From: Ptychodera flava
Taxonomy: Eukaryota > Hemichordata > Enteropneusta > Ptychoderidae
NCBI RefSeq assembly: GCF_041260155.1
Contig: NC_091947.1
Location: 34,606,032 to 34,670,031, forward strand
Reading direction: 5' to 3'
Length of the DNA stretch: 64,000 nucleotides
Both the position numbers and the translations under genes were made by a program. The stretch's first letter is position 1. Each line of letters begins with the position of its first letter. Of this stretch, positions 1-64,000 are shown piece after piece. The notes below the pieces were generated by a model that saw only the letters and a list, made by a program, of their open reading frames with translations, was not told the origin of the DNA and made no database searches.

Positions 1-600
1 ATGAAGAATACAACATGGATATCAAAAGAGATATTTAAATTGATTTCAGTGAAATATTTCCACATTTATTGTGAAAAAATTATTTTTCCCTTTCGAATAA
101 CAACATTTTAAAAATTTTAACACATGCAGCCACATCATACAGCCATATCATACATCATTTAAAAGCTTATTATCTCTACTTTATGTAAATGGACAATGTT
201 GAACTGCCACATAGGTCCATAGCCCCTAATCTGCATAATTTTGCACGGGTACGCGATTTGCATAAGTGCGATATAAATCAGAAATTTACTGTTAACTACT
301 GTAAACATACTTTTAAACTATCGAGTGATATACCGGTATCAAATGAAAGGTATTTGCATGTAGGATTTCACTGAAATATTTTCATATTTATATTGAAAAA
401 ATATTTTTTCCCCTTTTGAATAACAATATTTTAAAAATTTTAATACATACAGCCACATCATAAAGCCACATCATACGTCATTTGAAAGCTTATTATCTGT
501 TCTTCAAGAAAATTGACAATGTTGAGCTGTCAATTACGGCCGTAGCTCCACATTTGCATAATTCAATGGGTACGCAAATTACAGAATGTAATATAAAACT
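1..600. repeat. Tandem duplication, ~324-bp unit
   Basis: Two diverged head-to-tail copies are visible. The stretch around 189 (GGACAATGTTGAACTG...) recurs around 513 (TGACAATGTTGAGCTG...). The AT-rich block with 'gcagccacatcat...aaaagcttattatct' near 125-175 recurs near 448-498. The offset is about 324 bp in each case. The first copy is cut by the window edge. Short open frames here are by-products of the repeat, not genes. Confidence 0.75.
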
Positions 601-2150
601 AGAAAGCATTTGCAAGCAAAAGCGAAGTTCCAGAGACGAGAGCAGTGGAAGTCTTAAGAAAGTGTGTGACGAAGATTGGTGCAGAGTGAAAGAGTGCTTC
701 AGATTTTATATATGCAAGCACGTAACTATAGTGAGGGCTGATACAACAACAGAATACAACTAAAAGCAAGGCAGTCCAGGGAATTACAGTACACAGATTA
801 CAAATGCCTACATGTACGGTAAAAACGCAACAGATACATACGGGGGCGAACATGAATAGCGTGGCAGCAAATCTTGAGTACTCCCTGGAAAATCAGCCAA
901 ATTACGTAAACGAACCAGAGATTTTGTTCACAAAAGGAGTTAGGGAATGAGCTATAATCAGAATTCAGGCAGGTATAGGTCATTTTATTGATTTACACTC
1001 ACTTTGGTTTATTATGCCGTTCAAAGTCACGACACGAGTTGCATCATAGTAATAGACCCAATTTCGCTCCCAGTTGGCCCCCTGCTATCCGTGGTGGGGT
1101 TGACCTTTTGATGACCCGCAGAGCGACGCACACTACCCCTCCAACAGATAGCTGCGTTTCCATAGCTAACAAAATGCATATATCTTTCTTACAATATCCT
1201 CATTATCACACCCAACACAACATATAACACTACCGAGATAGGTGTGCACAGAACCATCCATCCGCCATTCTTTCTGTAGACCAAATTTGTGGAGCTTATA
1301 ACTGTATAATTTCCAGATGTCGATAGAAGAATAAGAAAAAAAATATGATTTTTGTTGCTTAATCCATCAAGGTCAGGTTGTTAATCACCCTCTCTTATAT
1401 CTGTGGATGTAAATTTGATAATTTTGTGTGGAAAAAAATGCTTGGAATTTGTTTTGAAAGGTTTTTGTTTCGTTCCATTTTCATGTTGTATATTTATAGA
1501 ATTGTTTGTCTGTGTAAGTCAAGTTATCGCCTCTATTCAAATCCTTGGTTTGATGCTTTTAAATTTGGTTAGAAATGCTTTAAAAAAGATGTATATATCT
1601 GATGCTACGAGCTCCTTGGTATTTATATAAAGTTTATGTTTGGAAGTTTCCCCATTTGTATATGATACTCCAACACTTGTTTAAATGAGTGGCAGTTTGG
1701 GTACATGCAGATACAGCAGTGGAAGCTTTCATTATGCAATTGTAGACAGTACAGAGACCAAATATTGTAGATCAGTATTTTGATGGGGCAAGAGCAAAAG
1801 GGTTACAGCCTTACTTTCTGGTAACTTACTAGAGCTCCTCTTATATATAGGGTTTTAGGCCTAAAAGGATTTATATGGAGTAAGCAATGGTTTGTCTGTT
1901 TGATGCCGGTTTGCGTAATCTTTGTCATTCATTTTGATATTCAGGCTCATTTAAGTCATCAATAATGTCAACTACATTTTATTTTGCTCTCAGCGCTCCA
2001 GTTTTGGTCATTGTAATGATCTGTAACTGAGAGTATGAACTCTAATTCACTCCTAGGAAAAGCATCAACAACCGGATTGCATAGAGATTACTCTGTTCCC
2101 TTTGATCAAAATGTTTCTAGTCATTGTAGGTACATGAACTTGTATTTTTA
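601..2150. other. No recognisable gene
   Basis: Only short open frames below 100 codons occur, with no recognisable domain and no splice-supported exon chain. I see no repeat structure beyond low-complexity AT-rich DNA. Confidence 0.5.
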
Positions 2151-3544
2151 GCTCACGTGTGTAAACACGTGGGCTATGTCTGTCTGTCTGTCCGTGTGTG
2201 TGTGTGTGTGTGTCTGTCTGTCTGTTAAATTTACACGATAACTCAAAAACGCCTTAACGGATTCATATCAGATTTGGTACACAGGTACCATATGCTACTT
2301 GCAAGAACTGATCAGATTTTGGTTTGTGTGGCTTGCATATTAATGAAGTTATGCAATATCGTTTTTTTCCGTACAATGGTTTCCCTATGGAGACGGTAAT
2401 GACAGTGTAGACATATATCAAGAAATACTGCACAAAATTTCATGAAATTTTTCACAGATGACAATCTCAGAACATTATGATGATACTGTGAGTGTCATGT
2501 CAATTATCTTCTCATTTGCATATTTAATGAACTTTTGTTATTAGTGAGATATCTCTAAAATTCCTGCACCAACTTGATGATACTTGCAACAAATATTGAT
2601 CTGATATATATCTAATTATACTTAGAAGCATTGAGCAGTGTCAAGTTAATAAATAGCTCATTTGCATATTTTATGAAGTTTTGTAATTAGTCGTATAACT
2701 TTGATATAACTGCACCAAATGTGGTGAAATCTGCTGCATATACTGATCCGACTGATATCTAACTGTAGTGTAAAGAATTTAGTAGTGTGAAATTAATTAA
2801 GGGTTCATTTGCATATTTAATGAACTTTGTAATTAGGTATATTACTCCAAAATTACAGCGTTAAATTTGATGAAACTTGCAACAGATGTTGATCTGATAA
2901 ATATCCGATTGTACTGGGAAGCATTGAGCAGTGTCAAGTTAATAATTAGTTCATTTGCATATTTCATAAAGTTTTATAATTAGTCATATAACTCCAAAAT
3001 AACTGCATCAAATTTGATAAAAGCTGCTGCATATACTGATCCGACAGATATCTAACTGTGTTGTAAAGCATTTAGTAATGTAAAGTTAATTAAGGGTTCA
3101 TTTGCATATTTAATAAACTTTGTAATTAGGTATATAACTCTGAAATTACGGCACCAAATTTTGTGAAACGTGCTACAGATATTGATTTGATAAATATTTA
3201 ATTGTGCTATGAATCATTGAACAGTGTCAAGTTAATTTAGGGTTTATTTGCATATTTAATGAACTTTGTAATTAGTGACATTACTCTAAAATTACAGCAT
3301 TAAATTAAATAAAACGTGCTACAAATGTTGATCTGATGGATATCTAATTGTCCCATGAAGCATTGAGCAGTGTCAAGTTAATTAACAGCTCATTTGCATA
3401 TTAAATAAAGTTTTGTAATTAGTGATTAAACTCTGAGAGTACTGTGCGATGTTGAAAAAAACCTGCTACATATAGTGATAACATATATCTTATTGTTCTG
3501 TGAAGTGTACTACTATTAATGAACCTGTTGTAAAACACGTGAGC
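2151..3544. mobile_element. Short-TIR element filled with ~146-bp tandem monomers
   Basis: The left end GCTCACGTGT (2151-2160) is exactly inverted at the right end, ACACGTGAGC (3535-3544). Inside come a second CACGTG, a (tctg)/(tg) microsatellite (about 2175-2225), then tandem monomers to the right end. No coding sequence is seen, so it would be non-autonomous. The same architecture (simple-sequence head followed by ~146-150 bp monomers) recurs at 5.7, 39.7 and 47.2 kb. Confidence 0.65.
2500..3420. repeat. Seven tandem monomers, period ~146 bp
   Basis: The landmark '(c/t)tcatttgcatatt' begins at about 2511, 2657, 2804, 2949, 3097, 3243 (variant) and 3389, giving spacings of 145-148 bp. Two monomer subtypes tend to alternate: one carries 'gagcagtgtcaagttaat', the other 'gtgaaattaattaaggg'. 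This suggests a ~292-bp higher-order unit. Confidence 0.85.
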
Positions 3545-5690
3545 ATATTCAGTTCATATCTGTTTTTTTTTATTATCATTGCAGAACGATGCGTTTCTGA
3601 ATTCTACATTGGAAAGACAAGTATCTACATATCATGAAAAGCACATATAAACAAAGGTAAGTTATTTGAAAAATGAATTTACTTAGAATATTTTCAGAGG
3701 GAGAAGTAGGAGTGGAAATAAAGCACCAGTGTAATGAATTTAGTATATTATTTGTTTTCCTCAAAGGTCGGAAAAAAGGCTTCATGCTCATTTATTTGGC
3801 CATGAAACAGAGGCACCAAACAATTTATTTTCTGTTACAAATTACAAGGTAATCAGCAAAATAATATGAACAAATTATAGTGGTATACAAGGGTGTACAT
3901 GCAAAAAAAATCATGTTTATTCATTCCATGATAAATACATACCAGAATAAACCAATTGAATCATGCCGTCATTGAAATTATTGGGAAACTTTTGACACTT
4001 TCAAAAAACAAGTTCAAATCTAAAAAATCAAAGCCGTAGGTATTTTAAGTTTCATTTTTTGTCATCTGAAAGTAAATTTTGAATAGAGTAAATAAATCCA
4101 ACATGTGGAAGAATTTGAAGTGAAATATCTTAGTTATGATAACTGTTTATCATTTTATTTGTCATATTTGATGGAATATTCTAATGCTTAGCTAACAGAT
4201 ACTATTTATATCATCACTCTCTATTTAAACATAAATCTTATGTTAAAATATGAAACCTTCAGATAACACATGGAATTTCTCTCTAATCCCAAAGACAATT
4301 ATAATAGCTAGTGTACATGCATGGATGCCAGGTTGGATGGATCGCTTGATGTGTCAACATGTGATGTATCTACGAAGGTTTACTCAAATCTGACTTACTC
4401 TTTGTTGGTATCGTTTGCTGTCTGTGCCATTCTTGCTATGTAGCAACATATTGGCGATTTTGGGTAAATCTAAAACAGTTTATAAAGAATGTATTGTGGT
4501 TGCTGTTGCACTTAAAATCACTTGTTATTTTTCTGACCTCACTTCTTTCAATTTTATATTGTTTATTTACCAGTTTAAGGTTGCATTTACCTCCCTCACA
4601 ATCATGGATAACACACTATAATTATCAGATCTGCTTGATATTCTTGGATCTCGACCACATCTACTGATGGTAGCATGTGCAGTTTAACATTGATGAGACA
4701 CTTTATCAATCCAGTCCGTATCTTTGTGAATGATAGTATATATAAATGTATTATTCTACACCTTTCCCTTTTCTCTTTTAATACAATAAAAAATCATGAA
4801 GACATTATTCCAATTAATGTTTGACTGATGTATATTATGGCATGCAAAGGTGCCACAAAACAACAACGTTAACAGGTAAGTTCTTAATATTCCAATTATA
4901 ATACTTATCAACTTCTCAAAATACCATATTATATCTGCAACTAAAACCAGTGAATTGTTTTAAACTGGCCTTAATGTGTATAAATGGAGAATGAAGAACA
5001 GTATTAACCGTATTAAGCGCGTAATTTTTGCCCACCAAAATTTTAGTGCAACATTTTACCAATTGATATAAATTTTCTGTAATTTGTTTGATAATTTTGG
5101 ACCAAATGGACATGAAATTTCTGTGGCTGCAGTTATTTTTCAAAATTTTGGCGAAAATCTGAAAAAAACTGACCAATTGCAAGATATATTTTATAAAGGC
5201 CACAAAAATTGACTTTGGCACTCAAAGGGTTAACAGAATAAACTTATATTCTGTCATAACATCTGTAAAAACAACATAATTGTTTTCTATTTCTACCAGA
5301 TATGGCTATAGATAATATTCATTCCAAGACAAAATTCTAAAAGAAATTAAAATCATCCTGTGATCTTGATAGGATATAGCCTAATTTGTCTCATGTTCAC
5401 AGTAAATTTGGATTAGCCCTTGGTGGAATATGGATCAAATGAAGTAATTAAAATATGTTGTTTGTCATTCTTTTCTCATGTACATTATATGCCACTCACT
5501 TTATTCACATTGTCTTGAATAGAGCACTGATGACTCCTCAACTACTGTTTCCAAGGACCTGGCTGTCATTGACCTGTTGGGGATGAACACCATTTGTGTT
5601 GTGTCACTTGTGATCACTCTGTCACCAAACAGTCGATGAAGGTAGGTAGTGATGGCAGTACTTGTTATTGTTATTAAAGTCTGAGATTTT
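3545..5690. other. AT-rich DNA without recognisable gene
   Basis: Open frames are at most about 100 codons, AT-rich, and match no family I know. Nothing resembling a splice-linked coding chain, a TIR or an RNA gene was found. Confidence 0.5.
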
Positions 5691-5699
5691 TTTAGTTCT

Positions 5700-6765
5700 G
5701 CTGTCAGAGACGCGGAGCTTATCCGATAGGCTGATTGTCCGTCGTCGTCCGTCCGTCCGTCCGTCAACAATGGTCTTCTTCTCTGAAACCGCAAGTCAGA
5801 TTTCTTTGAAATTTGGTATGGAGGTTCATAGGAGTGACCTCACTCAAGTTTATTCAAATTGTGGTGAAATTTGCATAATTGTATTTTTGGGGCAATTTTT
5901 CCTGTTTTTGGTCAAGAAATCTTCTTCTCTGAAACTTCAAGTCAGATTAATTTGAAACTTGGTATAGAGGTTCCTAGAGGTAACCTCAGTCAAGTTTGTT
6001 CAAATTGTGGTGAAATTTGCATAATTGTATTTTTGGGGCAATTTTTGCCATTTTTGGTCAAAAAATGTGTATTTCCAAAACTACTCATCTGATAGCTTTG
6101 AAATTTGGTATACAGGTTACTACAGATGAACTAATTGATATTTATCGAAATTATGATGAAATCTGGAATTTTGTAATTTTGGGGCAATTTTTTCCATTTT
6201 TGGTCAAAAAATGTGTATTTCCAAAACTACTCATCTGATAGCTTTGCAATACAGGTTCCTACAGATCACCTTAATGATATTATTAAAATTATGATGAAAT
6301 CTGCAATTTTGTAATTTTGGGTCAATTTTTGCCATTTTTGGTCAAAAAGTGTGTTTCCCAAAAAGTACTGGTCTGATAGCTTTGAAATTTGGTATACAGG
6401 TTTCTACAGATGAGCTAAGTAATATATTGAATTTCTGATGAAATCTGTAATTTTGTATTTTTGGGGCAATTTTTTGCCATTTTTTGTCGAAAAATGTGTA
6501 TTTTCAAAACTACTCATCTGATAGCTTTGAAATTTGATATACTGCAGGTTTCTTTGGATGAACTAAATGATATTTATTGAAATAATGATGAAATCTGCAA
6601 TTTTTGAATTTTTGGGGGCAATTGTTGCCATTTTTGGTCAGAAAATTTCATTCTCAAAAAACTACTCATCAGATAGCTTTGGTTGATATGCTCTTAGGGA
6701 TGATCCAATATGATATATTCAAAGTATGATGAAATTGTGTATTTTTGCAGATTATTTTAGCCACT
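5700..6765. repeat. (tccg)n-headed array of ~146-bp monomers
   Basis: A (gtcc)n head at 5738-5764 is followed by repeated units holding 'ttggggcaatttttgcc' and 'ttttggtcaaaaaatg'. The 'ttgggg(c/t)caat' landmark falls at about 5887, 6033, 6179, 6317, 6461 and 6612, with spacings of 138-151 bp. Several monomers contain CCATTTTTGG, which matters when judging CArG-box claims elsewhere in the window. Open frames of about 73 codons repeat with the monomers and are not genes. Confidence 0.75.
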
Positions 6766-6974
6766 TTATTCTTGTCATTGCATTGAGCTATCAAAGATTT
6801 CCACCTTCTTCATCAACATGTGTCAAAAATAGTTATTCTTTACATAAACACAGCGTAGCTATATCGGCCGCTAGGTGGCTTGTTTAACTATGTGACGGTT
6901 GTTATCCCGGACTGGGTTGGTGAGTACCCCGGCTGCCTTGAATGCTTGTGTCTCCTGTCCATATACCGTATATA

Positions 6975-7400
6975 GTTAGCTACTATAGACTATAGTCTAT
7001 AGAAGCTATTGGGATGGGTATCCGTCCGGCGTCCGTCGTCAGTCTGTATGTATGTATGTATGTATGTATGTATGTCCGTTTGTGAGGCGTCCGTCCACTC
7101 AAATATCTTGAGATCCGCAGTACTTACTGATTTGATATTTGTTGTGTAGATGAAAAATATGATTTTGAGAAACTGTTTTTTTTAATTTTTTGATATTGTT
7201 GAAAATAGGCAAATTAATGCCAAAAAAGGTGTTTTTGGTAAAAAATCTTCTTCTTCATAACCGCTGGTCAGACAGCTTTGTTATTTGGTATACAGGTCCC
7301 TAGGGATAACCCAACTTAGATTTGTTCAAATTGTGATGAAATATGCAAATGTGTATTTTTAAGGAATTTTTTTGTCATTTTTGGTCAAAATTTGACTTAC
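6975..7400. repeat. Dispersed repeat with (tatg)n head, copy 1
   Basis: It begins with the palindromic 'gctactatagactatagtc', then 'tagaagctattggga', a (tatg)n run (7047-7075) and 'tccgtttgtgaggcgtccg'. The same series recurs in the same orientation at about 9986-10235. It continues into the 'ttggtatacaggtccctaggg' sequence shared with the ~146-bp monomers. Confidence 0.7.
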
Positions 7401-8194
7401 ATTGTATGTAATTCTTGTACTGTATAAACCCTATCAATTCACCCAGAAAAAAATAATAGTATGATTTTAAATAATTGAATTAATTACGAAATCATCAAAG
7501 CCAAAATAATTTTAGTGTGGAATTATCAGAAAGTTCAATTTTTTTTGACAGTTCATAGTGAAATGCTTACCATCTTGGAGGATTAAAACATGTAAAGGCA
7601 ACTTTCCTGAATCCCAACTTTGATATATTCTGAACCACCATTTATGTTATCTAAAAGAAATTGCTCATAATAGTTTGTCATGATAGGGTGGTCAAATAAA
7701 TAGAGATAGAGAAAGTTCTAATTTCCATTTATGGTTGACTTGGTAAGGATAAAATAAGATTACTTTTTTAGGAACAAAATAGAGTGGTCAATTAAAAGAG
7801 TGGTCAAAGTGATAGGGTTTTTATGGTAAAGCTGGGCTGTAAGATTCCTCATGCTATTTATAGCAATTATGCAATCTGTGTAAACAGTCCAATGAAAGTG
7901 TAACATGATTCCTTATAATGCTTTTGATGACCTTGAACTTCTTAAGTTACAAACATTTGTCTCTTCAGTGTGCTTTCTCTGAGTAGTACAGTCTCAACTT
8001 ATTCAACAGAACTTACTTACAATGTTAATTTGAAAGTTAAAATGTGCTTGGTTAATAGGATGAAAATACTGATATTAAAAGATAACCAGCTCAAGATTCT
8101 TTATAACCTGACAGATATGCTGTTTTTTTATGACGTAAATCTTGATTTAAGCAAGTCTTGTTTACTTTAATTAGAATGTAATTAACTCTCGTTT

Positions 8195-8450
8195 ATTTGC
8201 TATTATAGACTAATATAGTCCGATGAAATATGCAAATCTGTATTTTTACGGAATTTTTTTCCATTTTTGGTCAGGCCATCCTGAAATGAGCTATCAAAGA
8301 TATCCACCTTCTTCATCAATACATGTGTCACAAAAGGTTATTCTCTACATAACACAGCAGAGCTCTGTCAACTGTTGAGTCGCTTGTTTTTTCAAAACCG
8401 CTGGTCAGACAGCTTTAATATTTGGTTTACATGTCCCTAGGATGACCTTA
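8195..8450. repeat. Fragments of the (tatg)n/146-bp monomer family
   Basis: 'gaaatatgcaaatctgtatttttacggaattttttccatttttggtca' is split by 'catcctgaaatgagctatcaaagat', matching the 6.7-6.85 kb right end. 'aaaaccgctggtcagacagctt' matches 7257-7282. These are scrambled pieces of the same family; there is no coding content. Confidence 0.55.
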
Positions 8451-9985
8451 GTGAGATAATTTCATACAGTCAGGAAATACTTAATTTTGTATCCATGTCT
8501 ATAGTAGCTTCAGGGACTTTGGCCCTATGTTTCTGTATTGAAGCAGACTGACCAAGAGTCCTCATTGCAATTCCACCTTGACATCTGCAATAATTTATGA
8601 GGTACTTGTAGTTGATTTTGCTTTTTATAATATAAGGTGGTGCTAAACTTTACATTCCAGGGTGGTTAAATTTCATATTTTCAAATTTATTTTTTTGACT
8701 CATTATGATACGTATTGCCTCAGAAAACCTTTGTTAAAAAAAAAAAACCAAAAGGTCAAAGCCTTAGATTTGATTGTATACTTCAGATATTAAGCTAAAT
8801 GAAAATGTATGATTTCTGATGAGCTCACGTATCTTTGATGAGGTATCATTTTAAACAATGTGTACAGGTAACATGCGGTGCCTTCTTAAAGGGTCATTGA
8901 TCTGAATTTTTTTCTTTCACAATTTCTTGGTTTGATGTCCAGACCATGAATTCATATGATAGAAAATGCAATGCAATCTTTATGTATGCATGCATGATCT
9001 TTTTCTACCTTTTTTTCTAAAATTGAAGTTGTAAATTAAAAAAATTAGCAATATTGAATGATTGAGTGAATGGGTCAAAGAATGAATGAAAATATTTTGC
9101 ATAATTTTGTTGACAAACTGATATGCTTACATTGTTTATCTTTGTCTCTCCATTTGCCTCATCTATCAGGAAACACAATACTTTTTACTTGCCATATGGA
9201 CGACTGTATCTGCACTAAGATTGTGGCTATTTTTGAAGGACTGCACCATCCTTATTCTGCCATTTTCTTCTTCAAACTTCTCAGCTTGAAAGCTTTGCTG
9301 TGGCCATGTTTCCTTATATCCTCGGGAATATGAAGCAGGTAGTGTGTTGTTTGTTTTCTGTTTTATAAAAATGCAGATGTGAAAAAAAATTGTAGTTTGA
9401 GAGGGTATAAGATTGTAGTTCCATATCCCTTTGTCACAAGTTTGTGGCTAAACTCTACTAACATTGAGATTATTACAGGTCAAGGCCCATAGAAGTTATT
9501 ACACATCATACGTACACTCACTCTGGCCTGTCAAATTGTACCCAACCTGAACCAGTGTCACTAAAACTGAGATTGATATTTTAGTTGAGTGTCTTCATTA
9601 TATGTATTTATGCATGTTTGAACATGTCTATGGAGTGCGCAACCAGGGTATAATGGTGGTATTTGCTGCTAATTGTTACCAATATACCCTGGTCATGGGT
9701 CACTGAATTTCATCTGTGCTAGACAAGGTGACACATTACGCTTTTCCCAGTGTGTGGAGTTGAAAAATATATTGGTTTCAATTAATCCTAGTATGTCTAA
9801 GTCAGTCAATATACATTAGGAGTACAAGAGTTGTTCACAGTGTCGTTTAATTTTTTTTTGTTTACAAATCTAAATTTTCGTGACTCTTGCATTTTTTAAC
9901 CACATAGCCGACATACAACAGCTAATATCGTTATGAGTCAATAAAAATTTGAAGGTACATAAGCTGTAACTTGTGGCAAGTTTTA
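8451..9985. other. No recognisable gene
   Basis: Only short open frames (up to 87 codons) with no domain signature. AT-rich DNA with short poly-A and poly-T runs. Confidence 0.5.
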
Positions 9986-10235
9986 GCTACTATAGACTAA
10001 AGTCTATAGAAGCTATTGGGATAGGTATCTGTCCGGCCTCAGTCTGTATGTATGTATGTATGTATGTATGTATGTATGTATGTCCGTTTGTGAGGCGTCC
10101 GTTCACTGAAATATCTTGAGAACCTTTAGAACTTACTGATTTGATATTTGTTGTAGAGATGAAAAATATGATTTTGAGAAACTGTTTTTTTTTAATTTTT
10201 TCATATTGTTGAAAATATGCAAAATTATGGCCAAA
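9986..10235. repeat. Dispersed repeat with (tatg)n head, copy 2
   Basis: This repeats the 6975-7250 sequence: 'gctactatagactaaagtc', 'tagaagctattgggat', a (tatg)n run at about 10047-10083, 'tccgtttgtgaggcgtccg', then 'gatttgatatttgttg'. It ends earlier than copy 1. Confidence 0.7.
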
Positions 10236-10794
10236 AAAGGCGACTTGTACCTGTGTTGAAGTTTGATATACATGTTGTAACTGTCCTTGTACAACATAAA
10301 TAGAACATAGTTCAACACAAGCTGACAGAGTTTGCAGTTTTCAAACTAAAAATCAATTCACAAGTGTGAAACATATTTCAAACTATCAAAATTCATCATT
10401 AATTGTATTCATCATTTAATTGTATTCATGATAGTGATTACATTCACCCAGATTTTACAATGTCTCCCAATGAAACTATTATATTGTGTGATTGACTTTG
10501 GAGTCAATTTCCTATCAAAAGATCACCAATCAAATTCATTCATCGACAATTGTACAATTTGTCTATCATTTTCATCAATGATCCCCATTATTTCTATTAA
10601 CAGTTTTTATTGGGGTGAATAGGACTGTGTGCAGTCGATCTTGAGGTGTGTCACTAGTTGAGAGTGTCAATTAGCCAAAAGAAGAAAAGTATGAAATATA
10701 CATACCTTCTTTTGAAGGATTTGATAATTACAGTCTCTCCACTCAATAACAAAACAGAATCCCCTGCAAACATTCCTTCCCCCCCCAAAAAAAA

Positions 10795-11215
10795 CACAAA
10801 CAAAAAAAGAAAGCTGAGCTAAATCAGCTTGACCAAGGCTAAAAACAAACAACTTGACAAGGCTAAGAAACAAACAACTTGACAGAGGCTAAAAACAAAC
10901 AACTTGGCTGGGCTTAAAAACAACTAAGGTGACTGGGCTAAACACAAACAACTTGGCCAGGCTAAAACCAAACAACTCAACAGAGGCTAAAAGCAACCAA
11001 CTTAACAAAGTTAAAAACAAATAACTGCACTGGGCTAAAAACAAACAACTTGACAGAGTTAGCCTCTGTCAAGTTGTTTGTTTTTAGCCCAGTGCAATTG
11101 ATGGAGGTTCAAAACAAAAAACTTGAGACCCAAGCTTAAAACAATCAACTTGAAAGGCTAAAAATAAACATCTACACTGAGGCTAACAACAAACAACTGT
11201 GGCCTTGAAAATAAT
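10795..11215. repeat. ~28-bp minisatellite containing a perfect palindrome
   Basis: Degenerate repeats of 'ggctaaaaacaaacaacttg' with varying linkers (acagag, acaagg, gctggg) run for about 420 bp. At about 11028-11096 one unit is followed directly by its inverted copy, so 'gcactgggctaaaaacaaac' is mirrored as 'gtttgtttttagcccagtgc'. The stem is about 30 bp with a very short loop. The array abuts the start of the SWIM-type coding remnant and may mark where its 5' part was lost. Confidence 0.8.
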
Positions 11216-11223
11216 TCGGAAAG

Positions 11224-12395
11224 GCATATTGTAATGCTGTTGGTCTGTCTAGAAAGAGTGAAACTGTTACCAAATTTAAATCCCTTGTGAATGAACTGGT
11301 GTATTCTGTTACTGTCAATGAATACAAGGCATGTTACAGAGAATTAGAAAGTTTCATACAAGAGATGGGTAATAGTGGACTTCTCCGTTGGTTGTACTGG
11401 TGGGATAAAAGACGAAGTCATGTCATGGAGGCATACAGACCTAAACGTTTGTCATGTCCTAATACTAATTTGGCAGAGGTTAGTCATGCATCAATGACAC
11501 ATTGTGGTGGATCTGATCTTACAATAGCAGAGGCAGCAGTGTATGACATAGCAGATTCATTTAAATATGGACAGTTGATAAAGAGTTACAATCAGGGAAC
11601 AGCTAAAAGTGGTGCAGGTCCGTCATATGCTATGAAACAGAAAACAAAAGATAAGAAAGAAGAGAAAACTGTTAATGCACTAATGAGAGAGTTAAGTGAA
11701 CAATTCATTGGAGGAAATGGTCCTGTGATGGCTTTGGCATCATCATTCACTGCAGATCCAAAAGCTTCACACGGGGCAGATAGAGGAAGAGTCAATGATG
11801 TTAGGCCAAAACGGAGATCAAGGGCAAATCCCAGTAAAGCATTAAACATGTCTATACAGAAGGCAAAAGAGATGATTAACTACAAAATTAGTGAGATAGA
11901 AGTAGTCTCCCCAACCCAGGCAACCTTGTGCATTTCAAACCCACAAAACACTATGTACTTTAAAAACTTCGCAGAAATGCCAACATGTACATGCCCTTCT
12001 CAGAAAATCAGAATTCAGTTAGGCAAGGTAGTGTAACCTGTAAACACCGTCTCTATATTCTAATGCAGCTAGGGTACAAGGAAACCGACAAAATTATGTT
12101 ACAATTTAGCTACAATCAGAAGGAAATTAGAGATATAATAGGTAAAATTGAACACTTCAAGAGTAAACCAAACCCATCTCCTAATGTTAAGTCATTGAAA
12201 TTACAAACAGCCTCTGAAACTGATGATGAAATGTATGAAATTGTCTTCCTTCATGGCATAATTAAAAAGTGTTATGGCTGTAATAAACAGTTCGCTGATA
12301 GCATAGTAGCTTGTTACAAAATTGGGGTACGGAATTTGTTCCCATTGCAGTTATCCGCATTGCATCAAATATCGCATCTATACTTAACAGGCTGA
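11224..12395 (+). pseudogene. SWIM zinc-finger, MULE-type transposase C-terminal remnant
   Basis: The frame opens just after a stop at about 11211 and runs to 12036; a second frame continues to 12395. Early residues include WLYWWDKRRSHVMEAYRP and NTNLAEVSHASM, the spacing seen just upstream of SWIM domains in Mutator-like (MULE) transposases and related animal proteins. A CTCP motif (about 11988-11999) ends the first frame. CKH follows at about 12040 in the second frame, so the C-x-C...C-x-H ligands of a SWIM finger are split by a frameshift near 12000-12005. A possible CYGC..F zinc-knuckle-like motif follows near 12270. The upstream DDE catalytic core is absent, and the left end runs into a minisatellite. 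I read it as a 5'-truncated, frameshifted transposon fragment. An exapted host exon is possible but less likely. Confidence 0.6.
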
Positions 12396-12920
12396 GATAT
12401 TGAAAATGTAAGTCAAAGATCATCCCAAAGGGAAACAGTAGTCCCTATAGTTACTATATTCCTCCAATATCAGGTATTCATGATGTGCAAAGCTGCACCT
12501 GTAGTACATACTGACATTTTAAAGAAGAGGTCAAAGGCCATCCAAAATTTTGAAAAAGAAAACTGGTCCTGTTGCATGTTGTAGTCCATATCTTCAAAAC
12601 CAGTTCTGCTAGCCTGGCTGGTTAGCCCACAATTAATACTACATGACAGGAGCAAGCCTTTTGTTTTATTACTCCTAGTACAGTATATTACCCATAATTT
12701 CTCTTGATTTGCATGCTTGAATGTTTCCTGTGCCAAACCTGTTTTCTCTTCAACACGTAATATTTTAAACTGCAAATTATCAGTTTATTATTATTTGATA
12801 AAAGTGTACAAATGACATGCAACATTTATGTTTGAATTACCGTATATCAGCACTCAAATTTCTGAGGTGCTGTACTCTGATTTTCGATGCAAAATCACTA
12901 ACTGAGGTGGCCTACACCTG
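12396..12920. other. No recognisable gene
   Basis: About 500 bp between the SWIM remnant and the MITE. There is one ~100-codon minus-strand open frame with no recognisable features and no other structure. Confidence 0.45.
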
Positions 12921-12924
12921 TTAA

Positions 12925-13522
12925 AGGGGAAGTTCACCAAGGATGATTTTTACATATGCGGTAGCTCTCTGGTCATTTACCCAGGAAAAACTATTTTCAC
13001 CATTATAACTCACAAGATTTTTTACAAAACCGTTAAAATAGTACAGGAAATTGCCCATGTAATTTGAATCATGGAAAAAAAGCTCCAAGCTTGGAGCTTG
13101 CATAATGTGATATTGAAGGACCATCTCTAGACGGGTATGGCCCCCACATTGTCCACTCACAGTAACACAGTAGTAAACAGCAACACAAAATCTGACAGTG
13201 GACAGTTTATTAAAAGTGAATCATTTGTATGCAAGGATACTCAGTATAAACAAAAGTTATGTAAATACACACAGATTTGTTTAAGCATGGATGAGTGGAC
13301 AATTCCATACCCATGGGATAATGGTCCCTTCCATATCACATTATGCAAGCTCCAAGCTTGGCGCTTTTTCCCATGATTCAAATTACATGGGCAATTTCCT
13401 GTACTATTTCTATTGTTTTTTGTAAAAAATCTTGCGAGTTATAAATGGCGAAAATAGCTTTTCCGGGGTAAGTGACCACAAAGCTAGCACATATATAAAA
13501 ATCATCCTTGGTGAACTTCCCT
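12925..13522. mobile_element. MITE with TTAA target duplication and long TIRs
   Basis: TTAA lies on both sides (12921-12924 and 13523-13526). The left end AGGGGAAGTTCACCAAGGAT is inverted at the right as ATCCTTGGTGAACTTCCCT, with a one-base G-run difference. Inverted similarity extends far inside: 'aattgcccatgtaatttgaa' near 13050 is mirrored near 13376-13396, around a centre at about 13140-13310. TTAA targets are typical of piggyBac and Kolobok elements. No transposase is encoded. Confidence 0.85.
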
Positions 13523-13734
13523 TTAACAATATAAAGTGAAAACGTTCTTCAGAAACAAGTCTAATATCACTTTTCAGGAAAGACAGGTGCAACTGGTTTC
13601 CCTTATTTTTATTGAGATATTAGATAAGGCATTTGAAAATATGTCAGAAATTATACAAAAATTTAATGCAATGGCAGCAACCAGCACTTTGCAACCTCCA
13701 GTGCCCCAAAGAAACCTGAAAACCCGTAAGAAAA

Positions 13735-13935
13735 TAATGGCCGACAGTGACCCACAACTTGTAAACTGTTCAGAAAGTTGTGGCCCGCAGCGACCTGCAA
13801 CCTAAAAATTGGCCAGAAAGGAGTGACCCGCACTTGCCTGCAGCAACCCGCACTGGCCCGCAGCGACCCGCAACCTAAAAACTGGCCAGAAAGGAGTGGC
13901 CGGCACTGGCCCGCAGCCCGCATGACCCGCACAAT
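13735..13935. repeat. GC-rich minisatellite ('acccgcagcgacccgcaac')
   Basis: 'gacccgca(c/a)', 'ctggccagaaaggagtg' and 'gcagcgacccgcaacctaaa' recur within 200 bp. The only long frames through it (13536-13805 + and 13663-13932 -) are repeat by-products. Confidence 0.65.
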
Positions 13936-14364
13936 AGTAACACTCTAGAGACTGTAGGATTGGTATCTTTGAATAATCAATGTAGATGAGATTTTGTTTG
14001 AATAATTTATGCCAGTGTCAAAAAAAGTCCAGAGCAAGATCTGTTTCACTGAATGGTGTAGTCAACTGGTTTTTCTTATATTTTGTTTTTAGAGTGACAA
14101 TTTTGAAGTTTTTATGGTACCAGAATGTATACTGCCTATTACAACAACACTATAGTTGGGCCATTTAGCTGAAGAGAATTTATGCTGTTCAAGACAAACT
14201 TTGTGATGAGGTACGTGTTTTAAAGCTTGATTCACTTGTAACTTCTGACTAGTTTTTGATGATAAAATAGCCATTATTTAGCTGTGAGAGTGAGTAAGCA
14301 TCGTGACTGTTGAAACTTGAATTCAAGTACTGACCGGAATTCACTTGTCAACAATAACAATAAA

Positions 14365-14527
14365 GAAATAACGGACGACGCGCTGACCATTAACGTTTAT
14401 TTGTGGGCAAGGGCGAGAGGAAAGCCAAAAATTAATGGGCGAGGCTTGCCGAGCCCGTTAATTTGGCTTTCCTCGAGCCCGCGCCCACAAATAAATGTTA
14501 ATGGTCAGAGCGGAGTCTGTTATTTCC
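14365..14527. repeat. Foldback element, ~80-bp arms
   Basis: 'gaaataacgga...gctgaccattaacgtttattt' is mirrored as 'aaataaatgttaatggtca...gttatttc', and the inner arms (aggaaagccaaa / ttaatttggctttcct) continue almost to the centre at about 14445. I could not define a convincing target duplication. Confidence 0.75.
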
Positions 14528-14529
14528 AT

Positions 14530-15650
14530 TATATTATCAGCGAACCCAAGAAAACCGTCAAAATTTCCAAAAATTTCAGGAGCGAACGACAACTGGGCCC
14601 CAGAAACTGAGCAATACGCGATGCACTGTCATGCGCGCTGTAAAAAATTGGCAAATCCGGAGATGTTTTCAGAAAAAAGTATCTCAACTTGACCTACAAG
14701 TGCTCCATTTTATTTTGTGATTGATTATGATTTACGTTTGAGCTGTAAACTTACGATACTTTGAGTTGTTATCTTATTATCCATATTCACGGGCATGTAA
14801 ACAGACCATTACTGTGTATTTGTGGTCAGTCACATGGTTCAGCTCGACCAATCAAAATGCGACGGGTAGGGCATGGTACAATAATGGTCATTATACGCAT
14901 ACAGGCTGTGTTGATAAGCAGAATACTGGGCATTTTAGCATGCTATGGAGTTGGAACAGAATCTGCAGTTGATACCCAACATGGAATCAGTACACATATC
15001 ACAGGATGCATGTTATGTAAGCTGACACTGTATGAGCACAGTGTTGGCTATTTGTCAACTGACTTATTGTGATATCCTCAAATGAATCAAGTCCCATAAA
15101 GTTATGAGAACTCTCCTCTCCCCAGGAAACGTACAGAGATGAAATACATCCGGTGAGTCATCTCATATAATGCTGTTGCAGTATTCAAAAATTAGAAATG
15201 CTGTTAACGATGCAGTTAGAGTCTTATGTTAAGTCATGGTGACTCTACATTTAAAAGTTCATTTATATTGCTGTGTTTATAGTGTTGATGCACCTCTGGC
15301 AACACAACATGATGTTAAATCATTAATTATGCATATTAGTTTTAACTTTACAAGCCACACCCATCAAAAACTTAAAAAGGTCAAGATCTCCAAGTAAATG
15401 ATAATGGTATGTACTAAATAGCGTGACATTTTGGCCGCAGCGATGTAGATCACCAGTGTACCTTTCAAATGGTGCCCTAAAATGGTTTAGGGACTGTTGA
15501 TCACAAAAGCTGACACATGAGAAAACAGTTTTTTCTTTTTTTGTTCTATTTTTATTTTGGGGGGTCCAAAAAACCTCAATTTATTTTATGTGTGCCAAAA
15601 TTGCGATAAGGAATTGTGGTTGTCGTTCTGAAACCACTTGCAGTGAAAAG
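14530..15650. other. No recognisable gene
   Basis: A ~100-codon frame at 14761-15072 + has no domain signature. I see nothing I can name. Confidence 0.4.
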
Positions 15651-15654
15651 TTTG

Positions 15655-16215
15655 TTGGGAGGGCCCCCTTACCAAATTTTGTGTCCGGAAAGTGCCCGGA
15701 AAGCGCCCGGTAATTGCCCGGAAAGCGCCTGGTTCAGTGTCCGGAAAGCGCCCGGTGCAATCTATCATGATATGTAGCTCAATAGTCGGGAAAGCGCCCA
15801 TTTATGGCACAAACCGGGCGCCCGGTTTCTGCCCGGTTTCTAGAAGTGTCCGGAAAGCGCCCGTTTTTATAATATAAACCGGGCAAAATCCGGACGCCCA
15901 GTTTGCGTCCGGAAAGTACCCGTTTATGGCACAAACCGGGCGCCCGGTTTGTGCCCGGTTTCTAGAAGTGTCCGGAAAGCGCCCGTTGATGGTACACAAA
16001 CCAGGCAAAAAACGGGCGCCCGGTTTATAGAAGTGTCCGGAAAGCGCCCGTTGATGGTACACAAACCAGGGAAATAATGGGCGCCCGGTTTCTGCCCGGT
16101 TTCTAGAAGTGTCCGGAAAGCGCCCATTGATGGTACACAAACCAGGCAAAAAACGGGCGCCCGGTTTCTGCCCAGTTTACAGAAGTGCTCTCCAGAAAGT
16201 GTTCGTTTATGGCAC
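15655..16215. repeat. GC-rich tandem array, 'GTCCGGAAAGCGCCCG' units
   Basis: It starts with 'ccccttaccaaattttgtgt', followed by 'ccggaaagtgcccggaaagc'. At least eight further blocks of 'gtgtccggaaagcgcccgtt' are separated by 'gatggtacacaaaccaggca' and by the self-complementary 'gggcgcccggttt'. Continuous minus-strand frames through it are by-products. An inverted relative with the same start lies at 42300-42960. Confidence 0.85.
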
Positions 16216-16249
16216 AAACTGACCAGTGCCAGTCTCCTGCAGTTTTGGC

Positions 16250-16410
16250 GTAATTTTCAAAAACTCAGCAAACTCTTTGCAGCAAATTTGCAGCACACTC
16301 CTTGCAGCAAACTTGCGGCAAATTAATTTAAATGTTACTGAAAATTTGCTGCAACTCCATGCAGCAAATTATTTTGCATGTTACTGAACATTTGCTGCAA
16401 ATTACACATG
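16250..16410. repeat. Cluster of 'tttgctgcaaa' motifs, copy 1
   Basis: Many short direct and inverted copies of 'gcagcaaatttgc' occur within 160 bp. A similar cluster lies at about 39180-39375. Confidence 0.55.
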
Positions 16411-19400
16411 CAGAATTTCCTTCAAAAGTTGGTATAATTTCACAACAGTCAGCTCTGGAATAAACTTTTACCAATTTCAGTAACAGTAAGAAAACTACAT
16501 ACATTACAATAGACAAGAGATACTGAAAACCAAAGAAGCAACACATTTAAGTGACAGCGAAATTTTTTGTATTGTACCACAAGTTTCAAACTTTTTATCT
16601 TCTCAAAAAATATAATAAGTTAAATAAGTTCAGTTCAGATATGTACACAGAAGTTGTAAAATCACTTGTGTAGACATGGCCAATGTCAGTGACATGGTTG
16701 AGAAAGAAAACCTGACAACGTAAGGCAGACAGCAGACTGTGGACAGCATAAGATGTGTTTATCCAAACTAAGCAGTGAAATACCAGTTTCACAAGAAACA
16801 ATGGTCAGCGCAAATAAAGTTATTATTTAATAAAAAGACAACTGAGAAAAAAGGTTAAATTCAAATTGTAGTACAATTTATTTTATATGCCATGTTCATT
16901 TCATGCCACATAAGTGTCTTCCAGAGATTTTCTTTTAGCTCGAGAAGTTTCATGTAACATTTACATTACTGTCAACGGCTGCGATTTGGCTTTCTGGTCT
17001 CTGAATTTCTTGTCCCTTTAGAGTACCAGCAATGCATTCTGAAAAATACAAATCGTTCAGGGAAGAGTGTAAGTCTTTACCGTGTGACCAAACATTGTAA
17101 ATTTCATGAAAGAGATCAATAATTATTTAAAAACGAGACAAAAATCAAGTTGAAAAATTGAAGCAAACAAATGCATAAATATTTATGATCGAATTAATAA
17201 TAATTAAAATGTCCGACAGCGGACAACTTGAACTCGCCGTATGTTGTTTACATACAGGGCGGCGACAATCTGCAAAAATCTCAGCACTTACTATTGTGAA
17301 ACGAAAGCGAGTTCAGTATGAATCAGTACTCAAAGAAAATTTAACTGTAGGTAAAAATAGCAATGGTACAACGATTACAGAACATAATAGCGATGTACAG
17401 ACGAACGGTACATTGACTTACATGTCATGATGTACATGATTTGTGAACGGCTCGCAGACAGACGCTGGACGATTCCCGGTTGCAGGTCTCTCCGTGCTGT
17501 GTGCACAAACTTAGAAAATATAGTCAGCATCTTCACTGCTTTTCGCGTTCACAAATTTAGAACTGCGTCTGTCCCTGGTACTGTATACACGTTTTTGCAA
17601 CACTGTGATATCATTTGAATGGTGATTCCATAGAAAGATCACAAAATTGTCAACCAGATAACTCCCTGATCACAAGTACGCAGCCGATGGTACCAAAATC
17701 TAACTTCGCGCCGATCAAGCCTCATGACGATAACGTAAGTGCGATCTATAAATCATTACGCGATTGATAATGTAGTCCCGTTTTTACCTTCTCGTGTCTA
17801 TTTATAGACAGAGAAGGTATTAGAGTTGAAAACCAGTATGCTGCTGTCAAGTACTTCCGTCTGTCAAGACTTCCGTCTGTCAAGATCCGTTGACGTCATG
17901 CCATTGTGATGGGTCATATCATAAACTGGTGGGGGTGTTCATGGCTCAGGTTGAGGTGTGGGAGAACGATTTTGAGCTATGACAAAATGAAAAGGGACTT
18001 AGCGGCATAGCCATAGTGTTAAGCCTTTCTCCAAGGTTTCTTAGTTGACTACAATCTATTACAGACTACTGAGCTGACGTTAGGGGTACTCACTTTGTGT
18101 TTGCTCACTCTGTGAGCGCTAGTGTTTGGTACTGAGTTGCGTGGATATCCCCTCATGGCCTAACGTGATCTTGGCCTGTTGCATAATCTGCAGAAATGAT
18201 CATATGCCTCCGAGTCTGAAAACTGTCATTGTGTAAGCCTGTCGGCATTTTCCTTGCATTTTTTTCTCATTTAATTTTGCAAAATATCGGCGAGTACCTC
18301 AATATTTCAAGATAACCCTTTCTTCCCAATCGTTTCCTGGAGTTTCAGAGTCATATGAACGAAATGAGTGAAAGTTTTAGACAGGAAAATCGGACGTCGG
18401 CCATGTTCAATGTTTACAGTACAATCAGAAGTTTATGTGGAGGAATTACCGTAACCAACAAACACTATTCATGATGCCCGCCCTCTAGAGGCAGACCCTC
18501 CTATATGAAGTACCACATTTGATGCTTGTGGAAAGCTTGACCACACAATGGAGCATTTAAACTTTTAGAAAATGACAAACTGAATAAGAAGGTATTCAGA
18601 AAATGTCAAATACTGCGGAACAATGCGCAAATATTCAATATAAACAGGTTAACTGACTGGTCAGCTATAAAAAACAATGAAATGTTTATGATCAAAAGTT
18701 TTTGAGATGCGCACATTTTAACAAATACAGAAATTATTAACATTATAAATATAAGACCAAACTATTTTTCAGGGATGGACAGGTTGGAAATGAGGGGTGA
18801 GAGACAAAGGCACTCCTATTGCTGCATGTGGATGCAGCCACACCATTTCATTTACAGCATACTTATTCACTGTGTTGTGTTCAAGTTCCATATTGTACTG
18901 ACTGTCATACAAGGATAACATAAGCAAATCAAATCAAATTAGAAAAGGATCAATGCTGTTGTGTGGATTTTGCTGAACATGGCTGATTTTAATATTTCGC
19001 CCTATATATTTGGTATCCAGCAAAGGCATATTTTGATGTAAAGTCAAAATTAACACTACATTGCTGACAATATATTTTACCGTTTCTGCATGAACTTTTC
19101 TTTTTTAAATTATAGTATATTAGTACTTCAAACAGATTAACAGTTATCGTGATGTCAACCCTAATTTTACATCACAAAGACTGTAATTCTGCCAATTTTT
19201 TTGTTTTTCAGTCATTTTATAAATTTTGCACTGCACAAGATGATTGAAACAAATTGCAATGTTTGAATTTGTAAACTCAAAGAATAAAAATCCTTTGGTC
19301 ACATAATAAATTATTTTTTGAAAAGAAATTTACTCTTAAACACTTTTAGCATATATTCTTTACATGGTCATGTATTTCAAGGAAAATATGCCTATTAAAA

Positions 19401-20455
19401 ACAGTAATTTCTTCACTTTCAATTTTTTTTCAATACTATGACAATTATCAGCCATGAGGTTATACAAACACAAGACCAGATAAGCGTTTTTCATCATTTT
19501 CACAGGACTCTTTGGAAAATCCATTAAAAACAGTTAAAAGTGACTTAAAATGATCACTTGGTATACATTTAATTTACAGATGCCAGGTTGTGTATTTCAC
19601 ATGCACTCAGGTCAGTAAGGAAGTGCGTCATTACTATTTTGGACTGTGAATTCTTATTTCTGAATTATTTAACTTTTTCCCACATTGAACTATCTTTAGG
19701 CAGTTTATACTGTAGCTTAGAATTTTTTTGATTGATGTATTTAATCATCTTTGGGTTCTTTGGGTCCATATCCCACCTCATGCCCCTACATCATCAACTA
19801 TTTACCAATAACTCCATGCCAACAACCAATTACCTGACCTGGCCACACATTAGAGAAGGTACAGCGTCATTGACGTATTTTTAAACGCTTGAATTGACTC
19901 TACATCTGCACCAATCCGTTATATTTCATACTTAACATAGCATTTAATTTATTATTTTAATGAAAACGGTTATTGTAATCATAGAAAGACTAAAAAGAGA
20001 GTAAAAATTCTTTCAGCACGAAGAATTAATATCAATGCGCGAACTGAACTTGATGAACCGTGACCTGAGAGTGTAAACATGTCGACTGCTCAATGCAGGA
20101 CGCGTTAGACGCTGGCGAAGTAGCGTATTGGATTTTCGTACAGCTGCTTGGGACGGAAGGTAATCCTAAACCTCAAATTTGTGCTCGGCAATAGCTGAAA
20201 ACATGGACAAAAGCCTTTACCACAATTCATGTCATCAAAAGGCGAGATTTTGTTAGCGATATTGATGGGACCATGGACACAGACTGTAAGCTTACACCGT
20301 GTATAATACTATGATGGGATACATAGCTGGAGCACCTGTACCACTCTGCTTGGAGGTAGTCTATAGTAGCGGGTCCTTGCTTATACCAAACATTGAATGC
20401 ATTGACATTTTACTTGTCTGTTTCTACGATGAAAAGTTCTCATCAGTCGATATTT
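16411..20455. other. Long stretch without recognisable gene
   Basis: Only short unconnected frames (up to ~80 codons). A small hairpin occurs at about 17787-17819 (ccttctcgtgtctatttatagacagagaagg). There is no splice-supported coding, RNA gene or larger repeat I can define. Confidence 0.45.
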
Positions 20456-20456
20456 T

Positions 20457-20592
20457 AGAGTCCGTGACTGCGCCCCGGACAGCCAATTTGCAATATACCC
20501 AGCAATGTTGATGGCCACACACACACTCCAAACAGTGGCGGCGCTCTCACTTCCGTTTCACTTCTGCTCCCGCTTTCACCACTGCCACTGGT
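20457..20592. repeat. Terminal-repeat-like sequence (left copy)
   Basis: Two blocks sit side by side. The outer block, 'cgtgactgcgccccggacag' followed by 'ccaatttgcaatatacccag', is inverted at 37664-37706. The inner block, 'ccaaacagtggcggcgctct' through 'gctttcaccactgccac', is inverted at 23727-23800. Together with 37644-37712 these look like ends of one transposon family. I found no target duplication. Confidence 0.7.
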
Positions 20593-20599
20593 GACTTTG

Positions 20600-23500
20600 C
20601 ATAATAAAGGCGCATGAATATTAGCAATGCCATTCTTTTGTAATATGTCAGGCGAGGTCAATGATGTCATATCAAGACGTCATTGACCTAGATTTATGGG
20701 ACCAACTATACCGCGGTAACACGAGTTTTGGACGCGCGCAACCGAAGTATAAACGTAAAAACCAAGACAGAAGTGCTACAAAGTGTTTGGAACTCACAAG
20801 GAGACCCCGGGAAGGAGACATTGTAGTATAACAATATCGATCCCTACAGGCTACGGGAGAGGCGACAGCGAGAGGATACCGCGTACGCATATAAATAAGA
20901 CGTCGCCGTACTCTACATCTGATTTTAATCAAATTGCGGGAAAAGTATCATTTTCCTTCTCTTGACACCGATGATGAAGCGAAAAAATGACTCTGTTTAA
21001 GGGACGGCACCGTAGTCGTATGACCGTTGGATATAATTCAATGTGGTCAAACATAGACCCTCGAGGGTCTGGGTCAAATAAGCATTTTAAAATCATGTGG
21101 TATATCAGCATTTAAATTTGACATCAGGACGTGGAACACTTAGGCCTAAGGCCGATGAAGGCGAAGACAGCAACTTTGAAATGGCAAGAAAATATGTATA
21201 CATAAGTATTTTGTTTTTGAGAATGTACAATAAGTAAAGTGAAAATGTCATTTTTAGAACGCGGATTTTCAAGGTAAAAATTAGGTCACCGCTCTAGTTT
21301 TAAAAATATAATTAAGGTCCCTAATTCTGTCAATAACATAACACAATGCCGAATAAGCCTATTTTCACATAATTTTTGAAACCTTTGCCTGGGGTGTATC
21401 TGAATATCTAGCATAATGAAATCTGATCTGTTTTGACTGGGCAGTGTGCCAAGTTTCATGAAAATTACAATGGAAGAATAGAGTTTTCTATCATCTGAAG
21501 TAATCCTTTGGCAGCAGACGTAATTGTTGCTCTCTTTTCTGTATCATTTTCATCTGATTGTCTTGTAACTTGAGACCACATCCATATATTTAAAGTAATA
21601 TGGGAAATGTGATTTTCTATCACATGTTGCATTAAGGAATATTCGATTCTAACTTTAAGTTTCTCACATATCGCTATTGGACCAATGCCCATTATTTTAA
21701 TAAAGATCTAGACAGTGTCCCTTGAAAATAACGATATCTGCGGAACTGAAGGCTCCCAAAACGTGACTGCAGGCAGTTTTATTTGAAATAGATAAAGATT
21801 AATGATGTTGTCATCATTATTTTCATATTGGAAACCCTCCTTTGATACTCAACAAATCGTACACATGTCAACCACATCACATTCCGATGACGACAGCCAT
21901 ACGCCTAAAGTAATGTATCGTCACTGAAATTTGCTATTTCCTCTTGTGCAAGTCGTAGCATCTCTGCTACCATGTCATTTGCCTCAATTGACACGATGTC
22001 GTTCCCTCAAGACTGTGCTACTTTTACGAGCAAGGGTGATTGCAAAATGGTCAATGTAGGCTCAGAGTTAGAGGGAAGGGAAAAAGGGCAAGCGACGCAT
22101 GACATATTTCTCGAGCAAACAAAATTAGTAGCCCTCATTTTATGACTAATGAAATATTATCCTGAGCTAGTTTACATCACGAATTTCACAGTCGTCGTCA
22201 AATTTCCTTTTCCAAACTACGTTTTACATGGTCGACACTTGAAAATAGCTTGAAGTAAAACCATCCACAGAGAAACTGCAAATGACGACCGAATTCGAAC
22301 GAAATAAGATGCCGCCATCAAGAAGGCTCTAGTTACATAAGATTGTATGAATCCCCAACACTTTGACATTTGTCGACATGTTGCCACTATGTCAGCAAAT
22401 AACATGGCAATAAATTTAGCCCTCTGCACCCCTCGGCCAAATCCCCACCAAATCGAATGCGACAATCTAGCAACAGATTAATTTAGTATCTGGCTGAAAA
22501 CAGAAATATCGCGATACCGAATACATATTATCAAAAGGAACCAGTATTCGCAACTGCGCCTGTGCGAGTTTCTTGTTTACAAACATGCATTTCGTGCACG
22601 ATATCTAGATGCACCTCATCATCATAGCTGTAACATTGAAATTATACGATGTAGATTATGACAGATATGTTTTAACTTTCATCAATCACCATCGTATCTT
22701 GAATACAGTGTTTACATTGGTCGTATGAGTCCCATGCGACCTTTAAGCGCAGCTCCGACGACTATATCCCTTCAAATAACATGTCTGGATCAAATGATAT
22801 ACGTATTCATCCAGTTAAAACAAGACAATTGAAATAATCATCTGGCCATTTGTGTACGGCGAAAAAAGAATGGCGTGCCACAAGTCTTTGAAAGCGTGTC
22901 GTTCAGATGCACTGAAAAGAAATGAAAGTGATATTTAAGCAATAAACCTATGTCCATATGTCTAATGTCTTGTTTTGCCGCAAAATATCACGGATTATTT
23001 ACCAGTAATTTAAATGAGTGTCAGAGGCAATGTGAGAGTATCATGTGATAGAGACTTTCATTTTTGCTATTTAGTAAAGTAATGATAGAAATTTAAATAA
23101 AATGAAATAAAGTTTAAATACAGCCATTCAAAATGTATTTACACAAAAGACACAAAAGTTTTTTCCTCATCAGTGAGTGCTGCTAGTTTTGAAAGTTTAT
23201 ATAAGAATAATTTTTTATGCTATCACCCGTAAAGTTCATTTCAATGCTGGCCATTACCTGGCAGCAGCAGTTTTCAAGATGTGATCATGTTTCATTGTAC
23301 TTGCTCACTTTCAAAAGTTTAGTGTGTTGTGTGTGGTACACCTGGTACCACCACTATTTTGTGGTTCAAGATGACCCCCTTGCCTTTGTCATTTTCAATA
23401 TGTTCCTTGGACCTGGTAACTTTCTTAGTTCCTTGAATGATAACGATTATTGGACCTGATTTGATGTCTATTGAAAAATGAAAGTGCCATAAGTGTTGTC

Positions 23501-23720
23501 TGCTTCGGTGCCACCCTTCACTCACGTTATTGTATCAGAGACATTCACCCACGAAAAGTAGGTCCAACGATTTTCGCAAATATACGACAAAAACCAACAT
23601 AAAGACATCTTTTATACTTTATTCCTTTACTTTGGAATTAAATATAGCCATACAGAGCTTGACATTGTTGAAATTTGCAATCAAGTGAACTTCGTAAAAA
23701 TGTGGTAAATCACCACATTT
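20600..23720. other. Interior of the 20.5/23.8 kb inverted-repeat pair, no gene recognised
   Basis: About 3.1 kb with no frame above ~90 codons and no domain. A segment at about 22690-22765 ('cagtgtttacattggtcgta...gcgcag(c/t)tccgacgact') has a direct copy at about 56478-56550, so it is part of a dispersed repeat. Confidence 0.5.
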
Positions 23721-23726
23721 TTGCCA

Positions 23727-23815
23727 CCGGTGGCAGTGGTGAAAGCGGGAGCAGAAGTGAAACGGAAGTGAGAGCGCCGCCACTGTTTGGAGTGTGGGCC
23801 ACACAGTGATATCGC
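23727..23815. repeat. Terminal-repeat-like sequence (inverted copy)
   Basis: 'ggcagtggtgaaagcgggag' followed by 'cagaagtgaaacggaagtga' and 'gagcgccgccactgtttgga' is the reverse complement of 20525-20590. The adjoining 'gtgatatcgct' resembles 'atgatatcgctgggtat' at about 37656. It lacks the outer 'gcgccccggacagcc' block. Confidence 0.75.
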
Positions 23816-24969
23816 TCAGCGTTTAGCTGTAGGCCTTTGCAGGCATTTACGTTGCCGACGCACTAAGCGCCCCATGAATCCAGACTAATATTATATAGGG
23901 CTCAGCCCTTGGTGTCGTGCCAGGGGTATTAAAGATTGGCAATGTTATGTGTATTGATTCATGATAAACTGTAATTGTTACTTCATAAACGTTTATATGA
24001 CAACTACCGGTATGCGCAGTTTCCCTCTGATGAAAGCAGTTCACGTATGTACACGACGTCAAACCCTGCAGCAGGGCAGGTGTAGATTTTCTGTAGCGTG
24101 TAAAGATTTTGGACAAAAATTGGCAACTTTTACAATGATAACAGCCTATTGCGTTTAAACAAGGGACGTATTATGCAATCATTATCGTTGCAATGGTACC
24201 CGCACTGCCCACCTTCCACTTGCAAGCTGAAAAACTATAGCGTTCCGTCTAAAAACTGGCATTTTTGAATCTAATTATTGACACAGGGGGCGCTCTTCTA
24301 TAATTCAATCCCAGCATTCTTTGCGTATGCCCCCGTTCATATGCACGACAGTTTTCTCCCTTTATCTATATTAACGATATTTTGTATCAGCGACAAGGTG
24401 CATAATAACATTCACTGGCTAATAAAAGAGGTATATTTTATAAAAGGCATGTTATATAATAGCAATTTGTTTCGTATTTGTTTATTTACGAGTACTCAAA
24501 AAAAAAAACATGGCGGCGCCCACGAAAGAAGGGTACACTTCCGGTACTCGCATAGTATATTATGAATAAGCGCATGCGTAGTCAGTAAGCCGCTGGCGCA
24601 ACTATAAATAACGTGTCTGGATCAAACCTTTCCTGTACAGGTACGGTCCAGAATATGGTCATCAAACCTGTAACATTTTATCCCATATTTTGACGTCTTG
24701 TATCGGTAAAGTTGTATGGGACACTGTGATATTTTAAAAATAAAGTTATCATTTTCGTTTATTGTCGTTGCCTAGAGTGAGTGATTAATTAACACCATTT
24801 TCTAAGTTTCTGCTCAGTGAGACCCCGAAATTGAAATTTTGAGTGCCCTTTCCGGTTTAACGTAAACACAGTCGTGACGTAAAATTACCGCTTACACAGA
24901 CATCGCCAAGTTCAGTGCAGTCAAAACTTTCACCGGTCGGTCGTCACTCATTGCCAGGAACTTTCAAAT

Positions 24970-25966
24970 ATGTCAAAAATAACCGACATCGACAAACGGT
25001 CGAAGATCATTGACTTGTCGATCAAAGGGACAAGTGTTCGAGAGATCGCGCATCAACTATGTATGCCGAAGACAACCGTGCATGACATAGTAACTCACTT
25101 TCTTAAGACTGGATTCGTTCATCCTTCGAAGAATCGCGGAGCCCTACGATCAAAGTGCGTACCCGAAGTCGTGTATTTCGTGGAACATTTGAAATTCGGT
25201 AAGTCTTCAATGACTGTTTCCGAAATTCGATCTGAACTGCTCAATCAAATGTCTGCTCAGAAGAAAACCTCCCTGCACACAGGACGATTTACGACATCCT
25301 CGGCAGAGATTTAAATTATTCCTACAAGAAAATACAGAGTGTTCCGGCTGAACAGTTGACTGAAAGAAACAGAAAAATAATGCAGTACATCGATGACATT
25401 TCTCAACTTGATCCCCTCAGTGTGCATTTTTTTGATGAAGCGGGCGTCAAAAAGACATCGGGCAACAGACAGTATGGACACAGTCTGAGAGGTCAACCCG
25501 CATTTGAAGTCCAGCGATACACGTCGGACTGAACTACACGCTAAACCTCCTTCATTGTGCACGGGGCGTCGATTACTTTAATATTCTCGATGGCCCTTCG
25601 AACGGCCTTGAAATGATCCACTTTTTTTAGGAAGCGCTGGAAGTCGTTGACGAACAAGATGATCAGATTTTATGTCCGGGCGACACAGTTGTCATGGATA
25701 ATTGCGGATTCCACCATGGTCGGATCGCAGAGCCATACCTACGGGAACTGTTGGGCGAGCGTGAAGTTACTTTAGTGTTTCAGCCTCCGTACAGCCCCGA
25801 GTTTAACACTTGTGAAATGTGCTTTCGATTTGTCAAAGGGTATCTCCGTAAACATGATGTCTTTGCAGTTCAGTTTACTGAAACTGCTATAATTGAAGCC
25901 GTTTCCGACATAACCCCGCTGATGTCACGCAATTTTTTTAGGCTGTGTGGATTCCCGTTTCATTGA
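24970..25966 (+). pseudogene. IS630/Tc1-type DDE transposase, frameshifted
   Basis: The first frame (24970-25314) gives an N-terminal helix-turn-helix (SVREIAHQLCMPKTTVHDIV) like those of Tc1/IS630 transposases. The reading then moves to another frame at about 25245-25260 and continues through FFDEAG (first catalytic Asp, ~25425-25445). It meets a stop TGA at 25530-25532, then resumes with NYTLNLLHCARG. After a TAG at 25628-25630 comes VVMDNCGFHH (second Asp) and PPYSPEFNTCE (final Glu) in the 25694-25966 frame. There are 38 residues between the second Asp and the Glu. The DDE triad is complete across lesions, so it was once active; this copy cannot make a full protein. I could not identify its TIRs. 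Confidence 0.85.
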
Positions 25967-26586
25967 TTTACAAGTTGAAGTTCACGTGGTCGTTGTTGTC
26001 GCGTGTACTCGTGTAGACGGGAATGCCTAAATAAGAAATTGATTGATTAGTTTTCGTTCTGAGTAGTCGATATGTGAAGTAACATTGGTTTTGTTGATTG
26101 CTTCGATAAAATTTAGTTCGATTTACATTTAGATAGCGTGTAAGTTAGAAAACGTTCTCCTTTATTGCCCTTTACTTGCGGGCTTCCAACTACTGCAACT
26201 AGTGATTTCAAATAATCTAAAAAGTGCGCGAAGGCTTTCGGATGATGCCAAACAAAAAGGCGAAAGTTTTTCAACTCACTTTTACCGCCACAAATTCTGA
26301 CGACCGCTTAGTGGATTTCTCGTTTGGAAGAAACCATAATGCAGGAGGTTTGGGGAGCTAACGAAACGCGTATAGCATTTCAATCTTACAATACTTTGGT
26401 CTTATAAAAATGAAAAGAAACGGTATTTGTAGAAAAGAAATACTTTATTAGCAGTGTTGTATTTTATGTAAAATTTTGTGTTATTCTTACCACTTCGAAG
26501 TTATTACCGTGAACAGCCACCCCCTGAAAGAAATGATTTGTACCAGGAGATGTGTTTACATTTCACAACTTTTGACACAGGAAATG

Positions 26587-26621
26587 CAGTCCGGGTCAGC
26601 TCCAAAATTGGAGACTCATTA
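26587..26621 (+). repeat. Left TIR (35 bp) with CArG box at 26602-26611
   Basis: Perfect inverted match to 37534-37568. Preceded by the duplication AAATG (26582-26586). Contains CCAAAATTGG, which fits the CC(A/T)6GG consensus, at bases 16-25 counted from the end. Confidence 0.95.
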
Positions 26622-26815
26622 ACATAATATACCATAATATGGCAAACGAAGCTAAGCCAATCAGAGCCACTGAAGTGCGCCACCGCCGTACGGTCAAAGG
26701 TCATATTTCATCTCGCACGAGCTGGTTGATAAGTTTTCCCTCGGTTCCGTGTTTCCGTGGTGTTCGTAATTTCGTCGCACCTATTGATTACGGGAGTTGT
26801 ACCTTGCTTACAGCT

Positions 26816-28195
26816 ATGGTAAGTTACGACCATACATTGCTTCCTTTCTCACAAACTTTTATGTGTGTAAAGTACCTCACCACCACTGATCGTGTAAACA
26901 CGGGGGTCAGTAGAGACCTCCAATCTCCATGCCATGGTACGGTCACGGCGTGAAACAAGCGCGCACTTTGTCTCTCTGATAGAAAAAGAGACTTCGAGAA
27001 CGGAATACATGTAGTTTTTTGACGTTTTAATCACCAACTATTATGGACTAAAGCTTAACTAGTTTATCTCCCATCGTAATTTTATTTATCATATATGATG
27101 TGAAAGCCCGTTTCAGTGGTGTTTTCTAATAACGCGTATCACAAGGAAAGGCATGCGGGTTGAGGGACTGTGGTTGAACTGTGTATGTGACGTCCAAAGT
27201 GATGTTGGGTTAATAATAATGGTTTTTAAACGACTGGCAAGCTACCAATGAATGGGGGTGGGGGTGGGGGGGTTGGGGTGGACTTTGGTGCCGGACTGAT
27301 GGTTTCTAATGCCAGTTATCGACAATGCAGTTACACAGCAATTTTTCATTGCCGTACGTTTTTTTACTTTGACCAAGTCGTGAGTTTGCTGTTTTGTTTT
27401 TAGGACTCTGCACACGTTGAAGTTGGACGTCGGAAGAGTTCGGGGAAAATGCCAATTGCTGATGAATATATAACTGACAGCAAGAAAAGACGTCAATTCC
27501 TGAGTAAACACAAGCAAGGCCTTAAGAGAAAGGTAAACAGGCAAATATGTTTCATGTTTTACCCTGAATGGCTTCCCTCGTGTTGTATGAAGCCTGCCAT
27601 GGCTTCATTTTCAACCAATCACAAGGTCTATATGTCTAAGTTCAGTGAGGTCAGTTGGTCACCGTGTAAAATCAACATTCACAAAGTTGAAGAATGAGGA
27701 CAACACACTTTTCAAAAACCGGTAAATGTAATGCTAAATTTCTTTGATAGCAAAGTTAACCGTTTGAACAGTCTATCTCTCTGAATTGCTGCCTACTTTC
27801 ATACAAAGTATTAATCAGCCTTATTTACGATTTTTGCAAAATGGATAAGGAGTAGATATTTCATGTATAGCTCAAATTCTGTTTTGCAGGTGAACAAGCT
27901 GCATGTGTGTACACACTGTGAAGTGCTTTTGTACATCAAGTCATGCAAAGAAACTGTTGTGTATGGTAGTACCAATACTATCAACAAGTTCAAGAGTGGA
28001 ACACTGTTGGTGGACTCTAAAAATCTGGAAGAAATTGAGAAACATGCTAGCAGTAGTGTACAACCACCAACCATTACTCCAAAGAAACCAAAATCTGCAT
28101 CACCTCATATGCAGATGTTTGCATCACCTGGCACTACAAAAAAGTACGTACTCAGTAGAGACACTCATCGTCAATACAGCTTCAGTTACTTTTAG
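26816..28195 (+). CDS. MADS-box-like DNA-binding protein, transposon-encoded (3 exons)
   Basis: Exons 26816-26818, 27404-27532 and 27890-28195 join in phase 0 into a 145-aa frame. The start ATG is followed at once by a perfect donor (ATG|gtaagt). The acceptors are tttttag and ttttgcag; the second donor is aag|gtaaac. Residues ~17-70 resemble a MADS domain: a basic stretch KKRRQFLSKHKQGLKRK where SRF/MEF2 have the FxKRKxGLxKKAxEL helix, then VNKLHVCTHCEVLLYIKS, matching the helix end and first strand of MEF2 (ELSVLCDCEIALIIF-like pattern). The ~75-residue tail is rich in Ser, Pro and Lys. MADS domains dimerise and bind CC(A/T)6GG sites, and exactly such a site is present in both ends of the host transposon. 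The likely role is TIR recognition or control of element transcription (inference). A weak donor (aaaaaa|gtacgt, ~28142) could extend it, but I see no further exon. It converges with the RAG1-N-like gene. Confidence 0.72.
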
Positions 28196-28875
28196 CGTAT
28201 ATTGGTCAGTCATGTTTAAAATGTAGTTCTTAAGCTTGTTCTGTAGTTCACTGTATTTTTATTTCTAAAATGCATGCTAGTCCATGGAAGTTTTTCTCCC
28301 ATTGAGTTTGTTCGTTTTACACTTTCTTTTTTAAACTGAAGCAATTTAATTGCTGTGATTACCTTGTTCTATTTAGATTGTATTTCAATTTAATATTGTA
28401 TGCTATCTTATTTGATGTTTTCTGTGCATTTTTTCCTCAATTTACACAAAAGTATTTACCACTCATTGTCAGTGAAAGGACATTTGATCATCATTTTCAG
28501 TTTTTTCCCAATATAACTCACAGTGATGTGATATTTGCATTTACCAAAAAAAAAAAAATAAATGAGACAAGATATTTTTTCTGAGAGTTTAAGAAAGATA
28601 TATATTGAGAATATAGATATAAGTACACAACATTTATCTGTATTTTATATTTTTTTGAGTTATAATAAACCATTATCTTTATATCTTATAAGGCATCATG
28701 ATTCCCTCCCCAAAATTTGGAGCGAAACTTTGCATAAAAGAACTTTATTTAACCCAGTCATAGAAAACAGGTGTCATGACTCTTTTTGCCCTAATCTAAT
28801 TGAAGCATATTCAAACATGACTTTCACTCACAAATTGGTTACACTTATGATGCTTCTAGTTTCATTACTGTAATA
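28196..28875. other. Convergent intergenic region inside the transposon
   Basis: AT-rich 680 bp between the stop of the MADS-like gene (+) and the stop of the RAG1-N-like gene (-). It would hold the 3' ends of both transcripts. Open frames here are short and unsupported. Confidence 0.5.
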
Positions 28876-31800
28876 TTACATTTCTTCATTCTCAAATGCT
28901 TCATTCTTTGCTATGTCTTCTGCTATGTCCAAAACAGCTGCTCCTTCTGCAGCATTTAAGAAATCAATAACAGCCTCTTTCAGTGCTTTTTTCTTTATTT
29001 CCTGCATCCTAACCTCAAACTCTGCCTTTGTATTTTCATTCCTCATACTTTTTACAACTTCCTCTGCTTTCGCTATTAACTCTGCTTTTGTTCTGCTCTG
29101 AAGTGATTCACCTTTCTTTCTTTGCTCTGGTGTGACATATATCTGTACAAATTTACTTCTTATGCTTGCTTTGGATTCATTCCCAAGCACACACTGGTAC
29201 AAAATAATCTCCATGTTTTTGGAACATGTACTGGTAAATGAAACAAGTTCTGGATCTAGCTCATTCCCACTAACTGATTTGTGCTGATTCTGGTCCAATG
29301 GTGTGGTCAAATACCTATGTAAAATGAAAATGTCAAATTCAAAATAAGATTAATATAATTGACAAGTAAAATTGGCAGTAAGTGTAAATAACAAATACTC
29401 TAATTCACATAATCATGTAACATGTACACACTTGGTATCTGATTTTTCCTACTCAGGCTACTTTCATGACACCTGTGTGACCCTACATCCACACATTTCT
29501 GTAGGTATGAGTTTTTTCATTTTCAAGTTACAACTCTGCAAAAGTCACCCATACAATTCAAAGCCAGAAAAAAACTCTAATGTATTTTGTCCAGTAAAAA
29601 CGGGACAAAAGTTGAATGTTGTATGACACTAAATCAACAAACATACTCTGATGCAAGGTTGCTATGGGGTCGCACTGTCATGAGCAGAGCATCTCTTTTG
29701 CTGGTATGGGTTTACAATTTTTATTTCAAACTCAGCACTCTCACTCATCCTAGAACAAAATTTGATTTTTGTTTGTTACAAAGGTGTTAAAAGTTGAGTG
29801 CTTTATGATGCCACACCAACAAAGATGCCAGGATGTAAGGTCACTCAGGGGTCATGACATGCAGATTGACATAATATTCCTTCAAACTTGCACACATTCA
29901 CAGAGACGGTGTTTTATCGACTTGTACATGTATACCACACAAGTCATGTGATGGCACTACACATGTTCAACATATGCATAAGTGCATGTATGAATGCATT
30001 TATTTCAATCTGTATTCACACGTTACTTGCAAAGCTGTTCACTTGAATTTGTGATTTGACCTATTACAGCTGCTCTATCAAATTAATTACCTCTCTTTGC
30101 GCAATTTTACACGCCATGCTGTAACTTCATTGTTCTTTTTCTTCCTTGATTGGTGGCTTGTTTCCCTTGTGTCATCACTGTACTGAATAAGTTCCATGGT
30201 CTTCTTTCTCAGCTGCCAAATTTAATCAAGAAATAACATTTATGGCATGAATCTGAGTGTTTTTCAATCCATATTACTGTAACAAGCCAGCTGGTTTTAA
30301 GAGGACACTCTTGACTATGAGATTAATCTAACACGATATTTACTTGATAAATATTATAAATGAAAATGAAGGACTTGCAAAGTCTTATCAAGCACTTCAC
30401 ATATTAAATAATGTGAGGACCAGTGATTGATGATTGATAGGGACTCTAAATGTGTAGGTGATTTTTATTTTCTACAATTTTTAAATCTGTTTGACTGGAC
30501 ACCTTTGAATACTTACCAAACCTAAATTGTCGAGGTTGCGGAATGTTCGCCGCCATTCACTCGCAAACATAGCCCCAACTGCCCATCTCTTTGAAGATTT
30601 ATTGATTTCCTCTAAGCGGGCATCCATGTCCTCTCCATTGGTAGGATTGCCAGTAGTAGAAATACTTTCTGTCTGTTCCATAAACCTTGCCAGCTCTGGT
30701 GGCATCATTGCTCTATCCAGTCTGAGGTACAGAATGATTTCAAAAAAGTCTTTTCTTAATATATATTATGAATTTATACTAAATAAACTTAACAGGTACT
30801 TCTATTAGGGCAACCAACTTGGGCCTTGTGAAGTGTACTGCCATCGATAAGATCATCCAAACTCTCTCTGATGAAACTGATGTATTTATATTTTTTAAAT
30901 TAATGAAAGTAAGACCAATGTCGTTCCAGCAACATCAATATGAATGTTGGATTTGGATACTGAAGGGGACATAATGATAACCCTACAATTCAAGATGTAA
31001 AATCTAGTTTATGTAACATGATGCCATTACATATGAAGTATAAGCTATGAGATCTCTTTTTTTAAAACTTACCTATCAAACTTATCTATCAGCTGATATT
31101 TCGAATCCCTTGACTTGCTCCACATCGGTGCAAACACTGCTGATGAAGCTTTGATTAGGTCAGCTCTATTCAAACGTACACCCATTCTGTACACAAGAAT
31201 AGCACCAGCATACCGGTAAGTCTGTTCAAATAGATATGTGTAGTTTGGATTGGTAGCTGTTGCAGCAAACAGAATGAAATCGTTCACCGACATCATCTCA
31301 TTAGCCTTCATCTTCTGTCTTACATATGGTACCATTAATTCCCTGATGTTTCCCTGAATAGCAACATCCAGTAGCTGCCAGGCTATGTGGTGATCACCTC
31401 CACTCATCGCATACTGTTGGGCTTTCTCACTAATAAATCCCATTTCATGTGCAAGGTCTCCCATGAAAACTTCCCAGTTCAGCGAGAAAAAATGTCTAAC
31501 CATGTTCATTTCAACATGCAATTTACCAGCTGACAGCACTACCCATCCGAACTCAGTTTTCAGTCTCGGCATTGGACAGAAGGGGTGTGTCTTCTTGAAA
31601 TGACTATCAAGCTTATCTTGTCCATATACACTTTCATTACAAACAGTGCATATGAATGTTTCAGAAATGATATTTCTAGCAAGCGAATATGGCAGACCAT
31701 CCATTGTGATTTTGAGCCACTTTCGGGCATTTGAGCTTTCTTCCGATGCATCTTGTGACACATTTGCTGCTTTGCCTATGGCTCTTAGCACCTCAGTGAC

Positions 31801-34508
31801 TGTTTCATAAGAGTTAGGATTAACAAAGATTGGTTCCCCACACTTTACTTTAACAGGTTCATCTGGATGTCTTGATTCCATGTGACTATAAGGTCTGCTG
31901 TCTTCCTTGACTGTAATATCAGCCTCATCTCCAGTTTGGGACACTGAAATAATATACTCCTTTGCCTGTGAATACTGGGCAGGTGGTCGTAGTAACATTG
32001 TTCCTAGTGTATGTTTTCCTAGTTAAATTGCAAAAATAAGCTGCATTATCGACCACGCATAAATTCACCATGCATTGAAATATGTAATTGTTCTTTGTGA
32101 GAAAAACTGTACATAGAATCGTTTACTTGCCCTGGAGGCAAAATTAGTTATAAAGTCTATTAAGCTTTGCATCCATGTACAATCTTGAAAGAGAGGCAGG
32201 TAAATGGCAAAGAAACAAGAATGTTTAGCACAAACATTTCATTCATGTTTTTGTTTTATTGTTTGTATTTTCACTCAGAAATTGCCCAACCATAGAATAA
32301 AAGAAGAAATAAGTTTCTTGAAACCATAACAGATTTTGCTGCAAGGTGAAACACTGCTACTATACAGGTGGTTTATATTATGCAGATTTCAGAAGACCTG
32401 TCATTTTTAGTTCTCATAGGTTTGAATGTCAGAATATGCTAGTCAGGAAATGCAATACACAAAAAAACCAACATGCACAAGGACGAAAGCCAGAGAAGTA
32501 CTCTAAACCAAAAAAAATTTCATATGGTGTGCATAAAATAAAACTGTACAATATAGATACAAACTACCGACCAGTTAGTTTATTAGTTGCCTCTTTGAAG
32601 TCAGCTCTACACTCAGCATTTGGACATTTCCTGGCAGTCTTTTTCATGACAGCATCACAGGCAGGACACTTCTTTGAATGCATCATACTCTCTATCTCTG
32701 TCACTTTCTTATCAATATCATCACTAACATTGTCCCCATCTTTGCAGTGTTGTGAAACCACTTCTTCCAGTGCAATTTGTGATAATTTTTTCATCTGCAA
32801 ATGTTAAAAATAGATAAAAAGGTTTATTAATTTAATTTTTTTTTTGATCCCAAGCAAACTTAAAAAAAATTATGAGGCATACTCACTTCTTTCTTTACAA
32901 CAGCAAATGACTCTGCTATCACTTTCGAACCAATAATCTTATCTGCAAGTTCATTCTTCAGAGTGTCATCACCTGCTTTAACCTTATCATACTTCATCCA
33001 CACCCTGTGAATAAATTAAATACTTCTGTTGAATTTCTTGTCACTTCCAAATTTTCTGACAACATAATTGCCAAATTAAAATGTTTATCAAATTCCATCA
33101 GTGATATCTTCGCTTTGGGTCTTTAATCTAATGAATGATTTAAACACATCAGTATTGTCAAAAAATCACTTTACTTTTACTATTTTATGAAAATTACAGC
33201 TATGCTTAGATTTAAGAGCAAATACTTGAAAGATTCATGTTGGTCGGACCCTGTAGAAAATAGAAATTTAAAAATAGTAAAAAACTGATGTGCAAGTCTA
33301 AACTGTGGCTTCTGGTGCATTGTCAAAAGATAGAAATAAAACTTGGGTTTCAGTTCCTTCTTACCAATTCAGTATTTTTCAGATCCCCTTCAATATCACA
33401 AAACTTTCCAAACCCCTGTCAGTTCTTCCCCACCTTTCCAGAGGTGTGTGTGAATGCAACAAAACAGTATATGGGAAAAATATAAAATACCTTGGTGATA
33501 GATTTCCTTTAGTTTGCAAAAGTCCATTTCCAAGTAACGCGTAGCAAACACTTGTGAGTATTGAAACTCTAGGTTTTCCACCTGCACGTACATCATATTG
33601 TCTTTGAATAATTTGGTCATTGTCAAACGCCACACCAATGTCCCCATGAGGAAGGCTGACTGGCTCTTGAGACATTGAACTCAACCAGTTTCTAAAAGTT
33701 CCCAGGAACCACTGGGATTCACCTTGCTGAGCAATGATACCACCATTTTGCTTCCAGTTACTGCATATATCATGATAGTCAGTAAGAATGAGAGTGGTGC
33801 AACAAAGGAAGTGCAAACCAGGTTATATAGTTGTTCCATTGCCATGGCCTTCTGTGAAACTGGTGTTGCTGTTGATGACCCTTCACAGAGACCATTGATT
33901 GCACTCTGTAGTACTTTGCTTCTGTTTCTGTAATACAAGTTTTCATCTAGCTGCAGTAGACTTGGAATTTCTCTATAGGTCTGATCAAATGTTTGAGCAT
34001 CTGCAACCACAGCCCTAGATTCTGATTTGAATATGTTGTAAGTAATTTTACATTTTGTCTCATTGTCCATGGAAATTACATCACATGTGTCAGTTAGAAT
34101 AGTTACGGATTGTTCTGTCTGTGTGCTGACATTTTCCTTGCTAATGCAGCATTTGTCACATATGCTCTTTTCACTCTGTACTGCAGCTTCCCCTAAACTT
34201 GTATCTGATAAGGTATAGGAGTGGTCAGGGTCAACTTTAAAACATATTTGACAGTCATCACTGTGGGAAGTAAAGACGTGCATCATTTTGTCTGTTCTAA
34301 AACGCTTCTTTTTAGACAGCCCTGCAGTCTGTCGTGTCTTCTTGGTCTTCTGATATATCAACTCCCCACAATCTCTGTATTTCTGACTGAAAATGAAATG
34401 CTTCAAAACAGCGTCTAAAATCTGTAATTACACTTCCGCACCCTCTGCACAATGTGCTCAGACATTGGATATGGAACTCTACATCTTCCTCGCCTACGGT
34501 GAAGTTTT
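28876..34508 (-). CDS. RAG1-N-terminal-like zinc module + zinc ribbon + C2H2 putative transposase (7 exons)
   Basis: Exons (5'-3'): ~34508-33491, 33004-32887, 32794-32572, 32018-31073, 30721-30517, 30212-30091, 29314-28876. All six junctions have GT..AG ends and compatible phases; about 1020 aa in all. Exon 1 has LCRGCG (34452-34435), then LWGVDISED (34371-34345), then MMHVFTSHSDDCQIC (~34280-34240). This order matches the RAG1 N-terminal pattern CRxCG...DV..D...W.PH...CDIC and N-RAG transposon proteins. Later come FVAPLSF..MIYAVTGSK and GDIGVAFDNDQII, a zinc ribbon CPACx10CPNAEC (exon 3), a C2H2 finger CTVCx12HFKKTH and GKLHVEMNMVRHFF (exon 4), LEEINKSSKRW (exon 5) and a charged, coiled-coil-like tail (exon 7). 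Exon 1 carries two lesions: one near 34306-34316, where a further Cys-pair segment also seems missing, and a one-base shift at ~33701-33706. Exons 2-7 are intact. The true 5' end may lie further upstream. Transposase function is inferred. Confidence 0.75.
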
Positions 34509-34509
34509 G

Positions 34510-35363
34510 GAGGGGGAAAATTTGGAGGGAGGTAATGGGGGAGGAGAGAGTAAGGAAAGATGGAGAGCAAATAAGAGGAAGGATTGAAGTTAGATGAGAT
34601 AATATTGTATTTGAATTTCTTACAGATGAGTCAAAGGTTTACCTTCAATAATCAGTTGCATTACTTTGTTTGTTTATCAGCATGCGAATAGATATCTGTC
34701 GAGGCAGAGAAGGGTCAGCCTTACAATACCCTCATACAGACCCAGGAGCATTACTCAAGGACCCATATACTCCATGACACACAATAAGAAGGGACACAAC
34801 ACACTTCAAAGTTGTTTTAAAATTTTAAAACAAGAAAATAAATATTATAAACAATTATACGTTCAAAATAAAACTCAATTATAAATATATAGTTGAAATG
34901 AGAATTCTTTGTTCATGAATATAAAAACATGCAAAGCTGGATCAAAAGAATTTCAAGTGATTATAAATGTTTAATAAGGGATGCAGTTGAACATACATGG
35001 AAATATAAACTTCAATAGACTCAACTGGAAGTTTAAAACTGTTTTAAATACAACAAAATCCTTAAACAAAAATGTGCCTTTTGTATGCCTTTTGCACCAA
35101 TGTTGGCAGCCTTTTTTCTCAATAGTGTAAATGAAACATATAAAACTATAAAATTTTCTACATGAATGTAAAAACATCAACAGCTGCATGCAAAACGACA
35201 CAATAGCTTAAAGGGACAGTTTTAAATATGGTATCGATGATTTGTTTAATATTTCTAGTGTTATCAGCTACAGTTTCTAGTTCTAAGAAAGAATTAAATC
35301 AAAACTACATTGAAAAATAAACTCTTGACTGAAGCTTTTCAAAACAACACAATACTTCAACGT
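34510..35363. promoter_or_regulatory. Probable 5' region of the RAG1-N-like gene
   Basis: About 850 bp between the HIRAN gene stop and the first recognised exon of the RAG1-N-like gene, both on minus. It must contain that gene's promoter and perhaps an unseen first exon with the ATG, since the frame through FTVGEEDVEF has no ATG of its own. No defined motif was identified. Confidence 0.35.
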
Positions 35364-37356
35364 CTACAATAATGTGCCCTCCGTACCCATGTTGGCAACA
35401 ATATTCTCCAACTTTTCTCTTGTTGATAGAACATCTTTTTCATTCTTCACAGTAACCTGATAGATGCAGTGTAACACTGCACCACCACCTGGCCTGTCCT
35501 GTAGTCTTTTAGTTCCCTTCTGAAACTTTTCATGATGGCTTGGTTTTACGCTGAGTCCAACATCATCAGTGTAATGACTGAAATATAGGGGAAAATATAT
35601 ATGTGATTTAAATTTCCACTTACAAATTTTTACCTGAAAATAGAGTCTCCCAAACAAGGTTCCCGAGTCACATAACTATAAGCTTATGAAGTCTATTTTC
35701 AGGTCATGTCCAACATATTAAATGCTTCATACATTGCATACTTGGTACACTGAGTAAAGGGCTTTTCAAAATAATGTTCAGCATTTATTGATTGTTGATA
35801 AGACAACTTTTCAAAACTCACCACATTATCTTTGAGGCAGTGCCATTGTCAAGCAACTCCCTAAACATTCTGCATAGATTGGCTGGTACACGGCCAACTT
35901 GACGACCAGCAATATCCAAGACCTTCTGAGCAGGTTGTTTCCCTCTTTCCTTCCTTGTAATATCATTATGAAATTGTTGTGGAATGTCACATAAATGTGG
36001 CATCCACACACCAACAGCATGGATATCATGCTCATTATTTTCTTCCGCAACCAACTTCAGTGGTATGTCAGTGTGGGGACGAATCCTGAAATGGTGATAT
36101 CTAGGGTAACAAATGAAAAAGAAGGAAAAAGAAAGTTACAGCTGTAATGTGCATATCAGAAAATGTTTGAAAAAACACTTCTCTGACATCTCCGAGTTAT
36201 AATAGCACTGCTATCTGATATTGTGTGTGGGGGTACCTCAGCAGTGACCCCTTACTATCACAAATTAAAATGACCCATGCTGCAACATTTTTGGTGGTTC
36301 CATAGTTTGAGTTATGTACATGTTACATGTTTATAAAAAGGTGCCTTGTTAGAGTGATGGCTTTGAACAGAAGATGCATGACATTCTCTTTCATCCACCT
36401 GTCCTGTGGATACAAGAATGTTGATGTAAAAGTGTGTGAACCAACAGCCAGCAAGCAAAATATTAAACATACATACCCTTTAACCACACTTTCAATTTTT
36501 ATTTCACAAACTGAAGTGGTGGGACTTGATGAAGTGGAAGCAACTGCTTCCTGAGCAACAGCCTCTGAAATTTTAAATATGAACATGGAGCAAAATTAGA
36601 CATTATTTTGTCCACATAAATCATCTTGATCGAAAGATAATATATCTATTTTAGAAGAGTGAATATGGTTCTATCGATGCGTACTCCATGTTATAAAAAC
36701 ACGGTCACATCATAATCAAACCTGGGGACGAGTGTAAGCCCCGGCCCGGGTCACCAAAAAACATGCATAAGCCGAAGTTCCCTACCCTGCGTAATCGATG
36801 GGGCAAGTCGCTTGACTACAGAGAGGCAACACGATACATCTGCGAATCAAACACCTTTCGCCACGCCAGGAGTCGGTGGCTACGGAACTATGACAACTTT
36901 TTGACGAACATCATGTTATTTAGTGAAGCTAAGCATGGAGCTACATCGGCTAATTATATCATGGTCATTTCAAAGAGAGAGCAAACGTGTCTTCGCCAAA
37001 AAAAGTGAAATGCTCCTCTGCATGCTCTGGTGAATGTGTCAATTGTTTATAGCTTTGTCGGAACCATAGAGGTACAGCTGTAGATGCAACGTACTTTCAA
37101 AATCGCGTACCATTTTTAGTCTGCGTCAAACAACCACAACTTAGGTATCATTTTAAAGCTCTGACATCGCTCTTTCTTCTAGCAAAAGGTCATTCGCGTA
37201 CCAACAAAAACAACCTTGAAAACAGTATTTCTAATAAACATGGCAAACATCTACAAAATGATTCTCGGTGCTTGAGAGAAATCGATAAGCTGGCGGTAGA
37301 AATGAATCGTAAATATCTCGACTATTTTTTCACTTACCGGACTCGTTGTTGGCCAT
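35364..37356 (-). CDS. HIRAN-domain protein, transposon-encoded (4 exons)
   Basis: Exons 37356-37338, 36564-36477, 36100-35822 and 35577-35364 total 600 nt, exactly 199 codons plus a TAG stop, with all phases consistent. Starting ATG GCC AAC AAC GAG is followed by donor gtaag. Residues ~26-120 fit the HIRAN pattern: CEIKIESVVKGYHHFRIRP, then LKLVAEENNEHDIHAVGVW (the conserved L.LV.E..N..D..A..V strand), then KVLDIAGRQVGRVPANL (the ..VG.IP. signature). The ~75-residue tail includes GGGAVLHCIYQV. HIRAN domains of HLTF and Rad5 bind 3'-OH single-stranded DNA ends at forks. In those proteins HIRAN is joined to a SWI/SNF helicase; here it stands almost alone. A role in handling transposon or target 3' ends is inference. 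The start lies ~210 bp inside the right TIR and reads inward. Confidence 0.78.
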
Positions 37357-37533
37357 GATGTTCTGTTGAATATGTGGATCATGTTGACAGTCGAAATTTG
37401 TCGAACTTCATTAGACAAAGGCTTAATTAGCGGCCGAAAACTGCCGAGCACACTTGGCCGGTGATTTGTGACCCTGGCGTGACCTCTGATGTAATCTGGT
37501 CGATGATTGGCTTATAGTCTGAATACATTATCA

Positions 37534-37568
37534 TAATGAGTCTCCAATTTTGGAGCTGACCCGGACTG
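37534..37568 (-). repeat. Right TIR (35 bp) with CArG box at 37544-37553
   Basis: Reverse complement of 26587-26621, followed by the duplication AAATG (37569-37573). CCAATTTTGG on the plus strand is the same CArG box, again at bases 16-25 from the end. Confidence 0.95.
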
Positions 37569-37643
37569 AAATGGTCACGCTGATAACAGCAAGAGAGACA
37601 CACTTCACATCTGACCAAATGTTTCGCTAATTAATGAGCTAAT

Positions 37644-37712
37644 TGTGTGTGTGGCACATGATATCGCTGGGTATATTGCAAATTGGCTGTCCGGGGCGCA
37701 GTCACGACGTCT
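37644..37712. repeat. Terminal-repeat-like sequence (right copy)
   Basis: 'gtgtgtgtggcacatgatatcg' followed by 'ctgggtatattgcaaattgg' and 'ctgtccggggcgcagtcacg' is the inverted counterpart of 20460-20535. It lies only ~75 bp beyond the 11-kb transposon, so that element may be nested in an older one spanning 20.46-37.71 kb. Confidence 0.65.
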
Positions 37713-37830
37713 GTAAGGAACAGATTTGCAGTAACAAAAGTCTACGACTTGTCCTTACAGACCATCAGATGCACATTTCGTTCAAAACTGCTTGCACTGT
37801 GGTATCATTCGTATAAAATACAGGGTTTAA

Positions 37831-38788
37831 GGTGGTTGGAAAGGCTAGAGCGTCAGTTATAAATTTCAACAAAACTATTAAAATATAAAAGTAGTCAACA
37901 TTCTCTGTGGAATAAAAAAAACTAGACATTTGGCACAAAGGCATTGCAGAGTTATAGCAAAACTTCTGAAAAACTGACCAAATAACAAGAAGTTGGGGGA
38001 GTCCTTAGTGTATTAACTATGGTAGAGGTCCCCTAGCTTTTAATAAAATGTTTGAAAAGGGAAAGTCATTATTTGCTGTTTTTCAGGAAAGTTTGACAAG
38101 GCAGTGCTGAGTGAGTTACTGCTATTGTAAATGCATTTTTAGATTCTTTGAGTGTCAAAGAGGTGTCAAAAGTGAAATTAACCAAAAAAACTGCTCTATG
38201 ACTTCAAAAGAGGGGTGCAAATATGGCTTGTTTTCAACATTTTTGACAGAATAATAGTTTTCCTACATAATTGTATACCAATTTAATCCAACTTTGAAAT
38301 GAGATATGAACATGGAATTTTACAGCCTATTAACAAGGCTACAGATAAGATTTGTACGGCACAATTTTCCTGTATTTGAAGTACTTTTTGAAAAATCACA
38401 TTTTGAAATTTGAAAGAATTTTTAATAATTGTTTGATATATAAACCCATGTAAAATCATAAAAACAAATTTTATTTACAAATCCTGCCGTACAAATCTTA
38501 CAATAAATAGTGTCAACATATTTATAACTAATTTGGTAATATTAATACTATCCAATTATTATTAAATTCCAATATGTAAAAAAAAATATGAAAAATTAAA
38601 TGTTAATATTTACTGGTGTCATATTTCAAAATCATGGCTGCAAATATATAATTTTTATATTCTTTGGAGAAAATATCAACTAAGGGAGATATCCTGAAAA
38701 TTTGAACTAAATATCGTGATTCTAACACTTGAAACTTGACATTAACTCTGAGAAAAGAATTGGTGCAAAATAGCCTTTCCACACCACC
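37831..38788. mobile_element. Non-autonomous element with TTAA target duplication
   Basis: TTAA flanks both sides (37827-37830, 38789-38792). The left end GGTGGTTGGAAAGGCTA is inverted at the right as TAGCCTTTCCACACCACC. The interior is AT-rich with no coding frame. The TTAA target suggests a piggyBac or Kolobok relative. It is unrelated in sequence to the 12.9-kb MITE. Confidence 0.8.
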
Positions 38789-38792
38789 TTAA

Positions 38793-39160
38793 CTTGGAAG
38801 ACAGACAAGTCTCTGTTTTAAAAATGTGTTTTCCAAAAAAATTCTGTTGTCGATCCAACCATAATTTACCCACGGTGATTTACCCAACCAGATTGGAAAG
38901 GGTACTCTTATTACATAATAATGTCACTACAGTATACTATGGATGCACTCAATAGATGCAATGTTGCTGAGTTATGTCACTTTCACCAGCTTAACTGAAG
39001 CTGTCCATTATCTACCAGTTATTACAATTTTAAAAGTCGATTGTCTGTTATAAAAATAAATGAATATAAAATATACATGAAAGATCAATTTTGTGTTGCT
39101 TATATATGACCTGTCACAAAGTGCAATGGTACACAGTGTGTACTCCCTGGTAATGAAATA
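38793..39160. other. No recognisable gene
   Basis: AT-rich spacer between the TTAA element and the 'gcagcaaatttgc' cluster. Nothing identified. Confidence 0.4.
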
Positions 39161-39179
39161 GTGGGCAATATATCAATCA

Positions 39180-39375
39180 TGTTGCTGCATATTTGCAGCA
39201 ATAACCTTGTTTGCCGCAAATTTGCAGCAACTGAGTCGTTTACTGCAAATTTGCTGCAAACTGATTTAACTGTTTGCAGGAGGGTCACAGCTAGCTGCAA
39301 CTTCTGCAACTCCTTCCTGCAAGGTATATGCTTGCATAATTTTGCAGCAAACTTATGGCAAATTTGCAGTAGAAA
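39180..39375. repeat. Cluster of 'tttgctgcaaa' motifs, copy 2
   Basis: Dense 'aaatttgcagcaa' and 'gcaaatttgctgcaaact' repeats in both orientations, resembling 16250-16410. Confidence 0.55.
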
Positions 39376-39719
39376 TAATCTTCGGTAAGGGAAGTTTAGG
39401 TTGTGTAAGCATCTATTTAAATTGGCAAAAATGATAGTTTCTCAATTCATGTAATTATACAGAAAGGTATAGCTTCCAAATGAAAAAAAATGCAATATCA
39501 CAATTTGAAAATACCTCTAGTAGAAAGAAATGACATGAAAAATATTATGTGCAATGGTTAACGTAGTTTTGAGTCAAAGGACTGTTCATGCGATAGTTTG
39601 TGTGCAAAGGCAAGAAATGCCAGTTGGTTGTGGTAAAAATCATTTCAGACATTTTTCCTTAGTCTGTTATGCTTCATTGATTTCTGCCAGAGTGAAGTGT
39701 TTGAGAAATTCTGATTTTT

Positions 39720-40770
39720 ACGCTCCCATATATGCATATGTATATATGCAAATGGGAGGTATTCGTATAAGGTGGAAAAATGGCGTCTGTGTGTATGTAT
39801 GTAAGTATGTATATATGTCTGTTAGTCCGTCCGGATCAAAAACTCCTAAACTGTAGCACCTACTGTCCTAGTATTTGGTGTACAGGTGCACCTAGGGGTG
39901 GAGATGTGAATTTGTTCAAATGAACATGTCAGTGCCAAAAATATGCAAATGAGGGGAAAAAAGGAAAAATCCTACAAATGGCTAAAACTCAGTAAGCATT
40001 GGTCAGATTTGGTTGAAACTTGGTATGCAGATTTCTTTAGGTATTCTAAATTATGTGTGCAAAAATTGGGATGAAATTTGATGAAATAAGTTGAAATTTG
40101 CATGTTTGTATTTTTAGGGTATTTTTTCCGTTTTTAGTCAAAAAATCTTGTTCTCTGAAATCGCTCGTCTGGATGCTATGATTCTTAATATTCATGTTCC
40201 TCAGAATGACCTCAGTCATGCTTGTACAAATTGTATTGATATTGTCATATTTGTAATTTTGGGGCAATTTTCCCAATTTTTGAAAAATTTTTTTGATCCA
40301 AAAACTGCTGATTTGATAGCTTTGATACATGTATTTGGTATACAGGTATTTAAGATTAATCTTAATATAATGTATTGAAGGTATGTTGAAACTGGCAATT
40401 TTTTTTTTATTTTTGGGGCAATTTTTGCCTTTTTTGGTCAAAAAATTTTTCTCCAAAAAAATTCTGATCTGGTAGCTTTGATATCTAGTGTACAGGTTCC
40501 TAGGGTTTATGTTGATTAGATATATTTAAAATTAGGATGAAATCTGCAATTTTGTATTTTGGGGGGCAATTTTTCTCATTTTTGGTCAAAAAATTTGTTT
40601 CTCAAAATTTACCAGTCTGATTGCTTTGATATTTAGTAAACCGGTCCTTAGGGTTTTTGTTAATAAGATATATTGAAATTAAGTTGAAATCCGGAATTTG
40701 AATTTTTTGGACAACTTTGCGAAACTTTCAGTTTTAGTGGGATATCTTTCATTTGTATTTTTAAGATTTT
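39720..40770. repeat. (tatg)-headed array of ~146-bp monomers
   Basis: A hairpin-like head 'tcccatatatgcatatgtatatatgcaaatggga' and a (tg/tatg) run are followed by 'ttagtccgtccgg', then monomers with 'ttggggcaattttt' at about 40259, 40414 and 40560 and 'tttggtcaaaaaatt'. The monomers share consensus with the 5.7-6.8 kb array. Confidence 0.65.
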
Positions 40771-42040
40771 TTTGGTAATTTTATACCTACTGGAACTAAG
40801 AGTATATAATGTGGTGATTTAGTAAGCATTTGATATAGTAAACTGTATTTGGTGTTGAAATGCGGTAAAAAAATTCTGGCAGATTTTGAAAAAATTCCAA
40901 ACAAATGCCAATAAAAAAATTCAGCCAGAGAAGGTTTGACAAAAAGAAAAGGTGAGAGAGTGGGAAAAAAGAATGTACAATGGATCGGATAAAAAAGATA
41001 ATGTACCTCATCGATCTTCCAGACACCATCCCTTATCAAATGGTCCACCCCAATGTATTTTTGTGCACAATTAACCATGCAGTGTATTTTAGTTTAAGAT
41101 GTCAAGTTAGGTAAGGATTTGAAAGGAATAGTCAAGTTCACCACAGTTTAACTTTATCTCTTGTGTCATCATCCTTGTGTAATTGGTTTGTAAGTTGTTC
41201 CAGATGTGGATGTACCAGCTGTTCTGGAAGAAAACAATGTTTATTTTTTTCCTGTAGGGTTTCTGAGTTGATGATTGTATGTTGAAATTTCTCCATGTAT
41301 CTGGTGTATGGGCAAAGTGTAAACATTGGTTGCATCTCATGTATTTCAGTCTATGTCAAATATTGTAAATGAAAAATCAAGAACAGTTTACTGTGTGCTT
41401 GTAAAAGATAACATATTTGTCAATACATAAACTGCCTTGCAGATTGATTGTCTTAAAAATTATCACAGAAGTAGAAAAGGAAAGAAACTAATCAAATTGC
41501 TGTAACATATTCACTCTCAGTGCCTGTATAGGCCTATACTTAACTATTTTATCATTACATTCAGCTGTTTGTTATATCTTTATCACTCTCCATGGGCCAA
41601 GGCACACTTAAGGTCAATGTCATCACTCTGTGCCAGTCTGTGTATGTCAGTCTGTCTGTATATGTATGTCCATGTTTCATACAATTGTTGACTTGTTTTG
41701 ATTACTATATGGGAGCGAACAGTGATGTTGTCACTATTTTTGTTACACAAAAACGACTTGGAATAAAGAAGTCTGAATTGATTTTCCCATGATGCTTTAC
41801 TCATCACTCATCTGGTACAGACCAGAAAATAAAGTTGATTTTTACATATGTACAGAGTGTGCGCACGTACCACAGGTATTTATATAGTAGTGCAAAGTAC
41901 CAAGAACATTATTCCATACCTGTATGCAAATGAGTTGTTCAATTAGTGTCGCACAAGTTATTTGTGTTTTAGTTCTTTTGTTTTCTAGACAAAATAAACA
42001 GGACGAAACACATGTAATAATAACGGGACCAAATTGCAAG
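40771..42040. other. No recognisable gene
   Basis: Short frames only, with no domain or repeat I can define. A short (tctg/tatg) tract lies near 41637-41672. Confidence 0.4.
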
Positions 42041-42049
42041 CGAGCAAGC

Positions 42050-42175
42050 TCACTGTACCAGGGGTATTTTCACTCATGTTTGCTTTGTATCCTGTTGTCC
42101 TTGAATTCACTCACTGCCACTCCTTAAAGCACATCCCCCAGATTCCGCAAACACTCGTGCAAATACCCCTGGTAC
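42050..42175. repeat. Inverted repeat 'gtaccaggggtatttt'
   Basis: 'gtaccaggggtattttcact' (from ~42055) is mirrored by 'gtgcaaatacccctggtac' (~42155-42174) around an ~85-bp loop. Probably a small foldback or MITE remnant. Confidence 0.5.
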
Positions 42176-42299
42176 GGCGCACTTGCACTCTTGCCATGGG
42201 GTTCAAGCTGTCATATTCCTCCACTGTCTCTCACTGTGCACGACATTATACGAATGTAGGTACATATGATAAAGTATTATTCACTGGGTGCACTTACCA

Positions 42300-42960
42300 G
42301 ACACCCTAAATAGAGTAAAGTCCCATATTCAACAGGCGCTTTCGGACACTTTGAATGCAGTTGAGTTAAAGTCCCATATTCACTGGGTGCTTTCTGGACA
42401 CTTTGAATACAGTCAGATTTAAAGTCCTGTATACACCGGGCGCTTTCCGGACACTTTGAATGCAGCAGAATTAAAGTCCCATATTCACCGGGCGCTTTCC
42501 GGACACTTTGAATGCAGTCAGAGTTAAGTCCCATATTAAACGGGCGCTTTCCGGACACTTTGAATGTGATATTATTAAAGTCTGTTATTCAACGGGCACT
42601 TTCCGGACACCCTTGTTAGAGCAGAAATTAAGTCAAATCTAAAACGGGTGCTTTCCGGACACCCAAAATTATAAAGAGACTAAGTCAGCTTCTACCGGTG
42701 TGAGAAATTCTATTTCATGAGCAAACCGGGCAAAAACCGGACAGTATATTGTAGTGAAAAAACAATAAGTCAGTAAAACTGGGCACTTTCCGGACAAAAA
42801 CGGGCAGTTACCGGATGCATGTATTCACTGAAAATTCTAAGTCAACATCAAAACGGGCAGTTTCCGGACAGTGAAAATAGCAACCGGGCGCTTTCTGGGC
42901 GCTTACCTGGCACTTTCGGGCGCTTTCCGGGCACTTTCCGGACACAAAATTTGGTAAAGG
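42300..42960. repeat. GC-rich tandem array, inverted relative of 15655-16215
   Basis: Units of 'cgggcgctttccggacactt' recur about ten times. Early units alternate with 'tgaatgcagtcagagttaaa' and 'gtcccatattcac', spaced about 60 bp. The right end 'gggcactttccggacacaaa' plus 'atttggtaaaggggg' is the reverse complement of the start of the 15.66-kb array. It is followed by a G-only run (42958-42976). Confidence 0.85.
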
Positions 42961-43103
42961 GGGGGGGGGGGGGGGGATGTGGCACTGAAACTGATAAATT
43001 AGTTCGTCGTGCATCAGCTTTTGTGATCGCCACTCCCTTAGCTGGATTTCCTCTGCAGTTGTAAATTTTGCTTTTCGAATTTTAGTCTTCTGCCTCCCAT
43101 TTT

Positions 43104-43640
43104 TTGGAAAATTTGGTCATACACTCCTGGTGTTTATTAGTAAGAGAAGACAAAGTGAGCAGCATGCAGGTTTTAGGAAATTCTTTTAAACATTTTCATG
43201 AGACCAATATATTTCCAGGTCCTCTGAGTAACATCATGGAAGACATCACAAAAGAAAACAGACGGACATTATTTAAAGATGATTGGCATGTATTTTTAGA
43301 TTTACTATTCCAGATGTTTTATCTGTGGGTTGGTTGTCCTCCAACAGGCAAGGTCAGTGGCCTAGCTAATGTGTTGAGCCATTTTTCCATCATGCTTGGC
43401 TACAACCTTCCACTGTCAGTAATGTTTTTAAAAAAACTTTTCCTCCTTTTGGTTTCACAAACGTATAAAAATCCATGGAGTGCAGCGCAGTACCGGTATT
43501 TCTCTAGGATGTATAATTCTGCAAAATGTAACATTGCTACAAGTTCAATTTTCCCTGGTACTCTGTTGTCATATGATCTGCCCACACTCAGAATTGAGTT
43601 ACACTACTTTGTACGTTTAAGGACGATTCAGAATTTACTT
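43104..43640 (+). CDS. Hypothetical protein segment
   Basis: An open frame of up to 196 codons whose last part runs into a poly-G repeat, so any real coding would stop near 43640. I do not recognise it. Stretches such as NIMEDITKENRRTLFKDDWHVFLDLLFQMFYLWVG look more protein-like than neighbouring frames, with alternating charged and hydrophobic segments. It might be an exon of a larger gene or of a transposon. There is no clear start or splice partner. Confidence 0.25.
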
Positions 43641-43745
43641 CCGGGGGGGGGGGGGGGGGGGGGGGGGGCACCCATTTTTCCCAAGAAAATTTAGGGGGGG
43701 GGGGCAGACAAAAATACCACAATCTTTTAGGGGGGGGGCCAAGGA
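43617..43745. repeat. Poly-G-bearing repeat (left member of an inverted pair)
   Basis: 'aaggacgattcagaatttac' plus 'ttcc' leads into a long G run (from ~43644) and two further 'tta(g)n' blocks. The same order is inverted at 45945-46102, 2.3 kb away. The pair could be TIRs or two independent MITE insertions. Confidence 0.6.
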
Positions 43746-45190
43746 AAAAAAACATCAATTCAATATTTGCCCAGAATTTCTGATCTCTACAAAAGAGAAC
43801 CATAGACGCTACCTTGGGTGACAGATAAACTCAACATGTTTAGTTAAACTCCTTTAGCTGCCAAATTCGGTAATATTCACAGTGGTTTGTTTTATGGTTC
43901 TACTGCAGTATCTTGTTCTCCTCCCTGAAGCGTTATGAAATGTCCAGTATTTAGCTTGTCAATACAAACCATACAGTGAACAGTCAGGGTTGTTTATTGT
44001 TGAAAAGAGATCTCATATCAAGTCCAGTGGCACTGCACCAATGCTATGGTGTCGCATTGTTGAAATATTGTGTACACAAGAAATTTGCTGTAGTCCAAGA
44101 AGTGATCTCAGTGTGTATGAGGCTAGGAGAAATGTGGATAGGCTTACACATTGTGTATTGATGCTAATACTTTTGTGTCCCATTCATTCTGATATGTATA
44201 ATCAAAGATTTCACAGTGGCGGCTGGCAGAAAAGGCAAAAAAACAAATTAACATGTATTAATTCTTTCATGTCATCTGAAAACATGCGCATCATGACTAT
44301 TTTAAAATTAAAGTTTGTTAAAAAAATTCGAAATATGAATGCTCTGTCAATTTTGAAAAATACTGCTGACAAAATGTGAATTTTGACTTACACAGGGTTG
44401 TCTGCATTTTAATATGAACATTGGATTGTGAATGGAATGAGCAGAATAACATGTGAATTCATGTTTTGGTTAAGGTGTTTTATCACATGCACAAGCCAAG
44501 TTTGTCGTCTCCGAACAAAAAATACGGAATTTATTCTCTGGTCGTTCTACGTCACGCAACCCGCGTCTGTGTCATCAATTTTGGTGCGTCGGACCTTTTT
44601 TTTGTCGATCTTCGGTGCGCTCGTAAATATGTAAACAAACAACATGGCGGCCGATGTTTCTCCCACGATCAAAAGTCATGTATGAAATCAATATTTTCAC
44701 AGACTACAACATTAATAATTCGAACAATGTAAACACAAGAGTGTACCGCCTGTATATTCCGAAGGAATTACGTGAATAATTGCGGAAACAACGAACTCGA
44801 AGCTGGTCGCGTATACCGCGGGTTCCGTACGCATTGCAAACAGGGTCAGGTGCGACGTTTACAGTGTTCGCACCGTGGAGATTCAGTCGATATTTTCCCG
44901 AAAAATAGCGTGTCTGTGATAAATTTCCAGGACTATGCTATCTTTGAAATAGAGTACATGTATAACTTTGCGGAAGGTAGCCTACGTGTAGACCGAGAGC
45001 TGTCATTTGCTCCACACACCGAACGAACGTGAGCGCTAAAGTACACGACGGACGATTGGAAATGATTGACAACTTGTGCACGGCGTACTGATATTATTCC
45101 TAAAGTAGTTCAAAAGTTTAAACGCGGAATCGTCATGCAAAATTTATTTTATTTTGCAAAAAATAACGAATTCTTGGCTTGTGCATGTGA
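43746..45190. other. No firmly recognised gene
   Basis: Frames of 129 and 86 codons (43990-44379, 44772-45032) carry no domain I know. An 'acatggcggccg' motif at ~44642 resembles the CpG-rich ATGGCGG motifs near animal promoters and also occurs at 24511 and 58493. That is too little to call a promoter. Confidence 0.3.
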
Positions 45191-45195
45191 TAAGT

Positions 45196-45346
45196 ATATT
45201 ATTCCCTAATATTTTTCTTCGTTCAGCTCGGAAAATACTCGTGACGTAATGACCGTGTCACCACTCGTCTTCGACTCGTGGTGACACGGTCATTACGTCA
45301 CTCGTATTTTCCTTCGCTGAACGAAGAAAAATATTAGGGAATAATA
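45196..45346. repeat. Foldback element with ~72-bp arms
   Basis: 'atattattccctaatatttt' plus 'tcttcgttcagc' is mirrored as 'gctgaacgaagaaaaatatt' plus 'agggaataatat'. The inner 'gtgacgtaatgaccgtgtca' is mirrored as 'tgacacggtcattacgtcac'. The centre is at ~45270. No clear target duplication. Confidence 0.8.
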
Positions 45347-45944
45347 TCTAATTGTCCAAGAAATGTTCTAAAATATTCCTCAGCATTGTTGCTTTCAGTG
45401 GCAGCACCAAATTAGAAAAAAAGAGAAAATTAAAAACAAGTTGGCTTTCACCAATTTTAATTCCTAATGTTTAAAACTTTCACCGTGAGTCTGCAAATAT
45501 TCAGCATCATCAAATGAAAATGTATGCTGAACGTGTGCATGTACATGTACATCTCACTTTCCAGAAATATCTGGATATCTGCAAATGATGTACCATTAAA
45601 CTTCAAGATATATATCACTTTGCCAATTATCTGCTCCTCTGATTTTCTGTTCACCATTTCTAACTGACATCTTTGCTTGTCTTTGTGTGCATCATATGTA
45701 TCAGTGAGACATAACGAAAGTATTCATATTTAGTAATTAACTTTTCTTCAGAAATTTACAACCAGATATGTTTATTGCTACCCTTTCCAAAAGTGTGCCA
45801 CTTGCAGTCCCTGCAAATCATTCTTTTTATAGTCACATAACCCTGAAATGATTTGTTATATCATCGATTAAATGTCCACTACAGTTCCTGCAACTTGTTA
45901 GACTGGATATGTCTATAATGTACCGGTATAAGCATGCATGTATA

Positions 45945-46102
45945 TATTGGGGGGGGGGGAGGGGCATGGAAAAAACCCCAGGAAAGATGAGGGGGCCATA
46001 GATTTTTTCTATAATTTACTAGGGGGCCGTGGAAAAAATCACCCAGAAAATAGAAAATCCTCCACCCTCCCCTGGAAGTAAATTCTGAATCGTCCCTTAG
46101 GG
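45945..46102. repeat. Poly-G-bearing repeat (right member of the inverted pair)
   Basis: 'ggaagtaaattctgaatcgt' plus 'ccctta' at the right edge is the reverse complement of the start of the 43617 repeat. It includes a (g)n run at ~45949 and the 'aatttactagggggccgtgg' blocks. Confidence 0.6.
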
Positions 46103-46528
46103 ACATAATATGTAATGTGGCAAGTGAGGAGATTTAGTGACATTGACAATGACTTCCTTTATTTATTTGTAGTGGTGCAAGGATGTCCATCGATTTAACT
46201 GAAAACAGTGATGAAGGTGAAGAGCTGGGAAAGAAATGGAAGAATAGTCAAAAGTAGTTAAACATTTATATTCACTCGGATGGAAATAAATACAGCAATG
46301 ATGTAAAGTAACGTCATGCAAGTGCAAGCAATATATCATTATGGGTTCTCTATGATTGTGTCATATGAATGATGAAGATATGACATCAGCAGGATTAGTT
46401 TATAACAATTAATATAGTACAGCAAAGAAATAACATCATCAAAATCTCCTAGGTGTTCATCAGTTATATACCAAGGCGACTGTTTTGGGGATTTGAAAAC
46501 AATACAGTCAACTGCCTTGGCTCCCCAT

Positions 46529-46620
<92 letters not shown>
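46529..46620. repeat. (AT)n microsatellite
   Basis: About 90 bp of almost pure ta/at dinucleotide, followed by a short (gt)n. The Tyr-Ile open frames through it on both strands are artefacts. Confidence 0.97.
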
Positions 46621-46621
<1 letters not shown>

Positions 46622-46779
46622 TATGTGTTTGTGTGTGTGTGGTGTATATAAAAGAGATATTGAGTGTGCCTTTTGGCCAATCAAGTTTTGTTCTCTGTAT
46701 CTACTCTAAGTTTCCTATTCTACTCCCAACAGCTTGCTAGAATAACAAAATAATTATGGTTGGCAATTATTTTCTGTAG

Positions 46780-47200
46780 TAGAAGTAGTAATTGTTTATT
46801 ATTGTGACTTGCAACTCTATGAGTTGCCTAGCCCAATAGGCTTATAAGTCACCATTCAATTAACTTTTATACAATACAAACAGTTGAAGGTGTCAAAGAA
46901 GCATAAAAACATACAAACGAGTGAGAGTGAGCACGAGATGAACGTAGGGCATTACATATACAAAACTTCTTTTCGTCTATAAAATGCTTTTTCAATAAAT
47001 TTTGCAAACTGCCTAACAGGCTCAGAAAACAGGTATTTAAGTTTATCTATGATAGGTTTATCCCTAATTGTGTCCAGAATTGTTCCAATGTACTTATGTC
47101 TTAACTGATGATATTGATGACAATCAAATACAATGTGGCATTCATCCTCCACAACATTCTCATCACAAAATTTACAGATACAATCTTGCAGTGGTTCATT
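46780..47200 (-). pseudogene. LINE 3' segment: C-terminal zinc knuckle and 3' end
   Basis: The minus-strand frame (~47200-46952) reads TNEPLQDCICKFCDENVV then DECHIVFDCHQYHQLRHKYI, a CCHC-type knuckle like those at the C-termini of many LINE ORF2 proteins, and ends ...RRKEVLYM. The 3' UTR runs to about 46780 with 'gcaagtcacaataataaac'. It continues the reverse transcriptase at 48847-50935 on the same strand. The two parts are separated by a TIR element (47201-48846). Confidence 0.7.
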
Positions 47201-48846
47201 AGTCCCCACGGACACCGTCCGGGGGGACTTATAGGTTTGGTCATGTCCGTGCGTGCGTGCGTGCGTGCGTGCGTGCGTCCGTCCGTCCGTTCACACAGAT
47301 ATCTCAGAGATGCAAGAAGCGATTTCATTCAAACTTGGTACAAGGATTACTTCATATGTCATACAGATGCACGTCGATTTGTTTTGTGATACGATCCAAC
47401 ATGGCTGCCAGGCGGCCATTTTATTACGATTTTTTCATGTACAGAGCCATAACTCAGGCATATCTCAACTGATTTTATTCAAAGTTGGTACAAGGACATT
47501 GACCAATGTCATAGATATGCACGTCAGTTTGTTTTGTGATACGATCCAATATGGCCGCCAGGCGGCCATTTTATTACGATTTTTTCATGTACAGAGCCAT
47601 AACTCAGGCATATCTCAACCAATTTTTTTGAAAGTTGGTACAAGGACATTGACCAATGTCATAGATATGCACGTCAATTTTTTTTGTGATACGATCCAAT
47701 ATGGCCGCCAGGCGGCCATTTTATTATGATTTTTCATGTACAGAGCCACAACTCAGACATGTTTCAACCGATTTTATTCAACATTGCTACAAGGACATTG
47801 ACCAATTCATAGATATGCACGTCGATTTGTTTTGTGATACAATCCAATATGGCAGCTAGGCGGCCATTTTATTACAATTTTTTCATATACAGAGGCATAA
47901 CTCAGGCATATCTCAACCGATTTATTCAAAGTTGGTACAAGGACATTGACCAATGTCATAGATATGCACGTCAATTTGGTTTGTGATACGATCCAATATG
48001 GCTGCTGTGTGGTCATTTTGTTACGATTTTTTCATATACAGAGGCATAACTCAGGCATATCTCAACTGATTTTATTCAAAGTTGGTACAAGGACATTGAC
48101 CTATGTCATACATATGTACGTCAATTTTTTATGTAATACGATCCAATATGGTTGCTAGGCAGCCATTTTATTACGATGTTTTCATGTACAGAGCCATAAC
48201 TCAGACATATTTCCACCAGTATCATTCAAAGTTGACATTGACCTATTTCATACATATGCTCGTCAATTTGTTTCACGTCATGTAGCAGTAACATGTCAAT
48301 TATTGAAGTTTCGTAAGTAGGCTGATATGTCAAGAAATATGTACTGCATCAAATTCATGAAACTTTATACAGATGTTAACCGATGTTAAGCTCACATTGC
48401 TTTAACATTGAAAAAGACATTTATCAGTGTCATTTTAATTAATTTGTAATTGCATAAGTAATGAACTTTCCTAATTAGGGTGATATAGCCACAAATTAAT
48501 ACAACGTCAAATGTGATGAAACTTGATACAGATGTTGATCTCATAGTGATGTAAATACTGCATCAAACTTTATGAAATATGGTACCAGTGATAATCTGTT
48601 AAGTGTTAGAATTGTATGCAAAAATGTTTTGCAACATCCTGTTGATTAATTCCTAGTTGACTCATTTTATGAACTTTAGGATGGTGGCCTACATTGGTTT
48701 TATGTTTTCATCACCATGGAACTCATTCTTGGCCATTGAGCGCCATCTGTATCAAAGTATTTTTATCACAGACCTAATTAATGAAGAGGACTCTATCCTC
48801 TCTGAGGACATGTAATCAAAGTACCCATTATTAACAAGTGGGGACT
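47201..48846. mobile_element. TIR element with ~150-bp monomers inserted in a LINE
   Basis: The left end AGTCCCCAC (47201-47209) is inverted at the right as GTGGGGACT (48838-48846). After the left end come 'ggacaccgtccggggggact', a (gtgc)n/(gtcc)n run (47249-47291), and monomers with 'acagagccataactcaggca'. The insertion splits LINE coding sequence: reverse transcriptase lies on one side and the CCHC knuckle on the other. It carries no transposase. Confidence 0.7.
47290..48260. repeat. Tandem monomers, period 149-150 bp
   Basis: 'acagag(c/g)cat' landmarks lie at about 47441, 47591, 47740, 47889, 48038 and 48188, with spacings of 149-150 bp. Each monomer includes 'gatacgatccaatatggc', 'ggcggccattttattacgat' and 'gttggtacaaggacattgac'. 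Long frames through it (up to 158 codons) are by-products. Confidence 0.9.
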
Positions 48847-50935
48847 GTGTCATCAACGATGACTTGTTTCTAAACCTTCCTGTCTCAATACGAAGGGGTA
48901 AAATACCCATACGAAGTTGAGCTAACAGAGATCGTCTGACTACGATTAAGTTAAAATTTACATATTTTTCAACTTTATACAATGATTTAATTTTCATATA
49001 AGTACGTAATTTAGGTTTATGTTGCATATTTTCTAACCACTCTGCTTGGCTATGTGACAAAAGCTTCTCCTTAAATAATTCTAAATCCAGATCAAAAAGG
49101 ATCTGTTCATCCAAGTCAACCTTTTGCAGAATTCGATAGTACTTGACGACCAATTATTACAATTCAAGGAATGATCCCACAAAAATACTCTTTGTGATTT
49201 TGTTACCGTCAAGACTGGATAAATGTTTCCATAGTTTTAACATGTTGATCCATCTCCTTGTAATGCACGAGTGCCATCCTGTATCACCCGTAACTGCAGG
49301 ATGTGGTGAAAATCTATGAGTTCCGAGAAAGAACCTCAGAGCTCTGTTTTGAACCGCCTCACATGAATCAAACTTTTGAAAACCCCAAACACCTGAACAA
49401 TAATCAAGAATCGGGAGTACACAGGCTTCATACATTTTTGTGTAGGTTTTGAATCCCATGTTCTTTAACCTCTTGAACCTTGCAATTAACGCGCCAAGTG
49501 CTCTATTCGCAGAGTCCGCAATTACCTTGGCAGTAATGGTATAATCAAGAAATTCATGAATGACTATACCTAAATATTTATACTTTTCTGCATAACCTAA
49601 TAAAATCTCACCTATATGAAAATTTACAGTACTCCTTAAAGTATTCTTTCTGCGAAAGTGCATTACCTTAGACTTTGTATCATTGATACTTAGTTTCCAT
49701 TTGTTACACCAGTCATTAATGCAATTCAACATCATTTGCATATCATTCTCGTTATCTGACAAAATAACAATATCGTCAGCGTACAACAAAATGGAGACGC
49801 TGGTATCACTATCTAAATTAATACCTCTGTTCATATTTTTAATTTCTAAAGCTAAATCATTAATGAACAGAGAAAACAAGGTTGGGGATAAGTTATCACC
49901 CTGTCGAACACCTTGGTCAGTAACAAACCAGTTTGTATGAAATAAATTTAATTTAACAGAAGCAAGCGTATCAGTATACATGGCTCGAATAGACTTGTAA
50001 ATTTTCCCATCAATACCGTTACAGAGAATTTTATATAATAATATAGCGTTACGATTGACTTTGTCAAAGGCTTTACGTAGATCAATAAAAGTTGCAAAAG
50101 TAGAGAGGTTATGTACTTGCCTATTTCGAACTATGGATGATAACACATATATGTGATCCTGACAACTTCTTCACTTTCTAAATCCATTTTGTTCATCAAC
50201 TAGTATATCATTAATGTCCAAATACTTTACAATCCTGGTATTTAAAACTGAACTGTACAATTTAGAGACGGTTGACAAAATACTGATACCTCTATAGTTC
50301 ATCGGAACCCGAGGGTCGTCAGCCGTATTTTTGGAATTGGATAAATGAGAGACTTTTTTCAACAACTTGGAATTTTCCAGAGTCAAAAATAAGCTGAAAA
50401 AGATGAGTTAGAACGCTTACTGAATTGTCATTTTTTAAAACTTCATATGGGATTTTATCAACTCCAGCTGACTTGCCATCCTTAGCTTTTCTAACAACTG
50501 CTTCTATTTCTTGCGTAGAGAAATTTCTATTCAATTCTGTATTCTCAACATACAAGGGATCAAGATTATCCACTAAACTCTCTTGTGATGCAACATACGT
50601 ATATAAAATTCATCATCGAAGTTACCTTGAACCTGGTTTTGGTACAGCTTTGAGAAATCTTTTTCCCACTTTCTTAGAACATAATTAGTGTCACCATTAA
50701 CATTGCCAATATTGTCATATACTTCCATAGGAGTTGACCTACGTTTTCTTGGGCCAATTTGTTAAGATATTGCCAGAAACCCCTTGGATTATCAGTGCAA
50801 ACTGCTTCAATGTCTTCTACTAAACCGTTTCTGTACGCACGCTCACAGTAATGAAGTTTTTTATCAAAAACCTGCGTTGCATTCTTAAAATCACGACGCA
50901 AACCCACTTTATCAAATGTGGACCCTGGAAACGAA
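48847..50935 (-). pseudogene. LINE ORF2 fragment (reverse transcriptase), 5'-truncated
   Basis: Reading on minus, a linker (GFWQYLNKL, ~50780) is followed by the RT fingers (DGKSAGVDKIPYEVLKN) and PMNYRGISILSTVSKLYSSV, then DEQNGFRK. The catalytic region has FIDLRKAFDKVNR, GVRQGDNLSPTLFSLFINDL and LLYADDIVILSD (~49790-49760). KYKYLGIVIH and a C-terminal region (YKVEKYVNF...LRMGILPLRIETGRFRN) follow. Frames change near 50690, 50380, 50165 and 49155, and a stop lies near 50580, so it is inactive. The endonuclease domain expected upstream is absent, consistent with 5' truncation. The YADD box and layout make it a non-LTR retrotransposon; I do not assign a clade. The 3' part resumes at 47200. Confidence 0.9.
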
Positions 50936-50939
50936 TATA

Positions 50940-52600
50940 CGCACGTTAATTATCCCTCATATATTCTGTATGTGCATGTGGATAAAGACCATTCTGTTAT
51001 TGATGACAAATGATTCTGGTCTGATTCAATGTTAAACAATAACAATGCTGACTGTCTACGTATGGCTGTCCTGGACTTTTCATAATTCTTCAGGGAGTAC
51101 TACAACAAGAAACTGCAGTGGATACACAAATCAAAACCACACCCCAAAATTAATCAAACATTATATATTAAAGATGACACAATGATTATGACACAGTAGC
51201 GATACTAAGTGTACCTCAAGATGCTTGTAGGAGTATAAGAAACTGTTGTTGGCATTAAAACTTGATACTCAGGCCCCTAAAAGCCTCTATGGGTTATCTC
51301 TTGACAGGAGTGTTATCACAAAGTCCCACCACAGATGAGCATCTGGATATAGTCCTTTTATATCTCAAATAATTCTGCACATAAAGATCAATCATTGGAG
51401 CTCTTCATACTGAAAGTGACAGTGCCTGCAGTTTTATTGCAGTTGAGGTAATGGCACATTCAACCTATATGTTTCAGTCATTGGTTTTCACTTTAAAATC
51501 AATATCATTCCACTTACTTTTCCTTTATCATAAAGGGTAGAGATGGTTTTAATGACATCGTCAACCTTCATCCTTGTTAGGTTTGGTTCAACCTATTGTG
51601 GGACACATATTTCATTTGGTATAAAATGCAAGATGACATCATTCAACATCTGGCCATTCATAGTCTGTCATCCTGTCCTATGATGTACAAGTTACAAAGT
51701 TGCAATTAATACAACATATTATATAGCAATAACATGTAAGACAGCTCAAATGTTTTTTTTGAAGTGAACATACATTGATTATTTATAACACACAAATATA
51801 TGATTAACAATTACTATCTATGGATACATAGTGAGTTGTAATGGTTTTTTGAGTGGTGTGATTTAGTTATGGTAAAGGGCAACATTAAATATATGGGACC
51901 TTGTCAAGTATGCTGCCACGGAAGTACCTAGTGGACAATACCATTAATTTTTAGGGGTACTGATGAGTGTAAAGGGCTGAACATAGCCGATAAACAGCAC
52001 GTTTGCCAAAGTTAAACTATGTACTATGTACTTTGTCTTCTCAACGCTCTTCACTAAGTTCAAAAAATCTGTTTAAATAAATGCGTTTGCCTAAGTTGTA
52101 CTAAGTTATACTACTTAATGTGGTACTAGCTCCATGAATGTGTGAAGTGGGGTGCAAAATGGAAAACGACATCACAGGACAATAAAATTTGGATGGAGTG
52201 AATATGCTTTTTACATTTTCAGAAATAAATGTGGCAAATTTTTCAATTTGTGCAGGTCACTGGTCTCTTGGCCTTCAGCGATGGTGGTATTCTTGCAGTA
52301 ATTGAAAAGAAACAAACTGTCCTGTAGAGATATAACTACTGCCACAAGCGCACAACTTCACTTGATAGAATTGTTTCACTTAGCTCAAAAATAATTGGTA
52401 TACCCCAGGGAAATCTTTCTACGTTTCATAATCAGCAAGTACTCAAGAAAGCCCGCTCAACTCTTTTGTCTAGTGATCATATTTTATCAGCAGAGTTCGA
52501 CGCACTTTCCTCTGGTCGGCGTTTTAGATACCCGGCTTGCAGGTCAAACCGGCGCAAGTTGTCATTCAATTCAACCGGTGTGCGGCTTTAAATGATTCTT
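50940..52600. other. No recognisable gene
   Basis: Short frames only. I see no endonuclease-like continuation of the LINE and no defined repeat. Confidence 0.4.
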
Positions 52601-52755
52601 AAAATGTTTTTTTTTATATAGTCCTGTGTCTCCTTTCATTTTGTAATTATTTTATTATTATTTTTGATGTTGTATTTGAGCCACGCTTTAATTGCCCGTG
52701 TTTGGGATAAATAAAGTTCTATTGAATTGAATTGAATTGAAATTGAATTGAATAG
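52600..52755 (+). repeat. 3' end of a plus-strand LINE with (ttgaa)n tail
   Basis: 'gcccgtgtttgggataaata' plus 'aagttctattgaattgaatt' and further ttgaa repeats form a typical LINE 3' UTR end with a short tandem tail. No coding part remains upstream. Confidence 0.55.
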
Positions 52756-53557
52756 TCCCCCTTCCATTTAGGACGCATATTCAGCCCCTAACAACTGTCA
52801 GCCACCCCTAAAAATAATGGTACAGTCCGCTTGGTACTTCTGTGGCAGCATCCTTGACAAGGCCCAATATATGGTGTTATCATATAATAAAAAGTGAAAA
52901 TTCCTACTCTGAAAATAAACAACACTACATAATCAAAGACGATCATATTTAATTTAACTGCCCATGCTACAATCTTTGTGCAACCTCTACAATTATCTAC
53001 TTTGTCATTGATTTTTCAGCAATACATGACATCAAGTGCACAAACCAACCTGAAGGATTTTCGTCGCTCAGTCAGATCAACAAAGGGACGTCTTGCGTGC
53101 AGTGTCAACCCCAAACTCATAAACGTCAGCATCCGGCACAGCCTTATTTTCTTGTGGTCCATGGTCATTCATTGTTTTCACTGCATGTTAGAATGAGCTG
53201 GTTTGGTTACTGTCGTCTGAAATCAGAGTGTACTTATACTCAACAAGCAAGACAAGATAAGAGGGATTCGTACTTCTTTTCTTTTTCGAATTAAATGCCG
53301 CGATTTTTAAAATATTTTTGTTGGTCATATATTATCATGCCATCACTGTGGATAGGGTATACTATATCTGGCATGTTCCTATTTATACAGTCATGGTCAT
53401 CCTCTATCACCTAAAACCTAATTAATATGAGCGACAGTGTTGAGTAGTTGCAATTCATCTGGAGTGTCTGCGAGTATATGCATTCAAAATAACAATAAAA
53501 GAAATACGAAGATTTGAAAGTGATTATAACGTGGTTAGGCCAACGTATAAGTAAACT

Positions 53558-53727
53558 TAGCTGTGGGTCCATAGCTGTGGTGTTTCCAGACGGGATTCCT
53601 GCCCTTAACGGGCTGGTTTTGACATTAACGATGTGGTGGCGGGGTTAAAATCGTAAAAGTCAAAACCAGCCCGTTAAAGGCAGGAATCCCGTCTGGAAAC
53701 ACCACAGCAGCTATGGACCCACAGCTA
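53558..53727. mobile_element. Foldback MITE, TAGC ends, 9-bp target duplication
   Basis: AAGTAAACT occurs directly on both sides (53549-53557 and 53728-53736). The left arm TAGCTGTGGGTCCATAGCTG is inverted at the right as CAGCTATGGACCCACAGCTA. The arms continue through 'gtttccagacgggattcctg' and 'acgggctggttttgac' to a ~30-bp loop. A 9-bp duplication is the usual product of Mutator-like transposases. Confidence 0.88.
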
Positions 53728-53987
53728 AAGTAAACTACATGTATGTTTTAAAATTGAAATGTGCAAACAAAACTTACTGATTTCAGTAGTAGAATAGTAT
53801 GCGTCACACGAACTGCCTTTTTTATCTTTAAGGGTTATGAGCTGCAGTGCGCGTCACGTGTGATGCTGTACACAATGTCATGAACGTGAATCCCCGCAAT
53901 TAGACTGGTTTGGGCTACGCGTTTTGCGTGAATGAATGCGAAGATTCCAGTAGCGTTGCCGTACACGTGGAAAGATCAGTATGGCTA

Positions 53988-54050
53988 CGCGTTACGTAGC
54001 TCTGCATGGCAGGGCTGTGTGTTGCCAGCGTTATACGGCCTCCCACCATG
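53988..54050. repeat. Half copy of the 63.6-kb foldback end
   Basis: 'TAGCTCTGCATGGCAGGGCT' plus 'gtgtgttgccagcgttatac' matches the arm of the foldback at 63631-63719, but no inverted partner is nearby. A related 'TAGCTCTGCGGAGCAGGGC' lies at 58442. Confidence 0.65.
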
Positions 54051-54249
54051 TATAATTGTATACCAACAGTGTTTCTCTGCATGTTCATTGAAAGGGGCAT
54101 GACACTCTGCAGACCCTGTTCCCATTCATCAAAAGTAGGGATCATTCTTGACATTTTAGGGGGCAGTCACTATTGATGCTGATACTATAGGAGCGCTTCC
54201 CCGTATCATTACAGTTGGGTTGTCTGAGCTACATATGTATGCAGGACCC

Positions 54250-54472
54250 TAGCCCTACGAGTATGGCGAGAGTGTCCGGCTTTGCGGCGTAGCCAAAGCC
54301 GGACACTCTCGCCATACTCGTAGGGCACAGTCGTTTGGAGAGCTATTCAGCGCTGGGACTATTCGCCCCATAGACGAGTGTACAGAAGCGAGAAATCCGC
54401 TTCTGTACGCTCGTCTATGGGGCGAATAGTCCCAACGCTGAATAGCTCTCCAAACGACTGTGCGTAGGGCTA
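54250..54472. mobile_element. Double-hairpin MITE, TAGC ends, 9-bp target duplication
   Basis: GCAGGACCC occurs directly on both sides (54241-54249, 54473-54481). The ends are TAGCCCTACG and CGTAGGGCTA. Inside are two separate near-perfect hairpins. The first is 54250-54326 (arm 'cgagtatggcgagagtgtcc'). The second is ~54328-54462 (arm 'acagtcgtttggagagctat', continuing 'ccccatagacgagtgtaca'). No coding. Confidence 0.9.
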
Positions 54473-54481
54473 GCAGGACCC

Positions 54482-55910
54482 GTACTCGACCTCATGATGT
54501 TTGTCAGCTCTGTAATGTGCTGTCGATTTGTCACCCGCAGGTTTCCCCGAATCACAATTTGACGTATTTTCTTCCTTTGACACAATTTGGTTTGAATTTA
54601 GGGGTTTTAAATCCATGAAATTATGCGCCGATCCCAGGGCGCCGAACAAAACGATCGTGTTGCATTGCGATCAAGATCGATCGTCACTTCCGCGCACGCG
54701 CGTACGCTTTACATAATGCTAAAGCTGGAATTTTCCATAATTCCATCATTGATATAGTGTTTTAAGTTTTGCTTTCAAATTTTATCGCTATAAAAACATG
54801 AACCAATGCACATAAAATTGCACTAGTATCCATGGAGACTGAACAAAAACTACGTCGTTGGCTATTTTTTCCGATGCATGCACTCCTCGTCCTGCATGTC
54901 ACCAAAGCTGAATGGCAGGCGATATTTTGTCTCAAAGACGGAGTATTGATGACTAGAAACATATACCCTCTAAAAAACGAGGTCTATGCTAGAAACAACA
55001 GCAATTCACAGGTCGCTACACTATACGATTGCTCACCCGATCAAATGTGTGGGCATCTTTGCTCGATGTGTAATTTGTGCGCGATTTCCGCGCTGTCAGT
55101 AATTTTTCCAGGGCAGAACAATGGCTCGTAATGCGCAAGTTGCGCAGTGCGCAGTCGAGAGAAAACCCTGAATCTGATACTCCGTTTCAATATTTTCATC
55201 CATATTTCGTCACGAAACATGTCAAACATTTACATATTTATGTAATATTACATACATACATACATTTTCTTACTTTTCTGCAATGCCTATAGCTCTGCTA
55301 TAATTCTTCACACCATCGTAATTTAAATCTAGACCCCGTAAGAGTTGTGATATGATAAAGGGATATCAAACAAGACGGAGATTTAAAACATCAGCATGAA
55401 GCTCGGTGTCAGACAATGGCAATGAACTGTGTATTCCGATCGGAGGAGGTCTATTGCCTAACGACAATGTGATTTGGTCCGGATTGCCGTGCTTTGACGC
55501 GTAACATCGGCCCTGGTACGCTTGGTCCGACATGGTTGCGAAAACCTCGACGTCATCCCAATTATACTCAAAGCACGGCAGTAAGAGTTGTGAACTGGAA
55601 GCAAATTCCCGATTTTCGTCAGAAATTACTTTATTCTACAGTATTGTGGGATGCAGCATACAGGACAGATCAAGAGTAGCCTTTGCGAAGCCCTAACGTC
55701 GCTCCAATCTCCCAATCAATGTCCCGAGTCGCCCATGGGGGAAGGGAGTCAGCTGAGGGCGTGTGGGCCGGGGATGGGAATTTGACCTTCTTTTGCAAAA
55801 TTCAATACTTACTTGATACAAAAAGATATTAAACACCTAAAGGTAGGGGAAAATAGAGGCTACATGTACATAATTTAGGACGACTCGGAGGTCATTCTTC
55901 TGAGCAGAGT
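54482..55910. other. No recognisable gene
   Basis: A 99-codon frame at 54832-55131 + starts in a favourable context (tccATGGAG) but has no recognisable domain. Treated as unsupported. Confidence 0.35.
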
Positions 55911-55916
55911 AACCTG

Positions 55917-56053
55917 AGCTGTGGTCTATTCCGCTCTGTGTCTATACCCTATATGTGCCCCATAGACGTGTGTACATATGCCTGAGAAGGGAAAGAAGAT
56001 GTACACACGTTTATGGGGCACATATATAGACGCAGAGCGGAATAGACCACAGG
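55917..56053. repeat. Foldback element
   Basis: 'tgtggtctattccgctctg' is mirrored as 'cagagcggaatagaccaca', and 'atatgtgccccatagacgtg' is mirrored by 'cacgtttatggggcacatat'. 'ccccatagacg(a/t)gtgtaca' is shared with the second hairpin at 54.37 kb, so the two are related. No clear target duplication. Confidence 0.75.
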
Positions 56054-56469
56054 TGACTGTGGCACAGTGCACAAACCTCGTCTCATCCTTTGTGTCGTAG
56101 ACCATCAACACATGTGACATGCTGATCGTCATGACAGTCAGGTCAGGGCACGCCACGCTTCATGTTCTGTGGTGCAGCCCAGCAGCTTTAACGAAATTGG
56201 GGCCCGTTGTGTCCCAAGACTTCGAATTTAAGGGACATCGTAACATCAGGACATCAGGTAAACACAGAAGAATAAAAAAAAAAACAAAAACAAACAAATT
56301 TACAAAGATGAAAAAACAAAACTTAGGGAACTTATCTGTGCCACAATTTTAAATGGGTTGCAACCTTATCGATCGCGTTATAGCAGGAATGTGAGAAAGC
56401 AAGTTGCCCATTCGTTCATAACGTGTCCGATTCGAGAATACGATCAACAAGTCCACCATCCTCAAATTG

Positions 56470-56560
56470 TTTTAAGTTCCTTGGATACAGTGTTTACATT
56501 GGTCGTATGGGTCCCTTACGACCTTTGAGCGCAGTTCCGACGACTGGTAGCGTCAGTCTG
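56470..56560. repeat. Dispersed repeat, copy of 22690-22765
   Basis: 'acagtgtttacattggtcgt', 'atg(g/a)gtccc', 'cgacctt(t)gagcgcag' and 'ttccgacgact' match 22710-22765 in the same orientation. Confidence 0.65.
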
Positions 56561-57115
56561 TTAAGACAAAAACCGTTATCTGCCAAAATAGCAGGTCCTA
56601 CAAATAATCGTCGACTTTTATGCAGCGGAAATGTCAAACTATTACATTAGTGAAGATGGTTCGCAGAATATTAATCGTTAGGCCTACAGTTCGGATAGCT
56701 CCCAGGATTACCGCCTATATAAAACTACATTTACCCTTTGTATTGTACTCACATGTATGCCCACATGCAGGTTTATTAATAATTCTTTCTAAAATCTCGA
56801 AAATGTTCTCAGCTCTCTTGACAGCAGACGAGTAAGTCGAGCTAAAGACATATGCGATCTCCGAACGATTCATTTTCCTCTTGGAAAATGTTGGAACAGA
56901 ATTTGTTTTGGAAGCGTCCTTCCGTGTATACAATTTGATGGAAAAATCTACTATGCTAGCTGACAAGCAGCTTGCGTGTTCTGTTCGATCGGGTATTATA
57001 TTCTTCAGCGTGACTTCATATTTCGGCAAAAGCAGCTTGATATATTACCTTACAGTTTCCAAGTCATCATGAGCTAGCAACTGAGGACACGGCGACATTG
57101 CACTTTTATATGATA
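56561..57115. other. No firmly recognised gene
   Basis: A 104-codon minus-strand frame (57029-56715) ends with a Cys-rich CGHTCEYNTKGKC, but I know no matching family and see no splice partners. Confidence 0.25.
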
Positions 57116-57119
57116 TCGG

Positions 57120-57920
57120 ATATTTACGGATACTAGACTATTATACAATATCGAAATTAGATTGGTCTGACCAGATCTTTAATGGTGGTTAAATCTCCCA
57201 TATATTGGATATTTAACCCGCGATTCGACAAATCTTGGCAAGATCTGTAAGGAGGTGAAATCTCCGATATACATCGGATATTTACTCACGATTTGAGAAA
57301 TCTAGTATCGTCTAGTATCGAAGTTAGAGCCAGTCTTAGGAAATCGGTCTCGCCAGATCTGTAAGGGGTGAATCTCCGATATATATCGGATATTTACTCG
57401 CGATTTGAGAAATGTAGAATCGTCCAGTGTTGAAATTAGACAGATTAGTCAGACTATAGAAGTCGGGCTCCGCAGCGGATATGTAAGGTTGTGAAATCTC
57501 CGAGATACCGGAGATTTACCCGCACTTTGACAATGCTATCTGGTATCGATATTAGTGTCGCTTATAATTGAGGGTAAATATTAGCGATTTCACAGGACTG
57601 GCATGTCTAGGCACAAAGCAAGTCATTCTAGGATCGTCTAGTATCGATATTAGAGTTGGACTACGGAAGTCGGTCTTGATCAGATCTGTAAGGTGGTGAA
57701 ATCTCCTATGGGATATGTTCCCGCGCTATGACAACTTGAAGTCTAGTGTCGTCTAGTATCAACGTCTGAATCAGTATGGTATGGTATCGTCAAGTATCGA
57801 AGTTAAAGTTGGGCTACGGAAGTCGGGCTGAGTCAGTTCTGTGTTCTATGCTGGTCTAGGCACAAGGCAAGTCATTCTAGTATCGTCTAGTATCGATATT
57901 AGAGTCCCGAAACTGCTGAT
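57120..57920. repeat. Degenerate tandem array, ~110-125 bp units
   Basis: Units contain 'gatctgtaagg(a/g)ggtgaaatc', 'tccgatatatatcggatatt', 'actcgcgatttgagaaat' and 'ctagtatcgatattagagt'. The 'gatctgtaag' landmark falls at about 57242, 57356 and 57683, and a variant near 57479. Each unit has a palindromic centre (ccgatatatatcgg). Confidence 0.75.
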
Positions 57921-58019
57921 ATTTCAAACTCGATACTTGATGGAAAAATTTAAAAATTGTGCAAAGTCTCGCCTTCATGGGATTACCGTATGGTGTCCAA
58001 TCCATGCCAAAATTACTAC

Positions 58020-58440
58020 TTTGATTTTACAACACAACATGCCATCCGAATTCTATTTACAATTCAACATGCTATTTCACAACACAACATGCCATTCCAA
58101 ATCCTATTTTACAACTCAACATGCTATTTCACAACACAACATGCCATTCCAAATCCTATTTTACAACTCAACATGCTCTTCCCATTTCATTTGACAACAC
58201 ATCATGCACTTCCAAATCCTATTTTACAACTCAACATGCTCTTCCAATTTCATTTGACAACACATCATGCACTTCCAAATCCTATTTTACAACTCAACAT
58301 GCTCTTCCCAATTTCATTTGACAAACAATCATGCACTTCCAAATCCTATTTTACAACTCAACATGCTCTTCCCAATTTCATTTGACAACACATCATGCAC
58401 TTCCAAATCCTATTTCACAATTCAACATCCCATTCTAAAG
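58020..58440. repeat. Tandem array, ~63-64 bp units
   Basis: 'ttccaaatcctattttacaa' plus 'ctcaacatgc' starts at about 58095, 58147, 58210, 58273, 58337 and 58401. Shorter early units lack the 'cttcccatttcatttgacaa' part. Frames of up to 142 codons through it are artefacts. Confidence 0.9.
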
Positions 58441-59002
58441 CTAGCTCTGCGGAGCAGGGCAGTGTTACTGGCTATCGAACAAGATTCAAAATGGCGGACG
58501 CGAAATGGTCCCCTCGCACAGAGAGAGAAATGCGAACTTTGCACAAGTCTAAAAACGCAGCTTAGCACATTGTGTATCTAAACAAGATGAGCGTGCTCGA
58601 AAACTAGGATCGATCACGATTTAAATTAAAAATTGGCTGTTTTTGGAAAAGAAGCTGCGCGTTAAAATCAGCAGTTTTGTCTATTGTGCACCGTGGGAGG
58701 TTATCGTGTGCGCGGCTCATGTGAAAGACCAGGCAAGATTCACCCTCAATCACAAGTACACGGTACGAAAAATTTCCCACAATTCAATGCGATTTGTACC
58801 AACGCAGATCGAAATGTGCGCGCGAACTTAATTCTTTTCTCACCAACTGCGCAGGTTGACGTCCAACGCTCAGTTACACCTAGACACTGCATATGTATGC
58901 GGAGTGGCTTGGCCGATCGGCTCTGTGAAAACGTACTTTCAGACATCGTCGTGTTTTTTAACGCTCATTCTGTGATATTTTCTAAAAAAATATAAGTCAA
59001 AT

Positions 59003-62000
59003 ATGCCTAGGCCATCAAAGCGGGCGAAACAGGCGCAAAAGGCGCGGAGATCGAGTGTTGAAAAGGCCCGAGAGCAATCATCAGGCGAACACGAGGTTGG
59101 TCCGCGGCCGCTGCAAATCGGCACTGTGGCACAGCCTGTGCGACCTTGTTCAATTGTTGACTTACCATCGGAGGTTTTAACCGAAATTTTTCAGTATTGT
59201 TGTTTTTTTAATAAAGGTGATGATGATCATGTTCAGTTTATGAAAGTGAAAAACTTCTGTAACTTACGTATGGTTTGCAGCCGATTTTACGCTATCGGGA
59301 CAAGTGACTTGTTTGTTAGGGGAATGGTTCGAGATCACGGTTTGGGCAGCGGCAATGAGCCGGACAATTTTCAACAGAGTCGAGTGTTCCACAAGTTCAA
59401 ATTAATGAAAGCCCGATCCGCACTTGCAAACGAACTTAATCGATGTTCTGCGTTTGTAGTTGAAAGGGGTTTGGTAAGGTTCGCCAGGTCATAAGAAAAC
59501 TTGTGGAAAACGTGAAACGTCAGTCAGGTGCAGACACGGAGTATGTTGATGCCGCTGTCTCGGTTCTATTTAGCTCAGATCGATCAGCCATTTCTAAAAA
59601 ATCCATGGGTGGGAGGGCCTATATGAATAAAATTTTGCGGCAACATCAGATTATTGGGGAAAAAATATCGGGAAATGATGAGTCCACCCTGTGGCAATTA
59701 CGAATGAAAAGGACAAAACGTTTTGCAAAATCTATTTTAACACTTGATTTTTTTAAAGAAGCCCTTTCTCTAGATATTCTCCCTCAACCTATTCAAACTG
59801 CTTTAACTAATACCCTGCTACCACTAGATAATGATGAGCAGCACGGTAATGAGGATATTGACAACATAGCATTATGGAATGACAAGGAGGCTGAACACAT
59901 CTTTATTCATTTAGGTGGGGGTTGTCAGAAGCCGACTATGATGGGCTTGAAAAGTCTATCAGGACACCTAATAATGTCTCCAGAATTCCAAGACTTGGTG
60001 CCTTGCGGAGCAATTTAAGACGTTTTCATGAGATGGTTGAAGAAACTGAGAGCAAGAATAAAAAGGGTTGGTACATAAGGATCTTGAGGGCTTAATTTGG
60101 CAACATTTAATTTGTATATTAAGAGAAAATAAATTAGATTTCAACATTGAAGACGAGTGTGAACGTAAAAAACTTGAAGTGATTGTTGGGGAGGGAGGCG
60201 ATACTTTTCAGGATTTTCAAAGGGATTTCTCAAAATTTTAAAGTTTTTGCAATAAGTGGGGCAATTCGGGTAATAAGTATAATGGTGCAGAGGTGTGGCG
60301 AGACCCAAATCCCCAGTCTGATGCCAGCCGTATCCCCTTTGCCATCATCAACGCACCTGAAGGACATGACACACTGATACAACAGGACATACTTCCTATT
60401 TTGAATCTGACTGAGGGCTGGGCCAAAAATACAATTAGAGGGGTGGTATATCGACGAAAATTAGAGGGTGACGAAAAGTACAAGAATTTGGTTTTGCAAC
60501 GAAAAAGTACTAAATTTTTTTGTAATTTGTGTTTGACATCTGTGGAGCAATGTCATAATCCACATCATGAATGGGAAATGACAGTAACGCTTGAAAAGAT
60601 GACTGAGTGGGCAGAGACTAACAGTTTTGGTCAGACCAGTCATCCTCTAATTGCATATAATCCAATCAATGATTACACCATGGACCACCTTCATGCCAAA
60701 TTGCGAAATATTGGAAAACTTATAGATGAGCTCTTTGTTGAGGCAGAAAAAATTGATAAGCAGCTAGAGTTTGTACAAAAATTTGCCAAGCTACCAGGAT
60801 CTGTACAGAGTGAGATAAAACAATATGAAAGTAAACTGTCTGAACAATTTGACCTGAAGGTGGAAGTCCATGGTGTAAATCATGAAACAAAACTGCTTAC
60901 AGCAACACAAATGGATGACATGACAAAAGTCAACAGGAAACTTGAAGCAGCCGTTGACAGTTTTGATTTCAAAATAAATGAGACTACAGACATGGACATT
61001 AATATTTCAGACAGTATTGAGTCAAATATTGAATCTTTAATTGTAAATAATAAAACAACACACAAATGTTCAATGTGCAGTATGCAATATGCGACGAGGC
61101 CAAGTATCAACAGGCATCTGCAAAATGTCCATGGGAAACTCCATAAAAAAGACCTGGAACAAAAACAGAGGAACAGTGAAGCAAAATTAGAACAGGAAAA
61201 GCTCAGTATTGTGAAATCTATTGAGAGCATCCTCAATGGCAAAGAACCAGAAAATCTGAGTGTCAAAGTCAAAAATAGAGACAGACTGATGATGATTTCA
61301 AAAAAATATGAAAGTATAGATGAAGAAATTAATAAAGTAGGTGAAGCAGGTGACTTAATTGCATATCACAGACACACAATGGCAAAAATGATTGAAAACC
61401 ATACAACAGAAAAATACACAGTTTTGATAAACCACATGAATACACTTTTAAATATTCCCCTCCTAAAAAAGACAGTGAAGGAAAGGTCTGTGGAAGTAAG
61501 GAGAGTGAACAAAACAGACTATCAAAGAACAAACAAAACAAAGCCATTCAAGACAGCCTCTCTACCATTGAGAATGCAATGTATATCTCTGAAAATCCCA
61601 CCAGTAGAGTTTGTCAACTGAAAGCATTCTTAAGAATAAAAGGCATTGTCAAAAAATATGGGGGCGGTTATGAAGGTGGTGCATGCACACGCATGATGGA
61701 CAATGATGTCCTCAGTGGATGCAATAAATTCTAACCGATTTAAAATATGCAAGCACAATCATATCTTTGATAAGGGAATATAGACTTTTAAATAGCATAA
61801 TGGCAATTACACAATTTGATGCAAGCACTTTCAAACTAATCAACAATCAATACAATACAAATATCATAGATTTTGATTCTTTAATTTCAACATTTCATTC
61901 CAATGCTGTCAACTGGGTCAAAAGGATAATTTGTGAGTTACCTCACATATCACTCACCTATTATATGCATACTGTAGCTGCACATGGACACCAACTCCTG

Positions 62001-62168
62001 AAAAGAGATAAGGGAATTAATATACACAGCAGCTCAGGAATAGAAATGTCCCATCAACGAATGAAAATGGATATCAGGCGTCACCTGGGTGGGGGGCACT
62101 GGGCAAAGACTATTTTAATCAGATGGTTGTACAGAACTGATCCTGAAATTTGGCTGCTTCTCCTGTGA
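59003..62168 (+). pseudogene. F-box + C2H2 transposase-like gene, multiply frameshifted
   Basis: The first frame (ATG 59003) has a basic N-terminus and an F-box-like segment (IVDLPSEVLTEIFQY...NLRMVCSRFYAIGTSDLF, ~59150-59315). Coding then jumps frames near 59475, 59985, 60075, 61455 and 61735, with an in-frame TAA at 60239-60241. Recognisable later pieces are FCNKWGNSGNKYNGAEVWRD, NPQSDASRIPFAIINAPEGH, HLHAKLRNIGKLIDE, a C2H2 finger (CSMCx12HLQNVH, ~61068-61130) and, at the end, YYMHTVAAHGHQLL and SSGIEMSHQRMKMDIRRHLG. The last block resembles the C-terminal catalytic-Glu region of RNase-H-fold transposases (inference). The C2H2 spacing (C-x2-C-x12-H-x4-H) equals that in the RAG1-N-like gene of the 11-kb element. 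It is not functional as written. Confidence 0.65.
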
Positions 62169-62220
62169 AATTTTGAACTTATAATGACTGCATATGCATA
62201 GAATATGAACATTCTTGTAC

Positions 62221-62371
62221 ATTAAAAAAATAAATAAACAAAAAAAAATAAATAAAAATAAAAATCAATAAACAATACTATGTGAAATTTTCTATTGATG
62301 GCATTGTGTAAAGTCATAAACAATAGAATGATTAATAGATAAACAAACAAACAAACAAACAAACAAACAAC
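62221..62371. repeat. A-rich and (caaa)n simple sequence
   Basis: 'aaaaaaataaataaacaaaa' and an (acaa)n run at ~62340-62370, just downstream of the F-box/C2H2 pseudogene stop. Could include its polyadenylation region. Confidence 0.8.
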
Positions 62372-63290
62372 AATAAAATCATGTTTATTTACATTTGTTC
62401 AGAAAGGTTATACTGCAAAGCATAACGGCATATATTTAGATGGCCAGACGCAGTATGCATCTTGCATTCTGATACACTGCACTGCATCTTTAAAAACATA
62501 TGTCTCGTTCTTTATGTTTTTCCTAAACCTTTTAACATGAAAGTAAAATGCTGACAACTGACAGACACAGAAAAGTACAGTGGCCATGCCATGGTCAGTC
62601 ACAGCTGCAGTATAGTACACTGCACTGCCGGAGGTAGATACTGCAGGAATATTCCGTTGTCAAAACCTACTATGTCAGTAGCCTACCTGCCTAGCCTGCC
62701 TTTGTACAGGCTAACTACTGACGTAAAACTTAGAAAATTAAAGTAGTTTTTACATGCTCATAGTCAAATTCCTACTCCTCCTGCATTCATGGGTGAATAT
62801 GGGCGATCGGCATACCATTGCAAAGCTCTCGAGTTGCTTAACAAAAGTACGTTCTCCAAATTCATGACCATCACAGTTGATAAGAAAAAAGGCGCCAAAA
62901 ATTAAGGAAATCGTTGCTTTTTTCTAAAATTCATATTTTTGACAGAAAAAATGGACAAAATCACGATAATCTCAACGTACCTTTTACCGTCGACTTCCAA
63001 GAAATGGCCTTGTACTCCTTTCGTCGGGGTAGGAGTGAAAATGTCAAAGAAGTAGGCTTAAAACAGCAAAATTTACAGCTTTTTGGTCAAAAATGTTCTG
63101 ATTAATTGCTAAACAATGGCTTCACTGAAAAGAAATCGGAAAAAACCATGAAAATCGGCAGAAATTGCACTTTATGAAAATTGTTCCTTGATCGAGGATG
63201 GTCTGGGTCATGCCTTACAGCTGTTGTAAACGCGGCAGTCTGAGATTTCCCAGATTCTTCACAGCGCCCTCTAGCGACCAAAATTCGTAT
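62372..63290. other. No recognisable gene
   Basis: Short frames only. It contains the right-hand flank of the putative element and nothing else I can name. Confidence 0.4.
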
Positions 63291-63534
63291 ATGCGTTGGT
63301 ACAAATCGAATGGGATTGTGGGAAAGCTAGCGTCCTGTGAAGTATCCGCTGACCTCCCTCCGAGCTCAGACATTATCTCCGTTCTGTGACGGAGAAGGTC
63401 GTACAATTTTCATAGTTCATTGCGCATGCTAAGTAGACATTGCCAATATAATCTACAAGATTTTTTCGCTTTACCTTGTAAAAGAACCTTGTTTTACGGG
63501 GTACCAGTCAACTCGCACTTTTTCCAACCCGCCC

Positions 63535-63598
63535 AGAACCAACTCGCCCGATTCCAACTCGCCCGATTCCAACTCGCCCGATACCAACTCGCCCGATA
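63535..63598. repeat. 15-bp minisatellite (ccaactcgcccgatt)n
   Basis: Four near-perfect copies of 'ccaactcgcccgat(t/a)', then AT-rich sequence. The repetitive GRVGIGRVGIGRVG frame on minus is an artefact. Confidence 0.9.
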
Positions 63599-63630
63599 TT
63601 ATTTTGCAATTTTATGAGTACCTGGTACGC

Positions 63631-63719
63631 TAGGTCTGCATGGCAGGGCTGTGTGTTTACCGGCGTTATACGGAGGCCGTATAACGCCGGTAAACACACA
63701 GCCCTGCCATGCAGAGCTA
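63631..63719. mobile_element. Small foldback MITE, TAG(G/C) ends, 9-bp target duplication
   Basis: CTGGTACGC occurs directly on both sides (63622-63630 and 63720-63728). The arms 'TCTGCATGGCAGGGCTGTGT' plus 'gtttaccggcgttatacgg' are a near-perfect inverted repeat with almost no loop. The whole element is 89 bp. The same 9-mer appears again at ~63819 outside the element. Confidence 0.9.
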
Positions 63720-64000
63720 CTGGTACGCTTGCTGCGAATCGGTAGCCTTTGCCACTCGGGTAGCTTGGTCATTGGAGTGGAAGAACATATCAAAGTGGCA
63801 GGGCTCGTTTTCGCAGCAACTGGTACGCATAAAACGTTTTATTTCTAACAACAAATATTTCTAACATAGAGAACCACAGGTGCGGCTTGAAATATGTGCC
63901 AACACGGAAAACTTTTTATTTGCGAATTTCACGTTTTGCAAATCTCTTGAAAGAACAAATTTCGTTCGGCTTCTTTACGTATAGGGATAGTTACTGCGTA

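Follow-up and report, generated by a model that had tools for sequence, protein, structure and literature searches.

The DNA transposon at 26587-37568 of a 64-kb stretch from the acorn worm Ptychodera flava (the window) raises the question of whether a mobile element can control its own ends with a protein of the MADS-box class, whose DNA-binding members are familiar chiefly as switches of developmental genes. The combination of gene and site described below suggests that the element may use its own MADS protein for self-recognition or self-control.

The ~11-kb element is bounded by 35-bp terminal inverted repeats (TIRs), the left one (26587-26621, + strand) matching the right one (37534-37568, - strand) base for base in inverted orientation. 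Their outer letters, CAGTCC...GGACTG, provide CA..TG ends, and the inverted similarity of the two ends covers 45 nt at 93%. A 5-bp target-site duplication (TSD), AAATG, occupies 26582-26586 on the left and 37569-37573 on the right, where it adjoins the TIR. This direct repeat was absent from the preliminary description of the locus. The element is a cut-and-paste DNA transposon, and since perfect TIRs and a TSD enclose the MADS gene, that gene lies inside a mobile element. Searching the window with TIR patterns containing mismatches returned just the two known ends, and the 25-base TIR core had no match in viral contigs.

Inside the TIRs the two ends have in common the motif TAAGCCAATCA, which contains a CCAAT box and lies 67 bp from the tip on the left (26653-26663, + strand) and 55 bp from the tip on the right (37504-37514, - strand). 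Its presence near both ends is in keeping with promoters at both ends. An 11-mer sharing test gave 26/20,000, the test having been designed only after the match was noticed. Longer homology between the 300-bp subterminal stretches was considered and dropped: with the TIR excluded, the gapped score was reached by 8 of 500 shuffled pairs and, at stricter gap costs, by 142 of 500. The end similarity that we claim consists of the 45-nt inverted repeat and the common 11-mer only.

Each TIR carries a perfect CArG box, CC(A/T)6GG, at bases 16-25, as previously noted; it reads CCAAAATTGG in the left TIR (26602-26611) and the complement of this in the right TIR (37544-37553). Because the TIRs are copies of each other, the two boxes were treated as a single event, and their symmetric position had earlier been ascribed to the TIR itself. 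For the strict motif, previously put at a few per thousand by rough estimate, the expectation in a 35-bp segment was 0.57% from the window frequency, 0.20% when the element was modelled as a first-order Markov chain and 0.21% after letter shuffles of the TIR. When MEF2, MCM1 and CW8G type sites were also allowed, the four window frequencies totalled ~4%. CArG boxes are not unique to the TIRs, a caveat raised at the outset: five of the 14 CC(A/T)6GG sites in the window are CCATTTTTGG, and four of those five fall inside a tandem array at 5851-6681. The element overall is not enriched in such sites, given that 2 were observed against ~2.4 expected by length.

These counts bear on the reading that, despite a genuine MADS gene, the TIR holds its CArG box by coincidence, the protein having some other target such as internal sites or host genes. 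Such a coincidence would accord with a chance level that ranges from 0.2 to 4% with the site types allowed, and with the location of 12 of the 14 window boxes outside the element. It accords less well with the strict expectation of 0.2-0.6% and with the fact that the only two CC(A/T)6GG sites of the element are the TIR pair. We consider this explanation unlikely. Putative binding of the element's MADS protein to the TIR boxes is plausible, on the basis of their co-occurrence and of the gene anatomy.

The MADS gene was modelled on the + strand as three exons: a start codon (26816-26818), an exon encoding the basic helix (27404-27532) and an exon encoding the strands and the C-terminal part (27890-28195). 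The spliced open reading frame is 145 aa long and stop-free in this copy. A 204-aa NCBI P. flava protein, whose model starts upstream at 26639, includes the entire 145-aa sequence with 100% identity across both junctions, and the MADS-like spliced gene of the preliminary description is upheld. A profile search for the MADS fold, proposed in the same description, likewise gave a positive result: the spliced protein, over exons 2 and 3, matches Pfam SRF-TF with 29.2 bits (curated cut-off 26), and P0001 matches with 28.1 bits. Solved chains of MEF2, SRF and MCM1 align weakly to the protein, with a best E of 0.002; 16 solved sequences were found at E <= 0.05, all of them MADS proteins, and no solved structure matched at E 0.001 or better. 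A predicted MADS domain in the left-end gene is thus supported at the profile level.

The domain is divergent, with 20/59 residues identical to MEF2D and 17/55 identical to SRF (31-34%). The core of the MADS helix is kept. Two basic residues at the MEF2/SRF DNA-contact surface are altered, from arginine to lysine and to histidine, at positions that we take to be DNA-contact residues of MEF2 and SRF. A relative, P0002, spans exon 3, in which its reading frame stays open and identity is 78%, also beyond the MADS domain; it covers just the second half of that domain and has no Pfam match. A wider search (two-row alignment, E 10, 1371 candidates) recovered no MADS relatives beyond P0001 and P0002, the two already obtained in a first search, by a method that distant MADS relatives could escape because it needs shared exact words. 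The MADS protein had no relative in viral contigs.

The right end of the element contains a second inward-facing gene, modelled by hand on the - strand with exons at 37338-37356, 36477-36564, 35822-36100 and 35364-35577, the last including the stop. The third exon of this 199-aa model carries a Pfam HIRAN match (E 2.9e-4, 21 bits). As scores for PF08797 (21-21.9 bits) lie under the cut-off of 24.7 and the protein matched no solved structure at E 10, we call it HIRAN-like only. Fusion of this gene with the transposase gene was set aside because the exon phases were incompatible by eye. None of the element's three gene products had a Myb match in Pfam, and an NCBIfam search with four proteins returned nothing useful.

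The third gene encodes a DUF6589-like transposase in ~8 exons on the - strand (28876-34427), a model based on the relatives P0003-P0008, the exons and the motifs. The last exon is at 28876-29314, and the main exon (31072-32018) holds the second D, the C(2)C motif and a conserved H-x-E-M-N. Relatives occur in P. flava, Holothuria and Lytechinus, and one represents a cluster of 24 members; the transposase alignment had no relative in viral contigs or prokaryote genomes. Two motifs of the CACTA/Transib/RAG1 clade, C(2)C and H(3)H, occur in 5 of 5 transposase relatives. The first of them is also similar to a portion of a common C2H2 finger. In the window copy C(2)C is kept, H(3)H is replaced by WSKSRDSKY and the frame changes within 33681-33822. 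The transposase of this copy therefore looks damaged, and the copy is probably not autonomous.

Against Pfam PF20231 (DUF6589; cut-off 27), P0006 passes with 27.4 bits, P0007 (25.7), P0008 (23.7), P0004 (21.0) and the window copy P0003 (13.9) fall below the cut-off, and P0005 has no match at E 0.5. A profile-based link to RAG1 was sought and not found: hhalign against one approximate RAG1 core gave a probability of 0.7% with the motifs unaligned, and no RAG1 chain was found among solved structures at E 10. We tentatively propose a link to RAG1 at the level of the motifs. The enzyme looks like a member of the CMCT clade (CACTA/Transib/RAG1-related).

Each TIR is located ~0.2 kb upstream of an inward start codon, that of the MADS gene on the left and that of the HIRAN-like gene on the right. 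Because of this arrangement a single protein could both mark the two ends and regulate the promoters. Specifically, the MADS protein would sit as a dimer on the CArG boxes of both TIRs, where it would flag the ends for the transposase and would regulate the element's own promoters. Judging from sequence, we give about an even chance to such recognition or control of the ends by the element's own protein, as part of a full explanation of the transposon.

Alternatively, host SRF or MEF2 may bind the TIR box and drive the promoters, with the element's MADS protein acting elsewhere or competing. The TIR site is of the standard SRF type, the MADS domain of the element is divergent, and PMC7481187 describes ProtoRAG TIRs whose promoters and transposition are under a host factor. 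However, a host factor leaves unexplained why the element has a MADS gene of its own at its TIR-driven left end, and the conserved helix core also argues against it. We regard this explanation as improbable.

Capture of genes by transposons is well known, and the MADS exons might be a recent acquisition from a host gene, without any function in transposition. In fungi, accessory TET/JBP genes are passed from one transposon to another (PMC12730594). Nevertheless, with an identity of only 31-34% the domain was not recently taken from a MEF2D- or SRF-type gene, and in P0002 this protein recurs as a second copy that has diverged, so that recent capture is very improbable. A chance likeness of a basic, lysine-rich protein to MADS domains is scarcely credible, for although the profile score is just 29 bits and the solved-structure matches are weak, the match exceeds the curated cut-off, spans 43 of 48 profile positions and is lost in all shuffles (0/10), MEF2, SRF and MCM1 align over this same stretch of the protein, and PF00319 is listed for P0001 by an independent source.

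A literature search found no transposon-encoded MADS protein. To our knowledge, animal MADS proteins are of the SRF and MEF2 types only. We regard the element as a DNA transposon whose accessory DNA-binding factor is of a new kind. If the MADS protein controls the TIRs, a classical transcription-factor/site pair could serve as a transposon end-recognition or control system, and transposition would offer a route for scattering ready-made CArG sites through a genome. If the CMCT motifs hold, DUF6589, a family of unknown function, would gain one. A broader view, possible but somewhat short of an even chance, is that an animal transposon lineage has its own MADS-box family apart from SRF and MEF2, with a CArG code in the TIRs that marks the ends for a RAG/CACTA-like transposase and switches the genes.

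Action on the TIRs would resemble that of the Myb-like protein of Harbinger or of YY1 on ProtoRAG. The Harbinger Myb/SANT-like protein binds the TIRs and accompanies the transposase into the nucleus (PMC9179366). Both Harbinger and the P. flava element are DNA transposons encoding a separate DNA-binding protein. However, the P. flava element has a MADS domain rather than Myb/SANT, a DUF6589-like transposase and a TSD of 5 bp rather than 3 bp, and its TIR binding is putative. In ProtoRAG TIRs, a transcription-factor site acts on both promoter and transposition (PMC7481187). With ProtoRAG/Transib the element shares the 5-bp TSD, the CA..TG ends and a factor site in the TIR, and its transposase relatives share C(2)C and H(3)H. 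YY1, by contrast, is a host protein whereas the MADS protein is encoded by the element, whose TIR does not start with CACTATG and whose transposase has no RAG1 profile match.

The CMCT clade (CACTA, Mirage, Chapaev, Transib and RAG1) is characterised in PMC12730594 by CA..TG ends and a TSD of 2-5 bp, and the ends CAGTCC...GGACTG and TSD AAATG of the element are of this form. The fungal DNA transposons encoding TET/JBP, treated in the same paper, also have an accessory gene of regulatory type, but there its product is a DNA-modifying enzyme and not a sequence-specific MADS factor. A further likeness is to SRF, MEF2 and MCM1, which have an SRF-TF domain with a basic helix followed by strands; relative to MEF2D and SRF, the P. 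flava protein differs in two thirds or so of its aligned domain residues and in being encoded inside a transposon.

The MADS gene of the element comprises three exons (26816-26818, 27404-27532, and 27890-28195), which when spliced give an open frame of 145 amino acids. An NCBI "uncharacterized protein [Ptychodera flava]" includes this protein at 100% identity; the 204-residue NCBI model is identical in sequence over both exon junctions and has a start that lies further upstream. Residues 23-65 matched the Pfam SRF-TF profile with an E-value of 6.1e-7 (29.2 bits; cut-off 26), and none of 10 letter shuffles of the protein did so, bearing out the MADS-like character proposed in a preliminary description. 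Searched against solved structures, the full protein matched 17 sequences at E ≤ 1 (best 0.0038) and its first 110 residues matched 16 at E ≤ 0.05 (best 0.0021), all 16 of the latter being MADS proteins (MEF2A-D, SRF, and MCM1). No solved-structure match of the protein fell below E 0.001, and the structure matches thus back up the SRF-TF profile rather than constituting independent proof.

The element protein is identical to MEF2D at 20 of 59 residues and to SRF at 17 of 55. In it S-K-x-K-x-G-L-x-[KR]-K, the core of the helix, is conserved, and so is the hydrophobic strand that follows. The arm arginine is replaced by lysine and the arginine following the helix lysine by histidine, both at positions that we take to be DNA-contact residues. 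A single further relative emerged, P0002 (84 residues, on contigs of at most 651 bases). It aligns over MADS exon 3, the stretch outside the domain included, at 78% identity and alone gave no Pfam match. P0002 terminates at 28139-28160 in a different frame from the window protein, so the MADS protein may have another C-terminus than the one modelled, or its transcript a further splice at this point.

The element extends from 26587 to 37568, bordered on both sides by the 5-bp direct repeat AAATG. Its terminal 35 bp match perfectly as inverted repeats, with inverted similarity reaching 45 nt at 93%. At both ends bases 16-25 of the TIR are CCAAAATTGG, the CArG box. The CArG-like CCATAATATGG, with seven A/T, is present at 26632-26642 directly inside the left TIR and absent from the right. 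Of the 14 CC(A/T)6GG sites in the window, two fall within the element, against ~2.4 predicted from its length. A segment of 35 bp contained such a site at a frequency of 0.57% in the window; the corresponding values were 0.20% for the element under a Markov model and 0.21% for letter shuffles of the TIR. The boxes of the two TIRs count here as a single event. Both the placement of the box and the estimate of a few chance occurrences per thousand had been put forward before and hold, the latter for CC(A/T)6GG alone; with MEF2-, MCM1-, and CW8G-type sites added, the four window frequencies total ~4%. A CArG box in the TIRs of a MADS-encoding element is suggestive, not conclusive, of more than coincidence.

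Other repeats and genes surround the element. A 46-nt inverted repeat (15664-15709 and 42917-42962, 98%), with CCGGAAAGCGCCCG-type tandem arrays directly inside both arms, possibly marks the ends of a 27-kb element within which the MADS transposon is nested; it is flanked only by a 3-bp GGG repeat, adjoining a G run. A 3.3-kb element at 20522-23796 has 72-nt TIRs (99%) and the 9-bp target duplication GGCCACACA. Of the arms of a 63-nt inverted repeat (20463-20525 and 37644-37706, 89%), one adjoins the 3.3-kb element and the other lies directly right of the MADS transposon. Tc1-like transposase pieces at 24883-25966 (+) contain a PAX-type/HTH_SB helix-turn-helix (PAX over its cut-off; HTH_SB E 8.8e-8, under its cut-off) and DDE_3 (E 5.1e-11). 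A retroelement reverse-transcriptase ORF is found at 49157-50170 (-; RVT_1 E 2.9e-29), and an ORF with an F-box domain at 58976-59494 (+; E 1.5e-6, over cut-off).

On the strand opposite to the MADS gene, a four-exon gene with its start codon 212 bp in from the right end encodes a 199-residue product whose HIRAN-like domain scored 21 bits (E 2.9e-4), under the cut-off of 24.7; this protein had no match among solved structures at E 10. The transposase gene comes next on the same strand; it has about eight exons, to which a second P. flava protein corresponds at 100% identity over the covered part. Residues 180-800 of the joined transposase model matched six proteins at E ≤ 1e-3 (7414 candidates): the window's own copy (P0003), one from another P. 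flava locus (P0004), one from Holothuria leucospilota (P0005, with 24 members in its cluster), and three from Lytechinus (P0006-P0008). P0004-P0008 matched at 33-37% identity. The gene model of P0008 joins the transposase part to a Dpy19 domain. Against the DUF6589 profile P0006 scored above the cut-off, P0007, P0008, and P0004 under it, and the window copy 13.9 bits (cut-off 27), and P0005 had no match at E 0.5; the term DUF6589 did not occur in a full-text literature search. The window copy has a frame change within 33681-33822 and has lost H(3)H, and so this copy of the element is probably not autonomous, its MADS frame being open nonetheless.

The five relatives share, in order, [FI]DNDQ, [CM]DGLP, C-x2-C (17 residues downstream of the [CM]DGLP aspartate), an invariant H-x-E-M-N, H-x3-H, and a last motif with two invariant glutamates. 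From these motifs and from the ends and target-site duplication, which are consistent with the CA..TG ends and 2-5 bp duplications described for the CMCT clade (CACTA, Mirage, Chapaev, Transib, and RAG1; PMC12730594), the transposase family is a probable CMCT-clade lineage. Three observations count against this assignment: when profiles were compared with a single RAG1 core, the probability was 0.7% and the motifs stayed unaligned, a solved-structure search with the transposase returned no RAG1 chain, and the window's own copy lacks H(3)H.

A full-text search covering few subscription papers returned no paper combining CArG, terminal inverted repeats, and transposase; no transposon-encoded MADS protein was among the matches listed in that literature. 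The term "MADS" was not found in the accessible part of the P. flava genome paper (PMC11175523). Accessory genes of other kinds (Myb-like, TET/JBP, and SET) are already known in transposons.

The start codons of the MADS gene (26816) and the HIRAN-like gene (37356) point inward ~0.2 kb from the TIRs. Both ends also contain TAAGCCAATCA, whose distance from the tip is 67 bp on the left and 55 bp on the right; it includes a CCAAT box, a frequent promoter element. Markov pairs shared an 11-mer within a 20-bp offset in 26 of 20,000 cases, a test set after the match had been seen. On the simplest reading each end of the element would double as promoter and substrate of the transposase, and a MADS dimer bound at the CArG box would act on both; all steps beyond the element encoding a MADS protein are ones that we infer. 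Factors acting at TIRs have two precedents: Harbinger encodes a Myb-like protein that attaches to its TIRs and accompanies the transposase into the nucleus (PMC9179366), and the TIRs of ProtoRAG are bound by YY1, a host factor that alters transcription and transposition (PMC7481187).
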